Assembly (NCBI RefSeq): GCF_002917105.1
Contig: NZ_PQFZ01000014.1
Span: 1 to 64,000 of the forward strand
Origin: Allobosea psychrotolerans
Lineage (GTDB): Bacteria > Pseudomonadota > Alphaproteobacteria > Rhizobiales > Beijerinckiaceae
Reading direction: 5' to 3'
DNA length: 64,000 nt
Position numbers and translations under genes: made by a program. Below are positions 1-64,000 of the stretch, in pieces. How positions within the stretch are numbered: position 1 is the first letter of the stretch; each line of letters opens with the position of its first letter. The notes under the pieces were generated by a model. The model was not told the origin of the DNA and did not search any database. It saw nothing but the letters and a program-made list of their open reading frames with translations.

Positions 1-86
1 CGCACCAACAGGCCGGACACATGACCGCAAGCGACCAGATCAACCAGACGCTTCCATCTTGCAAACAACGGGCCGTCCACACATGG

Positions 87-108
87 ATTGCTTCGCTCCG
101 CTCGCAAT
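87..108. repeat. short palindrome downstream of paaE
   Basis: Five-base arms ATTGC (87-91) and GCAAT (104-108) enclose a TTCGCTCC-type core just beyond the paaE stop codon. I remember sequences of this kind (GATTGCTTCGCTCCGCTCGCAATGACG) as common intergenic repeats in alphaproteobacteria, but I cannot check this. The arms are short. It could help end paa transcription. Nothing else can be called in bases 1-120. Confidence 0.35.
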
Positions 109-120
109 GACGCGCTGCAA

Positions 121-1206
121 TCAAACCTGATCGAAATCCACCACCACCCGCGCGCTGGTCGGATGAGCCTGGCAGGTCAGGATGAACCCGGCCTTGAGCT
201 CCCATGGCTCCAGCGAGTAGTTCACCGTCATCTGCGCCTCGCCCTCGACGAGCTTGGCCCGGCAGGTCGAGCACATGCCGCCCTTGCAGGCGAAGGGCAG
301 GTCCATGCCGGCGCGCAATGCCGCGTCGAGGATGGCTTCGCCCGCGGCGATCGGGATTTCGCGGCGCTTGCCATCGACGATCATCGCCCCGAGATGGGCG
401 GGCGGAGCGCTCGCCTCGACGATGACGGGTTTGGGCCGAGGCCGGCCGCCGAGTGCCGAGACGAAGCGCTCGACATGGATGGCGTCCTCGGCAATGCCGA
501 TCTCCCGCAGGGTCGCTTCCAGATCCTCGCTCATCGCGGCCGGGCCGCAGATGAAGACATGGTCGACCGCGGCCGCCGGGATGATGCTGCGCAGCAGGAG
601 CCGCGCCTTCTCGCCATCGAGCCGTCCGTTCAGGATCGGCAGATCCTGCTCCTCGCGCGACAGCACGTGAAAGATCGCAAGCCGCCCGAGGAAGCGATCC
701 TTCATCTCCTCGAGGCTCGCCCGGAAGAGAATGTCCTGCGTCGAGCGGTTGCCGTAGAACAGGAAGAAGCGGCTCGTCGGCTCGCGCTGGAGCACGCCAC
801 GGATGATCGACAGGATCGGCGTGATGCCCGAGCCCGCCGCGAAGCCGACATGGACGCGCCCGTCGCCCGGATCGCGCTCCAGGCCGAAGCGGCCGGTCGG
901 GGTCATCACATCGACCGCATCGCCGATGGCGATATTGCCGTTGATCCAGGTCGAGAACAGGCCGTTATCGACCTGCTTGACTGCGATCCTGAGTTCGCCG
1001 TCCTGCGGACCCGAGCAGATCGAGTAGGAGCGGCGCGTGTCCTCGCCTTCGATTGTCGCGCGCAGGGTCAGATACTGACCGGGTGCGAAATGATAATCGG
1101 CGGCGAGGTCCTCGGGCACCGCGAAGGCGATCGAGACAGCGTCCTGCGTCTCACGCTTCACTTCGCGGACGGTCAGGCGATGGAAGCGGGGTGTGGCGGT
1201 GGACAT
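121..1206 (-). CDS. paaE: phenylacetyl-CoA 1,2-epoxidase reductase subunit PaaE
   Basis: Reductase that passes electrons from NADPH through FAD and a plant-type [2Fe-2S] cluster to the PaaA di-iron subunit of the phenylacetyl-CoA epoxidase. The protein has 361 residues. An N-terminal ferredoxin-reductase module carries the FAD-binding motif RRSYSICS (about 58-65). A C-terminal ferredoxin domain has cluster cysteines at 307, 312, 315 and 345 in CKGGMCSTC plus LTC. I chose the ATG at 1206 because homologues begin MSTxTPRFHxL; the frame stays open to 1257 but that would overlap paaD. It is the last gene of the paaABCDE operon, and its start lies 11 bases beyond the paaD stop. Confidence 0.95.
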   Translation of the reverse strand: MSTATPRFHRLTVREVKRETQDAVSIAFAVPEDLAADYHFAPGQYLTLRATIEGEDTRRSYSICSGPQDGELRIAVKQVDNGLFSTWINGNIAIGDAVDVMTPTGRFGLERDPGDGRVHVGFAAGSGITPILSIIRGVLQREPTSRFFLFYGNRSTQDILFRASLEEMKDRFLGRLAIFHVLSREEQDLPILNGRLDGEKARLLLRSIIPAAAVDHVFICGPAAMSEDLEATLREIGIAEDAIHVERFVSALGGRPRPKPVIVEASAPPAHLGAMIVDGKRREIPIAAGEAILDAALRAGMDLPFACKGGMCSTCRAKLVEGEAQMTVNYSLEPWELKAGFILTCQAHPTSARVVVDFDQV

Positions 1207-1216
1207 GGCGCCCCTA

Positions 1217-1738
1217 CTAATGGCAGCGGAAATAGTCGAAAGGCTCCAGGCAGGCATTGCAGCGCCAGAGCGCCTTGCATGAGGTCGAGCCGAATTCGGC
1301 GAGCCGGGATGTATCGAGCGAGCCGCATTGCGGGCACGCGACCTCTTCCGCGCCGAACAATGCCCGTCGTCCGGCGCCTCTCACAGGGGGCGCGATGCCG
1401 TATTCGGTCAGCTTGCGCCTGCCGTCTTCGCTCATCCAGTCGGTGGTCCAGGCCGGCGACAGCACTGTCGCGACCGTGACGGGGCCGAAGCCGGCTTGCT
1501 CCAGCGCGAGTTCGATCTCCAGCGCGATCATCGTCATCGCCGGGCAGCCCGAATAGGTCGGCGTGATCAGGACCTCGATCCTGCCGTCATTGAGGCGCAC
1601 TTCGCGCAGCACACCGAGATCGGCGATCGACAGCACCGGAATTTCGGGATCGACGACGGCGCCCGCGATCCGCCGGGCCTCGTCGAGCCGGACCTCGTCG
1701 ATCACAATGGCATCGCGATGGAGCGCGAGGGCGTTCAC
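1217..1738 (-). CDS. paaD: phenylacetyl-CoA epoxidase accessory protein PaaD
   Basis: PaaD belongs to the MIP18/DUF59 family and is thought to help Fe-S or metal-centre assembly for the PaaABCE epoxidase. The DUF59 part shows DPEIPVLSIADLG and TPTYSGCPAM. The C-terminus is a cysteine-rich zinc-ribbon-like tail (CPQCGS... CKALWRCNAC). The frame is open to 2065, but that would run through paaC. The GTG at 1738 overlaps the paaC stop as GTGA and gives 173 residues, the expected size, so I use it. Translation is probably coupled to paaC. Confidence 0.92.
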   Translation of the reverse strand: MNALALHRDAIVIDEVRLDEARRIAGAVVDPEIPVLSIADLGVLREVRLNDGRIEVLITPTYSGCPAMTMIALEIELALEQAGFGPVTVATVLSPAWTTDWMSEDGRRKLTEYGIAPPVRGAGRRALFGAEEVACPQCGSLDTSRLAEFGSTSCKALWRCNACLEPFDYFRCH

Positions 1739-2511
1739 CAGACGGCACCGGGGAAAGAGCGCTGCAGATATTGCAGCTCGCTCAAGAGATGGCCGAGATG
1801 CTCGGTATGATGGCCGTTGCGCCCACCCTTCTGCATCCAGTCGTTTTGCGGCACGGCAAGCGTCGCCTGGGCCAGCACGCTGGCGACGGTCTCGCACCAG
1901 CCGGCGCGCAGGCTCTCGGGCTCGATCGCCACGCCTTCTGCAATCAGCTCCCGCTCGCTCGGATCGACCTCGAACATCTCCCCGGTAAAGGGCCAGAGCG
2001 CATCGAGCGCGGCTTGTGCCCGCCTGTGGCTCTCCTGTGTGCCGTCGCCCAGCCGCACCACCCATTCCGAGGCGTGGCGCAGATGGTAGGCGCTCTCCTT
2101 CTCCGCCTTGGCGGCGATCGCAGCCAGCGTCGCATCGGTACTATCCATCATGGCGCGCCACCATGGATCGATGAAGGCCGAGTAGAGAAACTGGCGCAGC
2201 ATGGTCTGGGCGAAATCGCCATTGGGCTGCTCGACCAGGAGGAGATTGCCGTAGCCGCGCACGTCGCGCAGATAGGCATAGGCATCCTCGTCGCGACCGG
2301 CGGCTTCGACCCTGGCCGCATAGGCGTAGAGCGAGCGCGCCTGCCCGATCAGGTCGAGGCCCATATTGGCCAGCGCCATGTCCTCTTCCAGCATCGGCGC
2401 GTGGCCGCACCATTCCGAGAGGCGATGGCCCAGGATCAGGGCGTCGTCAGCGCGCCGCAGAGTGTAGCGCAGCAGCGGCGTGTCGGAGACGGAGATCGAT
2501 GCGACCGGCAT
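1735..2511 (-). CDS. paaC: phenylacetyl-CoA 1,2-epoxidase subunit PaaC
   Basis: Structural ferritin-like subunit that pairs with the catalytic PaaA in the ring 1,2-epoxidase. The protein has 258 residues and PaaC hallmarks such as LGHRLSEWCGHAPMLEED and DLIGQARSLY. An upstream start at 2538 is possible, but the ATG at 2511 has a GAGGA ribosome-binding site 8 bases upstream and avoids overlap with paaB, so it is preferred. It sits between paaB and paaD and shares a GTGA overlap with paaD. Confidence 0.95.
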   Translation of the reverse strand: MPVASISVSDTPLLRYTLRRADDALILGHRLSEWCGHAPMLEEDMALANMGLDLIGQARSLYAYAARVEAAGRDEDAYAYLRDVRGYGNLLLVEQPNGDFAQTMLRQFLYSAFIDPWWRAMMDSTDATLAAIAAKAEKESAYHLRHASEWVVRLGDGTQESHRRAQAALDALWPFTGEMFEVDPSERELIAEGVAIEPESLRAGWCETVASVLAQATLAVPQNDWMQKGGRNGHHTEHLGHLLSELQYLQRSFPGAVW

Positions 2512-2521
2512 GGCGATGTCC

Positions 2522-2809
2522 TCACATATGCCCGACATCGTCGGGCACTTCGTAGAAGGTCGGATGCCGATAGATCTTCGTCTCGGCCGGCTCGAACATC
2601 ATGCCGGCATCGCTCGGGTCCGAGGCGATGATGGCGGTCGACGGCACGACCCAGATCGAAAGCCCTTCGCCGCGCCGCGTATAGACGTCGCGCGCCGCCT
2701 GCAGCGCCAATGTGGCATCTGCGGCATGAAGCGAGCCGACATGCTTGTGCGCGAGCCCGTTGCGGCTGCGGATGAAGACTTCCCAGAGCGGCATCATCGG
2801 CCCGGCCAT
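2522..2809 (-). CDS. paaB: phenylacetyl-CoA 1,2-epoxidase subunit PaaB
   Basis: Small bridging subunit (95 residues) of the phenylacetyl-CoA epoxidase, thought to hold PaaA-PaaC dimers together. Family features are PLWEVFIRSRNGLAHKHVGS near the N-terminus, followed by VYTRRGEG and IWVVPS, with a C-terminal YRHPTFYEVPDDV. The length is normal. It lies 69 bases after paaA and 10 bases before paaC on the same strand. Confidence 0.95.
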   Translation of the reverse strand: MAGPMMPLWEVFIRSRNGLAHKHVGSLHAADATLALQAARDVYTRRGEGLSIWVVPSTAIIASDPSDAGMMFEPAETKIYRHPTFYEVPDDVGHM

Positions 2810-2878
2810 GCGTTATCTCCCTTGCCGCGATGCCATGCCGGCCCGCGCTTCTTCAGCGGATGTGCCGATGACGGCGTT

Positions 2879-3868
2879 TCAGGCGGCGAGCGCCTTGTCG
2901 CGCTGCTTCTGCGCGTAAGCGAGCGCCGCCTCGCGCACCCACTCGCCTTCGTCATGGGCCTTGCGCCGCGCCGCCAGCCGTTCCCGATTGCACGGGCCGT
3001 TGCCGGCGATCACCTGCTTGAACTCGTTCCAGTCGATCTCGCCATAGCGCCAGTGCCCGGTCTCCTCATCCAGGCGAAGCTCCGGGTCGGGCAGCGAAAG
3101 CCCGAGAATCCGCGCCTGGGGCACCGTGGCATCGACGAATTTCTGGCGCAGCTCGTCATTGGAGAAGCGCTTGATCTTCCACAGCGTCGAAGTGTCGGAG
3201 TGCAAGCTGGCGGCATCGGGCGGCCCGAACATCATCAGGCAGGGCCACCACCAGCGATTGAGCGCATCCTGCGCCATGTCCTTCTGCTCGGGCGTGCCGC
3301 GCGACAGCGTCAGCATGATCTCGTAGCCCTGGCGCTGGTGGAAGGATTCCTCTTTGCAGACCCGGATCATGGCGCGCGCGTAAGGCCCATAGGAGCAGCG
3401 GCAGAGCGGGATCTGATTCATGATCGCCGCGCCGTCGACGAGCCAGCCGATCGCCCCGATATCGGCCCAGGTCAGCGTCGGATAGTTGAAGATCGAGGAG
3501 TATTTGGCCTTGCCGCTCAAAAGCTGGTCGACGAGTTCCTCGCGCGAGGAGCCGAGCGTCTCGGCGGCGGCATAGAGATAGAGGCCGTGGCCGCACTCGT
3601 CCTGGACCTTCGCGAGCAGGGCGGCCTTGCGCCGCAATGAGGGCGCCCGCGTCAGCCAATTGCCCTCCGGCAGCATGCCGACGATCTCGGAATGGGCGTG
3701 CTGCGAGATCTGACGGGTCAAGGTCCGGCGATAGGCGGCCGGCATCCAGTCGTTCGGCTCGATCCGCTCCTCGGCGTCGATCCTGGCCTGAAACCGGACC
3801 GTGAGATCGGCATCCTCAAGCTGGCGTTCGCCGGAATCGGGGCGGATGTTGAGGGCCTGCGTATACAT
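2879..3868 (-). CDS. paaA: phenylacetyl-CoA 1,2-epoxidase catalytic subunit PaaA
   Basis: Di-iron oxygenase subunit that forms ring-1,2-epoxyphenylacetyl-CoA in aerobic phenylacetate catabolism. The protein has 329 residues, normal for PaaA. It contains a ligand-type segment [20 protein letters not shown], an N-terminal [12 protein letters not shown], and [10 protein letters not shown] with a second glutamate/histidine pair. The ATG at 3868 is preceded by a strong purine-rich site (AGAGGAGGAG). It is the first gene of paaABCDE and follows a well-formed sigma70 promoter. The later pathway genes paaG, paaZ and paaK are not in this window. Confidence 0.97.
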
Positions 3869-3889
3869 GCGCTCCTCCTCTTATTCTCG

Positions 3890-3946
3890 TTGGTCCAATT
3901 CATATGTAACAAAAAATCTATTGTCAATAATTTCCTGTAACATGTT
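3890..3946 (-). promoter_or_regulatory. paaA promoter with candidate operators
   Basis: On the minus strand a TTGACA -35 (3922-3927) and a TATGAA -10 (3899-3904) are separated by exactly 17 bases, giving a near-consensus sigma70 promoter for paaABCDE. Candidate regulator sites surround it. TGTAACA occurs twice (3905-3911 and 3936-3942), 31 bases apart, once in the spacer and once above the -35. AACATGTT (3939-3946) is a perfect palindrome, and TTGGTCCAA (3890-3898) lies around the expected start of transcription. The promoter is read directly from sequence; which regulator (PaaX or the TetR protein) binds which element is unknown. Confidence 0.72.
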
Positions 3947-3988
3947 GTGATGCAACGAAGCGTGCGACCGCGCACCGTAGCCCTAGGG

Positions 3989-4858
3989 TCAGGTCGTGAA
4001 CCGGCTCCCGATCTCGCTCGAACGCGGCAGCGGCTCGCCGCTCTCATCTATCGCGTTCTGGTCGAGCCAGCGTTCCGAGCCGGGCAGCACCTGGCGATAG
4101 ATCACGGCGCACAGGCTGCGTGCCGACGCGCCCGGCCAGTCCTCCGGCAGGATATCGGCGGGCAGGACGGGATCGCGCAGCACGACCCGGCGGTATTCGT
4201 GAATCAGCAGGATGCGGGCGACGAGCGCGTCGAGATCGGACAGGTGAACGCCGCCCTCGAGGCCGGCCGCGAGCGGCTCGAACGCGGCCTGGAAACGGCG
4301 ATAGGCTTCGGCGATGGCGTCGAGAGGCCAACTCCTCGCTGCAAGCGCTCGATTGGTCGAAGGGTCGCCGCTCGCTTCGAAGCGCAGCGCGCCGTTTGCC
4401 AGGTCCGGCAGCGCGGCGCCCGCTGGCGCAAGCCACAGACCGGGCGAGGCGACCCCGAAGCCTGCGGTCTCCATCGCCGCCTTCGTGGTCTCGCGGTCGG
4501 CGCCGCCGTCGAGCAGCACCATGTCGAAACGCCCCGGCCAAGGCGGCGAATGCAGCGAATAGATCTGCTCCGACGCGTGCCGGAAGGTATCGCGCCCCTT
4601 ATCGGCCAGTCGGTAGAAGCTGTTGCGGCCGACCTTGATGCGCTCCAGCCAGCCATCGGTCGCCAACCGGGACATGGCCGTGCGGACAAGCCCGTCTGAC
4701 AATCCCATCGCCCGGAAGAAGGCAAGCAGGGTGCCGAGCCAAACGCAGCCGCCGCGCGGCACGATCGCGTCGCCATAGATGGTGATGATGATCGACCAGG
4801 TCCGCGAAGGCTCGCCGCGAAGATGGTCGAGGATCGGGTCGAGGGTCGCGCGAGACAT
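3989..4858 (-). CDS. paaX: phenylacetic acid degradation repressor PaaX
   Basis: GntR-like winged-helix repressor that senses phenylacetyl-CoA in characterised bacteria. The protein has 289 residues. The N-terminal PaaX segment shows SRTWSIIITIYGDAIVPRGG and LVRTAMSRLATDGWLERIKV. A central domain (FDMVLLDG) and a PaaX-type C-terminal domain with REYRRVVLRDP-like sequence (here HEYRRVVLRDPVLPADILP) follow. It lies 120 bases upstream of paaA on the same strand and downstream of the TetR gene. A local feedback role on paaABCDE is inferred from position and family. Confidence 0.93.
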   Translation of the reverse strand: MSRATLDPILDHLRGEPSRTWSIIITIYGDAIVPRGGCVWLGTLLAFFRAMGLSDGLVRTAMSRLATDGWLERIKVGRNSFYRLADKGRDTFRHASEQIYSLHSPPWPGRFDMVLLDGGADRETTKAAMETAGFGVASPGLWLAPAGAALPDLANGALRFEASGDPSTNRALAARSWPLDAIAEAYRRFQAAFEPLAAGLEGGVHLSDLDALVARILLIHEYRRVVLRDPVLPADILPEDWPGASARSLCAVIYRQVLPGSERWLDQNAIDESGEPLPRSSEIGSRFTT

Positions 4859-4914
4859 CGGCGATCAGTAACGCACCGCAGCGCAACCGCAAGCCACACG
4901 ATCTGTAAGCCGCT

Positions 4915-5574
4915 TTACGCCCCGCGCTTGCCGGATACGGCTTGAGGTCGAAGCGTCTTTGGGGTGCCAGGCGCCACAGCCTCTGCCGCAGCCGCTGCTC
5001 CGGCGGTGATGAGTTGCGAAGCCATCAACGCATATTGCTGGCGCGACAGGCCCTTGCCCTCGCGGAACCAGAGATAGTGCCAGTTCAGCATGCCGAACAG
5101 GGACATGGTCAGCGGCTTGAGCAGAGGCCCATGCCCCACCTCCGGAACCGACTCGGCGATGGCCTCGGCGAAGATCGCCACAAGCCGGCGCTCCAGGGCA
5201 CGCAGCGTCTCCTGCCGGTCGTCGCTCAGGAATTTGAGACTGGCGATCTGCACCTGATGCTGGGCGTCGGCGTCGCGATAGGCTTCCAGCAGCGCGGCCG
5301 AGAGGGCGTAGAGGCGCTCCTGCGGATCCCTCGCCGCAAGCGCCGTGTCCTCGACGACGGCGACCAGTTCGTTGAGATGATCGAACAGGATGTCGAACAG
5401 CACCGCGACCTTGTCGGGATAATAGTGGTACAGCAGTGCCTTGGAGACCCCGCAGGCCTCCGCGATCATCGTGATCGAGGTTCCCGAATAGCCGTACTGG
5501 GCGAAGAGCTCAGCCGCGCGGTGCAGGATCGCTTGCCGCTTGGCGTCGTAGTCTTGTGCGCGGGTGCGAGCCAT
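4915..5574 (-). CDS. TetR/AcrR family regulator of the paa/liv region
   Basis: A 219-residue TetR regulator. The helix-turn-helix is at the N-terminus (GYSGTSITMIAEACGVSKAL then YHYYPDK). It is followed by a ligand domain with LSAALLEAYRDADAQHQVQI and a FGMLNWHYLWFREGKGLS segment typical of TetR regulators of acyl-CoA and aromatic-acid catabolism. It lies upstream of paaX on the same strand and diverges from the liv-type transporter. A 22-base inverted repeat in the shared intergenic region (5742-5763) is the likely operator. It may correspond to the PaaR-type regulators described in other phyla, but I cannot confirm orthology. Confidence 0.85.
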   Translation of the reverse strand: MARTRAQDYDAKRQAILHRAAELFAQYGYSGTSITMIAEACGVSKALLYHYYPDKVAVLFDILFDHLNELVAVVEDTALAARDPQERLYALSAALLEAYRDADAQHQVQIASLKFLSDDRQETLRALERRLVAIFAEAIAESVPEVGHGPLLKPLTMSLFGMLNWHYLWFREGKGLSRQQYALMASQLITAGAAAAAEAVAPGTPKTLRPQAVSGKRGA

Positions 5575-5741
5575 TGCCTGTCGTGTTCCTGAGTGGCGGT
5601 TCCGGCGCAGCCTTCACCCGGCTTGATACCGCCGGTTCGGCCTTGCCGCTTTCCAGCATCCATAATCGGCCTCGTCGATTCTGAATACCAAAGACTGTCC
5701 GAATGGTCGATCAATGATAGGCGTGCGACCTCGCTTTTAAG

Positions 5742-5763
5742 ATTGACCAATCGGCCGGTTAAT
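5742..5763. promoter_or_regulatory. inverted-repeat operator between tetR and the liv-type operon
   Basis: A 22-base imperfect palindrome with outer arms ATTGACC (5742-5748) and GGTTAAT (5757-5763), which match as inverted repeats in six of seven positions, and an AATCGGCC centre. Size, symmetry and position between the divergent tetR (start 5574) and transporter (start 5868) suit a TetR-family operator. No regulator was tested. The rest of 5575-5867 holds no recognisable gene. Confidence 0.5.
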
Positions 5764-5867
5764 TTAGCTTGCCACCGTATCGGCGTCAGCTACGATGCCG
5801 ACGGGAATAAAACGGCGGGCCAACCGCCGCGCTTGATCCAGCTCAGGCCTTCTTGGAGGAACGCCCC

Positions 5868-7043
5868 ATGACGAAATCCGCCTTCGGACGGCAGTCCTTG
5901 CGCGCGTCCGCGCTGCAAGCCCTTGCTGTCACAACCTTGCTGTCGCTGCCGGCTCTTGCCGCCGACCCGATCAAGATCGGCGCCGTCCTTTCCGCAAGCG
6001 GCCCTGCCGCTTTCCTTGGCGACCCCGAGGCGAAGACCCTCAAGATCTATGTCGAGGAGCTGAACAAGAAGGGCGGCGTGCTCGGCCGACAGATCGAGCT
6101 CGTGCTCTATGACGATGGCGGCGACGCCAACAAGGCGCGCACCTTCGCGACGCGGCTGATCGAGGACGACAAGGTTGTCGCCATGGTCGGCGGCTCCACG
6201 ACAGGCACGACCATGGCGATGATCCCGGTCTTCGAGGATGCCAAGGTGCCGTTCGTCTCCGTCGCCGGCGCGATCGAGATCATCGAACCCGTGCGCAGCT
6301 TCGTGTTCAAGACGCCGCATACCGACAAGACCGCCTGCGAAAAGATCTTCGAGGACATGAAGGCGCGCAGCCTGACCAAGATCGGCATGATCTCGGGCAC
6401 CGACGGCTTCGGCAAGTCGATGCGCGCCCAGTGCCTGCGGGTCGTGAAGGATTACGGCATCGCGATCGTGGCCGACGAGAGCTATGGCGCGACCGATTCC
6501 GACATGACGCCGCAGCTCAACAAGATCAAGAACACCGCAGGTCTCCAGGCGGTGGTCAACCCAGGCTTCGGCCAGGGCCCGGCGATCGTGACGCGCAACT
6601 ATGGCCAGCTCAGCATCGGGCTGCCGCTCTACCAGAGCCATGGCGTCGCCTCGAAGAGCTTCATCGACCTCGCCGGCCCCGCCGCTGAAGGCATAAGGCT
6701 GCCCGCCCCTGCCCTGCTCGTCGCCGACAAGCTCGCCGACACCGACAAGCAGAAGACGGTGGTGACGGCTTATAAGACATCCTACGAGAAGGCCGTCGGC
6801 CAGCCCGTCTCCACCTTCGGCGGCTATGCCTTCGACGGCATTCAGCTCGTGGTCGAGGCGATCCAGAAGGCCAAGGGCGCCGAGCCGCAGAAGATCCGCG
6901 ACGCGCTCGAAGCCACCAAGGGCTATGTCGGCGTCACCGGAATCTACACGATGTCGGCGACCGACCATCTCGGGCTGGGCACCGAGTCCTTCCGGATGCT
7001 GGAAGTCAGGAACGGCGGCTGGGTCGAGGTCGGCGCGCGCTGA
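5868..7043 (+). CDS. branched-chain-type ABC transporter substrate-binding protein
   Basis: Periplasmic binding protein of the LivJ/LivK type (Peripla_BP_6), 391 residues. A signal peptide ends near LSLPALAAD, and the mature protein begins PIKIGAVLSASGPAAFLGDPE, the usual start of this family. A TTG at 5853 is open in frame, but the ATG at 5868 has GGAGGA 7 bases upstream. It is the first gene of a five-gene transporter operon. Because the operon abuts the paa cluster and shares its TetR regulator, uptake of an aromatic acid such as phenylacetate is an attractive but unproven role; amino acids are also possible. Confidence 0.9.
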   Translation: MTKSAFGRQSLRASALQALAVTTLLSLPALAADPIKIGAVLSASGPAAFLGDPEAKTLKIYVEELNKKGGVLGRQIELVLYDDGGDANKARTFATRLIEDDKVVAMVGGSTTGTTMAMIPVFEDAKVPFVSVAGAIEIIEPVRSFVFKTPHTDKTACEKIFEDMKARSLTKIGMISGTDGFGKSMRAQCLRVVKDYGIAIVADESYGATDSDMTPQLNKIKNTAGLQAVVNPGFGQGPAIVTRNYGQLSIGLPLYQSHGVASKSFIDLAGPAAEGIRLPAPALLVADKLADTDKQKTVVTAYKTSYEKAVGQPVSTFGGYAFDGIQLVVEAIQKAKGAEPQKIRDALEATKGYVGVTGIYTMSATDHLGLGTESFRMLEVRNGGWVEVGAR

Positions 7044-7114
7044 GGCGCAGCCGACCTGGTACCCCTACCCCGGCCGGGGCATAAGCCCCGGCGCCAGCGC
7101 ATCTGCGAGACGCC

Positions 7115-7987
7115 ATGGCCGAATTCCTGCAACTGCTCTTCTCGGGCCTGACGGTCGGCGCGGTCTACGCCCTCGTCGCGCTCGGCTTCACGCTGATCTA
7201 CAATGCCTCCGACGTGATCAATTTCGCCCAGGGCGACTTCGTCATGATCGGCGGCATGGGCACGGTGTTTCTGGCGGCGGCTGGCCTGTCCCTGCCGCTC
7301 GCCGCCTTCATCGCGATCCTGGCGGCGGTCGCCGTCGGATTGCTGCTGCATCGCCTGGCGATCGAGCCGGCGCGCGGCGCCTCGCCGGTCGCGCTGATCA
7401 TGATCACGATCGGCGCCTCGATCTTCATCAAGGGCGTCGCCCAGGTCGTCTTCGACAAGCAGTTTCACTCGCTGCCCGCCTTCACCGGCTCGGATCCGAT
7501 CGCGCTCGGCGGCGCGACCATCCTGCCGCAGAGCCTCTGGGTCGTCGGCGGCGCAATCGTGCTGTTTGTCGCCCTCTATCTCTTCCTGGAACGGACCCTG
7601 CTCGGCAAGGCGGTGCTCGCCACTGCCGCCAACCGCCTTGCGGCGCGTCTGGTCGGGATCAACGTCAAGGTCATCCTTGCGCTCGCCTTCGGCGTCTCCG
7701 CCGCCATCGGTGCGATCGCCGGCGTCCTGGTCACGCCGATCACGCTGACGCGCTACGACATCGGCACCTTGTTCGCCTTGAAGGGCTTCGCCGCCGCGAT
7801 GGTGGGCGGCATGGGCCACCCGCTCGGCGCCGTGGTCGGCGGCGTCCTGATCGGCCTGATGGAAGCCTTTGGCGCAGGCTATATCAGCTCGACCTATAAG
7901 GACGGCGTCGCCTTCCTCGCCATCCTTCTGGTGCTGTTCTTCATGCCGCGTGGCCTGTTCGGCGGCGGCAGCGTGGAGCGCGTCTGA
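7115..7987 (+). CDS. branched-chain-type ABC transporter permease, LivH family
   Basis: Integral membrane permease of 290 residues with the LivH start (LLFSGLTVGAVYALVALGFT and YNASDVINFAQGDFVMIG). About eight hydrophobic segments follow, with a cytoplasmic loop for the ATPases (KAVLATAANRLAARLVGINV). It is the second gene of the operon. Its TGA overlaps the ATG of the next permease by one base (TGATG), which suggests translational coupling. Substrate unknown. Confidence 0.93.
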   Translation: MAEFLQLLFSGLTVGAVYALVALGFTLIYNASDVINFAQGDFVMIGGMGTVFLAAAGLSLPLAAFIAILAAVAVGLLLHRLAIEPARGASPVALIMITIGASIFIKGVAQVVFDKQFHSLPAFTGSDPIALGGATILPQSLWVVGGAIVLFVALYLFLERTLLGKAVLATAANRLAARLVGINVKVILALAFGVSAAIGAIAGVLVTPITLTRYDIGTLFALKGFAAAMVGGMGHPLGAVVGGVLIGLMEAFGAGYISSTYKDGVAFLAILLVLFFMPRGLFGGGSVERV

Positions 7988-8934
7988 TGCTCAAGAGCGC
8001 ATTGCGGTCGCGCTGGGCGACACTCGCCGTCCTGGCGCTGATGATCGCGATCGTGCCGCTGATCGCCCCGTCGGCCTTCTATCTGCGCGTGGCGGCGCTG
8101 GTCTGGATTTTCGCGCTGGCCGCGCTCGGGCTGACGATCCTGATGGGCTATGCCGGGCAGGTCAGCCTCGGTCATGCCGGATTTCTCGGTATCGGTGCTT
8201 ATGGCGTGGCGATCGGCCCGACCCATCTCGGCCTCTCGCCGCTGCTGTCGCTGATTCTGGCTGCGGCATTGTCGGGCGTCATTGCCTATGTCGTCGGACG
8301 GCCGATCCTGCGATTGAAAGGCTATTACCTCGCCATCGCTACGCTCGGCTTCGGCCTCATCCTGGCGTTGATCTTCCAGAGCGAAAGCGCGGTCACGGGC
8401 GGGCCCGACGGCATGGCGGTGGCGCGCCTCACAGTGTTCGGCTGGCGCATCGCCGGGGCGATGCAGTGGTACTGGGTCAGCGCCGGCGTGCTGCTCCTCG
8501 GGGCCTGGATCGCGCTCAACATCGCCGACAGCCCGTCCGGCCGGGCGCTGCGCGCCTTGCATGACAGCGAGGTCGCAGCGGCGGGCGCAGGCGTCGACGT
8601 CGCGGCCAAGAAGCTCGCCGCCTTCGTGGCCGCCGCCATCTATGCCGCCATCGCCGGTGGGCTGCTTGCCTGCATGAACGGCCTGATCACGCCCGATGCG
8701 GCGAGCTTCATGCACTCGGTCGAGTTCGTCGCGATGGTGATCATCGGCGGGCTCGGCTCCGTGCTGGGAGCGGTCGTCGGCGCGGCGTTCCTGATCGTTC
8801 TGCCGCAGGCGCTGACCTCCTTGCAGGAATACGAGCAGGCCGTGCTCGGCCTGCTGATCATGGTCTTCATGATCGCGCTGCCCATGGGGATCGTGCCCTC
8901 CCTGCGCAACTGGCTTACGGAGCGCCTCGCATGA
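7987..8934 (+). CDS. branched-chain-type ABC transporter permease, LivM family
   Basis: Second permease of the HAAT transporter, 315 residues. It has the LivM signature GLTILMGYAGQVSLGHAGFL and about nine transmembrane segments, with a coupling loop around GRALRALHDSEVAAAGAGVD. It starts on the last base of the LivH stop and its own stop overlaps the ATPase start as ATGA, so translation of three genes is tightly coupled. Confidence 0.93.
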   Translation: MLKSALRSRWATLAVLALMIAIVPLIAPSAFYLRVAALVWIFALAALGLTILMGYAGQVSLGHAGFLGIGAYGVAIGPTHLGLSPLLSLILAAALSGVIAYVVGRPILRLKGYYLAIATLGFGLILALIFQSESAVTGGPDGMAVARLTVFGWRIAGAMQWYWVSAGVLLLGAWIALNIADSPSGRALRALHDSEVAAAGAGVDVAAKKLAAFVAAAIYAAIAGGLLACMNGLITPDAASFMHSVEFVAMVIIGGLGSVLGAVVGAAFLIVLPQALTSLQEYEQAVLGLLIMVFMIALPMGIVPSLRNWLTERLA

Positions 8935-9719
8935 GCCTGCTCAGCGTCTCCGATCTCGGCATCAGCTTCGGCGGCGTCGTCGCCGTGGATGGCGTCGGCT
9001 TTTCGGTCTCGCCGGGCGAGGTCTTCTCGATCATCGGTCCCAATGGCGCCGGCAAGACCACCTTGTTCAACCTTGTCACCGGAATCTATCGCCCACAAAG
9101 GGGCGATGTCCGGCTCGCTGGGCAGTCGCTGATCGGGCTCTCCCCGCATCTCCTGGTGCGGCGCGGCATGGCGCGGACCTTCCAGAACCTGCAGATCTTT
9201 TTCCGGATGACGACGATCGAGAACGTCATGGTCGGCCGCCACCTCGCTGAGCGCTCGTCCTTCCTGTCGGACCTTCTCGGCCTGCCCCATGTCGCCAGGC
9301 AGAACCGCCTGACTCGCGACGCGGCCTTCGCTCTGCTCGAGCGTGTCGGCCTTGCCGCCCACGCCGACGCAAATGCCGGCTCGCTGCCCTATGGCGCGCT
9401 CAAGCGCCTGGAGATCGCGCGTGCGCTCGCCGCCGAGCCGAAGGTGCTCCTGCTCGATGAACCGGCGGCCGGCTGCAACGCGATCGAGACCGAGGCGATC
9501 GACGCGCTGATCGTCGAGATCGCCCGGGCGGGCACGGCCGTCGTCCTGATCGAGCATGACATGAAGCTGGTGATGAAGATTTCCGATCGGATCCTGGTTC
9601 TGGCGCAGGGCCGCCCGCTCGCGGAGGGGACGCCGCGCACGATCCGCGACGATCCGGCTGTGATCGCGGCCTATCTCGGCGATCACGGCAGCAGGGAGGC
9701 CGATCGTGCTCACGGTTGA
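8931..9719 (+). CDS. branched-chain-type ABC transporter ATPase, LivG family
   Basis: ATPase of 262 residues. Walker A is GPNGAGKTT, the Q loop is around ARTFQNLQIF and Walker B is VLLLDEPAAG. The C-terminal LivG extension holds ILVLAQGRPLAEGTP. The signature motif reads PYGALKRLEIARAL instead of the usual SYGQQRRLEIARAL, so the LSGGQ position is divergent. It overlaps the LivM gene by four bases and the next ATPase by 14. Confidence 0.92.
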   Translation: MSLLSVSDLGISFGGVVAVDGVGFSVSPGEVFSIIGPNGAGKTTLFNLVTGIYRPQRGDVRLAGQSLIGLSPHLLVRRGMARTFQNLQIFFRMTTIENVMVGRHLAERSSFLSDLLGLPHVARQNRLTRDAAFALLERVGLAAHADANAGSLPYGALKRLEIARALAAEPKVLLLDEPAAGCNAIETEAIDALIVEIARAGTAVVLIEHDMKLVMKISDRILVLAQGRPLAEGTPRTIRDDPAVIAAYLGDHGSREADRAHG

Positions 9720-10407
9720 GGGATTGTCCTCGGCCTACGGCCGGATCGTGGTTTTGCACGAGGTCAGCCTGACCGTGGCGCAGGGCGAGATCGTCGCGCT
9801 CGTCGGCTCGAACGGCGCCGGCAAGACGACGCTGCTGCGGACGATCTCCGGCGTGCAGCCGCTGACGGGAGGGCGCATCCTGCTCAAAGGGCGGCCGATC
9901 GAACGCATGCCCGCTCACGCCCGTGTCGGACTCGGCATCGCGCAGTCGCCCGAGGGGCGGCAGGTCTTCGGCCCGCTCAGCGTCGAGGACAATCTGCGCC
10001 TGGGCGCGTTCCGCAGACAGGATGCCGGCCTCGCTGAGCGGCTGGCACAGGCCTATGCGATGTTCCCGATTCTTTGGGAGAAGCGGGCCATACCGGCAAT
10101 GAGCCTGTCGGGGGGGCAGCAGCAGATGCTCGCGATCGCTCGCGCCCTGATGGCCGCGCCGAAGCTGCTCTTGCTCGACGAGCCGTCTCTGGGCCTCGCC
10201 CCGCTGCTGGTCGACCAGATCCTGAATGCCGTCGTCTCGCTGCGGGATCAGGGGATGACGATCCTCCTCGTCGAGCAGAACGCCTCGGCGGCGCTGGCCA
10301 TCGCCGATCGCGGCTATGTGCTGGAAACCGGCAAAATGGTGCATCAAGGCGCGGCTCAGTCATTGCTGACCGACCCCAGGATGCAGGCTGCCTATCTCGG
10401 GCTTTGA
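9706..10407 (+). CDS. branched-chain-type ABC transporter ATPase, LivF family
   Basis: Second ATPase, 233 residues. Walker A is GSNGAGKTT, the signature LSGGQQQMLAIARAL is canonical and Walker B is LLLLDEPSLGLAP. Translation starts at a GTG (9706) with AGGGAGG about seven bases upstream, inside the end of the LivG gene. It completes a full binding-protein, two-permease, two-ATPase transporter. The gene converges on the pdxA-like gene 61 bases away; no clear terminator is visible between them. Confidence 0.93.
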   Translation: MLTVEGLSSAYGRIVVLHEVSLTVAQGEIVALVGSNGAGKTTLLRTISGVQPLTGGRILLKGRPIERMPAHARVGLGIAQSPEGRQVFGPLSVEDNLRLGAFRRQDAGLAERLAQAYAMFPILWEKRAIPAMSLSGGQQQMLAIARALMAAPKLLLLDEPSLGLAPLLVDQILNAVVSLRDQGMTILLVEQNASAALAIADRGYVLETGKMVHQGAAQSLLTDPRMQAAYLGL

Positions 10408-10467
10408 ACGGGGTTTCCCATGCCGCGACACGCTGCGGATGGCGGTGCCGTCCGAATGTGGCGTGAT

Positions 10468-11493
10468 CTAAGGCGTGCTGCCACGGCCCCGCGCCGCGGC
10501 CAGCCGGCCGGCCAGTTCGATGGCAGTCTGGAGCGCGCCTGGCGAGGCTACGCCCTTGCCGACGATATCGAAGGCCGTGCCATGGGCGGGCGTCGTGAAG
10601 ATGATGTCGAGCCCGGCCGTCACCGTGACGCCGCGGTTGAAGCCCTTCAGCTTCGTCGCGATCTGGCCCTGATCGTGATACATCGCAACGACGCTGTCGA
10701 ACTCGCCGCCAAAGGCGCGGATATAGACGGTATCTGCGGGGTAGGGGCCGGTGCAGGCGATGCCAGTCGCCGCGATCCGCTCCACTGTCGGGCGGATCAG
10801 TTCGATCTCGTCGCGGCCGAACAGGCCGTTCTCGCCGGCATGAGGATTGAGCGCGGCAACGGCGATGCGCGGCTTTGCGATGCCGGCGCTTTTCATCATC
10901 CGGTCCACCAGCTCCACCGCATCCGTGATCGCGCGCGCATCGATCAGGTCGAGCGCTTCGCGCAGCGAGACATGGGAGGTCACGCGCGACATCCATTGGC
11001 CGTCGAGCACGTTCATCTCCGAGAAATAGCCCTGGTGCTTGAGTAGATGTGCGAACATCTTGTGCTCGTCGGGAAAGCGCCAGCCGCCTGCGAACATCGC
11101 CGCCTTGTTGAGCGGCGCGAAGGTGATGGCGTCGAGCTTGCCCGCCTGCGCGAGGCCGATCGCATGAGCCAGCGTCTCGCCGGTTATGCGACCGGATTCG
11201 GCTGACATCTCTCCCCGTCCAAGCAAGGCGGGATCGGCATTGCCGAGATCGATCAGCGGAACCTCAGGCGCGTTCCAATCGATCTCGTTGCCCTCAGCGA
11301 CGCTGGTCCAGCGCAATTGCACCCCGGCATCGCGCGCGCCCTGCTCCAGCACGCGCCGGTCGCCGATCGCAACCAGCCGCACATGATCGCGCCAGCCGCC
11401 ATCGGCCAGCACTTTCGCCGCGATCTCGGGGCCGATGCCGGTCGCGTCTCCAAGGAGGAAGCCGAGGCGAGGCTTGTCTTGCATGGCGGCCAT
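10468..11493 (-). CDS. PdxA-family NAD-dependent decarboxylating dehydrogenase
   Basis: Homologue of 4-hydroxythreonine-4-phosphate dehydrogenase, 341 residues, with the family motifs GDATGIGPEI, VTSHV, NPHAGENG, MYHDQGQ and TPAHGTAFDI. The three metal-ligand histidines (in DEHKMF, SHV and YHDQG) are present. The family also contains TphB (terephthalate dihydrodiol dehydrogenase) and D-threonate/4-phospho-D-threonate enzymes. With a catabolic neighbourhood and its own GntR-type operator, a catabolic oxidative decarboxylase is more likely than vitamin B6 synthesis. I use the ATG at 11493 (AGGGGAC upstream), since upstream codons would run through the operator. Confidence 0.82.
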   Translation of the reverse strand: MAAMQDKPRLGFLLGDATGIGPEIAAKVLADGGWRDHVRLVAIGDRRVLEQGARDAGVQLRWTSVAEGNEIDWNAPEVPLIDLGNADPALLGRGEMSAESGRITGETLAHAIGLAQAGKLDAITFAPLNKAAMFAGGWRFPDEHKMFAHLLKHQGYFSEMNVLDGQWMSRVTSHVSLREALDLIDARAITDAVELVDRMMKSAGIAKPRIAVAALNPHAGENGLFGRDEIELIRPTVERIAATGIACTGPYPADTVYIRAFGGEFDSVVAMYHDQGQIATKLKGFNRGVTVTAGLDIIFTTPAHGTAFDIVGKGVASPGALQTAIELAGRLAAARGRGSTP

Positions 11494-11517
11494 GACGTCC
11501 CCTAGATTCAAGATGCT

Positions 11518-11531
11518 TATTGTCGACAATA
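11518..11531. promoter_or_regulatory. GntR-type operator between pdxA-like and dehalogenase-like genes
   Basis: TATTGTCGACAATA is a perfect 14-base palindrome in the 77-base divergent intergenic region. It fits the TTGT-NN-ACAA pattern of FadR/FCD GntR operators and recurs with small changes at 16729, 21652 and 21682. A TATGAT that could serve as the plus-strand -10 overlaps its right edge (11530-11535). Confidence 0.65.
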
Positions 11532-11570
11532 TGATATTCATCGCATGGGATCTGGCGAGGAGCAATGCCG

Positions 11571-12536
11571 ATGATGCTGGAACGATCGGACGGCGGCACG
11601 AGCCGGCCACCTTTATTGCCGCATGGCCCCGTGCTGATGGCGGGCTTCGAGCGGCGCAGGCTGCGCACCCGCGGCGCCGAGATCGAGGTCGCCATCGCCG
11701 GCAGCGGACCGCCGCTGCTGCTGATCCACGGCAACCCGCTCAACCTGGCGAGCTGGCACAAGATCGCGCCCTCTCTGGCGCAGAGCTTCACGGTGATAGC
11801 GACCGACCTGCGCGGCTATGGCGACAGCTCCAAGCCGGAGGGCGGCGGAGACCATTCCGAATACAGCTTCCGCGCCATGGGCGAGGACAATTTCGACGTG
11901 ATGGATGCACTCGGCTTCGAGACCTTCGCAGTCGCGGGACATGACCGGGGCGCACGCGTCGCCTTCCGCATGGCGCTCGACCAGCCGCATCGCGTCACGG
12001 CGCTGGCGGCGCTCGACATCGTGCCGACCCACCATGTCCTGACCCATGTCAGCCTGGGCTGGGGGCTGGAATCCTATCACTGGTTCTTCATGGCGCAGAA
12101 GGCGCCCTTCCCCGAGCGATTGATCTGCGCCGATCTCGACTATTACATCCGCTACAAGCTCAACAAGAAGGGCGTCGGGCTCGAGATCTTCACGCCCGAG
12201 GCGCTGGCCGATTATGCGCGCTGCACGACGCCGGAGCAGATCCACGCGGTCTGCGAGGACTACCGCGCCACGGTGACCCTCGACCTCGCCATGGACACGG
12301 CCGATTACGGCAAGCGCAAGATCGACTGCCCGGTCCTCGTGCTATGGGGCTCGAACAGCCATTGCGGCCGGCATTTCAGGCCGATCGAGGCCTGGAGCGA
12401 ATGGGCAAGCGACCTGCGCGGCTGGGCGATCCCGACCGGGCATTACCCGGCCGAGCACAGGCCCGACCTCGTCTATGCCACCTTCCAGGAGTTCTTCTCC
12501 GGCCAGGAACCCGCGCCCTACAGCGAAGCCGCCTGA
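11571..12536 (+). CDS. fluoroacetate/haloacetate dehalogenase-like alpha/beta hydrolase
   Basis: Alpha/beta hydrolase of 321 residues closest in motif to fluoroacetate dehalogenases. Counting from this start, it has the nucleophile Asp125 in HDRGAR with Arg126 and Arg129 for the carboxylate, the acid Asp149 in LDIVPT, the His170-Trp171 pair in SYHWFF (halide pocket), a Tyr in CEDYRAT and the base His291 in TGHYPAEH. The spacings follow the characterised enzymes closely. An in-frame ATG at 11565 exists, but GAGGAG (11557-11562) is better spaced for 11571. The substrate is unproven; many close relatives do not cleave C-F bonds. Its stop overlaps the rhodanese start. Confidence 0.8.
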   Translation: MMLERSDGGTSRPPLLPHGPVLMAGFERRRLRTRGAEIEVAIAGSGPPLLLIHGNPLNLASWHKIAPSLAQSFTVIATDLRGYGDSSKPEGGGDHSEYSFRAMGEDNFDVMDALGFETFAVAGHDRGARVAFRMALDQPHRVTALAALDIVPTHHVLTHVSLGWGLESYHWFFMAQKAPFPERLICADLDYYIRYKLNKKGVGLEIFTPEALADYARCTTPEQIHAVCEDYRATVTLDLAMDTADYGKRKIDCPVLVLWGSNSHCGRHFRPIEAWSEWASDLRGWAIPTGHYPAEHRPDLVYATFQEFFSGQEPAPYSEAA

Positions 12537-14134
12537 TGGCTGCGATCGATCCGCTTGGGGCAAAACGGCGTCTGCATGCGCCCGGCGAAATCGCCTGTCT
12601 CGATGTGCGCGAACACGGCCAATACGGCGAGGGTCATCCCTTCCTCGCCGTGCCCTGCCCCTATAGCCGGCTTGAGGCCCTGGTTACGGCGCTCGTGCCG
12701 CGCCGTGACGTGCCGATCATCCTGGTCGACGAGGGCGACGGCGTGGCGTCACGCGCCGCGGCGCGTCTGGCCGCGCTGGGCTATGCGGATATCGACTGGA
12801 TCGATGGCGGCGCCCCCGCTTGGGCGGCCGCGGGCTACACCCTGTTTAAGGGCGTGAACGTGCCGAGCAAGACATTGGGTGAGCTGGTCGAGGCGCAGTG
12901 GCACATTCCCGCCATGGGACCGGATGCTCTCGAGGCCTGGCGGAGCGCGCACCGGTCCTTTCAACTGTTCGACGGCCGCCCGGCCGTCGAATTCGCCAAG
13001 ATGACCATTCCCGGATCGCGCTCCATGCCCAATGGCGAGGCGGGTCATCGCTGGGACGCGCTCGCCCTGGAAGCCGGCCCGGTCGTGATCAATTGCGCCG
13101 GGCGCACGCGCAGCATCATCGGGGCCGCAGGCCTTGCGATCCTGCAGCCGGGATTGCCTGTGCTTGCACTGGAGAACGGCACGCAGGGCTGGGCCTTGTC
13201 GGGCCGCGCGCTGGCATATGGCCGGGCCGCCGCGCCCCTGCCGGCTGCGCAAGCCATGGCAAGTCGACAGCGCGCCGATGCCTTCATGGCGGCGCATGGC
13301 CTCCTGCAGGTCGATCGCGCCGAAGCCGAAAGGCTCGCGCGGGAGCCAGACCGGACGACCTATCTCCTCGATGTGCGCGATCCCGCCGAGCATGCGGCCG
13401 CGCCGCGCGCCGCCGCGCCCTCCGCGCCGGGGGGCCAGCTCGTCCAGGCCACGGATCAATGGATCGGCGTGCGCCGCGCCCGCGTGATCCTTGCCGACGA
13501 TACCGGCTTGCGGGCGGCGCTTGCCGCCTTCTGGCTGCGCCAACTCGGCTACGAGACCTATGTGCTCGCCGGCATCGACGAGTGGCCCACCGACTGGCGC
13601 CTGCCCGCCGAGCCCTTTGGGCCGCTGCATCCTGCCGCACTGCCTGAGGTCGCGGCGAGCGAAGCCGCCTCGCGAGCCCGGGATGGCGACCTCCTGCTCG
13701 ATCTGCGCGGCTCGCTCGACTATCGCGCGGGGCATCTGCCCGGCGCGGCATGGTCGATGCGGCCTCGCCTGCCGGCGGTGGCCGGACGCCGCCTCCTGCT
13801 GGCAGGGGAAGCGAATATCACCGCGCTGGCCGCCGTCGACCTGATCGAGGCCGGCGCTGTCTCGGTGCACAGGATCGCGGGCGATGCGCAGGCCTGGCGC
13901 AATGCAGGGCTTGCCCTGGAAACCTCACCGGGCGCCCCCGTCGACGCTGAGGCAATCGACTTCCTGTTCTTCGTGCACGACCGGCATGACGGCAATCTCG
14001 ATGCCGCCCGGCGCTATCTCGCCTGGGAAATGGGCCTCCTCGCCCAGCTCGACGACGCCGAACGCGGCGAGTACCGGCTGGATGCGATCGACCTCAGAGA
14101 CCTCTCTGATTTGAAAGGTGAGCCCTCATCCTGA
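12536..14134 (+). CDS. multidomain rhodanese-like sulfurtransferase
   Basis: A 532-residue protein made of about four rhodanese-like modules. Each shows the CLDVR/LLDVRD/LLDLR strand or a loop of the VVxCxxGxRS type. Only module two keeps an active cysteine (Cys187 in INCAGRTRS). The equivalent loops of the others read VDEGDGVAS, ADDTGLRA and AGEANITA, without cysteine. It starts at the ATG overlapping the hydrolase stop (TGATG), so the two are co-translated. Persulfide transfer within the neighbouring pathway is inferred from the single active site. The last codons and the stop lie inside a palindromic repeat. Confidence 0.82.
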   Translation: MAAIDPLGAKRRLHAPGEIACLDVREHGQYGEGHPFLAVPCPYSRLEALVTALVPRRDVPIILVDEGDGVASRAAARLAALGYADIDWIDGGAPAWAAAGYTLFKGVNVPSKTLGELVEAQWHIPAMGPDALEAWRSAHRSFQLFDGRPAVEFAKMTIPGSRSMPNGEAGHRWDALALEAGPVVINCAGRTRSIIGAAGLAILQPGLPVLALENGTQGWALSGRALAYGRAAAPLPAAQAMASRQRADAFMAAHGLLQVDRAEAERLAREPDRTTYLLDVRDPAEHAAAPRAAAPSAPGGQLVQATDQWIGVRRARVILADDTGLRAALAAFWLRQLGYETYVLAGIDEWPTDWRLPAEPFGPLHPAALPEVAASEAASRARDGDLLLDLRGSLDYRAGHLPGAAWSMRPRLPAVAGRRLLLAGEANITALAAVDLIEAGAVSVHRIAGDAQAWRNAGLALETSPGAPVDAEAIDFLFFVHDRHDGNLDAARRYLAWEMGLLAQLDDAERGEYRLDAIDLRDLSDLKGEPSS

Positions 14135-14169
14135 GGAGCTGCGAAGCAGCGTCTCGAAGGATGAGGGCT
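14121..14169. repeat. CCTCATCCTGAGGAGC-type palindromic repeat, probable bidirectional terminator
   Basis: Perfect 12-base arms AGCCCTCATCCT (14121-14132) and AGGATGAGGGCT (14158-14169) flank an inner hairpin with GCTGC/GCAGC arms. I recognise the type as a dispersed intergenic repeat of Hyphomicrobiales genomes (from memory, not checked). It lies between the convergent rhodanese and dehydrogenase genes, where it could end both transcripts, and it supplies the stop codon of the rhodanese gene. Confidence 0.75.
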
Positions 14170-14194
14170 CGGGAGATTTCCAAACAGAAGCCTC

Positions 14195-15268
14195 TCAGCC
14201 GATTGCGCTGACGATCGCCTCGGTCATGGCCCGCGTACCGGCCGTACCGCGGATGTCGCGCGTGCGCGTCTGCGGTGAGGCCAGCGCCTTGTCGATCGCG
14301 CGCTGCATCGTTCGCGCGGCGTCCAGCGCCTGCGGGAGCGTCCTGGCGCGGCCGAGATGCTCGATCAGCATCCGCGCCGATTCGATCATCGCATAGGGGT
14401 TGGCGATGTCCTTGCCGGCGATGTCGGGGGCCGAGCCATGCGTCGCCTGCGCCATGGCCAGCCCACCCTCCCCGATACAGAGACCTGGCGCCATGCCGAG
14501 CCCGCCGACGAGCCCTGCAGCTTCGTCGGTCAAGATGTCGCCGAACATGTTCGTCGTCACCACAGTATCGAAGCTCTGCGGATCACGGATCAGGCGCATG
14601 GCGAAGGTATCGACGATCACCTCGTCGACCGTAACGTCGGGATAATCCTTCGCCACCTCGTAGCAGCTCTCCACGAACATGCCGCAGCCGAGCTTGAACA
14701 CGGTGTTCTTGTGCACGAGCGTCAGGCGCTTCTTGCGCGAGCGGGCAATATCGAGGGCGGCGCGCGCGACCTTGCGGCTGCCCTTGCGCGAGATGACGCG
14801 CACCGAGATCGTCAGGTCGTCATTGGGCCTGAACTCGCCGGAGCCCATCACCACATTGCGGTCCGGTTGGAAGCCCTCATTGTTCTCGCGCACGATGACG
14901 AGGTCGATATCGTCATAGATGCAGCCGATGCCGGGATAGGAGCGCGTCGGGCGGACATTGGCGAACAGGTCGAAATGCTTGCGCAGGATCGGATGCGGAT
15001 TGATCGCGCCCGGCCCCTTCGGATAGGCCTGATGGCCGATCGGGCCGAGAATGAAGCCGTCGAAGGTCGCGAGCGTCTCCAATGTGCCCTCGGGCATCGT
15101 GGTGCCGTGGCTGTCGAGCGCGGCGCGGCCGATGGGCATCGGCCGCCAGTCGATCTCCAGCCCATGCCGGGCAGCGGCAGCCTGCACCACCGCCACAGCC
15201 GCCGGCACGATCTCGTGGCCGATATCGTCCCCGTCGAGGGCGCCGATGACGAGCTGAGCCATGGTCAC
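14195..15268 (-). CDS. isocitrate/isopropylmalate dehydrogenase-family enzyme
   Basis: NAD(P)-dependent beta-decarboxylating dehydrogenase of 357 residues. It has a GDDIGHEIV start, the substrate arginine region NVRPTRSYPG, VRENNEGFQPDRN, the catalytic lysine in HKNTVFKLG, metal ligands in TTNMFGDILTDEA and the NAD-loop GSAPDIAGK. The VRENNEGFQ loop differs from leuB (VRELTGGIY) and from D-malate or tartrate enzymes (VRENTEGEY), so the substrate is unknown. The GTG at 15268 overlaps the upstream MmgE stop as GTGA; an ATG at 15262 is the alternative. It is co-transcribed with the MmgE/PrpD gene. Confidence 0.88.
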   Translation of the reverse strand: MTMAQLVIGALDGDDIGHEIVPAAVAVVQAAAARHGLEIDWRPMPIGRAALDSHGTTMPEGTLETLATFDGFILGPIGHQAYPKGPGAINPHPILRKHFDLFANVRPTRSYPGIGCIYDDIDLVIVRENNEGFQPDRNVVMGSGEFRPNDDLTISVRVISRKGSRKVARAALDIARSRKKRLTLVHKNTVFKLGCGMFVESCYEVAKDYPDVTVDEVIVDTFAMRLIRDPQSFDTVVTTNMFGDILTDEAAGLVGGLGMAPGLCIGEGGLAMAQATHGSAPDIAGKDIANPYAMIESARMLIEHLGRARTLPQALDAARTMQRAIDKALASPQTRTRDIRGTAGTRAMTEAIVSAIG

Positions 15269-16683
15269 AGCCGCAAGGGCGCCATCAGGCGCTCGATCGA
15301 GGGCAGCGTCTCCAGATCGCGCACCAGGGCGATCACGTCTTCGATCCGCTCCGGCGCAAGCTTGGCGAAGCCTGCGGTCTCGCGGAACTTGTAGGAGACG
15401 TCCTCATAGCTCATCGGGTTGGTCGGGCTGCCCTTGCCGAAATCGGCCCGGCCCGAGATCGTCCGGCCGTCCTTCAGCGTGATGGCGATCAGGGTCGTCA
15501 TCTTGTCGTAGCCGGCGGCCTCCGCCTCCTCGTCGACGACGAAGTCGATGCGCTCGATCATCGCCTTGACGTCGGGGCGGTTGACCACCTCGTCGGTGAA
15601 CTCGGCAAGGCCGGCTTTGCCCTCGATCAGCAGGGCCGCCATGCAGAACTCCATCGAGAACTTGGCCTGGAGCTCGTTGGTCGGGCGGTGGTGGATCAGG
15701 GCATTGGGCATGTTGTGGTTGGTGCCGACGCGGACCCGCTCGACGTCGCCGGCCGTGATCCTGTTCTCGCGGATGAGGCGCAGCATTTCGGTCATGCCGG
15801 GATGGGTGAGCGAGCCCGACGGATGCGGCTTGATCGAGATACCTGGCGTCGCAAAGGTCCAGGGCGCGCCAAGCTGATTCAGGATCGCAGCCTCGTCATA
15901 GCCGCCGCCGGCGGCACGGAAGAAACCACGCGGCGCCTCCAGAATCTTGTCCGTGGCGCTCCAGCCATATTCGGCGAACTGGGCCGCCGCGACGCCGCTC
16001 TCCGACGAGCGCCCGGCATGGAAGGGCTTTGTCATCGTGCCGAAATTCTCGCGCAGGCCAGCCGACTGGCTGCCGGCGATGGAGAGCGCGCGCAGGGTCT
16101 GGTCGAGGTTGAGCCCCATCAGCTTGGCGCTGGCGGCGGCGGCCGCGAAGGTGCCGCAGGTGGCGGTGGCGTGGAAGCCGGTCTGGTAGTGGCGCGGGTT
16201 GATCGCCTCGGCGATCTTGCACTCCACCTCGACGCCGAGATGATAGGCGAGCATCACCTCGCGCCCGCTGGCACCCTTCGCCTCGCCCATCGCAAGCGCT
16301 GCCGGCAGCGCGGGCGCGGTCGGATGAGTGAGCAGTCCGTAAACCCGGTCCTTGGCCACTGCGAGCTGGGTGTCGTCATAATCATCCGCATGAATGCCGA
16401 CGCCGTTGGCGAAGGCGGCGAAACGCGGCGCGACCTTCAGTTTCGAGCCGATCACGGTGGCCGGCCCTTCCCCGAGATTCAGATCCAGCAAATGCCGGCG
16501 GACATAGTCGCCGCTATGAGCAACCGAGCCCGACAGCGCCAGCCCGAGCCCGTCGAGGATCGATTTCTTGCCGAGCGCCACGACATCACCGGGCAAATCC
16601 GCCGGTGAGGCCTCGCAGATGAAGCGCGCGACATAGCGCGTCAGGCCGTTATCCGAAGGCGAAAGATTATCGGGCGTCTTCAT
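15265..16683 (-). CDS. MmgE/PrpD family protein (copy 1)
   Basis: A 472-residue member of the fold shared by 2-methylcitrate dehydratase, cis-aconitate decarboxylase and iminodisuccinate epimerase. The family signature DDYDDTQ (100-106), His120 in THPTAP, Lys219 in GTMTKPFHAG and Lys285 in ISIKPHPSG are all present, so it should be active on a di- or tricarboxylate-like substrate. It is the first gene of a two-gene minus-strand operon with the dehydrogenase, divergent from a GntR regulator. A second family member lies at 22415-23845 beside a paralogous regulator. Confidence 0.9.
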   Translation of the reverse strand: MKTPDNLSPSDNGLTRYVARFICEASPADLPGDVVALGKKSILDGLGLALSGSVAHSGDYVRRHLLDLNLGEGPATVIGSKLKVAPRFAAFANGVGIHADDYDDTQLAVAKDRVYGLLTHPTAPALPAALAMGEAKGASGREVMLAYHLGVEVECKIAEAINPRHYQTGFHATATCGTFAAAAASAKLMGLNLDQTLRALSIAGSQSAGLRENFGTMTKPFHAGRSSESGVAAAQFAEYGWSATDKILEAPRGFFRAAGGGYDEAAILNQLGAPWTFATPGISIKPHPSGSLTHPGMTEMLRLIRENRITAGDVERVRVGTNHNMPNALIHHRPTNELQAKFSMEFCMAALLIEGKAGLAEFTDEVVNRPDVKAMIERIDFVVDEEAEAAGYDKMTTLIAITLKDGRTISGRADFGKGSPTNPMSYEDVSYKFRETAGFAKLAPERIEDVIALVRDLETLPSIERLMAPLRL

Positions 16684-16728
16684 GGCGTCCTCCAGGATCG
16701 GTCATCAGCGTCTAATTGTCTTTTGCCG

Positions 16729-16740
16729 ATTGTCAACAGT
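16729..16740. promoter_or_regulatory. GntR-type operator between mmgE copy 1 and its GntR gene
   Basis: ATTGTCAACAGT matches the ATTGT-NN-ACAAT palindrome with one change, and an ATTGTC half-site lies 14 bases away at 16715-16720. On the minus strand the site contains TTGACA facing the mmgE gene, so it would overlap a -35 element. It is the second of four related sites in 11.5-21.7 kb. Confidence 0.55.
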
Positions 16741-16819
16741 TTAAGATTCGATGGCATCCCGCAACTGCGGCTGATAGATTGCGGCAACCGCACGGAACCC
16801 TTTGCAGGAACCCCATGGC

Positions 16820-17506
16820 ATGAGTCTCGATATCGATTCCGCCCTCCAGCTTCGCCGCAACCAGTCGCTGACCTCGATCATCCGCCGTGAGCTGGAGCAG
16901 ATGATCGAGCGGGGCGAACTGAGTGCCGGCGAGCGGCTCAACGAGAATGCGCTGGCCGCCAAGCTGGGGGTCAGCCGGGGGCCGATCCGCGAGGCCTGTC
17001 GCGGGCTGGAGCAGAGCGGGCTGGTGAATGTCGTCGTCAACCGCGGCGTGTTCATCCGCGCACTCGATGGGCGCGAGGCGGCAGAACTCTACGAGATCCG
17101 GGCGGCACTCTATGGCCTGGCTGGCCGGCTGCTGGCACCCATCGTCACCGACCAGCAGGTCGCCATCCTCACCGGTTATGTCGAGGAGATGGACGCCGCC
17201 ATGGCGGCCGGCGACCTGAACAGCTTCTATCCCGGCAATTTGCGCTTTCACGAGGCCATCGTCGAATTCGGCGGCAATATGCGCCTGGCGGCCGAATGCG
17301 CCGCGATCCACCGCGAGATGCATCTGCTGCGCCGCCGCACCCTCGACATGCCGGGCCGGATGGCGACCTCCAATGACGAGCACCGCGCCATCCTCGAACG
17401 CATCGCTGCACGCGACCCCGCTGGGGCCGAAGCTGCGCTGGAGGAACATGTCCTGATCAGCCGCAACGCGCTGTTTGGCCCGCTCGGTCATTATCCCGAC
17501 GCCTGA
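16820..17506 (+). CDS. GntR-family regulator with FCD domain (copy 1)
   Basis: A 228-residue regulator. The winged helix is at 20-90 (LSAGERLNENALAAKLGVS, then RGPIREACRGLEQSGLVNVV). The C-terminal FCD domain has the expected metal-site pattern, including LRFHEAIVEFGGN and NDEHRAILERIAARD. I use the ATG at 16820, 10 bases after AGGA, over an in-frame TTG at 16802. It is a clear paralogue of the regulator at 21738-22403, sharing ISRGPIREA-like recognition helices. It is divergent from mmgE copy 1. Its TGA touches the convergent permease stop (TGATCA). Confidence 0.9.
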   Translation: MSLDIDSALQLRRNQSLTSIIRRELEQMIERGELSAGERLNENALAAKLGVSRGPIREACRGLEQSGLVNVVVNRGVFIRALDGREAAELYEIRAALYGLAGRLLAPIVTDQQVAILTGYVEEMDAAMAAGDLNSFYPGNLRFHEAIVEFGGNMRLAAECAAIHREMHLLRRRTLDMPGRMATSNDEHRAILERIAARDPAGAEAALEEHVLISRNALFGPLGHYPDA

Positions 17507-19237
17507 TCAGCCACGAACCGGCCCAACTCTCATGCCCCCGAGAAGCGGCAGGCGATTGGCGAGGAACACGACGGCGAACGAGACCATCAGCAGCATGATC
17601 CCAAGCACGGAGATCGCGCCGAGATCACCGGATTCGTTCAGGTCGTAGATGATGACCGAGACGAGCTTGGTGTCCGCCGTCGTCAGCAGGATCGTGGCGG
17701 AGAGTTCGCGGATCGTGCCGATGAAGACGAAGCACCAGGCCGCCACGACATTGGAGCGCAGCAGCGGCGCGGTGATGGTGCGCAGCGTCGTCATCCGCGT
17801 CGCACCCAGAATGCGCCCCGCCTCCTCCAGCTCGACATGCACGCTTTTGAAGGCCGAGGAGAGCTGCTGGTAGCCTGCCGGCATCTCGATGGTCAGGAAG
17901 GCGATCAGCAGGATCCAGAGCGTGCCGTAAAGCGGCAGGATCGGGCTGGAATAGCTGAGGAAGAGGCCGACACCGAGCACGATGCCGGGAATCGCGATCG
18001 GCGCGGTCGCGAGGTAGCCGAGATAGGGCGCTGCCCGCGAGGTGCCGCGCGTGACGAGATAGGCCACGACGAGCGCGATCGCCGTGCCGATGGTCGCGGT
18101 GAGAAAGCCGAGCAGGAAGGTGTTGCGCAGCGCCAGCTGCGTCGCGGAAAACTCGAAGAACACGAACCAGATATGATGGAGCGTGAAGCTCTCCAAGGTA
18201 AGCGGTTCGGCCACTGTGCGGGTGAGCGCAGTCTTCACCAGCGCTGCATAGGGCATCAGAACCGTCAGCGAGAGGATGAGGACGGTGAAGCCGAGCGCCA
18301 GCCATTTCCAGCGCCCGAGCACGGTGATGCGCACGCTCCCGCTCTTGCCGCCGAGTGTGGTGTAGCCGCGCCGGCCGAGGATGCGCCGCTGCGTCCACAG
18401 CAACAGGATGGTGACGAGAAGCAGCGGCAGCGCGGCCGCGGCGGCAAGCCCTGGCTTGGGCGGATATTGGAACAGGCTCCAGATCTTGGTGGTGATGACA
18501 TGGAAGTTCGCCGGCAGCGCCAGGATGGCCGGCGAGCCGAACATCGTCAGTGCCTGCAAGATCGCGATGAGCGAGCCGGCGAGCATGGCGGGCAGCACGA
18601 GCGGGATCGTCACCTTGCGCAAGGTCGGCCAAAGGCCGCCGCCGAGGATGGCGGAGGCCTCCTCCAGCTCGGTCGGCACACGTTCGAACGCGTTCGTCAC
18701 CAATGTGAAGACATAGGGAAACGTGTAGCAGGAGATGGCGAAGACCAGCCCCGAGAGCGTGTAGATGTCGACGAGGTACTCGTAAGGGTCGAGGCCGAAC
18801 AGCCAGCGATAGACGGCGTTGATGATGCCGCTATTGGGCGCGGCGAGAATCTCCCAGGCGATGGCGCCGAGGAAGGGCGGCGTCACGAAGGACGCCATGA
18901 CGAGCCCGCGCACCACGGTGCGGCCCGGCATGTCGGTGCGCGCCACGATCCAGGCAAGCGGGACCGCGATGACGCAGGACATCGCCCCGACGCTCAGCGA
19001 CATGGTGATGGCGACGATGAAAGGCCGGCGCAACGTCGCATCGGTGACCAGCGCCCTGAAATTGGCGAGGCTCAGGCTGCCCGTCTGATCCGTCACCGCA
19101 TAATAGCCGAGCCAGCCGAGCGGCAGCACCACCAGCACCGCCAGGATCACCGTGAGCAGCACGAAGATCGGTCGCGACCAGTCGAAAGTGATGCGGCGCG
19201 TGGGAATCCCGGCGTCGATCCCGGTTATCGCAGTCAT
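17507..19237 (-). CDS. Fbp/Afu-type ABC transporter permease (fused)
   Basis: A 576-residue permease made of two fused six-helix halves. Each half has an EAA coupling loop: ELEEASAILGGGLWPTLRKV in the first and ELEEAGRILGATRMTTLRTI in the second. This is the FbpB/AfuB architecture, used for ferric ions and also for phosphonates, thiamine-like compounds and organic acids. It is the last gene of an ATPase-binding protein-permease operon, 114 bases beyond the binding-protein gene. The neighbouring dehydratase and dehydrogenase genes suggest a carboxylate substrate rather than iron. Confidence 0.9.
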   Translation of the reverse strand: MTAITGIDAGIPTRRITFDWSRPIFVLLTVILAVLVVLPLGWLGYYAVTDQTGSLSLANFRALVTDATLRRPFIVAITMSLSVGAMSCVIAVPLAWIVARTDMPGRTVVRGLVMASFVTPPFLGAIAWEILAAPNSGIINAVYRWLFGLDPYEYLVDIYTLSGLVFAISCYTFPYVFTLVTNAFERVPTELEEASAILGGGLWPTLRKVTIPLVLPAMLAGSLIAILQALTMFGSPAILALPANFHVITTKIWSLFQYPPKPGLAAAAALPLLLVTILLLWTQRRILGRRGYTTLGGKSGSVRITVLGRWKWLALGFTVLILSLTVLMPYAALVKTALTRTVAEPLTLESFTLHHIWFVFFEFSATQLALRNTFLLGFLTATIGTAIALVVAYLVTRGTSRAAPYLGYLATAPIAIPGIVLGVGLFLSYSSPILPLYGTLWILLIAFLTIEMPAGYQQLSSAFKSVHVELEEAGRILGATRMTTLRTITAPLLRSNVVAAWCFVFIGTIRELSATILLTTADTKLVSVIIYDLNESGDLGAISVLGIMLLMVSFAVVFLANRLPLLGGMRVGPVRG

Positions 19238-19351
19238 GCGGATCTCCGTACGCAGCCAGCACGCGACGCGAAAATGCAGAGTGCTGATGTCGTCATAAGG
19301 CGAAGCGACGGCGCGGAACGCCCGCGCCGCGGAAGGACGGCCTCGACCGGA

Positions 19352-20413
19352 TCAGGTGCCGAAATACTCTTCGTATTTCTTCTTGATCATCTCGATATTG
19401 GGCTCGAGCTTGACCGGGTCGGAATAGAGCAGCTTGATCTTGGAGAGCGGCGTGCGCGTCTCCTTCTCCTTGACGCGCGGGTGGAAGGAGCGCAGCCCGC
19501 CAGAATCGCTGTTGAGCTGCTGCGTCTCCTGATCGAACAGGAAGGAGTAGAACAGCTTCGCGGCATTGGGATGCGGCGCGTTCTTGAGCAGGCCGCCATG
19601 GCCGATGGCGATTGGCGTGCCCTCCGTCGCATAGACGATCTCGACGGGAACGCCGCTCTCCTTCAGCATGAACATGTTGTATTCGTTGCCGTCAGCCTCG
19701 ATGGAGCGCTCGCCCTGGGCCAGTTTCTTCGGCGGCTCGGTCGATGACTGCACCTGCATGATGCGCTGCTTGCCGAGCTTCTCGAAAAAGTCCCAGCCGA
19801 GCGCCTGGCTCAGCACGTCGGTCCCGGTCATCACCGTGCCGGAATAGCCGGGATGGGCTTTTACGATGCGGCCGCGCCATTTCGGATTGAGCAGATCGGC
19901 GTGGCTCTTGGGCGCCTCCTCGGCCTTCACCTGTTTGGTGTTGTAGCCGATGACCGAGAGATGCGCGCGATAGGCGGCGTAGTAGCCGTCCGGATCTTTG
20001 GCCTCCTTCGGCCAATCCTTGGCGACCTCTGCCGGCACGGCCTGAGCCAGCCAGCCATTGCGCTTGAACAGCACGAAGTGCACCGCATCCGAGGTTTCCA
20101 CCACATCGGCGTTGTAGATCGAGCTGCCGTACTCCTGGCTGAGGCGCTGGAACACGCGTTCCGAGCCTGAGCGCTCGACCTTGACCTTGATGCCGGGATA
20201 TTTCGCCTCGAAGGCGCTGCCGACCCGCTCGGCAACCACGACATCGGTGGCGGTATAGAAGGTGACGGTGCCTTCCTTCCTCGCCGCCTCGATGAGCTCC
20301 GGCGTGACGTCATAGGGTGCGGGGGCCTGCGCAAAGGCGGGCAGGCCGCCCAGAGCCGTGGAGAGAAGAAGGCCGGCCATCACGGAGCGTCTGTCGAACG
20401 TTGGGCGTTTCAT
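19352..20413 (-). CDS. extracellular solute-binding protein, FbpA/AfuA family
   Basis: A 353-residue periplasmic binding protein (SBP family 1). The signal peptide ends at LPAFAQAPA. The mature part has TPELIEAARKEGTVTFYTAT, VERSGSERVFQRLSQEY and LNPKWRGRIVKAHPGYSGT, typical of the AfuA/FbpA group. The ATG at 20413 has GGGAGGA 7 bases upstream. It lies between the ATPase and permease genes on the minus strand. The tyrosine pair of true ferric-binding proteins cannot be assigned with confidence, so the ligand is left open. Confidence 0.9.
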   Translation of the reverse strand: MKRPTFDRRSVMAGLLLSTALGGLPAFAQAPAPYDVTPELIEAARKEGTVTFYTATDVVVAERVGSAFEAKYPGIKVKVERSGSERVFQRLSQEYGSSIYNADVVETSDAVHFVLFKRNGWLAQAVPAEVAKDWPKEAKDPDGYYAAYRAHLSVIGYNTKQVKAEEAPKSHADLLNPKWRGRIVKAHPGYSGTVMTGTDVLSQALGWDFFEKLGKQRIMQVQSSTEPPKKLAQGERSIEADGNEYNMFMLKESGVPVEIVYATEGTPIAIGHGGLLKNAPHPNAAKLFYSFLFDQETQQLNSDSGGLRSFHPRVKEKETRTPLSKIKLLYSDPVKLEPNIEMIKKKYEEYFGT

Positions 20414-20465
20414 TTTCGTTCCTCCCGATTGTTATGGTTGGCTAAAACGGCCTTTGGGCCCCTGT

Positions 20466-21527
20466 TCAGCGAGCCAGGGCGCGGCAATACTCCTGCGGGA
20501 AGTGCAGCCAGACGGGCTGGCCGCGATCGATGGACAGATGAGGTTCGGCCACCGTGCGAATCTGCGCACCGCCGGGAAGCTCGATCAGGTAGTCGCGATG
20601 CGAGCCGAGATAGACCTGGCGCAGGACCGTGCCCTGCGTCCGGTTGGGGCCGTCGCCCTGGGGCTTGGAGTCCAACACGATGTCGTGGTGGCGCACCGAG
20701 ACGACGCCGTCCCCGCCGGCGGAGAAATCGCCGGCACCGCAACGCAGTTTCAGCGGACCGCATTCCACCGTATCGGCATCGAGCCAGCGGCCCTTCAGGA
20801 TATTGGTGCCGCCAAGGAAGCGCGCGACGAATTCTGACTGCGGCCGCTCGTAGATATCCTCGGGACTCCCGGCCTGCTCGATGCGACCCTGGTTCATCAC
20901 GACGATCAGATCGGCCGTCGTCATGGCCTCGGCCTGATCATGCGTCACATAGACCGTGGTATAGCGAAAGGCATCGTGCAGGCGGCGGATCTCGAAGCGC
21001 ATCTCCTCGCGCAGATTGGCGTCGAGATTGGAGAGCGGCTCGTCCAGCAGCAGGATCTCGGGCTCGACGACGAGCGCGCGGGCCAGTGAGACGCGTTGCT
21101 GCTGCCCGCCCGAAAGCTCTCCGGGATAGCGCTCGGCAAGCGCCTTCAACCGCGTGACGTCGAGAATCTTGTCGACGAGCCGGGCAATCTCGGCGGCCGA
21201 CATCTTCCGGAGCATCAGGCCGTAGCCGATATTCTCGCGAACAGTCATGTGCGGCCAGAGCGCATAGCTCTGGAAGATCATCGACATGCCCCGCCGCTCC
21301 GGAGGCTCGCTCCACCCGGCCGACGAGATCGTGCGGCCGCCGACGTGAATTTCACCGCCCTTTGGTGTGATGAAGCCGGCGATCAGTCGCAGCGTCGTCG
21401 TCTTGCCGCAGCCCGATGGCCCGAGCAGGCAGACGAGATCGCCCTTCTCGACTTTGAGGTCGACGCGATCGACCACGGTCAGCGCGCCATAGCGCATGGT
21501 GAGGTCGGCCAGCTCCAGAAACGCCAA
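20466..21527 (-). CDS. ABC transporter ATPase, PotA/FbpC type
   Basis: A 353-residue ATPase. Walker A is GPSGCGKTT, the signature LSGGQQQRVSLARAL is canonical and Walker B is ILLLDEPLSNLDA. A C-terminal TOBE-like domain covers GDGVVSVRHHDIVL onward. I choose the TTG at 21527 as start: it gives the usual N-terminus (LAFLELADLTMRYG) and has GGGAGGA five bases upstream. No ATG in frame would do so. It is the first gene of the ATPase, binding protein, permease operon and is divergent from the second GntR gene, with two operator copies between them. Confidence 0.9.
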   Translation of the reverse strand: MAFLELADLTMRYGALTVVDRVDLKVEKGDLVCLLGPSGCGKTTTLRLIAGFITPKGGEIHVGGRTISSAGWSEPPERRGMSMIFQSYALWPHMTVRENIGYGLMLRKMSAAEIARLVDKILDVTRLKALAERYPGELSGGQQQRVSLARALVVEPEILLLDEPLSNLDANLREEMRFEIRRLHDAFRYTTVYVTHDQAEAMTTADLIVVMNQGRIEQAGSPEDIYERPQSEFVARFLGGTNILKGRWLDADTVECGPLKLRCGAGDFSAGGDGVVSVRHHDIVLDSKPQGDGPNRTQGTVLRQVYLGSHRDYLIELPGGAQIRTVAEPHLSIDRGQPVWLHFPQEYCRALAR

Positions 21528-21651
21528 TGCATCCTCCCAGACGCCGTTTCGTCGCAAGATCAGCTCGGGCGTTGCGCATCCTCCGGCATTGCGCCGGGCT
21601 ACGTCCGCCTCTGTGTGAGCTATCGATCTAAGGCTACGAACCTCCGGTTAG

Positions 21652-21693
21652 ATTGTCAACAATAAGCATTTCATTTTGCAGATTGTTGACATT
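21652..21693. promoter_or_regulatory. tandem GntR-type operators with divergent -35 elements
   Basis: ATTGTCAACAAT (21652-21663) and ATTGTTGACATT (21682-21693) are two copies of the ATTGT-NN-ACAAT palindrome with centres 30 bases apart, about three helical turns. Each contains a TTGACA: the first on the minus strand facing the ABC operon, the second on the plus strand facing the GntR gene. One regulator could therefore cover both divergent -35 regions. No convincing -10 partner follows either hexamer, so the exact promoters remain uncertain. Confidence 0.65.
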
Positions 21694-21737
21694 CTTCAGA
21701 TGACATTTTACCGACGATTGTAGAGGAAGGAAAGCCA

Positions 21738-22403
21738 ATGCTCGCCCAAGCCATCGAGCTGTTGAGGGATCGCTCCCTGCCGATGCTGATCGAGCAGGAG
21801 ATCGAGCGCGTGATCTTGGGCGGCGAATACGCACCCGGCGACAAGATCAACGAGCAGGCGCTGGCTCTGCGTTTCGGCATCAGCCGCGGCCCCATTCGCG
21901 AGGCTCTGCGCTCGCTCGACCGCACCGGCCTGATCGACACCATTCCCAACCGCGGCGTCTTCGTGCGGCGGCTCACGGCCGCGCAAGCCGCCGATATCTA
22001 CGACGTACGCGCCGCGCTTTTCGCCCTCGCCGGGCAATGTCTCGCCATCCGGGCCAGTGAAGCGGATGTCGAGCGCCTGCGCAGCCATGTCGCGGCCATG
22101 GACGAGGCCGTCGCGCGCGACGATTTCGAGACCTACATCACCGAGAATTTCGCGTTGCACGAAGCGATCGTCACCCGCGCCGGCAACGCCACGCTCGCCG
22201 CGCATTATCTCGCGCTCGTCAAGCAGTTGCGGCTCTATCGCACCCGCAACCTGATGCTGGCGGATTCCGTGCACGCCTCCAACGAAGAGCATCGCGAGAT
22301 GGTGGAAGCCATCGCAGCGCGCGACCCCGCCCGCGCCTATGCCGCACACTTCAACCACGTGGCCACGGCCAAGACACGCCTGATGGCGAACCATCTGACT
22401 TGA
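21738..22403 (+). CDS. GntR-family regulator with FCD domain (copy 2)
   Basis: A 221-residue regulator. It has an N-terminal winged helix (YAPGDKINEQALALRFGIS, then RGPIREALRSLDRTGLIDTI) and an FCD ligand domain with ENFALHEAIVTRAGN and NEEHREMVEAIAARDPARAY. AGGAAGGA lies 8 bases before the ATG. It is paralogous to the regulator at 16820-17506 across the whole length. It sits divergent from the Fbp-type transporter operon and directly upstream of mmgE copy 2, which starts 12 bases after its stop. Confidence 0.92.
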   Translation: MLAQAIELLRDRSLPMLIEQEIERVILGGEYAPGDKINEQALALRFGISRGPIREALRSLDRTGLIDTIPNRGVFVRRLTAAQAADIYDVRAALFALAGQCLAIRASEADVERLRSHVAAMDEAVARDDFETYITENFALHEAIVTRAGNATLAAHYLALVKQLRLYRTRNLMLADSVHASNEEHREMVEAIAARDPARAYAAHFNHVATAKTRLMANHLT

Positions 22404-22414
22404 GAGGAACTCCC

Positions 22415-23845
22415 GTGAGCGCAGCCGCCAGCAACATCACCCGCCAAGCTCTCCGCTTCGTCGAGACCACCAGCTATGCCGACCTCCCGGACGAGGCTCT
22501 GCGGATCGGACGACGCTGCATCGTCGATGCGCTCGGCCTCTATCTCGCGGGCAGTCGCGAGCATTCGGTCCAGATCCTCATCGCTGACGCCCTCGAACAA
22601 GGCGGGCGGGCCGATGCGCCACTGCCGGCAGCCGGCGCTCGCCGCGTGCCGGCGGCGCTCGCAGCCCGTGTCTGGGGCACCGCCGGCCATGCGCATGACT
22701 GGGACGACACACAGGTCTCGCATGATCCCGCCCATATCTACGGGCTGCTCACGCATCCGACCGTACCGCCGCTGACGGCGGCGCTGGTCACGGCGGAGCG
22801 GATGGGCATCCGCGACGGCAAGGCGGTGATGCTGGCCTTCCAGCTCGGCTTCGAGGTCGAGTGCAAGATCTCGGAGTGGATGACGCCACGGCACTACCGG
22901 CGCGGCCATCACACAAGCGGCACGGTCGGAACATTCGGTGCCTGCGTCGCCGCCGCCCATCTCATGGGCCTGTCGGGAGACCGGCTCGCCCATGCGCTGG
23001 GAATGGCAGCGAGTTTCGCTGCCGGCATCCGCTGCAATTTCGGCACGATGACCAAACCGCTGCATGTCGGACGCGCCTGCGAGAATGGCGTCACCGCCGC
23101 GCTCCTCGCCGCCCGAGGCTTCGACGCCGACCCTGCGGCGCTGGACGGGCCCTGGGGCTTTTTCTCGGTGATGGGCGAAGGTTTCGACGCGCAGAAGGCC
23201 AAAGAAGGCTTCGGTCGGCCGCTCACCATCGAGAACCCGGGAATCTCGATCAAGCCCTACCCGTCCGGGATCCTGACGCATCAATCCATGGATGCGATGC
23301 TGAAGCTCGTCCTCGATCACGACCTGAAACCGGAGCAGGTGGAGCGCGTGCGCTTTTTCGCCGGCAAGAACATCATCGAGCCGATCCGCTATCCGATCGC
23401 CAGGAACCATCTGCAGGCCAAATTCTCCATGCCGGCGCTGCTGGCGATGATCGTGCTCTGCCGGCGCGCCAGCCATCACGAGTTCGAAGACGCCTTCGTG
23501 GCCGGAGAGGCGATGCAGGACCTGCAGGCGCGCACCGATGTGATCAACGATCCCGAGATCGACGCCAGGGGCTACGACCTCATCCGCTCGCGCATAGAGG
23601 TCGAGACAAAAGACGGGCGCATCCTCGTGCAATGGGCCGACGAGCGCTATCGCGGCGGCCCGCTGAATCCGATCAGCGACGCCGATCTCGATGGCAAGTT
23701 CCGCATGTGCGCCGAGGGCGTGCTCGACAGCGCAGCGCAGGACGAGATCCTGGCGCTGGCCCGGAGCTTCGATACCGGCGCCGATCTGTCGCGCCTGATG
23801 GCCTTGATGACCGGGACCGCACAGCCCGTCTATTCGGCGGCCTGA
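22415..23845 (+). CDS. MmgE/PrpD family protein (copy 2)
   Basis: A 476-residue paralogue of the protein at 15265-16683, with the full active-site set: HAHDWDDTQ (92-100), His114 in THPTVP, Lys214 in GTMTKPLHVG and Lys280 in ISIKPYPSG. The GTG at 22415 follows AGAGGAA and gives the family N-terminus; an upstream in-frame TTG (22400) overlaps the regulator gene and is less likely. It is co-transcribed with the GntR regulator. Two MmgE enzymes under two paralogous regulators suggest two successive or stereo-specific steps on related acids. Confidence 0.88.
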   Translation: MSAAASNITRQALRFVETTSYADLPDEALRIGRRCIVDALGLYLAGSREHSVQILIADALEQGGRADAPLPAAGARRVPAALAARVWGTAGHAHDWDDTQVSHDPAHIYGLLTHPTVPPLTAALVTAERMGIRDGKAVMLAFQLGFEVECKISEWMTPRHYRRGHHTSGTVGTFGACVAAAHLMGLSGDRLAHALGMAASFAAGIRCNFGTMTKPLHVGRACENGVTAALLAARGFDADPAALDGPWGFFSVMGEGFDAQKAKEGFGRPLTIENPGISIKPYPSGILTHQSMDAMLKLVLDHDLKPEQVERVRFFAGKNIIEPIRYPIARNHLQAKFSMPALLAMIVLCRRASHHEFEDAFVAGEAMQDLQARTDVINDPEIDARGYDLIRSRIEVETKDGRILVQWADERYRGGPLNPISDADLDGKFRMCAEGVLDSAAQDEILALARSFDTGADLSRLMALMTGTAQPVYSAA

Positions 23846-23869
23846 CGCCTTCCGCGCAGGATCTGTCCG

Positions 23870-24183
23870 GCCGCATCGCACGCATTGCCGGCGCGGCCCC
23901 GAAAATCAGCCGCTCCATCGCGCTCGCACTGGGGCGAGCGCCCCCCGTTGTCGTCGCCACAAGTTCGCTCCGTCAGCGTTTGACCGTGGGGCTCGCGCTT
24001 GGCAACCGCAATGTCGGCCTGGTCTGGTCGGCGCTGGGCACTGGCGCGGCCCCGTCGATCTCGCTGTTCTTTGCCGCAACCCAATTGCCGATCTATCTGC
24101 TGCTGTTGCTGATCGAATGGATCGTCCGTGTCCGCAGAAGCAGCCTCGCCAAGGAGACACAGCATGCCGACAGAACCCCGTGA
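23870..24183 (+). pseudogene. 3' remnant of a BASS-type (bile acid:Na+ symporter family) transporter
   Basis: An open frame with no start of its own holds RQRLTVGLALGNRNVGLVWS (from 23971), then SLFFAATQLPIYLLLLLIEW and a basic end. This looks like the last transmembrane helices of a BASS-family permease, in which a GNRN-type motif precedes the final helices. No amino-terminal part is present, because mmgE copy 2 ends at 23845. I read it as the tail of a deleted gene; the upstream boundary is approximate. It accounts for most of the 318-base interval between mmgE and the DUF2891 gene. Confidence 0.45.
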
Positions 24184-25210
24184 GCTGACCGCCGAGATCG
24201 CCGAACGCTTCGCGCGGATCGCGCTTGGCCATGTCGGGCGCGAATATCCCAACAAACCCGACCATGTCCTCGCCGGGCCGCAGGATGCGCGCACGCCGCG
24301 CGAGCTGCACCCCATCTTCTACGGCAGCTATGACTGGCACTCCTGCGTCCACAGCTACTGGCTGCTCGCCCGGGTGCTGCGACGCTTTCCGGAGACCGCC
24401 GCCGCCAGCGAGATCACGGCGCTGTTCGACGCGCAGTTCACCGCGGACAAGGTCGCTGCCGAATGTGACTACCTCGCCACGCCGACGGCGCGCGGCTTCA
24501 AGCGCCCCTATGGCTGGGCCTGGCTGCTGAAGCTCGCAGCCGAGCTCTCCGGCTTGCCGCGCCAGGATTTGCCGCTCCAGGACTGGTCCGTCAGGCTCGC
24601 CCCGCTCGCCGAGGCTTTCGCCCAGCGCTTCCGCGACTTCCTGCCGCTCGCGACCTATCCGGTCCGCGTCGGCACGCATTTCAACACCGCCTTCGGCCTC
24701 AGGATGGCGGCCGATTATGCCGAGGCCACGCAGGATGCCGCGCTCACCACGCTGCTGCGCGAGACCGGCCTGCGCTGGTATGGCGAGGACGCCGACTGCC
24801 CGGCCTGGGGCGAGCCAAGCGGCGACGATTTCCAGTCCTCGGCGCTGATCGAGGCCGAATGCATGCGCCGCCTGCTGGCGCCGGAAGCGTTCCTGCCCTG
24901 GCTCGCGCGTTTTCTGCCGCGCATCGAGAACCGCCAGCCACGGACCTTGTTCGAGCCTGCCTCCGTCAGCGATCGCAGCGACGGCAAGATCGCCCATCTC
25001 GACGGCCTCAATCTCAGCCGGGCCTGGTGCTGGCGCGCGCTGGCGGCGAGCTTGCCCGCCGATGATCCGCGCCGCGAGATGGCGCTGGAGGCGGCGCAGC
25101 GCCATCTCGCGGCCGGGTTGCCGCATATCGCCGGCGACTATATGGGCGAGCATTGGCTCGCGACCTTTGCCCTGCTCGCGCTCGAGGCCGGCGATGCCCC
25201 CGCCGGGTGA
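24164..25210 (+). CDS. DUF2891 domain-containing protein
   Basis: A 348-residue protein that I recognise as DUF2891 from PIFYGSYDWHSCVHSYWLL, the RPYGWAWLLKLAAEL segment and the C-terminal GDYMGEHWLATFALLAL. The family has no established function. Its conserved histidine, tryptophan and tyrosine residues suggest an all-helical enzyme or sugar-binding fold, but that is only an impression. There is no signal peptide. The ATG at 24164 has AAGGAGA seven bases upstream; an in-frame upstream ATG at 24128 lacks a site. It lies between two gene remnants, so its original operon partners may be lost. Confidence 0.85.
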   Translation: MPTEPRELTAEIAERFARIALGHVGREYPNKPDHVLAGPQDARTPRELHPIFYGSYDWHSCVHSYWLLARVLRRFPETAAASEITALFDAQFTADKVAAECDYLATPTARGFKRPYGWAWLLKLAAELSGLPRQDLPLQDWSVRLAPLAEAFAQRFRDFLPLATYPVRVGTHFNTAFGLRMAADYAEATQDAALTTLLRETGLRWYGEDADCPAWGEPSGDDFQSSALIEAECMRRLLAPEAFLPWLARFLPRIENRQPRTLFEPASVSDRSDGKIAHLDGLNLSRAWCWRALAASLPADDPRREMALEAAQRHLAAGLPHIAGDYMGEHWLATFALLALEAGDAPAG

Positions 25211-25227
25211 CGTCGCACCCGAGCAGG

Positions 25228-25404
25228 CTACGGCATCAGCAGGCCGCCATTGACCTCCAGCACCTGGCCGGTGACGTAGCCGCTGAGCTCCCCCGAGGCC
25301 AGGAAGAGAAAAGCTCCGACGCAGTCATCCGAGGTGCCGACGCGGCCCATCGGCACCGCTCGGCGCATCGCCTCAATCTGCTCGGCATTCGAAAAGCGCT
25401 CGCG
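25228..25404 (-). pseudogene. C-terminal remnant of a short-chain dehydrogenase/reductase
   Basis: The minus strand is open for 58 codons up to a TAG at 25228-25230. It reads the classic SDR carboxy end: MRRAVPMGRVGTSDD, then GAFLFLASGELSGYVTGQV and LEVNGGLLMP. An in-frame TAG at 25405-25407 and no Rossmann or YxxxK segment upstream show that the gene is truncated. The piece converges on the DUF2891 gene and is followed by a dispersed palindromic repeat, consistent with a deletion scar. Confidence 0.72.
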
Positions 25405-25483
25405 CTAATCACCGACCGCGAGCCGAATGAGCAGATTTCGGCGCCGATCCGGCGCGCAGGCTGCGAACTCGTGGTGACCGGCT

Positions 25484-25588
25484 GAAGCGCTTTCGAGCGC
25501 GGCGGACACCGGTTCGCGTGAAAACAGCGCGTCGGAACAAAGAGCTGGAGCTGTCGAACGATCCCATTGGATCGGAAACGGCTCTAGC
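25484..25588. repeat. Hyphomicrobiales-type intergenic palindromic repeat
   Basis: The stretch reads AAGCGCTTTCGAGCGCGGCG, then GACACCGGTTCGCGTGAAAA, and ends in an imperfect hairpin with CGATCC/GGATCG stems flanked by GAGC and GGCTC. I remember this layout (CGCTTTCGAGCG, CACCGGTTCGCGTGAA, then a variable hairpin ending GCTCTAG) from many intergenic repeats in this order, not from a search. It separates the SDR remnant from the 3' end of the aap operon and could act as a terminator. Confidence 0.7.
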
Positions 25589-25630
25589 CGGGCTGGCCGC
25601 AGCGCTTTCCCGGCATCATCGCGCGATCGC

Positions 25631-26683
25631 TCAATAGCGCAGATGGCGGTTCAGGCGATGCTCGAGGCGGCGGCTGAACAGCGACATCCCGAAGCAGCAC
25701 AGGAAGAACACGACCACCGCGAAGGCATAACCCTCCCGCGCCATGCCAAGCCAGGCCTGGTCCTTTTGGGCCTGAGTGATCACGGCGAGAAGGTCGAACA
25801 GGCCGACGATGCTGACCAGCGTCGTGTCCTTGAACAGGTCGATCACCGTGTTGACGAGGCCGGGAATGACCAGCCGGAGCGCCTGCGGCAGGACGATGAA
25901 GCACTGGATCGCCCATGGCCGCAGGCCAAGCGCGGTCGCGGCCTCGGCCTGGCCGCGCGGGATCGCCTGCAGGCCGCCGCGCACGATCTCCGCCATATAG
26001 GCCGCCGTGAACAGCGTCAGCGCCAGCATCGCGCGCAGCAGATTGTCGATCGTCGCGCCATTGGGCATGAACAGCGGCACCAGCAGCATCGCCATGAAGA
26101 GCACGGTCAGCAATGGCACGCCGCGCCACAGCTCGATGAACAGCATCGAGAACAGGCGGATGACCGGATATTTCGAGCGACGGCCGAGCGCCAGGAAGAC
26201 GCCGAGGATGAAGCCGCCACCGCCCGCAACCGCAGTGAGCAGGATGTTCAGCATCAAGCCGCCCCAGAGATTGGTGGCGATATAGGCAAGTCCGAACAGC
26301 CCGCCGACCAGGAGGATGCCGGCCACCGCGGGCACGAAGCCGAGCAGGATCAGCGCGAGCCAGCCCTGCCAGCGCGGCGGCGCAATGAGCGTCGCCGCCG
26401 TGGTGCCGACGACCAGAGCCAAGGCAAGGTCGACCCGCCAGCGCTCGGGCGAGGGATAGCGGCCATAGAAGAACAGATCGAACCTGACCTTGATGAAGGT
26501 CCAGCAGGCGCCGCCGGCATTGCAGGCGGCGCGCGTGGTGCCGGAGATCGTTGCGTCCGTCACCGCCCAGTCGAAGATCGCTTTGACCAAGACAATGATC
26601 ACACCAGCCAGAACCAGCGTCAGCAAGCCGCTGGACAGCGATGGAAACAGGTTCCGTTTGACCCAGACATGCGTCGGCGCCAT
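25631..26683 (-). CDS. aapM: polar amino-acid ABC transporter permease AapM
   Basis: Permease of the general L-amino-acid (AapJQMP) transporter, 350 residues. It has an N-terminal extension, several extra helices and a conserved HisMQ-type domain with the loop ELWRGVPLLTVLFM and the EAA region PRGQAEAATALGLRPWAIQC. It starts five bases after aapQ ends on the minus strand. The expected ATPase gene aapP does not follow; the next sequences are a dispersed repeat and an SDR fragment. Confidence 0.9.
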   Translation of the reverse strand: MAPTHVWVKRNLFPSLSSGLLTLVLAGVIIVLVKAIFDWAVTDATISGTTRAACNAGGACWTFIKVRFDLFFYGRYPSPERWRVDLALALVVGTTAATLIAPPRWQGWLALILLGFVPAVAGILLVGGLFGLAYIATNLWGGLMLNILLTAVAGGGGFILGVFLALGRRSKYPVIRLFSMLFIELWRGVPLLTVLFMAMLLVPLFMPNGATIDNLLRAMLALTLFTAAYMAEIVRGGLQAIPRGQAEAATALGLRPWAIQCFIVLPQALRLVIPGLVNTVIDLFKDTTLVSIVGLFDLLAVITQAQKDQAWLGMAREGYAFAVVVFFLCCFGMSLFSRRLEHRLNRHLRY

Positions 26684-26688
26684 CGCGA

Positions 26689-27855
26689 TCAGCGCTCCAT
26701 GATCGCGACATGGGCATTATACCAGGCCATGAAACCGGAGATGGCGAGGTTGATGCCGAGGAAGATGATCATCACCAGGAACATGGTTTCGAGCGCACGC
26801 CCGGTCTGGTTGAGCACCGTGCCGGCATAGATCTGGACCAGCTCCGGATAGGCGATCGCAGCGCCGAGCGAGGTGCTCTTGGTCAGGTTGAGATACTGGT
26901 TCGTCAGTTGCGGGATCATCACCCGCAGGGCCTGCGGCAGGATGACCAGGAACAGCGCCTGCGCTCCGGACAGGCCAAGCGAGGATGCCGCTTCGCGCTG
27001 GCCCCTAGCGATGCCCTGGAGCGAGGCGCGCACGATCTCGGCGACGAAGGCCGACATGTAGAGCGACAGCCCGGCGACCAGCGCGATCAATTCGGGCGGC
27101 ACCACGACGCCCCCGACATAGTTGAAGCCGCGCAGCGTCGGGTAATCGAGATGGTCGATCGACAGCAGGACGAGCACAAGCGCGAGAGCGGGCAGCAGCG
27201 GCGCGGCCCAGCCGAAAGCCCGATGCCGGCGGCGCAGCCCCCTGAACACAGGGACGAGGCACAGCGTAGCCACCAGCAGCAGGAACGGCCACAGGCCGGC
27301 AGCGCCCATCTCCATGCTGGGCATGTTCAGGCCGCGGACGCTGAGGATCATGCCGCCCGGCAGAGCCAGGCCGTTGCGCGGCGGCGGCAGCGCCTGGATC
27401 ATCACCACATACCAGAAGATGATCTGCAGCAATTGCGGGGTGTTGCGCACGATCTCGATGATCGCCAGCGACAGGCTGCGCGCCAGCCAGTTTGCCGAGA
27501 GGCGCATCACGCCGAGCAGGAAACCCAGCAGCGAACCCAGGACGATGCCGATCGCCGCGGCGAGCAGGGTGTTGAGCAGGCAGACCCACAAGGCCCGGCC
27601 ATAGCTATCGGCCGTCGACCAGGGCACGATATGGAAGGGGATGTCGAAACCGGTCCGCTGGGAGAGGAAAGCGAAGCCGAAATTCATGTTCCGCGCCGCC
27701 AGATTATCCGACGCGTTGGCGATGATGAACCATGCGAAGAGGGCGAGCGCGCACAGGAAGAGGCCTTGCCAGGCAAAGGCGCGGAAAGAACCGCGCCTTT
27801 GCTGTCTCGGGGCTGGCTGTCGCGCGATCAGGACCGCGGTGTCAGCCACAGCCAT
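26689..27855 (-). CDS. aapQ: polar amino-acid ABC transporter permease AapQ
   Basis: First permease of the AapJQM system, 388 residues from the ATG at 27855. AapQ features are the long insertion between the first helices, the EIVRNTPQLLQIIFWYVV loop, YMSAFVAEIVRASLQGIARG and the EAA loop GQREAASSLGLSGAQAL. The start overlaps the aapJ stop by one base (TGATG); an in-frame TTG one codon earlier is also possible. Co-translation with aapJ is likely. Confidence 0.9.
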   Translation of the reverse strand: MAVADTAVLIARQPAPRQQRRGSFRAFAWQGLFLCALALFAWFIIANASDNLAARNMNFGFAFLSQRTGFDIPFHIVPWSTADSYGRALWVCLLNTLLAAAIGIVLGSLLGFLLGVMRLSANWLARSLSLAIIEIVRNTPQLLQIIFWYVVMIQALPPPRNGLALPGGMILSVRGLNMPSMEMGAAGLWPFLLLVATLCLVPVFRGLRRRHRAFGWAAPLLPALALVLVLLSIDHLDYPTLRGFNYVGGVVVPPELIALVAGLSLYMSAFVAEIVRASLQGIARGQREAASSLGLSGAQALFLVILPQALRVMIPQLTNQYLNLTKSTSLGAAIAYPELVQIYAGTVLNQTGRALETMFLVMIIFLGINLAISGFMAWYNAHVAIMER

Positions 27856-28898
27856 CAACGCAGCGGCAGGGCATATTGAAGCCCGCCCTTGGTCCAGAGA
27901 TTATTGGTTCCACGCGGCAGGCCGAGTGCCTTAGGGCCGAAATACTCGTCATAGATCTCGCCATAATTCCCCACGGCCTTGATGATGCGGTAGGACCAGG
28001 CGCCGTCGAGGCCCAGCTGCTTGCTGAAGTCCTCGTCGAGGCCAAGCAGGCGCTGCATGAAGGGATCGACCGGCTTGCTGGCCTTGATCTGGTCGGCATT
28101 GGCCTTGGTGACGCCCATCTCCTCGGCCGTCAGCAGGATCATATGCGTCCATTTCAGGATATCGCCCCATTTCTCGTCGCCTTCGCGCGCGAAGATGCCG
28201 AGCGGCTCCTTGGAGATGATCTCGGGCAGGATCACCCAGTCGTCAGGCGTCTTCATGGTCGAGCGCGCGGCGGCGACGCTGCCGGAATCATCGGAGTAGC
28301 CGTCGCAGCGCCCCGCCTCCGCCGCCGCGAAGGCCTCTTCCGGCTTGTCGAACAACAGGGAGTTGATCTTGATGCCGTTGGCGGCGCCGTAATCGGCGAT
28401 GTTGAGCTCGAGCGTGGCGCCCGTGAGCATGCAGATGGTCGCGCCGTTCAATTCCTTCGCGGAGGCGACCTTCAGGCTCTTCTTCACCATGAAGGCCTGG
28501 CCAGCGTAGAAGTTCACCGCGATGGGTGAGAGGTTGAGCTGCGTGTCGCGCGTGAAGGTCAGCGTGCTGTCGCGGATCAGGACATCGATCTCGCCCGATT
28601 GCAGCACGGTGAAGCGGACCTTGGTGGTCACCCCGACATATTTGACCTTCTCCGCATCGCCCAGCACCGCTGCCGCGATGGCGCGGCAATAGGCGACGTC
28701 GAGCCCCTTCCATTTGCCGGTCGAATCCTGGAAGGCGAAGCCGGGAATGCCGGTATCGACGCCGCAATTCAGCTCGCCGCGCTTCTTGACCGCGTCCAGC
28801 GTTGGACTCTTGACCTGGGCTTCGGCGGACAGGCCCGCCGCACCTAGTCCGCAAACGGCAAGCGCCGCCGCATAAGCCAGTTTCCGCAAGCTCGTCAT
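27855..28898 (-). CDS. aapJ: amino-acid ABC transporter substrate-binding protein AapJ-like
   Basis: A 347-residue periplasmic binding protein. A signal peptide ends near LSAEAQV and the mature part begins SPTLDAVKKRGELNCGVDTG, typical of AapJ/BztA. Ligand-domain motifs GTSxxD-like (RDSTLTFTRDTQLNLSPIAV) and the terminal LPRGTNNLWTKGGLQYALPL support the call. The frame is open upstream to 29069, but the ATG at 28898 gives a correct signal peptide with GGGAG upstream. It lies 67 bases after the class IV aminotransferase gene and is probably co-transcribed with it. Confidence 0.92.
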   Translation of the reverse strand: MTSLRKLAYAAALAVCGLGAAGLSAEAQVKSPTLDAVKKRGELNCGVDTGIPGFAFQDSTGKWKGLDVAYCRAIAAAVLGDAEKVKYVGVTTKVRFTVLQSGEIDVLIRDSTLTFTRDTQLNLSPIAVNFYAGQAFMVKKSLKVASAKELNGATICMLTGATLELNIADYGAANGIKINSLLFDKPEEAFAAAEAGRCDGYSDDSGSVAAARSTMKTPDDWVILPEIISKEPLGIFAREGDEKWGDILKWTHMILLTAEEMGVTKANADQIKASKPVDPFMQRLLGLDEDFSKQLGLDGAWSYRIIKAVGNYGEIYDEYFGPKALGLPRGTNNLWTKGGLQYALPLR

Positions 28899-28965
28899 GA
28901 CCCGATCACTCCCTGCCTGAGACAAAAGACAAAATCGAAGGCGACGCGGGGCTCTCGCCCCGAAA

Positions 28966-29895
28966 CTAGCTGGCGGCGCTGTAGTCGATCGGTTCGGCAT
29001 GCCAGCCTTGATGCCGTTTTGCCCAATAAGCCTCGCGCAAACGCTCCGAGATCGGTCCCGGGCGATCATTGCCGAGAATGCGCCCGTCGAGCCTGGTTAC
29101 GGGAATGATGCCGCCTGCAGTGCTCGTGGCGAAGATCTCGTCGGCCTGGCGAAACTCCTCGACCGGCACCGCCCTCGCCTCGCAAGGCAGCCCCAGCTCG
29201 GCACAAAGATCGATCGCGCTCAGCCGGCTGATCCCGTGCAGCACGTTGCGGTCGGCGGTCGCGACCTTGCCGTCGGTGATGCAGAAGATGTTGTAGCCCG
29301 GACCTTCCGTGACGTTGCCATCAAGATCGAGCAGGATCGGGTTGTCGGCGCCCTTCTCCTCGGCCTCGAACATCGCCGCCGTCATGTCGGCCCAGTGGAA
29401 ATTCTTGATGCGGGCGTCGAGGCAGACATCGGGAATGCGCGGCGTCGAGGCGATGATCATATGCGCGCCGCGCGCGATGACATCGGGCTTCATCTGCCAG
29501 ACATAGGGAATGGCGAAGGCGGCGAGATAGCTGCGCGCATTGACCGGGTGATAGCGCTGCTCGGGGCTGGGCCGACCGCGCATGCAGTCCATCGCCACAT
29601 AGGCCTCGCGCAGGCCCGACAGCCGCACGAGCTCGTGCAGGATCGCGCGGATGTCCGCGTCGCTCTCCTTCGGAGTGAAGCGCATGGCTCCGATCGAGGC
29701 GCGGAAGCGGGCGAGATGATCGTCGAGACGAAAGAACGCACCATCCCAGACGCTGACGACGTCATAGGTCACGTCCGAGCGACGATAGCCCCAATCGGTG
29801 ATCGAGAGCTTGGCCTCGGAGACCGGCATATAGGCCCCGTCGAGATAGGCAGCGCCCTTCGACCAATCGACGTTCCCTGCGGTCGCAGTCTCCAT
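28966..29895 (-). CDS. class IV aminotransferase resembling (R)-selective amine transaminases
   Basis: PLP enzyme of fold type IV, 309 residues. The segment SDVTYDVVSVWDGAFFRLDD, the PYVWQMKPD strand, Lys164 in RIKNFHWAD (Schiff-base lysine), the EGPGYNIF loop and TSTAGGIIPVTRLDG all resemble, from memory, the (R)-amine transaminase of Aspergillus terreus (SDLTYDVPSVWDG, KNLQW, TTAGGIMPITTLDG) more than BCAT or DAAT enzymes. The ATG at 29895 has GGAGA six bases upstream. It heads the aapJQM operon and diverges from a class III aminotransferase. The amine donor is unknown. Confidence 0.85.
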   Translation of the reverse strand: METATAGNVDWSKGAAYLDGAYMPVSEAKLSITDWGYRRSDVTYDVVSVWDGAFFRLDDHLARFRASIGAMRFTPKESDADIRAILHELVRLSGLREAYVAMDCMRGRPSPEQRYHPVNARSYLAAFAIPYVWQMKPDVIARGAHMIIASTPRIPDVCLDARIKNFHWADMTAAMFEAEEKGADNPILLDLDGNVTEGPGYNIFCITDGKVATADRNVLHGISRLSAIDLCAELGLPCEARAVPVEEFRQADEIFATSTAGGIIPVTRLDGRILGNDRPGPISERLREAYWAKRHQGWHAEPIDYSAAS

Positions 29896-29936
29896 CGTCA
29901 TTCTCCGTATCGCGATCGGCATCTCGAAGGCGGAAT

Positions 29937-30110
29937 ATGTGATCACATCAGGCGAGATATCGCCGCCAGCGTCAAGATCGGGCCGTTATCGGGCGCGGTC
30001 ATTTTCAGCATTTTGAGCTGCAAAATTGAGCAATATGACCAAGCTTGCAGCGCATGAGCTTTTCGCTCCAATCTCTCGACAACCGGCAGACGGCATGATG
30101 TGATCACACT
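29937..30110. promoter_or_regulatory. paired TGTGATCACA palindromes in a divergent aminotransferase promoter region
   Basis: ATGTGATCACAT (29937-29948) is a perfect palindrome 42 bases from the class IV aminotransferase start. ATGTGATCACAC (30099-30110) repeats its TGTGATCACA core about 70 bases from the class III start. The pair brackets the 283-base divergent intergenic region, whose other sequence is AT-richer and holds no gene. A shared regulator, perhaps the nearby GntR protein, is inferred. The core lacks the six-base spacer of a CRP site. Confidence 0.6.
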
Positions 30111-30178
30111 ATCGGCAGCAATCCAAGCTGCATCAATTCACCCATCGCGGATTATGCGCAAGCCGGCAGGAGAGCGAC

Positions 30179-31549
30179 ATGGCCTCGACCAAGCTGAACT
30201 ACCGCAACGACACCCTGATGCTCGGCTTCAGCGACCTCAAGCGGCTACGCTCGGAGCGGCCGCTGGTCCTGACGGGTGGGCGCGGCATCCGGGTCTTCGA
30301 CGAGCGCGGGCGTGATTACATCGAGGCGGTCTCGTCCTTCTACTGCGTCGCGCTGGGCTATAGCGACGAAGAACTGATCGAAGCCGCCATCGCGCAAATG
30401 CGCGCCTTGCCGATCTATCCCTCGGCGATCGACCGCACGGTTCCCGCCGTCATGGAGCTGGCGGAGAAACTCGCGGCCCTGTCGCCGATGCCGCAAACCC
30501 ATGTCACCTTCGCCACCACCGGCTCCGAGGCGAATGATCACCTGATCAAATTCATCTGGTACGCGAACGGCTTCTCCGGCGAGCCGAGGCGGCGCAAGAT
30601 CATCAGCCGCTGGTCGAGCTATCACGGCAGCACGATCCAGTTGACGGCGCTCGGCGGCGGCTCCGATCTGCATCGCTCCTTCGCGGTGCCGACGGATGAA
30701 TGCCTTTATGTCAGCCATCCCAATTGGCCAGGCGGTGCCGAGCCGGGCGAGAGCGAGTCGGCGTATGGCGATCGCCTGGCCGCCGAACTCAGATCGGTCA
30801 TCGAGCAGGCCGGCCCGGAAACGGTCGCGGCCTTCTTCGCAGAGCCGGTTTCCGTATCCGCCGGCATGTACGTTCCGCCAGCCGGCTACTTCACCAAGAT
30901 GAAGGCGGTGCTCGACACTTACGGCATCCTGCTGGTCGCCGACGAGGTGGTTACCGGGTTCGGCCGGACCGGGCAGTTCTGGGGCACCCAGACGCTGGAC
31001 ATCAAGCCCGACTGCATGACCTCGTCAAAAGCGCTGTCGAGCGCCTATCAGCCGATCTCGGCGATCCTGATGTCGGGCGATTTCTACGACCGGCTGGAGC
31101 GCGGCAGCACCGAGAAGGGCTGGTTCGCCCATGGCGGCACCTATCATGCCCACCCGGTCGCCGCCGCGGTGGCCCTGAAGACGATCGAGATCTATGAGCG
31201 GCGCAATCTCGTCGCTCATGTGCGCGCCATCATGCCGGCCTGGGCGCGCGGTCTTGCCGCGCTGAAGGACCATCCGCTCGTTGCCGAGACGCGCTGTTTC
31301 GGGCTGCTGGGCGCGGTGCAATTGAAGCAGCCCGGCGATGGCGGAGCGGTCCCGGCCTCGCTGCGCATCGGCGGCTTGCCGGCGCAGGTCTATCAGGCCG
31401 GCCTCGAGGCAGGCATCATCGTCCGGCCATTGGCGAACTGCCTCGTGCTCTCGCCGCCGTTGATCATCACCACCGCGGAAATCGACGAATTGTTCGAGCG
31501 GCTGACGCGAGCGCTGGATCAGGTGCTGAAGGACATGCCGGCCGAGTAG
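30179..31549 (+). CDS. class III aminotransferase (omega-amino acid/amine type)
   Basis: A 456-residue PLP-dependent aminotransferase. Motifs are FATTGSEANDHLIKF, WSSYHGST, Asp255 in LLVADEVVTGFGRTG and the Schiff-base Lys284 in TSSKALSSAYQPISA, with a C-terminal RPLANCLVLSPPLIIT. Members act with pyruvate or 2-oxoglutarate on omega-amino acids, amines or polyamines; the sequence alone does not fix the donor. The ATG follows GGAGAG. It is divergent from the class IV aminotransferase-aap operon and shares the TGTGATCACA motif with it. Confidence 0.9.
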   Translation: MASTKLNYRNDTLMLGFSDLKRLRSERPLVLTGGRGIRVFDERGRDYIEAVSSFYCVALGYSDEELIEAAIAQMRALPIYPSAIDRTVPAVMELAEKLAALSPMPQTHVTFATTGSEANDHLIKFIWYANGFSGEPRRRKIISRWSSYHGSTIQLTALGGGSDLHRSFAVPTDECLYVSHPNWPGGAEPGESESAYGDRLAAELRSVIEQAGPETVAAFFAEPVSVSAGMYVPPAGYFTKMKAVLDTYGILLVADEVVTGFGRTGQFWGTQTLDIKPDCMTSSKALSSAYQPISAILMSGDFYDRLERGSTEKGWFAHGGTYHAHPVAAAVALKTIEIYERRNLVAHVRAIMPAWARGLAALKDHPLVAETRCFGLLGAVQLKQPGDGGAVPASLRIGGLPAQVYQAGLEAGIIVRPLANCLVLSPPLIITTAEIDELFERLTRALDQVLKDMPAE

Positions 31550-31594
31550 CCGCAACGCGCGAAACAAGCCTGCAGAGCCATTCCGAGGCTTGGA

Positions 31595-32380
31595 CTAGCC
31601 GGCGACCAGCGCGCGATGCGTGAGCCCGAGCCGCTGATACAGGTCGCGCTGGAAGGTGAGGATGTCGGCACGCCGCAGGTCGCGAGCCCTGACCGGATCG
31701 CGATCCCGAAAGGCCAGGACCATCTCATGATTGATATGGACCGTGAAATGCAGAAAGTCGGGATCGGGCGCGACGGGCACGGACATGGCCTCGGCGAGAT
31801 GCGGCCCCAGCCGCAACCGCAATGTGAAGATCGCCGATTGCAGCACGCCCGACGACGACCCCCGCGCGATCCGCAAGCCCCAGGCCTGGATGGATGTGAC
31901 GATCCTCACCACATCCGAGCTGTCATAGGCGAGACGAAGCTCCTCGTTGATCCGCGACAGGATCGCGACATCCTCCTCGGAGGCACGCTCGGCAAAGCGC
32001 GCCGCCGCCTCCCCTTCCACCAGGACCCGGGCCGCGTGCAGATCGTCGAGCTCGGCGCGGGTCAAGACCGGCACCAGGATGGAGCGGTTGGGGGTGGCGT
32101 GCAGCGCGCCATCCGCCGCGAGCCGCACGACAGCCTCGCGAACCGGCTGGATGCTGGTGTTCAGGGACGTCGCCAGGCCGCGCAAGGTGAGCCTCGTGCC
32201 GGGCAGCAGATGCCCGTTCAGGATGGTTTCCTGCAATTGCCCATAAACCTGTTGCCCAAGCGTCCTCTGCGGCACGGTGCGGCGGATGCTGTCGGCTGGG
32301 TTCTGGGCCAAGGATAACCTCGCGTTTTCACATGAAGAATCCCTGGCCTTTTCGGCCGTAGGATCATCATCGAAGGGCAC
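31595..32380 (-). CDS. GntR-family regulator with FCD domain
   Basis: A regulator of up to 261 residues. The winged helix (QVYGQLQETILNGHLLPGTR, then LRGLATSLNTSIQPVREAV) is followed by an FCD-type ligand domain (LHAARVLVEGEAAARFAERA, FTVHINHEMVLAFRDRD). The GTG at 32380 is the farthest usable start but has no visible ribosome-binding site, and it lies inside a palindrome (32377-32388), so translation may begin further in. It converges on the class III aminotransferase gene and is a plausible regulator of that divergent locus. Confidence 0.82.
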   Translation of the reverse strand: MPFDDDPTAEKARDSSCENARLSLAQNPADSIRRTVPQRTLGQQVYGQLQETILNGHLLPGTRLTLRGLATSLNTSIQPVREAVVRLAADGALHATPNRSILVPVLTRAELDDLHAARVLVEGEAAARFAERASEEDVAILSRINEELRLAYDSSDVVRIVTSIQAWGLRIARGSSSGVLQSAIFTLRLRLGPHLAEAMSVPVAPDPDFLHFTVHINHEMVLAFRDRDPVRARDLRRADILTFQRDLYQRLGLTHRALVAG

Positions 32381-32388
32381 TATAGTGC
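32377..32388. promoter_or_regulatory. palindrome at the GntR gene start
   Basis: GCACTATAGTGC is a perfect 12-base palindrome overlapping the proposed GTG start of the GntR gene. It could be an autoregulatory operator, and its TATAGT could serve as a -10 if translation starts downstream. It does not resemble the TGTGATCACA sites nearby. Confidence 0.35.
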
Positions 32389-32544
32389 AGACCGCAATAA
32401 CCCGGCCAACTCAACGGGCATAGGTGCTGGCACCTGCATTTTCTAATTTGGGAAACGCTGGATTCGGTTATGCGCCTGATGCCGGAGGCGTCTCGTCTTC
32501 AACTAACGATCAGCGGCCGCCCGGCGCCGGCGCGACGAACCCGG

Positions 32545-32661
32545 CTAACGCACGAAGGTGCGCGACAGCCCGGCGCTGCGGTCGACGATCAGGACCACGA
32601 CCAGCGTCAGCACGATCAGCAGGGCCGAGACGCTCGCCACCAGCGGGTCGGCGCTCGTCTT
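32545..32661 (-). pseudogene. C-terminal remnant of a PotC-type ABC transporter permease
   Basis: The minus strand, ending at TAG 32545-32547, encodes SADPLVASVSALLIVLTLVV, then LIVDRSAGLSRTFVR. This is the last transmembrane helix and basic tail of a binding-protein-dependent permease of the spermidine/polyol type. Upstream of about 32661 the frame becomes antisense to a DeoR-like sequence, so the gene is truncated at a junction. The interval 32389-32544 shows no recognisable gene. Confidence 0.65.
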
Positions 32662-32931
32662 CCAGGCCGCGCATCTGGTGATCACCGTCGGGGCGATCGA
32701 TGCCGACGGCGTCTCCGATATCAATCCGGAAGAGGCCGAGATCGCCCAGGCAATGCTCGGCCAGAGCCGCACCCTGACCGTCGTCGCCGACAGCTCCAAG
32801 CTCGGGAAAACCGCCATCTTCCAGGTCTGCGACCTCAAGCGGATCCAGCGCATGGTGCTGGACGAGCCTGGGCAAGCCCCCTTGCCCAGGCCCTGTCGGC
32901 GGCGGGCATCGAGATCATCGTCGCGGAATGA
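32662..32931 (+). pseudogene. frameshifted C-terminal remnant of a DeoR-family regulator
   Basis: The plus strand reads the sensor-domain end of a DeoR/GlpR-type regulator: AHLVITVGAIDADGVSDINP, then EEAEIAQAMLGQSRTLTVVA, DSSKLGKTAIFQVCDLKRIQ and RMVLDEP. The reading then moves to another frame for SPLAQALSAAGIEIIVAE and a TGA at 32929-32931, so a frameshift lies near 32870. The DNA-binding half is absent. The abrupt junction with the permease remnant at about 32661 suggests that a DeoR-controlled transport operon was deleted here. Confidence 0.75.
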
Positions 32932-32970
32932 TCGCGTCTGCGGCGGTCCTCCACCGCAGACGCGCCAGCT

Positions 32971-35478
32971 TCAGAAGCGCGTGCCGCCCGAAAAGCGGAA
33001 GGCCTGGATCTTGTCGCCACCATATTTGATGCCGGTCGTCGGGTCGCGCCAACCGTCATCCTTCGTCAGCGCATAGGCGTAGTCGAAGCGGATGGGACCG
33101 AGCGGCGACTGCCAGAGCAGGCTCACGCCGATCGACGAGCGAATGACGTTGTTGTCGCGGACGCAGGCGATGTTGGATTGATAGCTCGAGCTCGTCGAGA
33201 CCTTGTACTGCCTGGCATCCGAGCCGGTCGGGCAGCCTGTATAGCTCGCGCTCGTGATCGTCTTCGAACCGCCGTCATAATTGAACAGCGTGCCGGCATC
33301 GGCGAAGATCGCGCCGCGCAGGCCGACATCGCGCGGCAGGCCCGGCAATGGGAACTGCATTTCGAGCGTGCCGCCGACATAGGTCGTGCCGCCGAGCGCG
33401 CTGCCTGTCAGCACATCGCGTGGGCCGATACCGGTGGAGGAGAAGCCGCGCACCAGATTCGACCCCATGGAATAGTGGTCGATCATGCGCAGATCGCCGC
33501 TGGTCGCCTGGACATGGCCGCCCTGGAACCGCACGAAGCCGACGACATCGTCGAAGAGCTCACGGTAGTAGCGCGCATCCGCCGCGACGCGCAGGAATTT
33601 CGAATCGCCGCCGAGGCCGGCATATTCGGGTTTCAGTTCGGCAACGAAGCCGTTGCGCGGTTTCTGGATGTTGTCGAGTGAGTTGTAGTTCAGGTTCAGG
33701 CCGATCAGGGAGGTGATGGTCGAGCCTTGCGCCTCCTTGACCGCGACCGACGCCTCGCCATTGGTGAGGCAGTTATAGGTCGAGCTTTCCGCAGTTGCGC
33801 CGGTTGTCCCCGGCGTCGTTCCCGTGATCGCGTTCGTACAGTCGTTGTAGGGATAATCCGTCGAGTTCGGGACCTTGATCTCGGTCGTATAGAGCGAATA
33901 GCGCGGCGTGATCGAGAACTCCTCCGTGATCGGAAGGGTGAAGCGCAACTGCCCGCCGGTCACGCGGCTCGAATAGCGGCTGGTGCTGTAATAATCGTTG
34001 TATTTCGAGAACAGGTCGAACCCGGCTGCGACGCGATGGCCGAGGAAATAGGGCTCGGTGAAGGAGAAATCGACGCCCTGGGTGCGCTGGCCAAGTGTGC
34101 CGGCGATGCGCACGAACTGGCCACGGCCGAGGAAGTTCGCTTCCGACAGCGAGACCTCGCCGATGACGCCGTCTGAGGTCGAATAGCCGCCGCTGACCGA
34201 GAACGAGCCAGTCGCCTTGTCCTCGACATCGATATTGACGATGACGCGGTCAGGGGTCGAGCCCGGTTCGTTAGTGATACGGACCTTGCTGAAGAAGCCG
34301 AGATTGTTGAGACGCCGCTCGGCCCGGTCGACCAGCACCTTGTTGTAGGCGTCGCCCTCGCTGAGATCGAGTTCGCGGCGCACGACATAGTCGCGCGTAC
34401 GGGTGTTGCCGCGCACATTGATGCGCTCGACATAGACGCGCGGCCCCTCATCGACGACATAGGTGATGCCGATGAGATGGCCGGCAGCGTCGCGGTCGCC
34501 GCGCGGGCGGACCTGCGCGAAGGCATGGCCACGACGCGACACCTCCATCGTCAGGGCCAGCAACGACTTCTCGACCGCTTCGGCGTTGTAGGTGTCGCCG
34601 GAGGACGTCGCGACGATGCGCTGCAGGGCCGCAGGGTCGACGTCGCGCAGGCTGGAATCGACCGCGACATTGCCGACGCGGTATTTCGGCCCCTCCTCGA
34701 CCGCGATGTCGATGATCCAGCCGCCTTGCGCCTCGTCGAAATGGGCCTTGTTCGAGACGATCTGGAAATCGGCGTAGCCGTTCTTCAGATAGTAGCGGCG
34801 GATGATTTCGAGGTCGGAGGTGATCCGGTCCGCCTCATAGACGTCCGAGGTCTTGATGAAGCTGAGGAAGTTCGACTCAGTCGAGGTCATCAGGTCGCGC
34901 AGGCGACCCGACGAATAGACGCTGTTGCCGCTGAAATTGATCGATTTGATGCCGGTCTTACCTGCTTCGGAGATCGTGAAGACCACATCCGAGCGCCCAT
35001 TCGACAAGGTGTTGATGCGCCCGCTGACCGAGGCCAGGCCGTAGCCGGCGCGGCGATAGGCGTCCTTCAGCCGCTGAACGTCGGCATCGATCAGCGCCCG
35101 GCTCAGCGGGCCGTTGGCCTTGGACTGGATCTGCTGCAGCAGAACATCGCTCTTCAGCCGGCGATTGCCCTCGAAGGCGACGCGGTTGACCGCCTCGTTC
35201 TCGCGCACGGCGATGACGATCTGCGAACCGCGCCGGCTGACCTGGACGCTGGAGAACAGGCCGCTCGCGACCAGCTTCTGTCGAATCTGCTCGGGCGTTC
35301 CGGCCTCGGGGTCGCTGGCATAACCCCGGATCGTCTCCGCATCGACGGTCCTGTTGCCCTGCACGACCACGGATTGTGCGAGCGCGGCACCGCTGCTGAG
35401 GACCAGCAGGAACATGGCAAGCCCGGCCGACAGAGAGAGCCACGCCTTGAAAGCCCGGCTCGGGGAGATCCACGTCAT
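32971..35478 (-). CDS. BamA-family outer membrane protein assembly factor (paralogue)
   Basis: An 835-residue Omp85 protein. A signal peptide ends near SSGAALAQS, followed by five POTRA repeats (first VVVQGNRTVDAETIRGYASD; last VERINVRGNTRTRDYVVRRE). A 16-strand barrel follows, with the VRGF loop-6 motif (NLVRGFSSTGIGPRD) and a terminal phenylalanine in FSGGTRF. The length suits BamA. The usual alphaproteobacterial neighbours (rseP before, lpxD/fabZ after) are missing: it sits alone between decayed genes and pepT. It may be a second BamA, or the only copy relocated. Confidence 0.9.
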   Translation of the reverse strand: MTWISPSRAFKAWLSLSAGLAMFLLVLSSGAALAQSVVVQGNRTVDAETIRGYASDPEAGTPEQIRQKLVASGLFSSVQVSRRGSQIVIAVRENEAVNRVAFEGNRRLKSDVLLQQIQSKANGPLSRALIDADVQRLKDAYRRAGYGLASVSGRINTLSNGRSDVVFTISEAGKTGIKSINFSGNSVYSSGRLRDLMTSTESNFLSFIKTSDVYEADRITSDLEIIRRYYLKNGYADFQIVSNKAHFDEAQGGWIIDIAVEEGPKYRVGNVAVDSSLRDVDPAALQRIVATSSGDTYNAEAVEKSLLALTMEVSRRGHAFAQVRPRGDRDAAGHLIGITYVVDEGPRVYVERINVRGNTRTRDYVVRRELDLSEGDAYNKVLVDRAERRLNNLGFFSKVRITNEPGSTPDRVIVNIDVEDKATGSFSVSGGYSTSDGVIGEVSLSEANFLGRGQFVRIAGTLGQRTQGVDFSFTEPYFLGHRVAAGFDLFSKYNDYYSTSRYSSRVTGGQLRFTLPITEEFSITPRYSLYTTEIKVPNSTDYPYNDCTNAITGTTPGTTGATAESSTYNCLTNGEASVAVKEAQGSTITSLIGLNLNYNSLDNIQKPRNGFVAELKPEYAGLGGDSKFLRVAADARYYRELFDDVVGFVRFQGGHVQATSGDLRMIDHYSMGSNLVRGFSSTGIGPRDVLTGSALGGTTYVGGTLEMQFPLPGLPRDVGLRGAIFADAGTLFNYDGGSKTITSASYTGCPTGSDARQYKVSTSSSYQSNIACVRDNNVIRSSIGVSLLWQSPLGPIRFDYAYALTKDDGWRDPTTGIKYGGDKIQAFRFSGGTRF

Positions 35479-35822
35479 TCTATCGCCTATCGCATTACCG
35501 GTTACGCCGGCAGCAGGCTAATCAGCGACTAAAGGCGAAGAATCGACGAGATTGATTCCAATTGCTTCCAACCATTTCGCGCGGTGTCTGAACGACTTCG
35601 CCGCGCCTTATTTTCGAAGGGCGGCAACGGTTGATTTCAAGATCCGCACATAAGTCTGGAATGAATTTCAAAAAAATGCCGCAATAATGCGGCGACATCA
35701 GCAGAAGATCTGCCTTCTACGGATTATCCGCTTGCCATCGATGAGACTTTTGGCAACACAGCCTTCACCCTGAGGAACACGCAGGCAGCCCTGTCGCACT
35801 CGCCCCCACGTCCTAGAGGCCG
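35479..35822. other. intergenic region between bamA-like and pepT genes
   Basis: This 344-base stretch contains a pepT terminator at 35670-35693 and, nearer 35479, an AT-richer segment that should hold the bamA-like promoter. I see no gene and no strong promoter hexamers. Confidence 0.5.
35670..35693 (-). terminator. rho-independent terminator of pepT
   Basis: On the minus strand a GCCGCA/TGCGGC stem with a four-base loop (35678-35693) is followed after one base by seven thymines (35670-35676). It lies about 130 bases past the pepT stop and points in the pepT direction. Confidence 0.75.
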
Positions 35823-37070
35823 TTAGACCTTGCCAGCCCGCGCCAGCGGCTGCGCCGCCAAGCTGCAGATCATCCGCGCGACCTCGAAGGACTTCTCGAA
35901 GGCCGGGACGGGCAGGAACTCGAAGCGCGAATGGAAATTATAGGCCCCGGTGAAGAAGTTAGGGGTCGGCAGCCCCTTGGCGGAGAGCGCCGCGCCATCC
36001 GTCCCGCCCCGCATCGGAATCAGCTTCGGCTCGATCCGCAGCGCCGCCAGCGCCGCGAAGAGCAGGTCGATCGAGCGGCGGTCATCGCCCAGGCTGTCAT
36101 GGATATTGCTGTAGGTGTCGCTCACCTGGCAATCGACGCGACCTTTCGGATATTGCGCAGCGATCAGCGCCGCAACTTCGCCAAGGCGCGCCTTGCGCCG
36201 CTCGAACGAGGCTTTGTCGAAGTCGCGGATCATCACCCGCAACCGCGCCTCGCTGACATTGGCGACGATGTCGTGGAACCAGATATAGCCTTCGCGGCCC
36301 TCGGTGTGCTCGGGCGTCTGCGCGCGGTCGAACTGGCTGATGAAGTCGTGCGCCATCAGCAGCGGGTTGACCAGGACATTCTTCGCCGACATCGGGTGGG
36401 CGCTGACGCCGGTGAAGACAAGGTCGGCGGCCGCGGCGTTGAAGTTCTCGATCACGACCTCGCCGAGTTCGCAGCAATCGATCGTATAGGCGAAATCGCA
36501 GTCGAACCGGGCGAGGTCGAGGGCCTTGGCGCCGCGCAGGCCGATCTCCTCGTCCGGAACGAAGGCGACCAGGATGTCGCCATGCGCGTCCTCGGGGCGC
36601 AGATTGGCAAGCAGCGTCATGATCACCGCGATCGCGGCCTTGTTGTCGGCTCCCAGCACGCTCGTGCCATCACTCGCGATGATATCCGCGCCGGCCCAGG
36701 GGCGGATCTCGGGATGCTCCGCCACGCGCAGCCAGATGTCCTCTTGCCGGTTCAGGCAGAGATCCTCGCCCTCGAAGCGCAGGATCTGCGGGCGGATTAT
36801 TGGCGAAAGGCCGGAATCGACCGTGTCGACATGCGCGATGAAGCCTATCCTCGGCGCGCCCGGCCGCGTGCCCGGCTTTAGCGCCGTGACGGTAGCATGA
36901 TCGTCGATGATGACCTTCTCGAGCCCGAGCGCGCGCAATTCCTCCGCCAGCAAGGCGGCCATACGCTGCTGGCCCGGCGTGCTCGGCAAGGCCGTGGATT
37001 TGGCGTCGCTCTGACTCTCCACCGCCAGATAGCGGAAGAACCGCTCGATCAGTTGCGCGCGAATGCTCAT
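35823..37070 (-). CDS. pepT: peptidase T (tripeptide aminopeptidase)
   Basis: Zinc M20 peptidase of 415 residues that releases N-terminal residues from tripeptides in the cytoplasm. Metal and catalytic residues are visible: His80 and Asp82 in IAHVDTV, Asp142 in LGADNKAA, the Glu174-Glu175 pair in VPDEEIG, Asp in YTIDCCELG, and the C-terminal His in NFFTGAYNFHSRFEF. MRGGTDGAALS is the PepT signature. No signal peptide is present. It is transcribed alone, with its own terminator, and is divergent from the FAD oxidoreductase gene. Confidence 0.95.
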   Translation of the reverse strand: MSIRAQLIERFFRYLAVESQSDAKSTALPSTPGQQRMAALLAEELRALGLEKVIIDDHATVTALKPGTRPGAPRIGFIAHVDTVDSGLSPIIRPQILRFEGEDLCLNRQEDIWLRVAEHPEIRPWAGADIIASDGTSVLGADNKAAIAVIMTLLANLRPEDAHGDILVAFVPDEEIGLRGAKALDLARFDCDFAYTIDCCELGEVVIENFNAAAADLVFTGVSAHPMSAKNVLVNPLLMAHDFISQFDRAQTPEHTEGREGYIWFHDIVANVSEARLRVMIRDFDKASFERRKARLGEVAALIAAQYPKGRVDCQVSDTYSNIHDSLGDDRRSIDLLFAALAALRIEPKLIPMRGGTDGAALSAKGLPTPNFFTGAYNFHSRFEFLPVPAFEKSFEVARMICSLAAQPLARAGKV

Positions 37071-37335
37071 CCTGCCTCCGTCCGGCCATCGAGGCGTTCT
37101 CCATCGCCTCCGTCACAACGACCCTACCGCAATGACGGGCACGAGACAGTGCCGGAAAGGCGGGCCGCGCCCTCGCTGGCCGCATCCGTCTCTCACCAAA
37201 GAGTGAGAACGGGATCGATACGAGAAGTCGGCGCCCACTTTTTTCGCATCCGGCTCTTGTGCGCCGCCGCCCCTTGACCTGCGTCATCACGCTCCATAGA
37301 AAGCTGTACCTTACATACAAGAGGGCGGTCGCGCG

Positions 37336-38748
37336 ATGCATGCGATGAACCAACCCCGTCGCGCGGAGGATGCGCTCGAGGATCTGAAGGCCGGGCTCGG
37401 GGCGCATACCGTCCTGACCGGGGCCGATGTCCCTGCGCGCAACTGCAACGATTGGAGCGCCCAGCTCCCTCGCCGGCCTTTGGCCGTCGTGCGACCGGTT
37501 GATGCAACAGGAGTGTCCCAGGCGGTCGCCGCATGCCGTGCGGCGGGCCTGCCTTTCGTGCCGCAGGGCGGCATGACCGGGCTCTGCGGCGGCGCCACGC
37601 CCGAGGCGGGCTGGGTCGCGATCTCGCTCGAGCGCATGAGCGGCATCGAGGAGATCGATACCGCCAGCGCCACGATGACGGTGAAGGCCGGCACGCCGCT
37701 GGAGGTGATCCAGAACGCGGCCGATGCCGCCGGCTTCCTCTTCCCGCTCGATCTCGGCTCGCGCGGCTCCTGCGCCATCGGCGGCAATCTCTCGACCAAT
37801 GCCGGCGGCAACAGGGTCATTCGCTATGGCATGACGCGCGACCTCGTACTCGGGCTCGAGGTCGTGCTCGCCGACGGCACGGTCGTCACCAATCTGAACA
37901 AGCTGCTCAAGAACAATGCCGGCTACGATCTGAAGCACCTCTTCATCGGCTCGGAGGGGACGCTCGGCATCATCACCCGCGTCGTGCTGCGGCTGTTCCC
38001 CAAGCCGCGCTCGACCATGGCCGCGCTCTGCGCGCTCTCAGACTACGACGCGGTGGTGACGCTGCTGGGCGAGGCGCGCAACGGCCTTGGCTCGAACCTC
38101 TCGGCCTTCGAAGTGATGTGGCCGGATTACTGGCAGGTCGTCACCGAGCGCGTCGGCGTACGCGCTCCGGTCGGAAGCGGCCATGGCTTCTATGTGCTGG
38201 TCGAGACGCATGGCTCGGACGAGGTGGCCGACAGCGCGCGCTTCCAGGCCTGGCTCGAAGGCATGATGGAGCACGGCGTCCTCGCTGACGCCGCCGTTGC
38301 CCAATCGCATGCCCAGACGCAGGCCTTCTGGGCGGTCCGCGATGCCTGCGCCGAATTCGGCCAGGTTCTGGGCCCGCATGTCTCCTACGATATCGGCCTC
38401 GTGGTGGCGCGCATGGACGCCTTCGCGACGCGCTGCAAGGCAGCGCTGAGCGCTGGCATCCCCGACTGCGAGAGCGTCTATTACGGCCATATCGGCGACG
38501 GAAACCTGCATCTCGTCGCCTGGGTGCCGGAGCTTGCCATCGAACAGCAGCCGAAGGCGGCGATGGACGCGATCATCTACGGTCTCGTCCGCGAACTCGG
38601 CGGCAGCATCTCGGCCGAACACGGCATCGGCACCCTGAAGAAGCCATGGCTCGGCCATGCCCGCAGCGAGCCGGAAATCGCTTTGATGCGGACGCTGAAG
38701 ACGGCGCTCGACCCCGACAATTTGCTCAATCCCGGCAAGGTGATCTGA
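37336..38748 (+). CDS. FAD-binding 2-hydroxyacid dehydrogenase (GlcD/D2HGDH family)
   Basis: A 470-residue flavoprotein of the VAO fold. The FAD-binding part has VPQGGMTGLCGGA, GSRGSCAIGGNLSTNAGG and HLFIGSEGTLGIIT. The C-terminal substrate/metal domain has YYGHIGDGNLH and AEHGIGTLKKPWLG. The family oxidises D-lactate, D-2-hydroxyglutarate, glycolate or related D-2-hydroxyacids. It begins a plus-strand operon: the TRAP permease starts two bases after its stop. Uptake and oxidation of the same hydroxyacid is the likely role. The C-terminus lacks a Cys-rich GlcF partner. Confidence 0.9.
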   Translation: MHAMNQPRRAEDALEDLKAGLGAHTVLTGADVPARNCNDWSAQLPRRPLAVVRPVDATGVSQAVAACRAAGLPFVPQGGMTGLCGGATPEAGWVAISLERMSGIEEIDTASATMTVKAGTPLEVIQNAADAAGFLFPLDLGSRGSCAIGGNLSTNAGGNRVIRYGMTRDLVLGLEVVLADGTVVTNLNKLLKNNAGYDLKHLFIGSEGTLGIITRVVLRLFPKPRSTMAALCALSDYDAVVTLLGEARNGLGSNLSAFEVMWPDYWQVVTERVGVRAPVGSGHGFYVLVETHGSDEVADSARFQAWLEGMMEHGVLADAAVAQSHAQTQAFWAVRDACAEFGQVLGPHVSYDIGLVVARMDAFATRCKAALSAGIPDCESVYYGHIGDGNLHLVAWVPELAIEQQPKAAMDAIIYGLVRELGGSISAEHGIGTLKKPWLGHARSEPEIALMRTLKTALDPDNLLNPGKVI

Positions 38749-38750
38749 CC

Positions 38751-39281
38751 ATGGCGCGTGGTTTCAAGCTCATCGAGGCGTTGCTGGCCGCGCTGCTGCT
38801 GGCCATGGTGGTGATGGTCTTCGGCAATGTCGTGCTGCGCTATGTCTTCAATTCCGGCATCGTCGTCTCGGAAGAGCTGTCGCGCTTCTGCTTCGTCTGG
38901 CTGACCTTCATCGGCGCGGTGCTGGCCATGCGCGACGGAAGCCATCTCGGCATGGACACCGTCGTGCGAGCCCTCTCGCGCCGCGGGCGGTTGATCTGCT
39001 TCGCCCTGAGCCAGGCCCTGATCCTGACCTGCTGCATCATGCTGTTCGAGGGCACCTGGGTCCAGCATGAGGTGAACTCGACCACGGCAGCGCCGGTAAC
39101 CGGGCTGCCGATGATCTGGGTCTATGGCGTGAGCTACGTCACCGCGCTCGGCATCGGCTTCCATGCCGCGGTCAAGCTCTGGCGCGTCGCCACCGGTGTG
39201 ATCCGGGACGATGAATTGATCGACGTCAGCGAGAGCGAAGAGATGCCCCATCCGCCCGTCGCCGGAGAACTGCGCCCGTGA
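38751..39281 (+). CDS. TRAP transporter small permease (DctQ-type)
   Basis: A 176-residue membrane protein with four transmembrane helices and the DctQ pattern NVVLRYVFNSGIVVSEELSR followed by FIGAVLAMRDGSHLGMD. The ATG at 38751 is chosen because it follows the oxidoreductase stop directly; upstream frame is non-coding in this phase. Its stop overlaps the next GTG (GTGA), so it is coupled to the large permease. Confidence 0.92.
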   Translation: MARGFKLIEALLAALLLAMVVMVFGNVVLRYVFNSGIVVSEELSRFCFVWLTFIGAVLAMRDGSHLGMDTVVRALSRRGRLICFALSQALILTCCIMLFEGTWVQHEVNSTTAAPVTGLPMIWVYGVSYVTALGIGFHAAVKLWRVATGVIRDDELIDVSESEEMPHPPVAGELRP

Positions 39282-40558
39282 CCGTCGTCGTCTTCACGAC
39301 CTCGCTGCTCGGCGCCATGGCGCTGGGCATGCCGATCGCCTTCGCGCTGCTGGTCTGCGCGGTCGCCCTCATGCTGATGCAGGGCAATATCGACACCGCC
39401 ATCCTGTCGCAGAAGCTGATCGAGGGCGCCGACAGCTTCCCGCTGCTGGCGATCCCCTTCTTCATGCTCGCCGGCGAATTGATGAACGCCGGCGGCATCT
39501 CCAGGCGCATCGTGGTCTTCGCGCTGACCTTCGTCGGCCATCTGCGCGGCGGGCTCGGTTTCGTCGCGATCTTCGCCTCCGTCGTCATGGCCGCAATCTC
39601 CGGCAGCGCGGCGGCAGACGCTGCGGCGATCGGCGCCTTGCTGATCCCGATGATGCGGCAGGCCGGCTACGACGTACCGCGCTCGGCGGGCCTGATCGCC
39701 GCCGGTGGCGTCATCGCACCGGTGATCCCGCCATCGATCGGATTGATCGTCTTCGGCGTCATCGCCAATGTCTCGATCGGCAAGCTCTTCCTCGCCGGCA
39801 TCGTGCCCGGCCTGATGATGGGCCTGGCGTTGATCATCGCCTGGTTGTGGGTCGCGCGGCGCGACAAGGTCACGGTTTTGCCCCGCCAGGATTGGGGCGC
39901 GCGAGCGCGCGCCGGCATCGACGGCATTTGGGCCCTCGTCATGCCGCTCGGCATCATCGGCGGGCTGAAATTCGGCGTCTTCACGCCGACGGAGGCCGGC
40001 GTCGCGGCTTGCGTCTATGCCTTCGTGATCGGCGCCTTCGTCTATCGCGAGCTGCCGCTGCGCCAGCTCTATCCGCTGCTGGTCGCCGCGGCCAAAAGCA
40101 CCTCGGTCGTGGTCTTCCTGATCGCGGCCGCCTTGATCTCGGCCTGGCTGATCACCTTGTCGGAGCTGCCCGAGCAGGTCGCGGCGATGCTCAGCCCCTT
40201 CATGGGCAACAAGATCCTGCTGATGTTCGTCATCATGGCGATCGTGGTCGTCGTCGGCACGGCGCTGGATTTCGCGCCGACGCTGATGATCCTGACCCCC
40301 GTGCTGATGCCGGTGATCAAGCAGGCGGGGATCGATCCCGTCTATTTCGGCGTGCTCTTCATCATGAACAACGCCATCGGCCTGATCACGCCGCCGGTCG
40401 GCATCGTGCTGAACGTGATGTGCGGCGTCGCCAACATTTCGATGAGCGAGTTGATGAAGGGGCTCTGGCCCTTCCTCTGGGCAGAGCTCGTCGTGCTGTT
40501 CCTGCTCGTTCTGTTTCCCGGGCTGGTGATGGTTCCGCTGGCCTGGTTGTCGCACTGA
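39278..40558 (+). CDS. TRAP transporter large permease (DctM-type)
   Basis: A 426-residue permease with about twelve hydrophobic segments. DctM family motifs are IPFFMLAGELMNAGG, SGSAAADAAAIGALLIPMM, VIPPSIGLIVFG and LITPPVGIVLNV. It starts at GTG 39278 inside the DctQ stop. With DctQ and the downstream DctP it forms a sodium-driven TRAP system for an organic acid. Confidence 0.95.
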   Translation: MTVVVFTTSLLGAMALGMPIAFALLVCAVALMLMQGNIDTAILSQKLIEGADSFPLLAIPFFMLAGELMNAGGISRRIVVFALTFVGHLRGGLGFVAIFASVVMAAISGSAAADAAAIGALLIPMMRQAGYDVPRSAGLIAAGGVIAPVIPPSIGLIVFGVIANVSIGKLFLAGIVPGLMMGLALIIAWLWVARRDKVTVLPRQDWGARARAGIDGIWALVMPLGIIGGLKFGVFTPTEAGVAACVYAFVIGAFVYRELPLRQLYPLLVAAAKSTSVVVFLIAAALISAWLITLSELPEQVAAMLSPFMGNKILLMFVIMAIVVVVGTALDFAPTLMILTPVLMPVIKQAGIDPVYFGVLFIMNNAIGLITPPVGIVLNVMCGVANISMSELMKGLWPFLWAELVVLFLLVLFPGLVMVPLAWLSH

Positions 40559-40582
40559 TTTCAAAAAGGGAGGATCAAGAAA

Positions 40583-41605
40583 ATGACGAAAAAATCGCTG
40601 CTTGTGAGCTTGCCCGCCGCACTTGCCGCCGTAGCCCTGGCTTGCGTCGCCGGTCCCGCTGCGGCCCAGTTCAAGGAGCGCAACATCCGCGTCTCCAACG
40701 GCGTCAGCAAGGAACACCCCATGGGCAACGGCCTGGCCGCCATGGGCGCCTGCACGCTGGCGAAATCCGGCGGCAAGCTGAAGATCCAGCCCTACTGGGA
40801 CGGAGCGCTCGGCAACGACCTCACCGCCACGCAGAGCGTGCGTACCGGCTCGCTCGACATGGTGCTGACCTCGACCGCGCCATTGACCGGCATCGTGCCG
40901 GCACTCGGCGTGTTCGACCTGCCGTTCCTCTTCAACGACGAGAAGGAGGCCGACCAGGTTCTCGACGGCAAGTCCGGAGCCTGGTTCTCGGACAAGCTGC
41001 CTGCCGTCGGCGTCATCAATCTCGCCTGGTGGGAGAACGGCTTCCGCTACACCACGAATTCGCGCCGGCCGATCACCAAGGCCGAGGATTTCCAGGGCGT
41101 GAAGATGCGGGTGATGCAGAACACCATCTTCATCGACACCTTCAAGGAGCTCGGCAGCAATGCCGTGCCGCTGGCCTTCTCGGAGGTCTATTCGGCGCTG
41201 GAGACCAAGACGGTCGACGGGCAGGAAAACCCCTACAACAACATCGAGAACATGAAGTTCTACGAGGTCCAGAAATACCTCACGCTGACCAAGCACGCCT
41301 ACAGCCCGACCTTGGTGCTGTTCTCCAGGAAGATCTGGGACACGCTCTCGCCGGCTGAGCAAGGCGTGCTGAAGGAATGCGCCATCGTCGGCCAGGCCGA
41401 GCAGCGCAAGGTCAACCGCGAGAAATCCGATCTGAGCCTGGCCAATCTCAAGGCGGCAGGCATGCAGGTCAACGAGATCTCGCCCGAGGAAACCACGAGG
41501 CTGCGCGACAAGCTCAAGGTCATCTACGAGCGCAACGCCGCCTCGATCGGGCAGGAGGCGCTCGATCTCGTCCTCGGAGATCTCAAGCGCATTCGCGGAA
41601 GCTGA
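40583..41605 (+). CDS. TRAP transporter substrate-binding protein (DctP-type)
   Basis: A 340-residue periplasmic protein. The signal peptide ends at AGPAAAQF. The mature part has GVSKEHPMGNGL, the ligand arginine in MRVMQNTIFID, and the DctP signature AFSEVYSALETKTVDGQENP (canonical ETYTALQTGAIDGQENP). It follows a GGGAGGA site and comes third in the hydroxyacid operon, so it should bind the substrate of the adjacent FAD enzyme. The gene ends just before a large hairpin. Confidence 0.93.
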   Translation: MTKKSLLVSLPAALAAVALACVAGPAAAQFKERNIRVSNGVSKEHPMGNGLAAMGACTLAKSGGKLKIQPYWDGALGNDLTATQSVRTGSLDMVLTSTAPLTGIVPALGVFDLPFLFNDEKEADQVLDGKSGAWFSDKLPAVGVINLAWWENGFRYTTNSRRPITKAEDFQGVKMRVMQNTIFIDTFKELGSNAVPLAFSEVYSALETKTVDGQENPYNNIENMKFYEVQKYLTLTKHAYSPTLVLFSRKIWDTLSPAEQGVLKECAIVGQAEQRKVNREKSDLSLANLKAAGMQVNEISPEETTRLRDKLKVIYERNAASIGQEALDLVLGDLKRIRGS

Positions 41606-41686
41606 ATTTCGGCCCTCGCAATCTCGGGAGCGGCTTACGGATCGCGGCCGGCCCGGCCATGCGTTCCCGCGCAAATCTGTTACTGA

Positions 41687-41719
41687 GAATGCCCGAAGCC
41701 TCCCCGGCTTCGGGCATTC
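41687..41719 (+). terminator. large hairpin after the TRAP operon
   Basis: Perfect 14-base arms (GAATGCCCGAAGCC at 41687-41700 and its complement at 41706-41719) enclose a TCCCC loop. No T-run follows; the downstream sequence is CT-rich. It lies 81 bases past the DctP stop and 48 bases before the GntR gene, so it is either a terminator without a classical U-tract or a processing/stabilising structure. Confidence 0.6.
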
Positions 41720-41767
41720 CCGCTCCGCTTCCTCTCGCCCTCCTCACGAGGCGAAACCAACCTCGCC

Positions 41768-42430
41768 ATGCTGTCACTGAAGCTCCAGCCCACGAAGTCA
41801 TTGGCGCAGAAGGCGGTCGCGCGTCTCCGCCAGGCGATCATCGAAGGCGAGCTGCCGCTCGGGGCCTTCATCGCCGAGGAGATGCTGGCGCAGTCCTTCG
41901 GCGTCAGCCGGACACCGGTGCGCGAAGCGCTCAACCAGCTTCAGTTGCAGGGCCTGGTGGTGATCAAGCCGCAGGTCGGCAGCTTCGTCTTCAGCCCCGA
42001 TGCCGAGGACATCGCCACGATCTGCCAGTTCCGGATCATCCTCGAGCCCAAGGCGGCCGAACTCGCCTATCACCACGACCGCGACAGGACCGTCGCCGAG
42101 ATCGAGGCGGCGATCGCCGGCATGGAACAGGCGCTGAAGGCCAGGGACAATGTCGCCTATGGCCGTGCCGACACGGCCCTGCACGAGGCCTTCTTCAACC
42201 ATTGCGGCAATCGCTATCTGCAGGAATCCTACCGGCTCGTGGCCGGGCGCGTCGCGGCGCTGCGGACCAATCTGAGTTCGCCCATCGACGTCCAGACGCC
42301 GCGCTCCTTCGAGGAGCATCGCGCCATCCTCGGCTTCTTCCAGGCCGGCGACTTCGCCGGCTTCACCAGCCTGATGACCGCGCATATCGCCAATTCCGGC
42401 CAGACCTATGCGAAGGCGCTCCTGGTCTGA
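41768..42430 (+). CDS. GntR-family regulator with FCD domain, TRAP-associated
   Basis: A 220-residue regulator. The winged helix is at about 10-75 (EGELPLGAFIAEEMLAQSFG, then VSRTPVREALNQLQLQGLVV). The FCD domain has the metal-site type residues in ALHEAFFNHCGN and EEHRAILGFFQAGDFAGFTS. It is downstream of the hydroxyacid TRAP operon on the same strand and is the natural candidate for its control. No site of the ATTGT-NN-ACAAT type is present in this block. Confidence 0.9.
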   Translation: MLSLKLQPTKSLAQKAVARLRQAIIEGELPLGAFIAEEMLAQSFGVSRTPVREALNQLQLQGLVVIKPQVGSFVFSPDAEDIATICQFRIILEPKAAELAYHHDRDRTVAEIEAAIAGMEQALKARDNVAYGRADTALHEAFFNHCGNRYLQESYRLVAGRVAALRTNLSSPIDVQTPRSFEEHRAILGFFQAGDFAGFTSLMTAHIANSGQTYAKALLV

Positions 42431-42460
42431 GGGGGTGAGCCTTCGCCCATCGCTCAACCG

Positions 42461-43333
42461 CTAATGCAGCCAGCCCCCAGCGATTCCAACGAGGAGCAGG
42501 ATACCCATGCAGCCGCGATAGAGGACGAACGGCCAGCTCGACGTCCGTTCCAGAAAACGCATGAGGCCCCAGACCGCGGCAAACGACGCCAGCGAACCGG
42601 CGACGAGGCCCACCAGCAGCAGAGCCACGGCATGTACATCGATGCCGGCCCTGGCGAGCTCGACCGCTTCCTTGAGGCCCGCCAGCGCGATCGCCGGCAA
42701 ACCGATGAGGAAGGACAGGCGCGCGGCCTCCATGCGTTCGAAGCCCAGGCCCAGTGCTGCAGTCAGCGTCGATCCCGAGCGGGACACGCCGGGGATCAGC
42801 GCACCGACCTGGGCCACGCCCACCAGGAGGAAATCCCGAAGCCTGGCCTGCTCGGCGCTGCGATCATGACGGGCCAGCCATTCGGCGAGGGCCAGGAGCA
42901 GCGCCATCGCGATCGAGCTGGCGCCGATCACCCAGAGCGAGCGCAAGGGCGAGCCGCAGGCATTGAGCAGCGGGGCGAGCAGCACGCCCGCAATAACGAT
43001 TGGAACCGTCGCCAGCACGATGCCGACCGCCAACCTGATGTGAGGCCCGCCGGTCTTGCGACGCCTCAGCGCGAGCCAGGATCCGGTCGCGATCTCGCTG
43101 ACGTCGCGCCGGAAATAGGTCACCACGGCGGCAAGCGCCGCCAATTGCATCAGCGCCGAGAAGGCCGATCCCGGATCCGGCCAGCCCAGCACGGCCGGGA
43201 CGACGCGCATATGGGCCGTCGAGGAGATCGGCAGCAACTCGCTGACGCCCTGCACGAGGCCCAGCACGACCATCTGCCCAAAATCCAACGCGGCGAATCC
43301 GGTATCGATACCGGCCGAACATGCATTCGCCAT
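42461..43333 (-). CDS. uppP: undecaprenyl-diphosphatase (UppP/BacA family)
   Basis: Membrane phosphatase of 290 residues that recycles undecaprenyl pyrophosphate for cell-wall synthesis and can confer bacitracin tolerance. Motif one reads LVQGVSELLPISSTAHMRV (canonical QGxTEFLPISSSGHL, histidine kept) and motif two reads PGVSRSGSTLTAALGLG with the conserved SRS. About eight helices are present. The STAHM variant suggests a divergent second copy rather than the housekeeping gene, which I cannot verify from one window. It is convergent with the GntR gene. Confidence 0.9.
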   Translation of the reverse strand: MANACSAGIDTGFAALDFGQMVVLGLVQGVSELLPISSTAHMRVVPAVLGWPDPGSAFSALMQLAALAAVVTYFRRDVSEIATGSWLALRRRKTGGPHIRLAVGIVLATVPIVIAGVLLAPLLNACGSPLRSLWVIGASSIAMALLLALAEWLARHDRSAEQARLRDFLLVGVAQVGALIPGVSRSGSTLTAALGLGFERMEAARLSFLIGLPAIALAGLKEAVELARAGIDVHAVALLLVGLVAGSLASFAAVWGLMRFLERTSSWPFVLYRGCMGILLLVGIAGGWLH

Positions 43334-43676
43334 CGCGAAGGCTCTCCATCCGAAAACGCGCCGTCTCCTATACGCTCGCGACGGGGCTGTCGCTCAATGC
43401 GGCGTTGTCCGAAGGTCCCGATGCCAGCCTGGCGTGCCGGAGCCGCCTGAAACCCGGATCGGCTGTCAGGCTGGAAACGGCAGCGCTCCCAGCGTCTTGC
43501 CGCAAGCTGTCTGGCATAGCCGAATAATCATCGCTTCGCGCCAAGAGCCCTCAGGCTCGAGCGAAGCATCGCCCCGGCCTGATTGCCGCATAAGTGGTCA
43601 CATGCGTGGGGCAAAGCCGTGCTATATGGGGAGCTCCAGCAATAGTCCGTGGCGGCCCGCCGCCCAAAAGGAGACC
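43334..43676. other. divergent intergenic region between uppP and corC-like genes
   Basis: This 343-base stretch has no recognisable gene. Its clearest element is a hairpin at 43533-43567 with GCTTCGC/GCGAAGC outer arms and GAGCC/GGCTC inner arms. A strong AAAAGGAGA ribosome-binding site for the corC-like gene lies at its end. Confidence 0.5.
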
Positions 43677-44996
43677 ATGCCTAGTTCCGATGGCAGTATG
43701 CCCGATCTGATCGGGATACTCGCCGTACTTGTTCTGGTTGCCGCGAACGGCTTTTTTGTCGCAGCGGAATTCTCTCTCGTCGCTGTCCGCCGCAGCCGCG
43801 TGACCGAACTGGTCAATGCCGGCAGGACCAATGCCGGCGCCCTGAAGCGGGCCGTCGACAATCTCGACGCCAATCTCGCGGCCACCCAGCTCGGCATCAC
43901 GATTTCGTCCCTGGCGCTCGGCTGGATCGGCGAACCGGCGCTCGCCCATCTGATCATGCCCCTGCTGAACGCGCTGCCCGGATCCCTGGCCACGGCCAGC
44001 TCCCATGCGATCGCGGTCGCGATCTCCTTCATCATCATCACCACGCTGCATATCGTGCTGGGCGAACTCGCCCCCAAGAGCCTTGCCCTCCAGCGCAGCG
44101 AAGGCACTGCGCTCTGGGTCGTGCGCCCTCTCGGCTTGTTCCTGTTCCTGCTCCGGCCGGCGATCATCGCACTCAACGGCCTCGGCAACCTGCTGCTGCG
44201 GCTATGCGGCCTGCGGCCAGGCACGGGTGAGGACGCGCTGCATTCGCCCGAAGAGCTCAAGCTCCTGATCCAGGCCAGCCAGGAAGCCGGCATCCTCCAG
44301 CAGACGCAGCAGGAGGTCGTCGAACGCGTCCTCAATATCGGCGACCGCCGCATCGGCGACATCATGACGCCGCGCCGCGACATCGAGTGGATCGACGCCG
44401 ACGACAGCCCGGCCGAGATCCTGCGCACCATCCGCACCTGCCGCCACCAGCAGCTTCTGGTCGGGCGCGGCGATGTCGACGAGCCCCTGGGCATGATCCT
44501 GAAGAAGGACCTGCTCGACCAGGTGCTCGACGGCAAGACGCTCGACCCGATGGCCGTCATCCGCGAACCCATGATCGTTCACGAAAGCGTGCCGATCTTC
44601 CGCGTGCTCGACCAGTTCAAGAAGGCCCCGGTCCGCCTGGCCATCGTCATCGACGAATATGGCAGCCTGGAGGGAATCGTCACCCAGACCGACCTGCTCG
44701 AGGCCATCGCCGGCGACCTCTCGGATGCCGAAGGCGAAGAACCCGATATCGTCGAGCGGGAGGATGGCTCGCTGCTGCTCGACGGCGCAATGCTGGCTCA
44801 CGACGCCTTCGCCCGCCTCGGCTTCCGGCCGGGATCTGTGGAGGGCGATTTTCACACCATCGCGGGCTTCGCCCTGTTCCAGCTCGGACGGCTTCCGGAG
44901 GCCGGCGACCATTTCGACTATGAGGGCTGGCGCTTCGAGATCGTCGACATGGACGGCAAACGGATCGACAAGCTGCTCGCGACAACAGCGCGCTGA
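43677..44996 (+). CDS. CorC/HlyC-family CBS-domain membrane protein
   Basis: A 439-residue protein with an N-terminal CNNM/DUF21 membrane domain (LVAANGFFVAAEFSLVAVRR, AATQLGITISSLALGWIGEP), two CBS repeats (about 205-330, MTPRRDIEWIDADD and IREPMIVHESVPIF), and a C-terminal CorC_HlyC domain (GFRPGSVEGDFHTIAGFAL). Members are linked to magnesium or other cation export and were named hemolysins in error. The frame is open far upstream, but the ATG at 43677 has AAAAGGAGA three bases before it and gives the family start. Confidence 0.92.
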   Translation: MPSSDGSMPDLIGILAVLVLVAANGFFVAAEFSLVAVRRSRVTELVNAGRTNAGALKRAVDNLDANLAATQLGITISSLALGWIGEPALAHLIMPLLNALPGSLATASSHAIAVAISFIIITTLHIVLGELAPKSLALQRSEGTALWVVRPLGLFLFLLRPAIIALNGLGNLLLRLCGLRPGTGEDALHSPEELKLLIQASQEAGILQQTQQEVVERVLNIGDRRIGDIMTPRRDIEWIDADDSPAEILRTIRTCRHQQLLVGRGDVDEPLGMILKKDLLDQVLDGKTLDPMAVIREPMIVHESVPIFRVLDQFKKAPVRLAIVIDEYGSLEGIVTQTDLLEAIAGDLSDAEGEEPDIVEREDGSLLLDGAMLAHDAFARLGFRPGSVEGDFHTIAGFALFQLGRLPEAGDHFDYEGWRFEIVDMDGKRIDKLLATTAR

Positions 44997-45111
44997 TCGG
45001 CGGCCAGCCCAGCAACCGAGGGGCACGGCTGGGCACGCACGAGTCTGGCTCGGCTTAAGCCGCGCCCGGAGATCGCGAAGGCCACCGCGTCGAGATCGAA
45101 CAATGGCGTCG

Positions 45112-45975
45112 TCACGCAGCCTGCACGCCGAATACGAAGCGCACAGCCAGATTGAGCGCGGATGGCAACACGGACATATGGGTCTCGCCGGGAAGGAACT
45201 GGAATTCCGTCAGGAGGTTCGGGGCGCGCGCGAGCCGTTCCGCCATCGCCCGCGCATTGTCGACGATGCGGCTTTCCGCAAAGCCCTTGATGCGCTTTTC
45301 CGCGTCAGTCGCGCCAATCTGGAACGGCGCGAGCGCCTGCTCATACTCGCCCGCCTGCAGGAGCACGCGCCCTCGTCGGTTGATCTCCCCACGCCCCAGG
45401 AAGCTTTCGGCCTCGGTGACGATGCCCGCCCCCTCCCACCAGATCGCCGGGCTCGCCGAGACCCAGGCGGAAAAGGCGTCCGGGCGGCGAAACAGCGCAT
45501 GCAAGACGAAGAGTCCCCCGAAGGAATGGCCGAAGATCGCCTGGCGCTGCCGGTCGATCATGACGCGCCGGTCGATCTCGGGCTTCAACTCGTCCTCGAT
45601 GAAGGCAAGGAATTCGTCGGCCCCGCCGGTACGGACATCCGGGCCGCCTTGGATGTGAGGCGGATAGACCTGGCCCGGCGGGGGGCCCATGTCCCAGGAG
45701 CGCCTGACGCTGTCATAGGCCGCTTCCGTCGGGTAGCCGATGCCGACCACGACGCCGTCAGCGATGCCGGTCCCGAGCGGATAGGCTGCCTGAACGCGCA
45801 AGATATCGGCCGCTGTGGCGATCATCGCATTGGCGTCGAGCAGATAGAGCACCGGCCAGCCCTGCGGTGGCCGCGTGCTCGTGGGAATGCGCAGGAAGAT
45901 CCGGTAAGGCGCACCGCCCGAACGTGGCGCCAGATCGAAATGGATCGTGTCGGGAATGAGCGCTTGTGCCGCCAT
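45112..45975 (-). CDS. siderophore esterase-like alpha/beta hydrolase (Fes/IroE type)
   Basis: A 287-residue alpha/beta hydrolase of the esterase D family, with nucleophile serine in FGHSFGGLF, an oxyanion-side YLLDANAM and a terminal histidine in LPGETHMSV. The family includes Fes, IroE and IroD, which open trilactone siderophores after uptake. The ATG at 45975 shares a base with the fhuB stop (TGATG), placing it at the end of the siderophore uptake operon. No signal peptide is visible, so it would act in the cytoplasm. Confidence 0.85.
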   Translation of the reverse strand: MAAQALIPDTIHFDLAPRSGGAPYRIFLRIPTSTRPPQGWPVLYLLDANAMIATAADILRVQAAYPLGTGIADGVVVGIGYPTEAAYDSVRRSWDMGPPPGQVYPPHIQGGPDVRTGGADEFLAFIEDELKPEIDRRVMIDRQRQAIFGHSFGGLFVLHALFRRPDAFSAWVSASPAIWWEGAGIVTEAESFLGRGEINRRGRVLLQAGEYEQALAPFQIGATDAEKRIKGFAESRIVDNARAMAERLARAPNLLTEFQFLPGETHMSVLPSALNLAVRFVFGVQAA

Positions 45976-47969
45976 CAGGAAGACCTTCGCGAGAGGAGCC
46001 ACAACAACACGGGACAGCCGATCATCGAGGCGGCGAGCCCCGCCGGAATCTGCCAGGGAAAGGCGATGCTGCGGCCGACCCAATCGGCCGCGACCATGAC
46101 GAGGCCGCCCGCGAGGGCGGCTCCCATGAACTCAGGCAGAGCCCGCCGCAGGCCGAGTTGCCGCGCCAGGTGCGGCGCCATCAGGCCCACAAAGGTCAGC
46201 GGGCCGACGATGAGCGTCGCAATCGCCGTCAGGACGGCGCTCGATGCCAATATCACCGCCTGGCTGCGCCTGGGGTGAAGCCCCAGCGCCAGAGACGTCC
46301 CTGCCCCGAGCGGCACGATGTCGAGCCAGCGCGCGCCAAGCGGCAGGAGGACGAGCAATCCCGCCGCTGCGGCAAGGGCGACGGCGGCGCCCCTTGCATC
46401 GATCGCGTAGGTCGAGCCGGTCATCCAGTTCAGCAGCAGCACGGCCCTGGGGTCGCCGCTGGCCATCAATGCCGTCACGACCGCGTCGAACAACGCGCCG
46501 AGCGCGATGCCGACGAGCAGGGTCGATCCCGATGAGCCGCCCCTCCCCCGCCCCAGCGCGAGGATCGCCAGAAGCGCGACCAGCGCTCCGACGGAGGCGG
46601 CGAGAAGCTGCGCGCCCCGCCCGACCTCGGACAGCGTGAACAGCGCGACGGCGAAGCCGAAGGCCGCGCCGGCGCTGACGCCCAGCACCTCCGGGCTCGC
46701 CATCGGATTGCCCGTCAGGCGCTGGAGCATGCAGCCGGCACCGGCGAGCATCGCACCTGCCGACAGGGCGGCAAGCGCGCGCGGCAGGCGCAAGGGCAGC
46801 AGGAGATCGAGCTCGCCGCCCAGGCTCAGATGCCAGCCGTCGAGGCCGCGCCCGACCATGACGGAGAACACAGTCGCAATCACGAGCAGCACCCCGAGAC
46901 AGCCAAGCACCCGCCCCGCATGGGCGCTGCGGCGAGACGCCGGTCCGATTGAGGAGAGCGGCGCGCCTTGCTGGGACTGGTGCAGGCGCGGCAACAGCCA
47001 CAGCAGCAACGGCGCGCCGAACAGGGCCGTGACCACGCCAGTCGGCAGCATCGTGCCGTCGGCGCCGGCCGCAAGCTGCACGCATTGGTCGGTCAGCCAG
47101 AGCAGGGCCGCCCCCAGCAGCGCCGACCAGGCCAGGCGCTGCCCGACCCGCCTCGCCCCCGCGACATGAGCCAAGGCCGGCGCGGCGAGGCCGAGGAAGC
47201 CGATGATGCCGACCGTGCTGACGACGCATGCCGTCAAGGCGACGGCGAGGATGAGCGCGGCGAGCCGGGCGGCTCCGATCGACAGGCCGAGATTGCGCGC
47301 ATTGGCGTCGTCCAGGCTCAGCAAGGTCAAGGGGCGCACCAGGAAGGCGCTCAATGCCGCAACGGCCACGAAGCGCGGCGCGAGGAAGACGGCGGCCGAC
47401 CAGTCCTGCTGGCTGAGCGATCCGCTCCCCCACATGAACAGGCCGGCGAGGTAATGCGTCTTGAACAGGACGAGCGTCGCGACGACGGCGCTGCAGGTGA
47501 GGCCGATGACGAGCCCGGATAGCACGACCGAGACCGGCGCCAAGCCCTTGCGCCAGGACAGGGCGAGCACGCCGGCGACAGCGAGCAGCCCGCCCGCCAG
47601 CGCCGTCCATTCCCGGCCGAAGGCGAGCAGCCCAGGGGCCCAGAGCATGGCGACCGACAAGGCGAGATTGGCCCCCGCCTCGACCCCGAGCGTGGTCGGC
47701 GAGGCGATCGGATTGCGCAGCACCAATTGCAGCAACACCCCGGCAAGCCCCAGCGCCGCGCCGCACAGGATGCTGGTGACGAGCCGCGGCAGGACGCTAT
47801 AGGCCGCCAGCATCTGGCGCGCATCGGCTGGGTCCGGCCCGCGCAGGGCGTCGAACCACAGCCCCGGCGGCAGCAGCTTCACGAGCGCCCACAGGCTCGC
47901 CACGCCTGCCGCGACCAGGAGGAACGCGACGATGCCGGCGGGGCCCTTGCGATGGAGAGCCTCAGCCAC
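45975..47969 (-). CDS. fhuB: ferric-siderophore ABC transporter permease FhuB (fused)
   Basis: A 664-residue permease made of two fused FecCD-type halves, the FhuB architecture. The first half has SVLPRLVTSILCGAALGLAG and NPIASPTTLGVEAGANLALS. The second repeats with LRLPRALAALSAGAMLAGAG and NPMASPEVLGVSAGAAFGFA. About twenty helices are predicted. The GTG start at 47969 overlaps the fhuD end by eight bases. The ATPase fhuC is not found in this operon or elsewhere in the window. Confidence 0.94.
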   Translation of the reverse strand: MAEALHRKGPAGIVAFLLVAAGVASLWALVKLLPPGLWFDALRGPDPADARQMLAAYSVLPRLVTSILCGAALGLAGVLLQLVLRNPIASPTTLGVEAGANLALSVAMLWAPGLLAFGREWTALAGGLLAVAGVLALSWRKGLAPVSVVLSGLVIGLTCSAVVATLVLFKTHYLAGLFMWGSGSLSQQDWSAAVFLAPRFVAVAALSAFLVRPLTLLSLDDANARNLGLSIGAARLAALILAVALTACVVSTVGIIGFLGLAAPALAHVAGARRVGQRLAWSALLGAALLWLTDQCVQLAAGADGTMLPTGVVTALFGAPLLLWLLPRLHQSQQGAPLSSIGPASRRSAHAGRVLGCLGVLLVIATVFSVMVGRGLDGWHLSLGGELDLLLPLRLPRALAALSAGAMLAGAGCMLQRLTGNPMASPEVLGVSAGAAFGFAVALFTLSEVGRGAQLLAASVGALVALLAILALGRGRGGSSGSTLLVGIALGALFDAVVTALMASGDPRAVLLLNWMTGSTYAIDARGAAVALAAAAGLLVLLPLGARWLDIVPLGAGTSLALGLHPRRSQAVILASSAVLTAIATLIVGPLTFVGLMAPHLARQLGLRRALPEFMGAALAGGLVMVAADWVGRSIAFPWQIPAGLAASMIGCPVLLWLLSRRSS

Positions 47970-48867
47970 TGGACCGTTCCGTCGCGGAAAGATGTTCGCC
48001 CAAAAGCGCGGCGAAGCGCATGGCCGAAGGCAGCATGCCGAACATCAGCGCCGCCGGCAGCCGCTGGATGCGCCCGGCGCGGACGAAGGCCAGGCTGTTC
48101 CAGAGCGGGCTGCCTGCGAGCTTTGTCAGGACATCGCCGGAAATCGGCTCCAGATAGACCAGCCTGCTCTCCGGCACGGCCGCCAGGACCTCGATGCCGA
48201 CCGTGGCGAAGCCCCAGTAATTGCACGGTCCCCGCCAGCCATTCGCAAGGCCGCAGCGCTTCAGCGTGTCGTCGAAGAGGCTGCCGGCGCCATAGACCCG
48301 GACATGATGCGCATCGAGGAAGCTCACGATCAGCAGCGGGATATCGGCCATTGCCCGGAGCCTGGCGCGGATCTCCGCCATCCGCGCCTCGGCCCGCGCG
48401 ATCAGCGCCTCGCCTTCCGCCGCGCGGCCGAGCAGACCAGCCAGTTCGCGCGTCGCCGCGATGCTCAGTTCATAGGGTCGCCCTCCCGGCGGGGCATAGA
48501 TCGAGAAGGTGCGGGTCGGAGCAAAGCGCTCCAGAACGGGGCGGATAGCGGCAAGATAAGGCGTCGTCACGATCAAATCCGGCCTGATCGCTGCCAGCAA
48601 TTCGAGATTCGGCTCGCGGTCGGCGCCGAGGTCGATCATGCCGGCCGGCAAGGCGGGCTCGACCACCCAATCCGCCCAGGCGCCCACCTGCACCATGCCG
48701 ATCGGCGCGATGCCGAGCGCAAGCAGCGTCTCGGTCAGGCCATAGTCGAGCGAGACGATGCGCGCCGGCGGCGAGGGCTCGCTGGCACGAACCACCCCGC
48801 CGCGCGCAGCCATGCAGCAAGCGGCGGCGAGGAGGGTCCGGCGATCGAGGCCGGCTGGGCTGAGCAT
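47962..48867 (-). CDS. fhuD: ferric-siderophore periplasmic binding protein FhuD-like
   Basis: A 301-residue binding protein with an amino end DRRTLLAAACCMAARGG typical of an export signal. The FhuD fold is seen in ARIVSLDYGLTETLLALGIA, EPNLELLAAIRPDLIVTTPY and the terminal domain WNSLAFVRAGRIQRLPAALM. It starts 16 bases after the receptor stop and overlaps fhuB. It should deliver a hydroxamate or related siderophore to FhuB. Confidence 0.9.
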   Translation of the reverse strand: MLSPAGLDRRTLLAAACCMAARGGVVRASEPSPPARIVSLDYGLTETLLALGIAPIGMVQVGAWADWVVEPALPAGMIDLGADREPNLELLAAIRPDLIVTTPYLAAIRPVLERFAPTRTFSIYAPPGGRPYELSIAATRELAGLLGRAAEGEALIARAEARMAEIRARLRAMADIPLLIVSFLDAHHVRVYGAGSLFDDTLKRCGLANGWRGPCNYWGFATVGIEVLAAVPESRLVYLEPISGDVLTKLAGSPLWNSLAFVRAGRIQRLPAALMFGMLPSAMRFAALLGEHLSATERSSG

Positions 48868-48883
48868 GGCCGGGTCCGCACCC

Positions 48884-51295
48884 TCACCAGCGATAGCGCA
48901 GGCTCGCGATGACGCTGCTGCGGGTGCCCTTGTAGCAATAGCCGGCCTCGCAGGTCGTATATTTGGTATCGAACAGGTTCTGGGCGTTGACCTTCGCCGA
49001 CCAGCCCTTCAGCGCGGGGTTCACCCGCCCGAGATCGTAGTTCAGCGTGGCGTCGACGAGTGCGACCGCATCGTTCTTGAAGGTGTTCTGGGCGTCGCCA
49101 TAGCTGGACCCGGTGTAGCGGACACCCACGCCGAGCCCGAGCCCGGCGAGCGTCAGCCCGTCCGGCACGGTATAGTCGGTCCAGGCCGCGAAGCTGTGGC
49201 GCGGCGTCGCCACGGGGACCTTGCCGACCGTCCCCGCGGCGCCGGTGATGGTCTCCAGATCGAGATAGGCATAGGAGCCCCTGACGCGGAAGCCCGCCCC
49301 GAGATTGGCGACCGCCTCCAGTTCGAGCCCCTGGCCCCGCACTTCTCCGCGCTGGACCTGCACATAGGGGTTGGCGTCGGAGGCGACGAGGCCGCCATCC
49401 TGCGTGATCCGGAAGAGCGATGCGGTGAAGAAGCCGTCGAAGCCGGTCGGTGCGTATTTCACGCCGACTTCAGCCTGCTCGGCGGTGGTCGGCTTGAAGG
49501 GCACACCCGACGGATCGACGCCGAGATTGGGCGCGAAGGAGGTCGAATAGCTCGCATAGGGCGCGATGCCGTTGTCGAACTGATAGGTCAATCCGACGCG
49601 GCCGGTGAAGGCCTGGTCGTCGGCCTCCTGCCGGCTGGTGCTGACGCGGTCCACCGTCTTCGTCCGCACCCAATCCTGCCGGCCGGACAGCGTCAGCGTC
49701 CAGCGGCCAAACTTGGCCTGCTCCTGGATATAGGCGCCGATCTGATCCTGGGTCTGCCTGTTGATCGTGCTGAAGGCCGGGTCGGTGAAGCGGCCGAGCG
49801 ATTGCAGCGTCACCAGGCTCAAGCCCGGCGCGGTGCCATAGCCGATCCGGTCGCTGAGCCTGAGATGGGTGTAGTCGAGGCCTGCGAGCAGGCGGTGCTG
49901 GATCGGCCCGGTGCCGAAATCAGCCTGCACCTGATTGTCGACCGCGAACGAATTCAGCACGTCGTGCACATAGCCGGTGTAGCGATTGAGGACCGTGCCG
50001 CTGGCATCGACGCCCGAATCGCCGGTGAAGCGGTTCTTCGTATCGACCTGGCCCCAGCGCAGGTTCTGCCGGACCGTGAAGACCTCGTTGAACTTGTGCT
50101 CGAACTGGTAGCCGATGCGGTTCTGGGTCTGCGCCAGGCTGTTGTAGTCCGGGTCGCTCCCCAGGAAGGTCTGCGACCGCGCGCCATTCCAGGCGTAATA
50201 TGGAAATCCACCCGGATTCTTCGAATCCTGGAATTCGCCGAGGATGGTCAGCTTCGTCTGGTCGTTCGGGCGCCAGGTGAAGGCCGGGGCGAGATTGAGC
50301 AGGTTGTCGTCGCCCCCCACCACATTGGCCGTGTGGCTGTCGCGGACGGAGCCCGTCAGGCGGTAGAGCAGGGTTCCGTTGGGATCGAGCCGGCCGCCCA
50401 CATCGAAATTGCTCTGGACGCGATTCTTGCTGCCCGCCTGCAATTCCACTTCGCCGAAAGGCTGATCGACCGGGCGCTTGGATGTGATGTCGACGAGCCC
50501 GCCGGGCGAACCGAGGCCATAGAGCGCCGAGCTCGGGCCGCGCAGCACGGTGACGCTCTCCACGCCATAGGGCGCGACCTTGAACACCGCCATATTGTTG
50601 CCGGGCAGGCGCAAGCCGTCGCGATAGACCCCGTTATAGGTCGCGTTGAAGCCGCGGATGTAGAAGGCGTCGAAACGGGGATCGAAGCCGGACGATTCGG
50701 AGCGCACGCCCGGCGTATAGGCCACCGACTGAGTCAGCGTCTGCACATTGCGGTCGTCGAGTTCCTGCCGTGTGACCACGGAGACCGATTGCGGTGTCTC
50801 GATCAGCGGCGTGCTGGTCTTGGTGCCCGCCGCGCTGCGCGTCGCGACATAGCCGACGTTGCCGTCAGCCGATCCCTGCACATCGATCGTATCGAGCACC
50901 ACGGCGCCGTCTGCCCCGACAGAGCCGTTGCCCGCCGCACGCGCCGAGATCGCGACGGTGGTCGGATTCGGGAAGGAGTAGACCAGCCCCGAGCCCTGGA
51001 GGATGCGCGTCAGCGCCTGCTCCCGCGTCACGGCGCCCGAGACGCCGGGCGAGGTCTTGCCGGAAGCGACGGAGGCCAGATAGGTGATCTGGAGGCCCGA
51101 CTGACGCCCGAAAGCGGTCAGGGCCTGGTTCAGCGGGCCGGCGGGAATGGAGTAGCTCGTCCGCGCGGCCTGGGCGAAGGCGCTGGGCACTAGCGCCGTG
51201 ACGCCAGCGCCGATCGATGTCGTCGCCAGCAGCGCCGCAAGCAACGCCTTGCGTCCGGCTGTCCCGCGCGAACTGATCTCCGCCCCTTGCCCCAT
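48884..51295 (-). CDS. TonB-dependent siderophore receptor with STN signalling domain
   Basis: An 803-residue outer membrane receptor. A signal peptide (about 1-42, ending SAFAQA) is followed by a secretin/TonB N-terminal domain (YSIPAGPLNQALTAFGRQSG, about 48-115), a TonB box DTIDVQG (135-141), a plug (TPQSVSVVTRQELDDRNVQT, VLRGPSSALYGLGSPGGLVD) and a 22-strand barrel ending in SLRYRW. The STN domain is the one that contacts FecR in cell-surface signalling, which fits the fecR and sigma genes just upstream. FhuA/FpvA/FoxA-type; ligand unknown. Confidence 0.93.
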   Translation of the reverse strand: MGQGAEISSRGTAGRKALLAALLATTSIGAGVTALVPSAFAQAARTSYSIPAGPLNQALTAFGRQSGLQITYLASVASGKTSPGVSGAVTREQALTRILQGSGLVYSFPNPTTVAISARAAGNGSVGADGAVVLDTIDVQGSADGNVGYVATRSAAGTKTSTPLIETPQSVSVVTRQELDDRNVQTLTQSVAYTPGVRSESSGFDPRFDAFYIRGFNATYNGVYRDGLRLPGNNMAVFKVAPYGVESVTVLRGPSSALYGLGSPGGLVDITSKRPVDQPFGEVELQAGSKNRVQSNFDVGGRLDPNGTLLYRLTGSVRDSHTANVVGGDDNLLNLAPAFTWRPNDQTKLTILGEFQDSKNPGGFPYYAWNGARSQTFLGSDPDYNSLAQTQNRIGYQFEHKFNEVFTVRQNLRWGQVDTKNRFTGDSGVDASGTVLNRYTGYVHDVLNSFAVDNQVQADFGTGPIQHRLLAGLDYTHLRLSDRIGYGTAPGLSLVTLQSLGRFTDPAFSTINRQTQDQIGAYIQEQAKFGRWTLTLSGRQDWVRTKTVDRVSTSRQEADDQAFTGRVGLTYQFDNGIAPYASYSTSFAPNLGVDPSGVPFKPTTAEQAEVGVKYAPTGFDGFFTASLFRITQDGGLVASDANPYVQVQRGEVRGQGLELEAVANLGAGFRVRGSYAYLDLETITGAAGTVGKVPVATPRHSFAAWTDYTVPDGLTLAGLGLGVGVRYTGSSYGDAQNTFKNDAVALVDATLNYDLGRVNPALKGWSAKVNAQNLFDTKYTTCEAGYCYKGTRSSVIASLRYRW

Positions 51296-51408
51296 GGTGA
51301 AGCCGCTCCTGTCGATTGCATCGGGAGGGCGTGCCGAAGTGAATGGCGCAGCCCTTGAAGCTGATACAAACGGGAGCCCGATTTTTTCTGCTTTTCGCCC
51401 GACTTTTT

Positions 51409-52371
51409 TCAGAAGGCCGAAATCACCGTCAGGAACGACGAGATCCGACGGACATGGCCGCCGGTCGGATGCACCACCGCATCGAGCGCCCGCGCGGGAT
51501 CACGCAGGTCGAAGAGCCCGCTCACCTTTTGCGAGCCGCTGAGCGACCCCGCGACGACGATGCGTCCGGGCAGCCAGCGGCCGATCCGGGCGATCAGCGC
51601 CGAGACCGGCTCCTGCTCGGCCACGATCAGACGGTCGCGCCACATCGCGACCTGGCCCGCCTCGCGCCTTCCGCGATCGAGGCTCTGCGAGGCTGCATCG
51701 AACGCCATCCAGTCTCCGGCGCCCAGCCGCTCGCCCGAGACCAGTGCCGAATCCGGAACCCGCGCCTCGACCAGCCCATGATCGACGGAAACCGTCACGA
51801 TCCCCGCATCGCTGGAGACATCGAAGGCCGTTCCAAGAGCCGTCGCCGCAAGATATCCCGTCTGGACTCGGAACGGGCGCGCCGCATCCGGCGCAACCTC
51901 GAAGAACGCCATGCCCTGCAGCAGCGTGACACGACGCTCGCCGGGCCCATAGGCGAGCGCGAGCGCACTGTCGGGGCCGAGCGTCGCCATGCTGCCATCG
52001 GGAAGCGCGACCTGGCGGATCTCGCCCTTGGCCGTGCGATGATCGGCCCGCGGCTGGAGCAGAGCGTCCGACATCATCAGCGAGCCGGCGCCTACGGCGC
52101 CCAGGCCGATAGCACCGCCAATGACGAGGTTACGGCGGCTCAGCCCCAGCGCCGCGCGCTGCTCGGCCTTCCGGCGATCGGTCAGGACCTTGCCAGCCAT
52201 CCCGTGGGCACTGGCGATGCGCGCCCAGATCTGCTCATGCGCCGGGCCCCTCGCCCGCCACGCTCTAATCATCTCGACGGCAACGGGGTTGCCGGGATCG
52301 TTCTGCAAGCGAATGACGAGGTCGATCGCCTCGTCGAGCAAGCGATCGAGATCCGGCGCAGCCTCGGTCAT
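51409..52371 (-). CDS. fecR: FecR-family anti-sigma/regulatory protein
   Basis: A 320-residue inner-membrane signal transducer. A DUF4880-type N-terminal domain (LDEAIDLVIRLQNDPGNPVA, WRARGPAHEQIWARI) is followed by one transmembrane helix (NLVIGGAIGLGAVGAGSLMM) and a periplasmic FecR domain (RQVALPDGSMATLGPDSALA). It links the STN receptor to the ECF sigma factor. The ATG at 52371 has AAGGA six bases upstream; earlier in-frame codons would extend it but without a good site. Confidence 0.92.
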   Translation of the reverse strand: MTEAAPDLDRLLDEAIDLVIRLQNDPGNPVAVEMIRAWRARGPAHEQIWARIASAHGMAGKVLTDRRKAEQRAALGLSRRNLVIGGAIGLGAVGAGSLMMSDALLQPRADHRTAKGEIRQVALPDGSMATLGPDSALALAYGPGERRVTLLQGMAFFEVAPDAARPFRVQTGYLAATALGTAFDVSSDAGIVTVSVDHGLVEARVPDSALVSGERLGAGDWMAFDAASQSLDRGRREAGQVAMWRDRLIVAEQEPVSALIARIGRWLPGRIVVAGSLSGSQKVSGLFDLRDPARALDAVVHPTGGHVRRISSFLTVISAF

Positions 52372-52473
52372 TCCAGTCCTTCCGGCATGGGCGCAGCCAC
52401 CTGTTCGGCTTGCCTCTCCCATCCTCTACTACAGCCGGACGGCCGCGTTTTTCTCTCCCTGAGATATTTCCAA

Positions 52474-52977
52474 TTACAAGTTTTCAGTGCGCATGACGAT
52501 GTGGCGGTAGGCATCCCGGATCAAAGTCCAGGTCCGCGTCACCGACAGGTCGAGCTCGCGGGCGACCTCGCTGATGGTGCGCTCCCCCAGGCGATGCATC
52601 TCGAAGGCGGTGCGCGTGCGGGCAGGGAGCTCGGCCAGCGCAGCTTCCACCAATTTCAGACGCTGACGGTCATGGACGATGGTTTCGGGAGAGGGCAACG
52701 GCTCGGCAAGCTGCGCGAACGCCTCGTCGTCGAGCTCCACCTGCTCGACCAGGCGCTCGCGCCTGATGTGGTTGATGCTGAGATTGCGCGAGACCCGGTA
52801 GAGATAAGCCTTGGGATTATGATGCGCCGCATCGTCCCTGGGCGGCGACGACAGCACGCGCAGGAAGGTGTCCTGCGTCAGGTCGGCTGCCATCTCGGCC
52901 GTCAGGCCACGCCGCCGAAGCGACCGCGCGATATCCTTGGCGTGATACCGGAACAGCTTCTGAATATCCCAGACCAC
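52474..52977 (-). CDS. fecI: FecI-like ECF sigma factor
   Basis: A 167-residue extracytoplasmic-function sigma factor. Region 2 shows LTAEMAADLTQDTFLRVLSS and PKAYLYRVSRNLSINHIRRE; region 4 shows ALAELPARTRTAFEMHRLGE and TISEVARELDLSVTRTW. The frame is open to 53049, but the GTG at 52977 has GGAGG nine bases upstream and gives a normal FecI length, so I use it. It precedes fecR and the receptor gene. Activation by the receptor-FecR pair and iron control through an upstream Irr-box-like site are inferred. Confidence 0.9.
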   Translation of the reverse strand: MVWDIQKLFRYHAKDIARSLRRRGLTAEMAADLTQDTFLRVLSSPPRDDAAHHNPKAYLYRVSRNLSINHIRRERLVEQVELDDEAFAQLAEPLPSPETIVHDRQRLKLVEAALAELPARTRTAFEMHRLGERTISEVARELDLSVTRTWTLIRDAYRHIVMRTENL

Positions 52978-53381
52978 CCAGTCCCGCCTCCATGCCCCCG
53001 GTGTTCGGGCGCAGCTGGATGTAATCCCGCCGCCTGCCCGCACCGCCATCCCGAGGCTTCCAGGTTCACACCAGCCCCAAGCGCTGCAGCGCAGTAGCGT
53101 GAATTCAAATTTCCCTGCAAGTACAGATATTTAGATGGATTCTAACCTGCTTTCCGCAGAAACAATTGCCATGCCGGCTGCCGGCCGGGAAAACCAAGCA
53201 TTCTCCGGGAGATACCGGCATTCGGCTCGCTCGGGCCGGCTCCCGCCAGCGGGGGACAGCACTCCGGACAGCGCGGAGAATTGCCGCAAACCGTTGCCCG
53301 GCTGCAACGGGTGCGCCCGGCAGCTGATCAGGGGATGACAAGAGCCTCGCACGGAGGCCCCGGTCACCGGTCTCCGCGCGT
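52978..53381. other. intergenic region upstream of the fecI-like gene
   Basis: This 404-base stretch contains the Irr-box-like palindrome at 53130-53146 and, at 53291-53310, a seven-base-arm hairpin (CCGTTGC/GCAACGG) about 72 bases after the M24 peptidase stop that could be a weak terminator for it. I see no credible gene. Confidence 0.5.
53130..53146. promoter_or_regulatory. Irr/ICE-like iron-control box upstream of fecI
   Basis: TTTAGAT-GGA-TTCTAAC matches, in all but two outer or inner positions, the 7-3-7 palindrome TTTAGAA-N3-TTCTAAA that I remember as the rhizobial Irr (ICE) box. It lies about 150 bases upstream of the fecI-like start, in the only promoter region of the siderophore operon. 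The assignment is from memory and needs a matrix search. Confidence 0.5.
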
Positions 53382-54593
53382 TCAGGCTTCGTAGCCGAAG
53401 GGATCGTCCACGGAATGGGCCGGCTTGGTGAACCAATGCGCCCCGTCCTCGGCCATGTAGATGATATCCTCCAGACGCACGCCGAACTCGCCATAGATGC
53501 AGATCATCGGCTCGTCGGAGAAGCACATGCCGACCTGGAGCGGCGTCTTGTTGCCCTTCACCATGAAGGCTTCCTCATGCACGTCGAGGCCGAGCCCATG
53601 GCCGGTGCGATGGGGCAGACCCGGCACCTTGTAGCCCGGGCCGAAGCCCGCCGCCTCGATGACGCCGCGCGCCGCCGCGTCAACCGCCTCGCAGGGCGCA
53701 CCCAGGACAGCCGCATCGAATGCCGCCAGTTGCGCCCGCTTCTCCAGGTTCCAGATCTCGCGCTGGCGCGGGTTGGCCTCGCCGAAGACATAGGTGCGGG
53801 TGATGTCGGAGCGATAGCCGCCGACCTTGGTGCCCATATCGATCAGCACCATGTCGCCCTCCTGCAGCGTCTGCTCATAGGGCACGCCATGGGGATAGGC
53901 CGTCGCCTCGCCGAACTGGGCGGCGCCGCTGGTCCAGCTCATGCCGAGCTTGCGATGCGCCTGGTCGAGGAACAGCTTGACCTGAGCGGTGGTGACGCCG
54001 ACCTGCAGCGCCCGGGCCGCAGCCCGGTGGACCTCCATGGTGATGTCCATGGCGCGCTGGATCAGAGCGATCTCGGCGGCCGACTTCAATTGCCGGCAAG
54101 CCGCGGTGATCACATTGCCATGGCTGAAGGAGAAGCGGTTGCCGGCCTTGCGCAACCCGTCGACGATATAGAACGGCGTATGCGGATCGAGCGCGACCTG
54201 GCCGCTCTCATAGCCCAGGCTGCGGATGGTCTCGATCACCAGCTCCGTCGGATCCTCATGCTCCTCCCAGCAGCGCACCTCCTCGCCGAAGCGCATCAAT
54301 TCCCGCGTCTTCGGCTCCTCGAAGGTCGGGCTGAGATAGACGATCTCGCCCTCGGCCGGGATGACCGCGCCATGCAGGCGCTCGGACAAGGTGAGCTGGA
54401 TGCCGGTGAAGTAGGCAAGGCTCGTGGAGGTATCGAGATAGAGCGCCTGGAGACCCTGCTCGCGCAGCAGCGCCTGCGCCTTGGCGATGCGAGCCTTGAA
54501 CTCGGTCACCGCGATCGGCTCGATGCCATCAGTCATCGGTTTCAATTTGGCGAGCTCGGCCTCGAAGCTCGATCCGCCCACTCCGATCGTCAT
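53382..54593 (-). CDS. M24-family Xaa-Pro peptidase
   Basis: A 403-residue aminopeptidase P/prolidase-type metallopeptidase. The creatinase-like N-terminal domain covers about 1-165 (LYLDTSTSLAYFTGIQLT). The catalytic pita-bread domain shows all five metal ligands: two Asp (VLIDMGTKVGGYRSDITR), His in PHRTGHGLGLDVHE, Glu in SDEPMICIYGE and Glu in VRLEDIIY. The ATG at 54593 has GAGGA eight bases upstream; the longer frame to 54695 is not needed. It is divergent from a gamma-glutamyltransferase homologue, a pairing suggestive of peptide or amide turnover. Confidence 0.92.
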   Translation of the reverse strand: MTIGVGGSSFEAELAKLKPMTDGIEPIAVTEFKARIAKAQALLREQGLQALYLDTSTSLAYFTGIQLTLSERLHGAVIPAEGEIVYLSPTFEEPKTRELMRFGEEVRCWEEHEDPTELVIETIRSLGYESGQVALDPHTPFYIVDGLRKAGNRFSFSHGNVITAACRQLKSAAEIALIQRAMDITMEVHRAAARALQVGVTTAQVKLFLDQAHRKLGMSWTSGAAQFGEATAYPHGVPYEQTLQEGDMVLIDMGTKVGGYRSDITRTYVFGEANPRQREIWNLEKRAQLAAFDAAVLGAPCEAVDAAARGVIEAAGFGPGYKVPGLPHRTGHGLGLDVHEEAFMVKGNKTPLQVGMCFSDEPMICIYGEFGVRLEDIIYMAEDGAHWFTKPAHSVDDPFGYEA

Positions 54594-54841
54594 AGGTCGT
54601 GTCCTCATTCGTCTGGTCGCAAAAGCATTGGGCCGATCAGTCGCTTGTGGCGGGTGACCGATCGGAGCGGCGAAGGGCTTGTTTATGGACCGCATCCGCG
54701 GGAAACGGCACCCGCGCTGTCAGCTGAAAGCGCATGCGGAATTGCGGGTGGCGGACAGCAAGCCGACGCGCGATGCTGCCTCTTCCAGAACGACGGACGC
54801 TGGCCCAGGGCGGCCATGCGCGGCAGGACCGGGAGACATCG

Positions 54842-56449
54842 ATGCGCGGCATGATCGTAGCGGCCCAGCCAGAAGCGGCCGAAGCCGGCGCGGACATCCT
54901 GCGCCGGGGCGGCAACGCCATCGACGCCGCCATCGCCTGCGCCTTCAGCCAGGGCGTGGTCGACCCGCAGATGTGTGGAATCGGCGGGTTCGGCGCGATG
55001 CAGATCAGCATGCCCAAACGCGGCGTGCACACCGTGCTCGAATTCCTGGCACTGGCGCCGCTCGCGGCCACGCCAGAGATGTGGGCCGAGCGTTTCGTCG
55101 GCCAGACCCGCGACGGCTTCGTCTTCCTGCTCAGCGACCACGCCAACGAGCTCGGCCATCTCGCGGCCGGCACGCCGGGCAACGTCAAGGGCTACACCGA
55201 GGCCCTGTCGCGCTTCGGCACGATGGAGCTCAGGGATGTCATGGCACCGGCGATCCGGCAGGCGCGCGAGGGTTTCACGATCCGCCCCTATGTCCACTAC
55301 TACTGGACGATCGACCAGCGCAGCACCGGCCAGATCAACACCGAGGACAAGCTCCGCCACAGCGAGACCGGGCGCGCGATCTATTTCCAGCCCGACGGCA
55401 CGCTGAAGCGCCCCGGCGACGTCATCACCAATCCCGACCTCGCCCGCACGCTGGAGCGCATCGCCGCCGCCGGCCCCGAGATCTTCTACACCGGCGCGAT
55501 CGCCGAGGAGATTGCCGCCGACATGGCGAGGCAAGGCGGGCTCCTGACGAAGCGCGATCTCGCCGAGTACAAGGTGCGCGAGAAAGAGCCCGTCTGGGGC
55601 GCCTATCGCAGCCTGCGCATCGCCGGCAACCCGCCCGCAGCGGGCGGTGTCTTGCTGATCGAGCTCATGCATATCCTGCAGGAGTTCGAAATCGGCGCCC
55701 TCGAGCACAACAGCGCCGAGCACATCGCAATCCTCGCCGAGGCGATGAAGTGGATGACGATCGACCGCGACGCCCATATCGGCGATCCCGATTTCGTCGA
55801 TGTGCCGATCGACAGGCTGCTCTCGCAGGCCCATGCCGCCGGCCATGCCAGCGCGATCCGGTCGGGTGAGAAGGCGCGCGTGGCGCGCTCGGAATTGTCC
55901 AGGGATCCGCCGGACACCACCGTCGTCTGCGTCATGGACGAAGAGGGCAATGCCGTGACGCTGACCCACACCCTCGGCCAGCCATCGGGCGGCATCACCC
56001 CCGGCCTGGGCTTCATGTATAACGGCTCGATGAGCGGTTTCGACCCCCGTCCCGGCCGCGCCGGCTCGATCGCTCCCCGCAAGGCCCGCGGCAGCGCCAT
56101 GGCGCCGACGATCATGTTCAGGGACGAGAAGCCCATCATCGCCATCGGCGCGCCAGGCGGCACCTTCATCGTGCCCGCCATTGCCCAGGCGCTGAGCAAC
56201 GTCATCGATTTCGGAATGAGCATGTTCGAGGCGGTCGCCGCGCCGCGCATCGTCTGCCTGAGCGACACGATCGACGTCTCCAACCGCATCGAACGCCGCG
56301 TCACCGCCGCCTTGGAAGCTGATGGCTACGCCGTAGGCCGGTCCTACCAGTCCTTCGCCTTCGGCGCGCCGCATGGCATCCGCGCGGAGGGAGCAAGCTG
56401 GTCGGGCGGCGCCGATCCGCAGCGCGACGGCATGGCCCTGAAAGTCTGA
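54842..56449 (+). CDS. gamma-glutamyltransferase family protein
   Basis: A 535-residue Ntn-hydrolase with the GGT layout: LRRGGNAIDAAIACAFSQGV near residue 20, GIGGFGAMQ, then the processing site DTT-VVCVMDEEGNAVT with the predicted nucleophile Thr359, and QPSGGITPGLGFMYNGSM for substrate binding. The usual TTHxS following the nucleophile reads TTVVC, so the histidine is replaced. No signal peptide is present, unlike secreted GGTs. The ATG at 54842 follows GGGAGA; earlier frame is spurious. Divergent from the M24 peptidase. Substrate may not be glutathione. Confidence 0.88.
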   Translation: MRGMIVAAQPEAAEAGADILRRGGNAIDAAIACAFSQGVVDPQMCGIGGFGAMQISMPKRGVHTVLEFLALAPLAATPEMWAERFVGQTRDGFVFLLSDHANELGHLAAGTPGNVKGYTEALSRFGTMELRDVMAPAIRQAREGFTIRPYVHYYWTIDQRSTGQINTEDKLRHSETGRAIYFQPDGTLKRPGDVITNPDLARTLERIAAAGPEIFYTGAIAEEIAADMARQGGLLTKRDLAEYKVREKEPVWGAYRSLRIAGNPPAAGGVLLIELMHILQEFEIGALEHNSAEHIAILAEAMKWMTIDRDAHIGDPDFVDVPIDRLLSQAHAAGHASAIRSGEKARVARSELSRDPPDTTVVCVMDEEGNAVTLTHTLGQPSGGITPGLGFMYNGSMSGFDPRPGRAGSIAPRKARGSAMAPTIMFRDEKPIIAIGAPGGTFIVPAIAQALSNVIDFGMSMFEAVAAPRIVCLSDTIDVSNRIERRVTAALEADGYAVGRSYQSFAFGAPHGIRAEGASWSGGADPQRDGMALKV

Positions 56450-56480
56450 AGCCGGCGCGCCCGGCACGCGCTCCGCGCTT

Positions 56481-57152
56481 TCAGCGGCGGGCGACGCCGT
56501 TGACGAAGATGTCGATGCACATCCGCAGATAGGCGCGGCGCTCCTTGCGCGAGCCCCACTCGCCATGGTGACGCCGGCGCGAGAAAACGCCGAACACCAT
56601 ATCCATCAGCATCTGCGCGGCCTTGGACGGATCGGCGAGCGCGATGAGACCGCGCTCCACCTGACGCATCAGCCATTCCGCGAGAAGGCGACGCGACGCC
56701 TCGGCGCCGTCGCGCAGGATCAACAGCTCGATCTCGGGAAACCGGGTCGATTCCGTGATGACCAGGCGAATGAACGCGATGCGCTCGCGATCGGCGGCCT
56801 CATCGATATCGATCCTGAAGATCGCTTCGAGGGCTTCGGCCACGGGCAGATCTTCATCGTCGGGGCGCGGCAGATCCAGCATCGACTGCCGGTGCAGGAT
56901 GACGACTGCCGTGAACAGATCGGTCTTGCCGGGGAAGAGGCGATAGAGCGTCCGCTTCGAGATACGGCAACGTGCCGCGACGAGATCCATCGTCGTGCCG
57001 GCATAGCCGACCTCGAGGAAGGCATCCCTGGCATGGGCCACGATCATCGCGCGCACAGCCTCGTCGGCCATGGTTTTCGGGCGCCCGCGCGCGGGCGTTC
57101 CCTTGGCGGCCGCTGCCGCGTCCTCACACGTTATCGCCAGACCCTGCGCCAT
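56481..57152 (-). CDS. TetR/AcrR-family regulator of the RND efflux operon
   Basis: A 223-residue TetR regulator. After an alanine-rich lead (GRPKTMADEAVRAMIVAHAR), the HTH is GYAGTTMDLVAARCRISKRT with LYRLFPGK. The C-terminal domain has a TetR_C-type ending (MLMDMVFGVFSRRRHHGEWG). It lies 90 bases from, and divergent to, the efflux operon, the usual placement of its repressor. Confidence 0.9.
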   Translation of the reverse strand: MAQGLAITCEDAAAAAKGTPARGRPKTMADEAVRAMIVAHARDAFLEVGYAGTTMDLVAARCRISKRTLYRLFPGKTDLFTAVVILHRQSMLDLPRPDDEDLPVAEALEAIFRIDIDEAADRERIAFIRLVITESTRFPEIELLILRDGAEASRRLLAEWLMRQVERGLIALADPSKAAQMLMDMVFGVFSRRRHHGEWGSRKERRAYLRMCIDIFVNGVARR

Positions 57153-57181
57153 GTGTTTCCCCTTATTTCACCTCCATGCGA

Positions 57182-57210
57182 TTGACAGCGGAAGATTGCA
57201 AGCCATAAGG
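57182..57210 (+). promoter_or_regulatory. candidate promoter of the RND efflux operon
   Basis: TTGACA (57182-57187) is followed after 17 bases by ATAAGG (57205-57210), about 30 bases before the proposed GTG start. The -35 is perfect and the -10 is weak. The region is the only intergenic sequence between the TetR gene and the operon, so the repressor probably binds here; I see no clear palindrome. Confidence 0.45.
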
Positions 57211-57242
57211 GTACTCTTAAGTTTCCAAAATAGGGTGATGCC

Positions 57243-58508
57243 GTGCAGCGCTTGAGGATGCAACATCGCGAGATCAGCTTTGTGCGCTGCAGCATGCCCA
57301 TATTGCGTGGTCGAATCGCGGTCGCAGCCATGGCAGTGGGGCTTCTGCTCTCGGCCTGCAACGAGAAGGCGGCCAGCCCCGCTCCACCATCGGCGCAGAT
57401 GCCGGTCAGCGTCGTCAGCCTGCGTCCGCAGCCCGTCGCCATCACGGCCGAACTGCCGGGCCGGGTTTCGGCGAGCCTGGTCGCGGAGGTGCGTCCGCAG
57501 GTCAACGGCATCATCAAGTCGCGCCTCTTCAAGGAAGGCGGCGAGGTCACGGCCGGGACCGTGCTCTACGAGATCGACCCGGCGAGCTACCAGGCGTCCT
57601 ATGACAGCTCCGCCGCAGCCTTGCAGAAAGCCGAGGCCGCTGTGCCGAGCGCCCAGGCAAAGCTCGACCGCTACCGCGACCTGGTCCGCCAGAGCGCCGT
57701 CAGCAAGCAGGACCTCGACGATGCGATCTCGGCCCTGGCCCAGGCCAATGCCGATGTCGCCTCGGCCAAAGCGAGCCTCGCCACGGCGAAAATCAATCTC
57801 GACTACACCAAGGTCGTCGCCCCGATCGGTGGGCGGATCGACAAATCCTCCCTGACGCCAGGCGCCCTGGTGACGGCGAGCCAGACCGACGCACTCACCA
57901 CGATCCGCCAGCTCGACCCGATCAATGTCGACATCACCCAGTCGAGCACAAATCTGCTGAAATTCCGCAGCGCCCTCGCCGAAGGGCGGTTGAAGCTGAG
58001 CGGCCCCAATGTCGCGGTCAAGCTCAGGCTCGATACGGGCACGCTCTACAACCAGGACGGACGCTTCGAATTCGCCGAGGCCAATGTCGACCAGACCACC
58101 GGCACCTTCACCTTGCGGGCGGAATTCCCCAATCCCGACCGGCTGCTGCTGCCCGGCATGTATGCGCGCGCCATCCTCCAGGAGGGCATCGCCGAGAACA
58201 GTTACCTGGTGCCTCAGCGCGCTGTCGGCCGCAACACCAAGGGTGAGGCGACCGCCAAGTTCGTCAACAAGGACGGCAAGGTCGAGGAGCGCGTGCTCGT
58301 GACCCGTCGCACCATCGGCAACAACTGGCTGGTCGATACCGGCCTCAGTGACGGCGACAGGGTGATCGTCGAAGGCGGGCAGCTCGTGCGCGTCGGCCAG
58401 ACGGTCACGGCCAACGAGGTCACGATCGACGAGGCAAGCGGGGAGCTGCGCCCGGCGGCGCAGCGCGCGGCCGCCGAAACGGACACGCCCGGCACGGTGA
58501 AGAACTGA
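57243..58508 (+). CDS. RND efflux periplasmic adaptor lipoprotein (AcrA/MexA type)
   Basis: Membrane-fusion protein of up to 421 residues. It has a lipobox LLLSAC (the mature protein would begin at Cys), a barrel-sandwich/lipoyl domain ([20 protein letters not shown]), a coiled-coil hairpin ([20 protein letters not shown]) and beta-barrel sequence ([19 protein letters not shown]). The GTG at 57243 is the first usable start. An ATG at 57294 would give a compact signal peptide ([20 protein letters not shown]) and may be the true start, but no ribosome-binding site decides it. First gene of a tripartite efflux operon. Confidence 0.92.
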
Positions 58509-58510
58509 AC

Positions 58511-61500
58511 ATGTCACGCTTCTTCATCGACAGGCCGATCTTCGCCTGGGTCGTCGCCATCGTCATCATGCTCGCAGGCCTTTTGGCGCTGCAGTCCCTG
58601 CCGATCTCGCAATATCCGCAGATCGCGCCGACGACCGTCAACATCAGCGCAAGCTATCCCGGCGCCGACGCCCAGACGGTCGAGAATTCGGTGACCAAGG
58701 TCATCGAGCAGGGCATGACCGGCGTCGACAACCTGCAATACATGACCGCGACCTCGACCTCGTCGGGCAATGCCTCGCTGACGCTGACCTTCACCAATGC
58801 GGCCAATCCCGACGTCGCGCAGATGCAGGTGCAGAACAAGCTGCAGCTCGTCACCTCGCAATTGCCGCAGACGGTCCAGAACACCGGCATCACCGTGTCG
58901 AAATCCTCGACCGGCTTCCTGATGGTCATCGCCTTCGTCTCGCGCGACGGCAAGATGTCCTCGACCGACCTCGCCGACTATGTCGACTCGACGCTGAACG
59001 ACACGCTCAAGCGCGTCCCCGGCGTCGGCTCCAGCCAGCTCTTCGGCTCCGGCTATGCGATGCGCATCTGGCTCGACCCCGACAAGCTGCAGAAATATGC
59101 GCTGATGCCGAGCGACGTCTCCAACGCGATCACGGCGCAGAACACGCAAGTCTCGGCCGGCCAGCTCGGCGGCTTGCCGCAGAAGCCCGGCCAGCAGCTC
59201 AATGCGACTGTGACGGCGATGAGCCGCCTTCAGACCGTCCCGCAATTCGAGAACATCATCCTGAAGAGCGGCAGCTCCGGCTCGATCGTGCGGCTGAACG
59301 ACGTCGCGACGGTCGAGCTCGGCGCCAAGGACTACCGCACGGCCGCCCGCTACAACGGCCAGCCCACGGCAGCGCTCGCGATCAGCCTGGCGACCGGCGC
59401 CAACGCCATCTCGACCGCCGAGGCGGTGCAGAAGGCGATCACGCGACTGTCGCAGACCTTCCCCGAGGGCGTCGAGGTCGTCTATCCCTACGACACCACA
59501 CCCTTCGTCCGGCTCTCGATCGAGAAGGTGGCCGAGACCTTGATCGAGGCGATCGTGCTCGTCTTCGTGGTGATGTTCGTCTTCCTGCAGAATCTGCGCG
59601 CGACGATCATCCCGATGCTCGCCGTGCCGGTCGTGCTGCTCGGCACTTTCGGCGTGCTGGCGGTCGCCGGCTATTCGATCAACACGCTGACCATGTTCGC
59701 CATGGTGCTCGCCATCGGCCTGCTCGTCGACGACGCGATCGTCGTCGTCGAGAATGTCGAGCGCGTGATGCAGGAAGAGAAATTGTCGCCGAAGGAGGCG
59801 ACGATCAAATCGATGGGCGAGATCACCGGCGCGCTGGTCGGCATCGCCACCGTGCTCTCGGCGGTATTCGTGCCGATGGCCTTCTTCGGCGGCTCGGTCG
59901 GCGTGATCTACCGGCAGTTCTCGGTCACCATCGTCACCGCCATGATGCTCTCGGTGCTCGTCGCGCTCGTGCTGACGCCGGCGCTCTGCGCCACCATGCT
60001 GAAGCCGCCGGCGGACCATGCCACCCAGAAGGGCCCCTTCGGCTGGTTCAACCGCAATTTCGACAAGGCGACCCACGGCTATCGCAGCGGCATCGCCGGC
60101 ATGATCGCGCGGCCGTTCCGGTTCCTCGCCGTCTTCCTGCTGATCGGCGTCGGCATGGCGGTGCTGTTCACGCGCCTGCCCAGCTCCTTCCTGCCGGAAG
60201 AGGACCAGGGCACGCTGTTCACCATCGTGCAGATGCCGGTCGGCGCGACGCAGGACCGCACCTTGCGCGTGCTCGACCAGATCCGCACCCATTACCTCGA
60301 CAAGGAGAAGGATCTGGTCGAGGGCGTGCTGACGGTCGCCGGCTTCGGCTTCGGCGGCGAGGGCCAGAATGTCGGCCTCGCCTTCATCAGGCTGAAGCCC
60401 TTCGCCGAGCGCAAGGGCAAGCAGGCGACGGCGCAGGCCGTGGCGATGCGCGCCATGGGAGCGTTCCGCTCCATCAAGGACGGCATGGTCTTCGCGCTGG
60501 CGCCGCCCGCGATCCAGGGCTTCGGCAACACGGCGGGCTTCGACTTCTACCTGCAGGACATCGCCGGCGCCGGCCATGAGAAGCTGATCCAGGCGCGCAA
60601 CCAGCTCCTCGGCCTCGCCGGCAAGAGCTCGGTCTTGTCCGGCACCCGGCCCAACGGCCAGGAGGACACGCCGCAATACTCCGTCGAGATCGACCAGGAG
60701 AAGGCGAGCGCGCTGACACTCTCGCTCTCCGACATCAATACGACGCTCTCGACCGCCTGGGGCAGCGCCTATGTCAACGACTTCATCGATCGCGGCCGGG
60801 TGAAATCGGTCTATGTCCAGTCCGGGGCGCCGTTCCGGATGCAGCCGCAGGATGTCGACAAATGGTATGTCCGCAACTCAGGCGGCACGATGGTGCCGTT
60901 CTCGGCCTTCTCCTCGGGACGCTGGACCTACGGCTCGCCCCGGCTCGAACGCTATAACGGCTCGGCGGCGGTGGAGATTCAGGGCGCGGCCGCGGCCGGC
61001 GTCAGCTCGGGTGCGGCGATGGACGAGATCGATGCCCTGATGAAGCAACTGCCGGCCGGCTACGCTCATGAATGGACCGGGCTGTCCTATCAGGAGCGAC
61101 TCTCCGGCAGCCAGGCGGCGGCGCTCTATGCGCTGGCCATGCTGGTGGTCTTCCTCTGCCTGGCCGCGCTTTATGAGAGCTGGTCGATTCCCTTCGCCGT
61201 CATGCTCTCGGTGCCGATCGGCATCTTCGGAGCGCTGCTGGCCGCGACCTGGTTCGGGCAGACCAACGACGTCTATTTCAAGGTCGGACTGCTGACGACG
61301 ATCGGCCTTGCAGCCAAGAACGCGATCCTGATCGTCGAATTCGCGATCGAGCAGCAGCAGGCCGGCAAGGGGCTGGTCGAGGCGACATTGGAGGCTGCGC
61401 GCCAACGCCTGCGGCCGATCCTGATGACCTCGCTCGCCTTCGTCCTCGGCGTGACGCCGCTGGCGGTCGCGACCGGCGCGGGCTCGGGCAGCCAGAACGC

Positions 61501-61660
61501 GATCGGCGTCGGCGTGATGGGCGGCATGATCGCCGCCACCGCGCTCGGTGTGTTCTTCGTGCCGCTGCTCTTCGTCACCGTGCGCCGCCTCGTCCAGGGC
61601 AAGGGTGCGCAGGGCAAGCGCACCGATGAGCCGGTGGCCGAGCCGGCAAAGGCAAGCTGA
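58511..61660 (+). CDS. RND efflux inner-membrane transporter (AcrB/MexB type, HAE1)
   Basis: A 1049-residue proton antiporter with twelve helices and two large periplasmic loops. The start [20 protein letters not shown], the proton-relay Asp pair in [18 protein letters not shown] and the second-half [14 protein letters not shown] are diagnostic of the HAE1 branch. It begins two bases after the adaptor stop and is followed by the outer-membrane factor, forming a complete pump. Substrates (drugs, solvents, bile-type compounds) cannot be told from sequence. Confidence 0.97.
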
Positions 61661-61661
61661 G

Positions 61662-63158
61662 ATGGCCGCAACGATGACCGGAAGCCGCGCGACAATGAAA
61701 CGCCTCAGCCTGGCCCTGCCGCTCTGCCTCATGCTGGGCGCCTGCGCGGTCGGGCCCGATTATGCCGGCCCCTCCCTGAGCCTGCCGGCGAAATGGGGCA
61801 ACGCGCCGGCCTCAAAACGGCCGCTGGCGTCCAGGACGCTGGATGAGTGGTGGAAGCGTCTCGGTGACAAGACGCTGAATAGCATCGTCGAGGAGGCCGT
61901 TGCCGGCAATCTCGACGTCGCCTCGGCGAAGGCGCGCATCCGGGAGGCACGGGCGACCAGGCGCCAGGCCGTCGGAGCGCTGTTTCCCTCGCTCGACGGC
62001 ACCGACTCGGCCACGCGGTCGCGGACGAGCGCTGCCACCTCCAGCACGGGCGGTAACGCCACCTCCAGCCTGTACAAGGCAGGCTTCGATGCAAGCTGGG
62101 AGCTCGACCTGTTCGGCGCGAATTATCGCGGCGTCGAGGCGGCGACCTATGGCGCTGACGCTGCCGAGGAGGACCTGCGCGCGACCCTGCTGACGCTCGT
62201 CGGTGACGTGACCTCGAACTATGTCGAGGCCCGCGGCTACCAGGCCCGTATCGCCCTGGCCAGGCGCACCGCGGCCTCGCAACGCGAGACAGAAGGGCTG
62301 ACGCGGACCAAGTTCCAGGCCGGCTCGGCCTCGGCCGTCGACGTCGCCAAGGCGGCTGCGCAAGCGAGCTCGACCGAGGCGGCGATTCCGAGCCTGGAGG
62401 CCGCCTATGCCCAGAGCCTGCACCAGCTCGGCATCCTGACAGGGCAAGCCCCGACCGCGCTGGCCGGCCGGCTGGCACGTGGCGGCCCGATCCCGGCTGC
62501 GCGCAGCACGCCGCCTGCCGGCCTGCCCGCCGACGTTCTGCGCAACCGCCCCGATGTCCGCAAGGCCGAGCGCCAGCTCGCCCAGTACACGGCCAAGATC
62601 GGCCAGGCGGAGGCGGCGCTCTATCCGTCGGTCAGCCTCACCGGCAGTATCGCGACATCGGCCCTGAAGACCGGCGACCTGGCCAAGAACGCCTCGATCG
62701 GCTGGTCCTTCGGGCCGACGCTGAGCGTGCCGATCTTCAATGGCGGCGAGCTCCGGGCGGCTGTCGAGGTCGCCCAGGCCCAGCGCGACCAATATGATTC
62801 CGCCTTCAAGCTCTCGGTTCTGACTGCGATGCAGGACGTCGAGAACGCGCTGGTCTCGCTGGCGCAGGAGCGCCTGCGCGCGGGCAAGCTGTCTTCCGCC
62901 GCGACCTCCTATCGCGATGCGGCGCGCCTCTCCCGCACGCTCTACCAATCCGGCTCGTCGAGCTTCCTCGACGTGCTCGACGCGGAGCGCTCGCTCTACA
63001 GCGCCGAGGACACGCTGCTGCAGAGCCGGGTCGCCGTTTCCACGGATTTCATCGCCCTCAACAAGGCGCTCGGCGGTAGCTGGAGCAAGCCGGTCGACGT
63101 GTCCTCGCCGGCGGTCGTCGACGTCAACACCGGGCCGCATCCGCGCACGGGCTTCTGA
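61662..63158 (+). CDS. RND efflux outer membrane factor lipoprotein (NodT/OprM family)
   Basis: TolC-type channel of up to 498 residues with a lipobox CLMLGACAVGPDY. The two repeated helical halves show DEWWKRLGDKTLNSIVEEAV, DASWELDLFG, LPADVLRNRPDVRKAERQLA and TYQSGSSSFLDVLDAERSL-like sequence (here LYQSGSSSFLDVLDAERSLY). The ATG at 61662 lies one base after the pump stop; ATG codons at 61674 and 61695 are alternatives that also keep the lipoprotein signal. It completes the efflux operon. Confidence 0.93.
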   Translation: MAATMTGSRATMKRLSLALPLCLMLGACAVGPDYAGPSLSLPAKWGNAPASKRPLASRTLDEWWKRLGDKTLNSIVEEAVAGNLDVASAKARIREARATRRQAVGALFPSLDGTDSATRSRTSAATSSTGGNATSSLYKAGFDASWELDLFGANYRGVEAATYGADAAEEDLRATLLTLVGDVTSNYVEARGYQARIALARRTAASQRETEGLTRTKFQAGSASAVDVAKAAAQASSTEAAIPSLEAAYAQSLHQLGILTGQAPTALAGRLARGGPIPAARSTPPAGLPADVLRNRPDVRKAERQLAQYTAKIGQAEAALYPSVSLTGSIATSALKTGDLAKNASIGWSFGPTLSVPIFNGGELRAAVEVAQAQRDQYDSAFKLSVLTAMQDVENALVSLAQERLRAGKLSSAATSYRDAARLSRTLYQSGSSSFLDVLDAERSLYSAEDTLLQSRVAVSTDFIALNKALGGSWSKPVDVSSPAVVDVNTGPHPRTGF

Positions 63159-63189
63159 CGCCTGCTCTTTGAGCAGGGCAAGCTATTGA

Positions 63190-63217
63190 GGCAGGGCAAC
63201 ACGCCCTGCCCGTTTTG
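63190..63217 (+). terminator. rho-independent terminator of the RND operon
   Basis: Eight-base arms GGCAGGGC (63190-63197) and GCCCTGCC (63203-63210) with an AACAC loop are followed by CGTTTTG. It lies 32 bases after the outer-membrane-factor stop, ahead of the convergent aminotransferase gene. Confidence 0.75.
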
Positions 63218-63220
63218 ATC

Positions 63221-64000
63221 TCAGACGAGCAGGCTCCTGCGGGCGTCGAGGATGCGATCGAGCGCGTTCAGAAAAGCCGAAATCTCCTGGCCCCCGATCG
63301 GGAAGGACAGGGCGATCAGGCCGCGCGGCGCGAAATAGACACCGGCCTTCACGAGATCGAAGAACAGCAGGCTGCGCTTCGCATTCGCCACCCGCGGCGC
63401 GCCTTGCGGGTGAATGTTCATCAATGAGCCGAGGCCGGACACGGTGATCGGCACGGCCTTGGCCGCAAACAACGCGTTCAGATCGGCGCGGAAGCGGTCG
63501 CCACGCGCGTTCAAACCGTCGAGCGCCTCGGCCGTCAGGAGTTGCTCGACCGCCGCGAGCCCTGCCGTCATGGTCAAGGTGTTGTTGTTGTAGGTGCCGG
63601 CATGGCCGATCGAGGATGGCCGGCGCGGATCGAAGACCTGCATGATCTCGCGGCGGCCGCCGAAGCTGCCGAAGGCGAGGCCGCCGCCGAAGAATTTTCC
63701 GATCGTCGTCATGTCCGGCGTGATGCCGAGCAGCTGCTGACGCCCACCCAGCGAGAGTCGCGAGGTCTGGATCTCGTCGAAGATCAGCACGGCGCCCGTC
63801 TCGTCGGCGAGCCGGCGCAGGCCGGCAAGGAATTCGGGCGTGCCGGGAATGCAGCCACCCGCACCCTGCATGGGCTCGACCAGGATCGCCGCCAACTCGC
63901 CGCGATGCGGCTTGACGAGGTCGAGCGTCCTTTCAAGGTCGTTATAGGAGGCGACGACGAAATCGTGCGGCACGGTGACGGGCGCGCCGCCGGGCGGAAA
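63221..64000 (-). CDS. class III aminotransferase, HemL-like (partial, N-terminus outside window)
   Basis: The 3' part, about 259 codons, of a PLP enzyme related to glutamate-1-semialdehyde aminomutase. Motifs are VLIFDEIQTSRLSLGG (Asp for the pyridine nitrogen), the Schiff-base lysine in TTIGKFFGGGLAFGSFGG and GTYNNNTLTMTAGLAAVEQL. The frame stays open to the last base of the window, so the first roughly 170-190 residues are missing. With QTSR rather than VMTGFR it looks like a catabolic HemL-like aminotransferase rather than the haem biosynthetic enzyme. Convergent with the RND operon. Confidence 0.85.
   Translation of the reverse strand, partial: FPPGGAPVTVPHDFVVASYNDLERTLDLVKPHRGELAAILVEPMQGAGGCIPGTPEFLAGLRRLADETGAVLIFDEIQTSRLSLGGRQQLLGITPDMTTIGKFFGGGLAFGSFGGRREIMQVFDPRRPSSIGHAGTYNNNTLTMTAGLAAVEQLLTAEALDGLNARGDRFRADLNALFAAKAVPITVSGLGSLMNIHPQGAPRVANAKRSLLFFDLVKAGVYFAPRGLIALSFPIGGQEISAFLNALDRILDARRSLLV

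Follow-up and report, generated by a model that had tools for sequence, protein, structure and literature searches.

The region 10468..23845 of the window is likely, though we say so with some reserve, to be a catabolic regulon, conserved and of patchy distribution, whose substrate is a citrate-like polycarboxylate or one of the C2/C3-substituted succinate type. The window is the whole stretch of DNA that was analysed, namely 64,000 nt of Allobosea psychrotolerans (GCF_002917105.1, NZ_PQFZ01000014.1, positions 1-64,000, forward strand), and the genome has a size of 6.39 Mb. All gene families that the original prediction had named for this region were present in the Pfam search, which matched PdxA, an alpha/beta hydrolase, a rhodanese, Iso_dh, two MmgE_PrpD proteins, two GntR+FCD proteins, a permease, a solute-binding protein (SBP) and an ABC ATPase. 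The genes and the basis of their assignment were as follows:

10468..11493, minus strand: PdxA-like decarboxylating dehydrogenase (probable start 11493; Pfam PdxA, 291.7 bits)
11634..12536, plus strand: fluoroacetate-dehalogenase-like alpha/beta hydrolase, facD (start 11634 or 11565; Pfam, solved matches)
12533..14134, plus strand: multi-domain rhodanese-type sulfurtransferase (Pfam)
14195..15268, minus strand: isocitrate/isopropylmalate-type dehydrogenase of a distinct subfamily (Pfam, NCBIfam, motif conservation)
15265..16683, minus strand: MmgE1, MmgE/PrpD family, predicted two-base epimerase (Pfam, solved-structure match, conserved residues)
16820..17506, plus strand: GntR-FCD regulator 1 (Pfam GntR+FCD, paralogue alignment)
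17507..19237, minus strand: ABC permease, fused, PhnU2-like (Pfam, NCBIfam)
19352..20413, minus strand: solute-binding protein (Pfam; the nearest solved fold is the metal-citrate binder MctA)
20466..21557, minus strand: ABC ATPase, PhnT2-like (Pfam, NCBIfam)
21738..22403, plus strand: GntR-FCD regulator 2 (Pfam GntR+FCD, paralogue alignment)
22400..23845, plus strand: MmgE2, MmgE/PrpD family, predicted two-base epimerase (Pfam, conserved residues)

Conservation in relatives, named beforehand as a point on which the reading depended, was found: the same gene families recurred in 83 loci in shuffled order. Co-occurrence in the order, which had been proposed as a check, was also observed, since mmgE1, the Iso_dh enzyme gene and the dehalogenase-like hydrolase gene were present in the same 7 of 297 genomes. 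When named genomes were scanned with a pair of MmgE1 peptides, 386 stretches encoding relatives were returned, and the 80 that were kept lay in alpha-, beta- and gammaproteobacteria; in a plasmid search MmgE1 relatives appeared in 3 of 72,556 records. It is therefore probable that some common environmental acid is consumed along a route to which databases give only broad or borrowed names. Two neighbours were considered as parts of the module and discarded. Of the four closest loci (L025-L028), L025 alone had the liv ABC transporter (5853-10407) next to the cluster, and DUF2891 (24128-25210) had no operator match before it and no relative in the 83 loci.

The genes appear to be tied together by a putative operator. 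The palindrome ATTGT-NN-ACAAT had been claimed at four sites, of which two were exact and two carried one mismatch:

11519..11530: exact operator-like palindrome, between pdxA and facD
16729..16740: operator-like site with one mismatch; a minus-strand TTGACA faces mmgE1
21652..21663: exact operator-like palindrome; minus strand TTGACA-17 bp-TAGCCT, towards the transporter
21682..21693: operator-like site with one mismatch; a plus-strand TTGACA faces gntR2-mmgE2

The motif was not equally frequent elsewhere, as the exact form occurred at two places in the 6.39-Mb genome, both in this region (2 observed in the window vs 0.01 expected by chance). The form with up to one mismatch occurred at 50 places genome-wide, and four such sites in 10.2 kb correspond to a Poisson P of ~1.6e-6 for a stretch picked after the sites were seen; further one-mismatch copies in the window lie at 3920 (before paa genes) and 45256. 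Across the 83 loci the palindrome was present in 40, with 71 intergenic copies vs 2 within genes, and in module loci it was mostly part of a -35 box (TTGACA). A 17-base extended form was found in 16 of the 297 genomes of the order, two with an mmgE1 orthologue. Ten of these genomes belong to one genus, and 3 kb around those ten sites gave no module-family match. The motif by itself does not define the regulon, and was rejected as a sole marker, because 14 of the 16 genomes with the 17-base form lack an mmgE1 orthologue.

The two regulators were paralogous (94 identities in 228 alignment columns) and belong to the GntR FadR/FCD subfamily, having both GntR and FCD domains and the His residues which we take to be those of the effector site. 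Excerpts of PMC4494728 give a palindrome of the form GT-NN-AC for GntR FadR/FCD regulons, and ATTGT-NN-ACAAT is of this type. The original prediction had not recognised the pathway, and a literature search on the gene combination turned up no account of such a gene set.

MmgE1 and MmgE2 (192 identities in 468 alignment columns) were predicted, from their residues, to be two-base epimerases of the iminodisuccinate (IDS) epimerase/methylsuccinate isomerase type. The best solved sequence match was IDS epimerase (E 6e-53), and the catalytic His and Tyr as well as the His/Lys carboxylate ligands were kept at every scored position (MmgE1 84/84, MmgE2 10/10). These bases and ligands are what the pair shares with IDS epimerase and (S)-(R)-methylsuccinate isomerase; the differences are the distant sequence and the itaconate-type CoA genes of the isomerase cluster, which were not recognised here. 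Furthermore, the MmgE proteins have Asp at the position of Glu91 in the Pseudomonas isomerase (excerpts of PMC12290011). MmgE1, the only one of the two scored, fell far below the cut-offs for 2-methylcitrate dehydratase (PrpD), with 25.4 vs 458 (TIGR02330) and 33.6 vs 950 (NCBIfam). Methylcitrate and tartrate/isocitrate-type catabolism resembles the module in combining MmgE with Iso_dh, and some Burkholderiales loci contained aconitase-type and methylisocitrate-lyase-like genes; however, besides the low PrpD score, no citrate synthase was recognised and the acid is apparently imported here.

The two dehydrogenases also stood apart from the named enzymes of their families. The PdxA-like protein scored 259.8 against a cut-off of 290.35 for the PdxA equivalog TIGR00557, and the G-H-T of solved PdxA proteins was replaced by D-E-H in 58 of 59 aligned sequences. 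Its three His residues, which we take to be the metal site, were each kept in 59/59. In the Iso_dh enzyme RENNEGFQPDR and Lys187 were found in 61/61 sequences each and the usual catalytic Tyr was missing. Its NCBIfam scores were below cut-off for LeuB (233.5/353.2), TTC (237.5/470.4) and mito_nad_idh (225.4/432.4), and its relatives, in the 120 listed of 4247, were labelled 3-isopropylmalate dehydrogenase, isocitrate/isopropylmalate dehydrogenase family, or leuB. Relatives also have a second Iso_dh paralogue, which resembles tartrate dehydrogenase (438.5 bits to TIGR02089, against a cut-off of 470.4). Together with the Burkholderiales genes mentioned above and the MctA-like binding protein, this paralogue favours an ordinary natural tricarboxylate or hydroxy-dicarboxylate as the substrate (isocitrate, hydroxycitrate, or tartrate or malate stereoisomers), with the hydrolase and rhodanese in side roles. 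We hold this to be quite possible without being the likely case, as it leaves unexplained why the hydrolase gene tracks mmgE1 in 7/7 genomes and why hydrolase promoters bear the operator.

An Fbp-type transporter had also been claimed. The SBP does fall in the ferric-binding fold family, but the transporter was nearest to the 2-aminoethylphosphonate models PhnS2, PhnT2 and PhnU2, all below cut-off (85.1/392.75, 348.4/457.7 and 175.3/593.25), and is of no proven ferric type. Both GntR proteins similarly matched TIGR03338 below its curated cut-off. That the locus serves aminoethylphosphonate or ferric uptake, with unrelated neighbours, draws on these matches and on the SBP fold, and is nevertheless scarcely credible: the region showed no recognisable phosphonate enzyme, nothing beyond the fold family favoured ferric uptake, and 24 loci had a TctC-type tricarboxylate transporter in place of the ABC importer. 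This exchange, the MctA-like SBP fold and the His/Tyr pair of the MmgE proteins indicate that the substrate is probably a polycarboxylate. Of the proposal that an unusual polycarboxylate, perhaps halogenated or sulfur-bearing, is imported and degraded, the polycarboxylate part is thus supported, whereas the halogen or sulfur part is only suggested, by the two genes considered below.

The claimed dehalogenase-like hydrolase was borne out, its best solved matches being Alr0039 (3qyj) and fluoroacetate dehalogenases. Seven catalytic-motif residues, whose individual roles we assume from fluoroacetate dehalogenases, were kept in 51/51 facD relatives (the halide-pocket Tyr was left out of the scoring). 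The hydrolase thus keeps a dehalogenase active site, and a halogen substituent on the substrate is plausible. Together with the tracking of mmgE1, these residues would suit a regulon in which a halo-succinate or halo-citrate loses its halide through the hydrolase, the MmgE proteins determine the stereochemistry and the dehydrogenases complete the breakdown. This is quite improbable, however, given that some members of the fluoroacetate-dehalogenase family act on other or unknown substrates, that halogenated polycarboxylates are rare in nature, and that scanning of the recurrent families revealed no fluoride exporter. A desulfinase idea was rejected: in L139 the hydrolase has an acyl-CoA dehydrogenase as its neighbour, but this was nearest to ordinary acyl-CoA dehydrogenases, and 5af7, presumably a desulfinase, was far down the list.

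The rhodanese was closest to the solved structure 1yt8 (E 3e-87), and its CAGRTR motif was kept 35/35. Pfam marks two domains; we read four from the protein length and the 1yt8 match. In 8 of 11 rhodanese-bearing genomes without an mmgE1 orthologue, a thiol-dioxygenase-like cupin gene lay within ~2 kb; one cupin type matched mercaptosuccinate dioxygenase 8vni at E 1.1e-57 and the other at E 4.2e-5. Excerpts of the literature describe msdo clustered with a rhodanese gene (PMC5373536) and 3mdo-tst as an apparent transcription unit (PMC12947264). A sulfur substituent on the substrate is thus plausible. A regulon for a sulfur-bearing dicarboxylate, akin to mercaptosuccinate use, in which the hydrolase or a dehydrogenase frees sulfur that the rhodanese takes, leaving malate/succinate-type products, would also accommodate the CHR-family transporters in 15/83 loci. 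One TauE-family protein, in locus L005, would fit as well. This reading is nonetheless rather unlikely. At a threshold of E 1e-4, loci L001-L104, the 83 module loci among them, gave no match to the mercaptosuccinate-dioxygenase-like cupins P0001-P0004, which cover both types, and P0001 had none in the window genome. The rhodanese was not found in 49/83 loci, and scanning of the recurrent families revealed no sulfite oxidase. Unlike mercaptosuccinate and 3-mercaptopropionate dioxygenase loci, the module loci have the hydrolase gene beside the rhodanese instead of a dioxygenase. It is less probable still, and indeed very improbable, that a sulfur-substituted acid of succinate or citrate type is broken down by a widespread, unrecognised pathway. 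There a facD-type Asp hydrolase would replace the thiol dioxygenase by C-S hydrolysis beside a carboxylate, the sulfur product would pass to the rhodanese, and MmgE and the Tyr-less Iso_dh would recycle the carbon skeleton.

For the preferred polycarboxylate regulon, the following mechanism is proposed. Without substrate, a GntR-FCD protein would sit on ATTGT-NN-ACAAT, covering the -35 box (TTGACA) at most sites and blocking RNA polymerase; judging from family behaviour, a carboxylate ligand would release it. The acid would be taken up by the binding-protein-dependent importer, or by the TctC-type tripartite transporter in many relatives, and MmgE1 and MmgE2 would interconvert its isomers, moving the C2 proton with His and Tyr as two bases. 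The Iso_dh-type enzyme, despite its missing Tyr, and the PdxA-type enzyme may then catalyse the oxidation of a hydroxyl adjacent to a carboxylate, with loss of CO2 and entry of the product into central metabolism. In the weakest step, the hydrolase and rhodanese, in one transcription unit, might remove or capture a sulfur or halogen hetero-substituent on part of the substrate pool. With the enzymes, the importer, both regulators and the putative operator now mapped, binding and growth screens offer a direct way to look for the substrate. Solving the pathway would give functions to MmgE proteins; according to excerpts of PMC12290011, the homologues found in that study are mostly uncharacterised.

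Regulon members elsewhere in the genome were sought by inspecting 19 of the 44 one-mismatch places outside the window, in 17 stretches. The site lay solely inside a called gene in seven stretches and was intergenic in most others. The sole module-like arrangement among these 17 was L015, where the site falls between an operon with an ABC ATPase (45%) and a GntR gene (35%), both distant.

The window genome (6.39 Mb, 57 contigs) encodes, from 10468 to 23845, a PdxA-like dehydrogenase, a fluoroacetate-dehalogenase-like hydrolase, a multi-domain rhodanese, an isocitrate/isopropylmalate-type dehydrogenase (Iso_dh) and two MmgE/PrpD proteins, together with two GntR-FCD regulators and an ABC importer of three genes. 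Three of these enzymes were located as follows.

14195..15268, minus strand, Iso_dh
15265..16683, minus strand, MmgE1
22400..23845, plus strand, MmgE2

The genome resembles Bosea, the nearest named relative of MmgE1 being that in Bosea sp. OK403 (98% identical); 1yt8 was nearest to the rhodanese. Ten of the 11 module proteins (all but MmgE2) were covered by an NCBIfam scan. Since each match listed fell under its curated cut-off (for the permease and the ATPase, among the best 25 of 31 and of 187 matches, respectively), no specific name could be transferred to them. Elsewhere in the window, a Liv (branched-chain-amino-acid-type) ABC transporter at 5853-10407 adjoins the module, as it also does in locus L025 and not in L026-L028; 121-4858 holds phenylacetate (paa) genes, a PaaX regulator among them, and a third GntR-FCD regulator at 31595-32380 is the neighbour of a class III aminotransferase gene.

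The regulon does exist as a conserved gene arrangement. Scanning named genomes with an MmgE1 alignment gave 386 encoding stretches, 80 of which were kept; with three further genomes these made up 83 loci, of which 19 spanned less than 18 kb. Families were counted from our own gene calls and named from one representative each. MmgE1 was present in 83/83 loci by construction, followed by Iso_dh (67, with orthologues at 65% or more in 60), GntR (65), PdxA (57), hydrolase (50), ABC ATPase and permease (48 each), solute-binding protein (47), SDR (43), TctA (40), a second MmgE, MMGb (37), AbrB-type membrane protein and rhodanese (34 each), TctC (24), TctB (23), a third MmgE, MMGc (19), a second TctC (16), CHR transporter (15), enolase-superfamily dehydratase (12) and MmgE2-like proteins (9). 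The hosts include Hyphomicrobiales, Rhodobacteraceae, Burkholderiales (e.g. Ramlibacter) and gammaproteobacteria (e.g. Salinicola). Gene order varies freely, and the hydrolase and rhodanese genes were same-strand neighbours with a gap of at most 238 bases in all 30 loci holding both. No description of this combination was found in a search of open-licence PubMed Central literature; the parts are of known kinds, and as far as that search reaches their combination is undescribed.

Co-occurrence was also assessed independently of MmgE1 neighbourhoods, in 297 genomes of the order. The mmgE1 gene was found in seven (E at most 1e-150), the hydrolase in eight (1e-110; these seven and genome G353) and Iso_dh in eight (1e-120; the seven and G180, at 57%). 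The rhodanese was found in 18 (1e-90), comprising six of the seven mmgE1 genomes and 12 others. The sharing of the same seven genomes by MmgE1, Iso_dh and the hydrolase indicates a functional unit of these three, whereas the 12 additional genomes mark the rhodanese as a looser partner, as judged from gene distribution. The distribution is patchy, since mmgE1 occurred in 4 of 149 genomes in a family-level sample.

A shared palindrome, ATTGT-NN-ACAAT, was originally noticed in all three divergent promoter regions; one or two sites with at most one mismatch indeed lie in each divergent intergenic region (11519, 16729, 21652 and 21682). The exact palindrome occurs at two places genome-wide, both inside the module, and was not found elsewhere in the genome. 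Allowing one mismatch gave 50 places, four of them within 10.2 kb at the module (Poisson P about 1.6e-6, for a stretch picked after seeing the sites). Among the 83 loci the exact palindrome was present in 40, with 71 intergenic vs 2 intragenic copies, and the 19 other palindromes of the same arm letters gave at most one match each. The copies lie ahead of transporter genes, ahead of mmgE1 and beside the hydrolase gene, in the last case often between it and pdxA. A 17-base extended form, absent from the window genome itself, was found in 16 of the 297 genomes; only two of these have mmgE1, so this type of motif is not exclusive to the module. In ten genomes of one genus (L149-L158) the extended motif occurs once per genome with no module family in the surrounding 3 kb, and is perhaps another GntR-FCD target. 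Two one-mismatch sites of the window genome were also observed: one on contig 21 (L015), flanked by a distantly related ABC-transporter operon and a distantly related GntR gene in a layout resembling that of the module, and one at 3920, upstream of a PaaA/PaaC-family gene starting at 3868 on the minus strand.

In the 68 intergenic copies of TTGTTGACAA, TTGACA is followed by 17 bases and a TA...T signal. The window's transporter promoter reads TTGACA, 17 bases, TAGCCT; weaker fits were found at 16729 (16 bases, TAGACG) and 21682 (17 bases, TACCGA), and TTGACA is absent at 11519. Given this hexamer and spacing, three of the window's four putative operator sites probably cover a -35 box. Sites 21652 and 21682 are paired, each oriented to its own gene, a layout they share with GntR sites described in PMC4494728.

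According to PMC12290011, known MmgE/PrpD substrates have a common 1,4-dicarboxylate backbone, and His and Tyr serve as the two bases in epimerases of the family. This pair was kept in MmgE1 (84/84), MmgE2 (10/10) and MMGb (37/37); in MMGc, 18 of 19 rows carry His in place of the Tyr, and the remaining row has a gap there. The PdxA-like enzyme kept its three metal-site His (59/59) and has D-E-H in 58 of 59 sequences vs G-H-T in solved relatives. The G-H-T motif binds phosphate, and its replacement hints that the substrate is no phosphate ester. Iso_dh kept the catalytic Lys (61/61) and carries RENNEGFQPDR (61/61) at the place of the usual catalytic Tyr of solved relatives; a Tyr was kept in 56/56 of its tartrate-dehydrogenase-like paralogues. 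An enzyme lacking it could use a different product-forming step. All seven scored dehalogenase-type residues were kept in the hydrolase (51/51).

A hint of sulfur came from the rhodanese neighbourhoods of 11 of the 12 genomes with the rhodanese and without an mmgE1 orthologue (all but G180). In eight of these 11, a gene for a thiol-dioxygenase-like cupin lies at most about 2 kb from that for the rhodanese, of P0004 type in L132, L137 and L140 and of P0001 type in L131 and L133-L136 (E 1.1e-57 and 4.2e-5, respectively, against mercaptosuccinate dioxygenase). The latter family, of about 170 residues, adjoins the rhodanese and is distantly similar to that dioxygenase; the four members scanned (L131, L133, L134, L135) had no Pfam match. 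No such cupin was found near the rhodanese in G108, G396 or G353, the last holding part of the module, with the hydrolase on one contig and MMGc, SDR, TctA, dehydratase and rhodanese together on another, and the cupins had no match in loci L001-L104. These neighbourhoods agree with the msdo gene clustered with a rhodanese gene (PMC5373536) and the 3mdo-tst locus (PMC12947264), whose rhodaneses may belong to the same family as the one here. Four Burkholderiales versions of the module (L072, L084, L087, L090) carry extra genes, named from scanned representatives. All four have genes for an enolase-superfamily dehydratase, a TauD-type dioxygenase and an aconitase small-subunit-like protein; an aconitase large-subunit-like gene is present in all but L084, and a methylisocitrate-lyase-like gene in all but L090. 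These genes are consistent with a sulfur-bearing acid or with an ordinary tricarboxylate.
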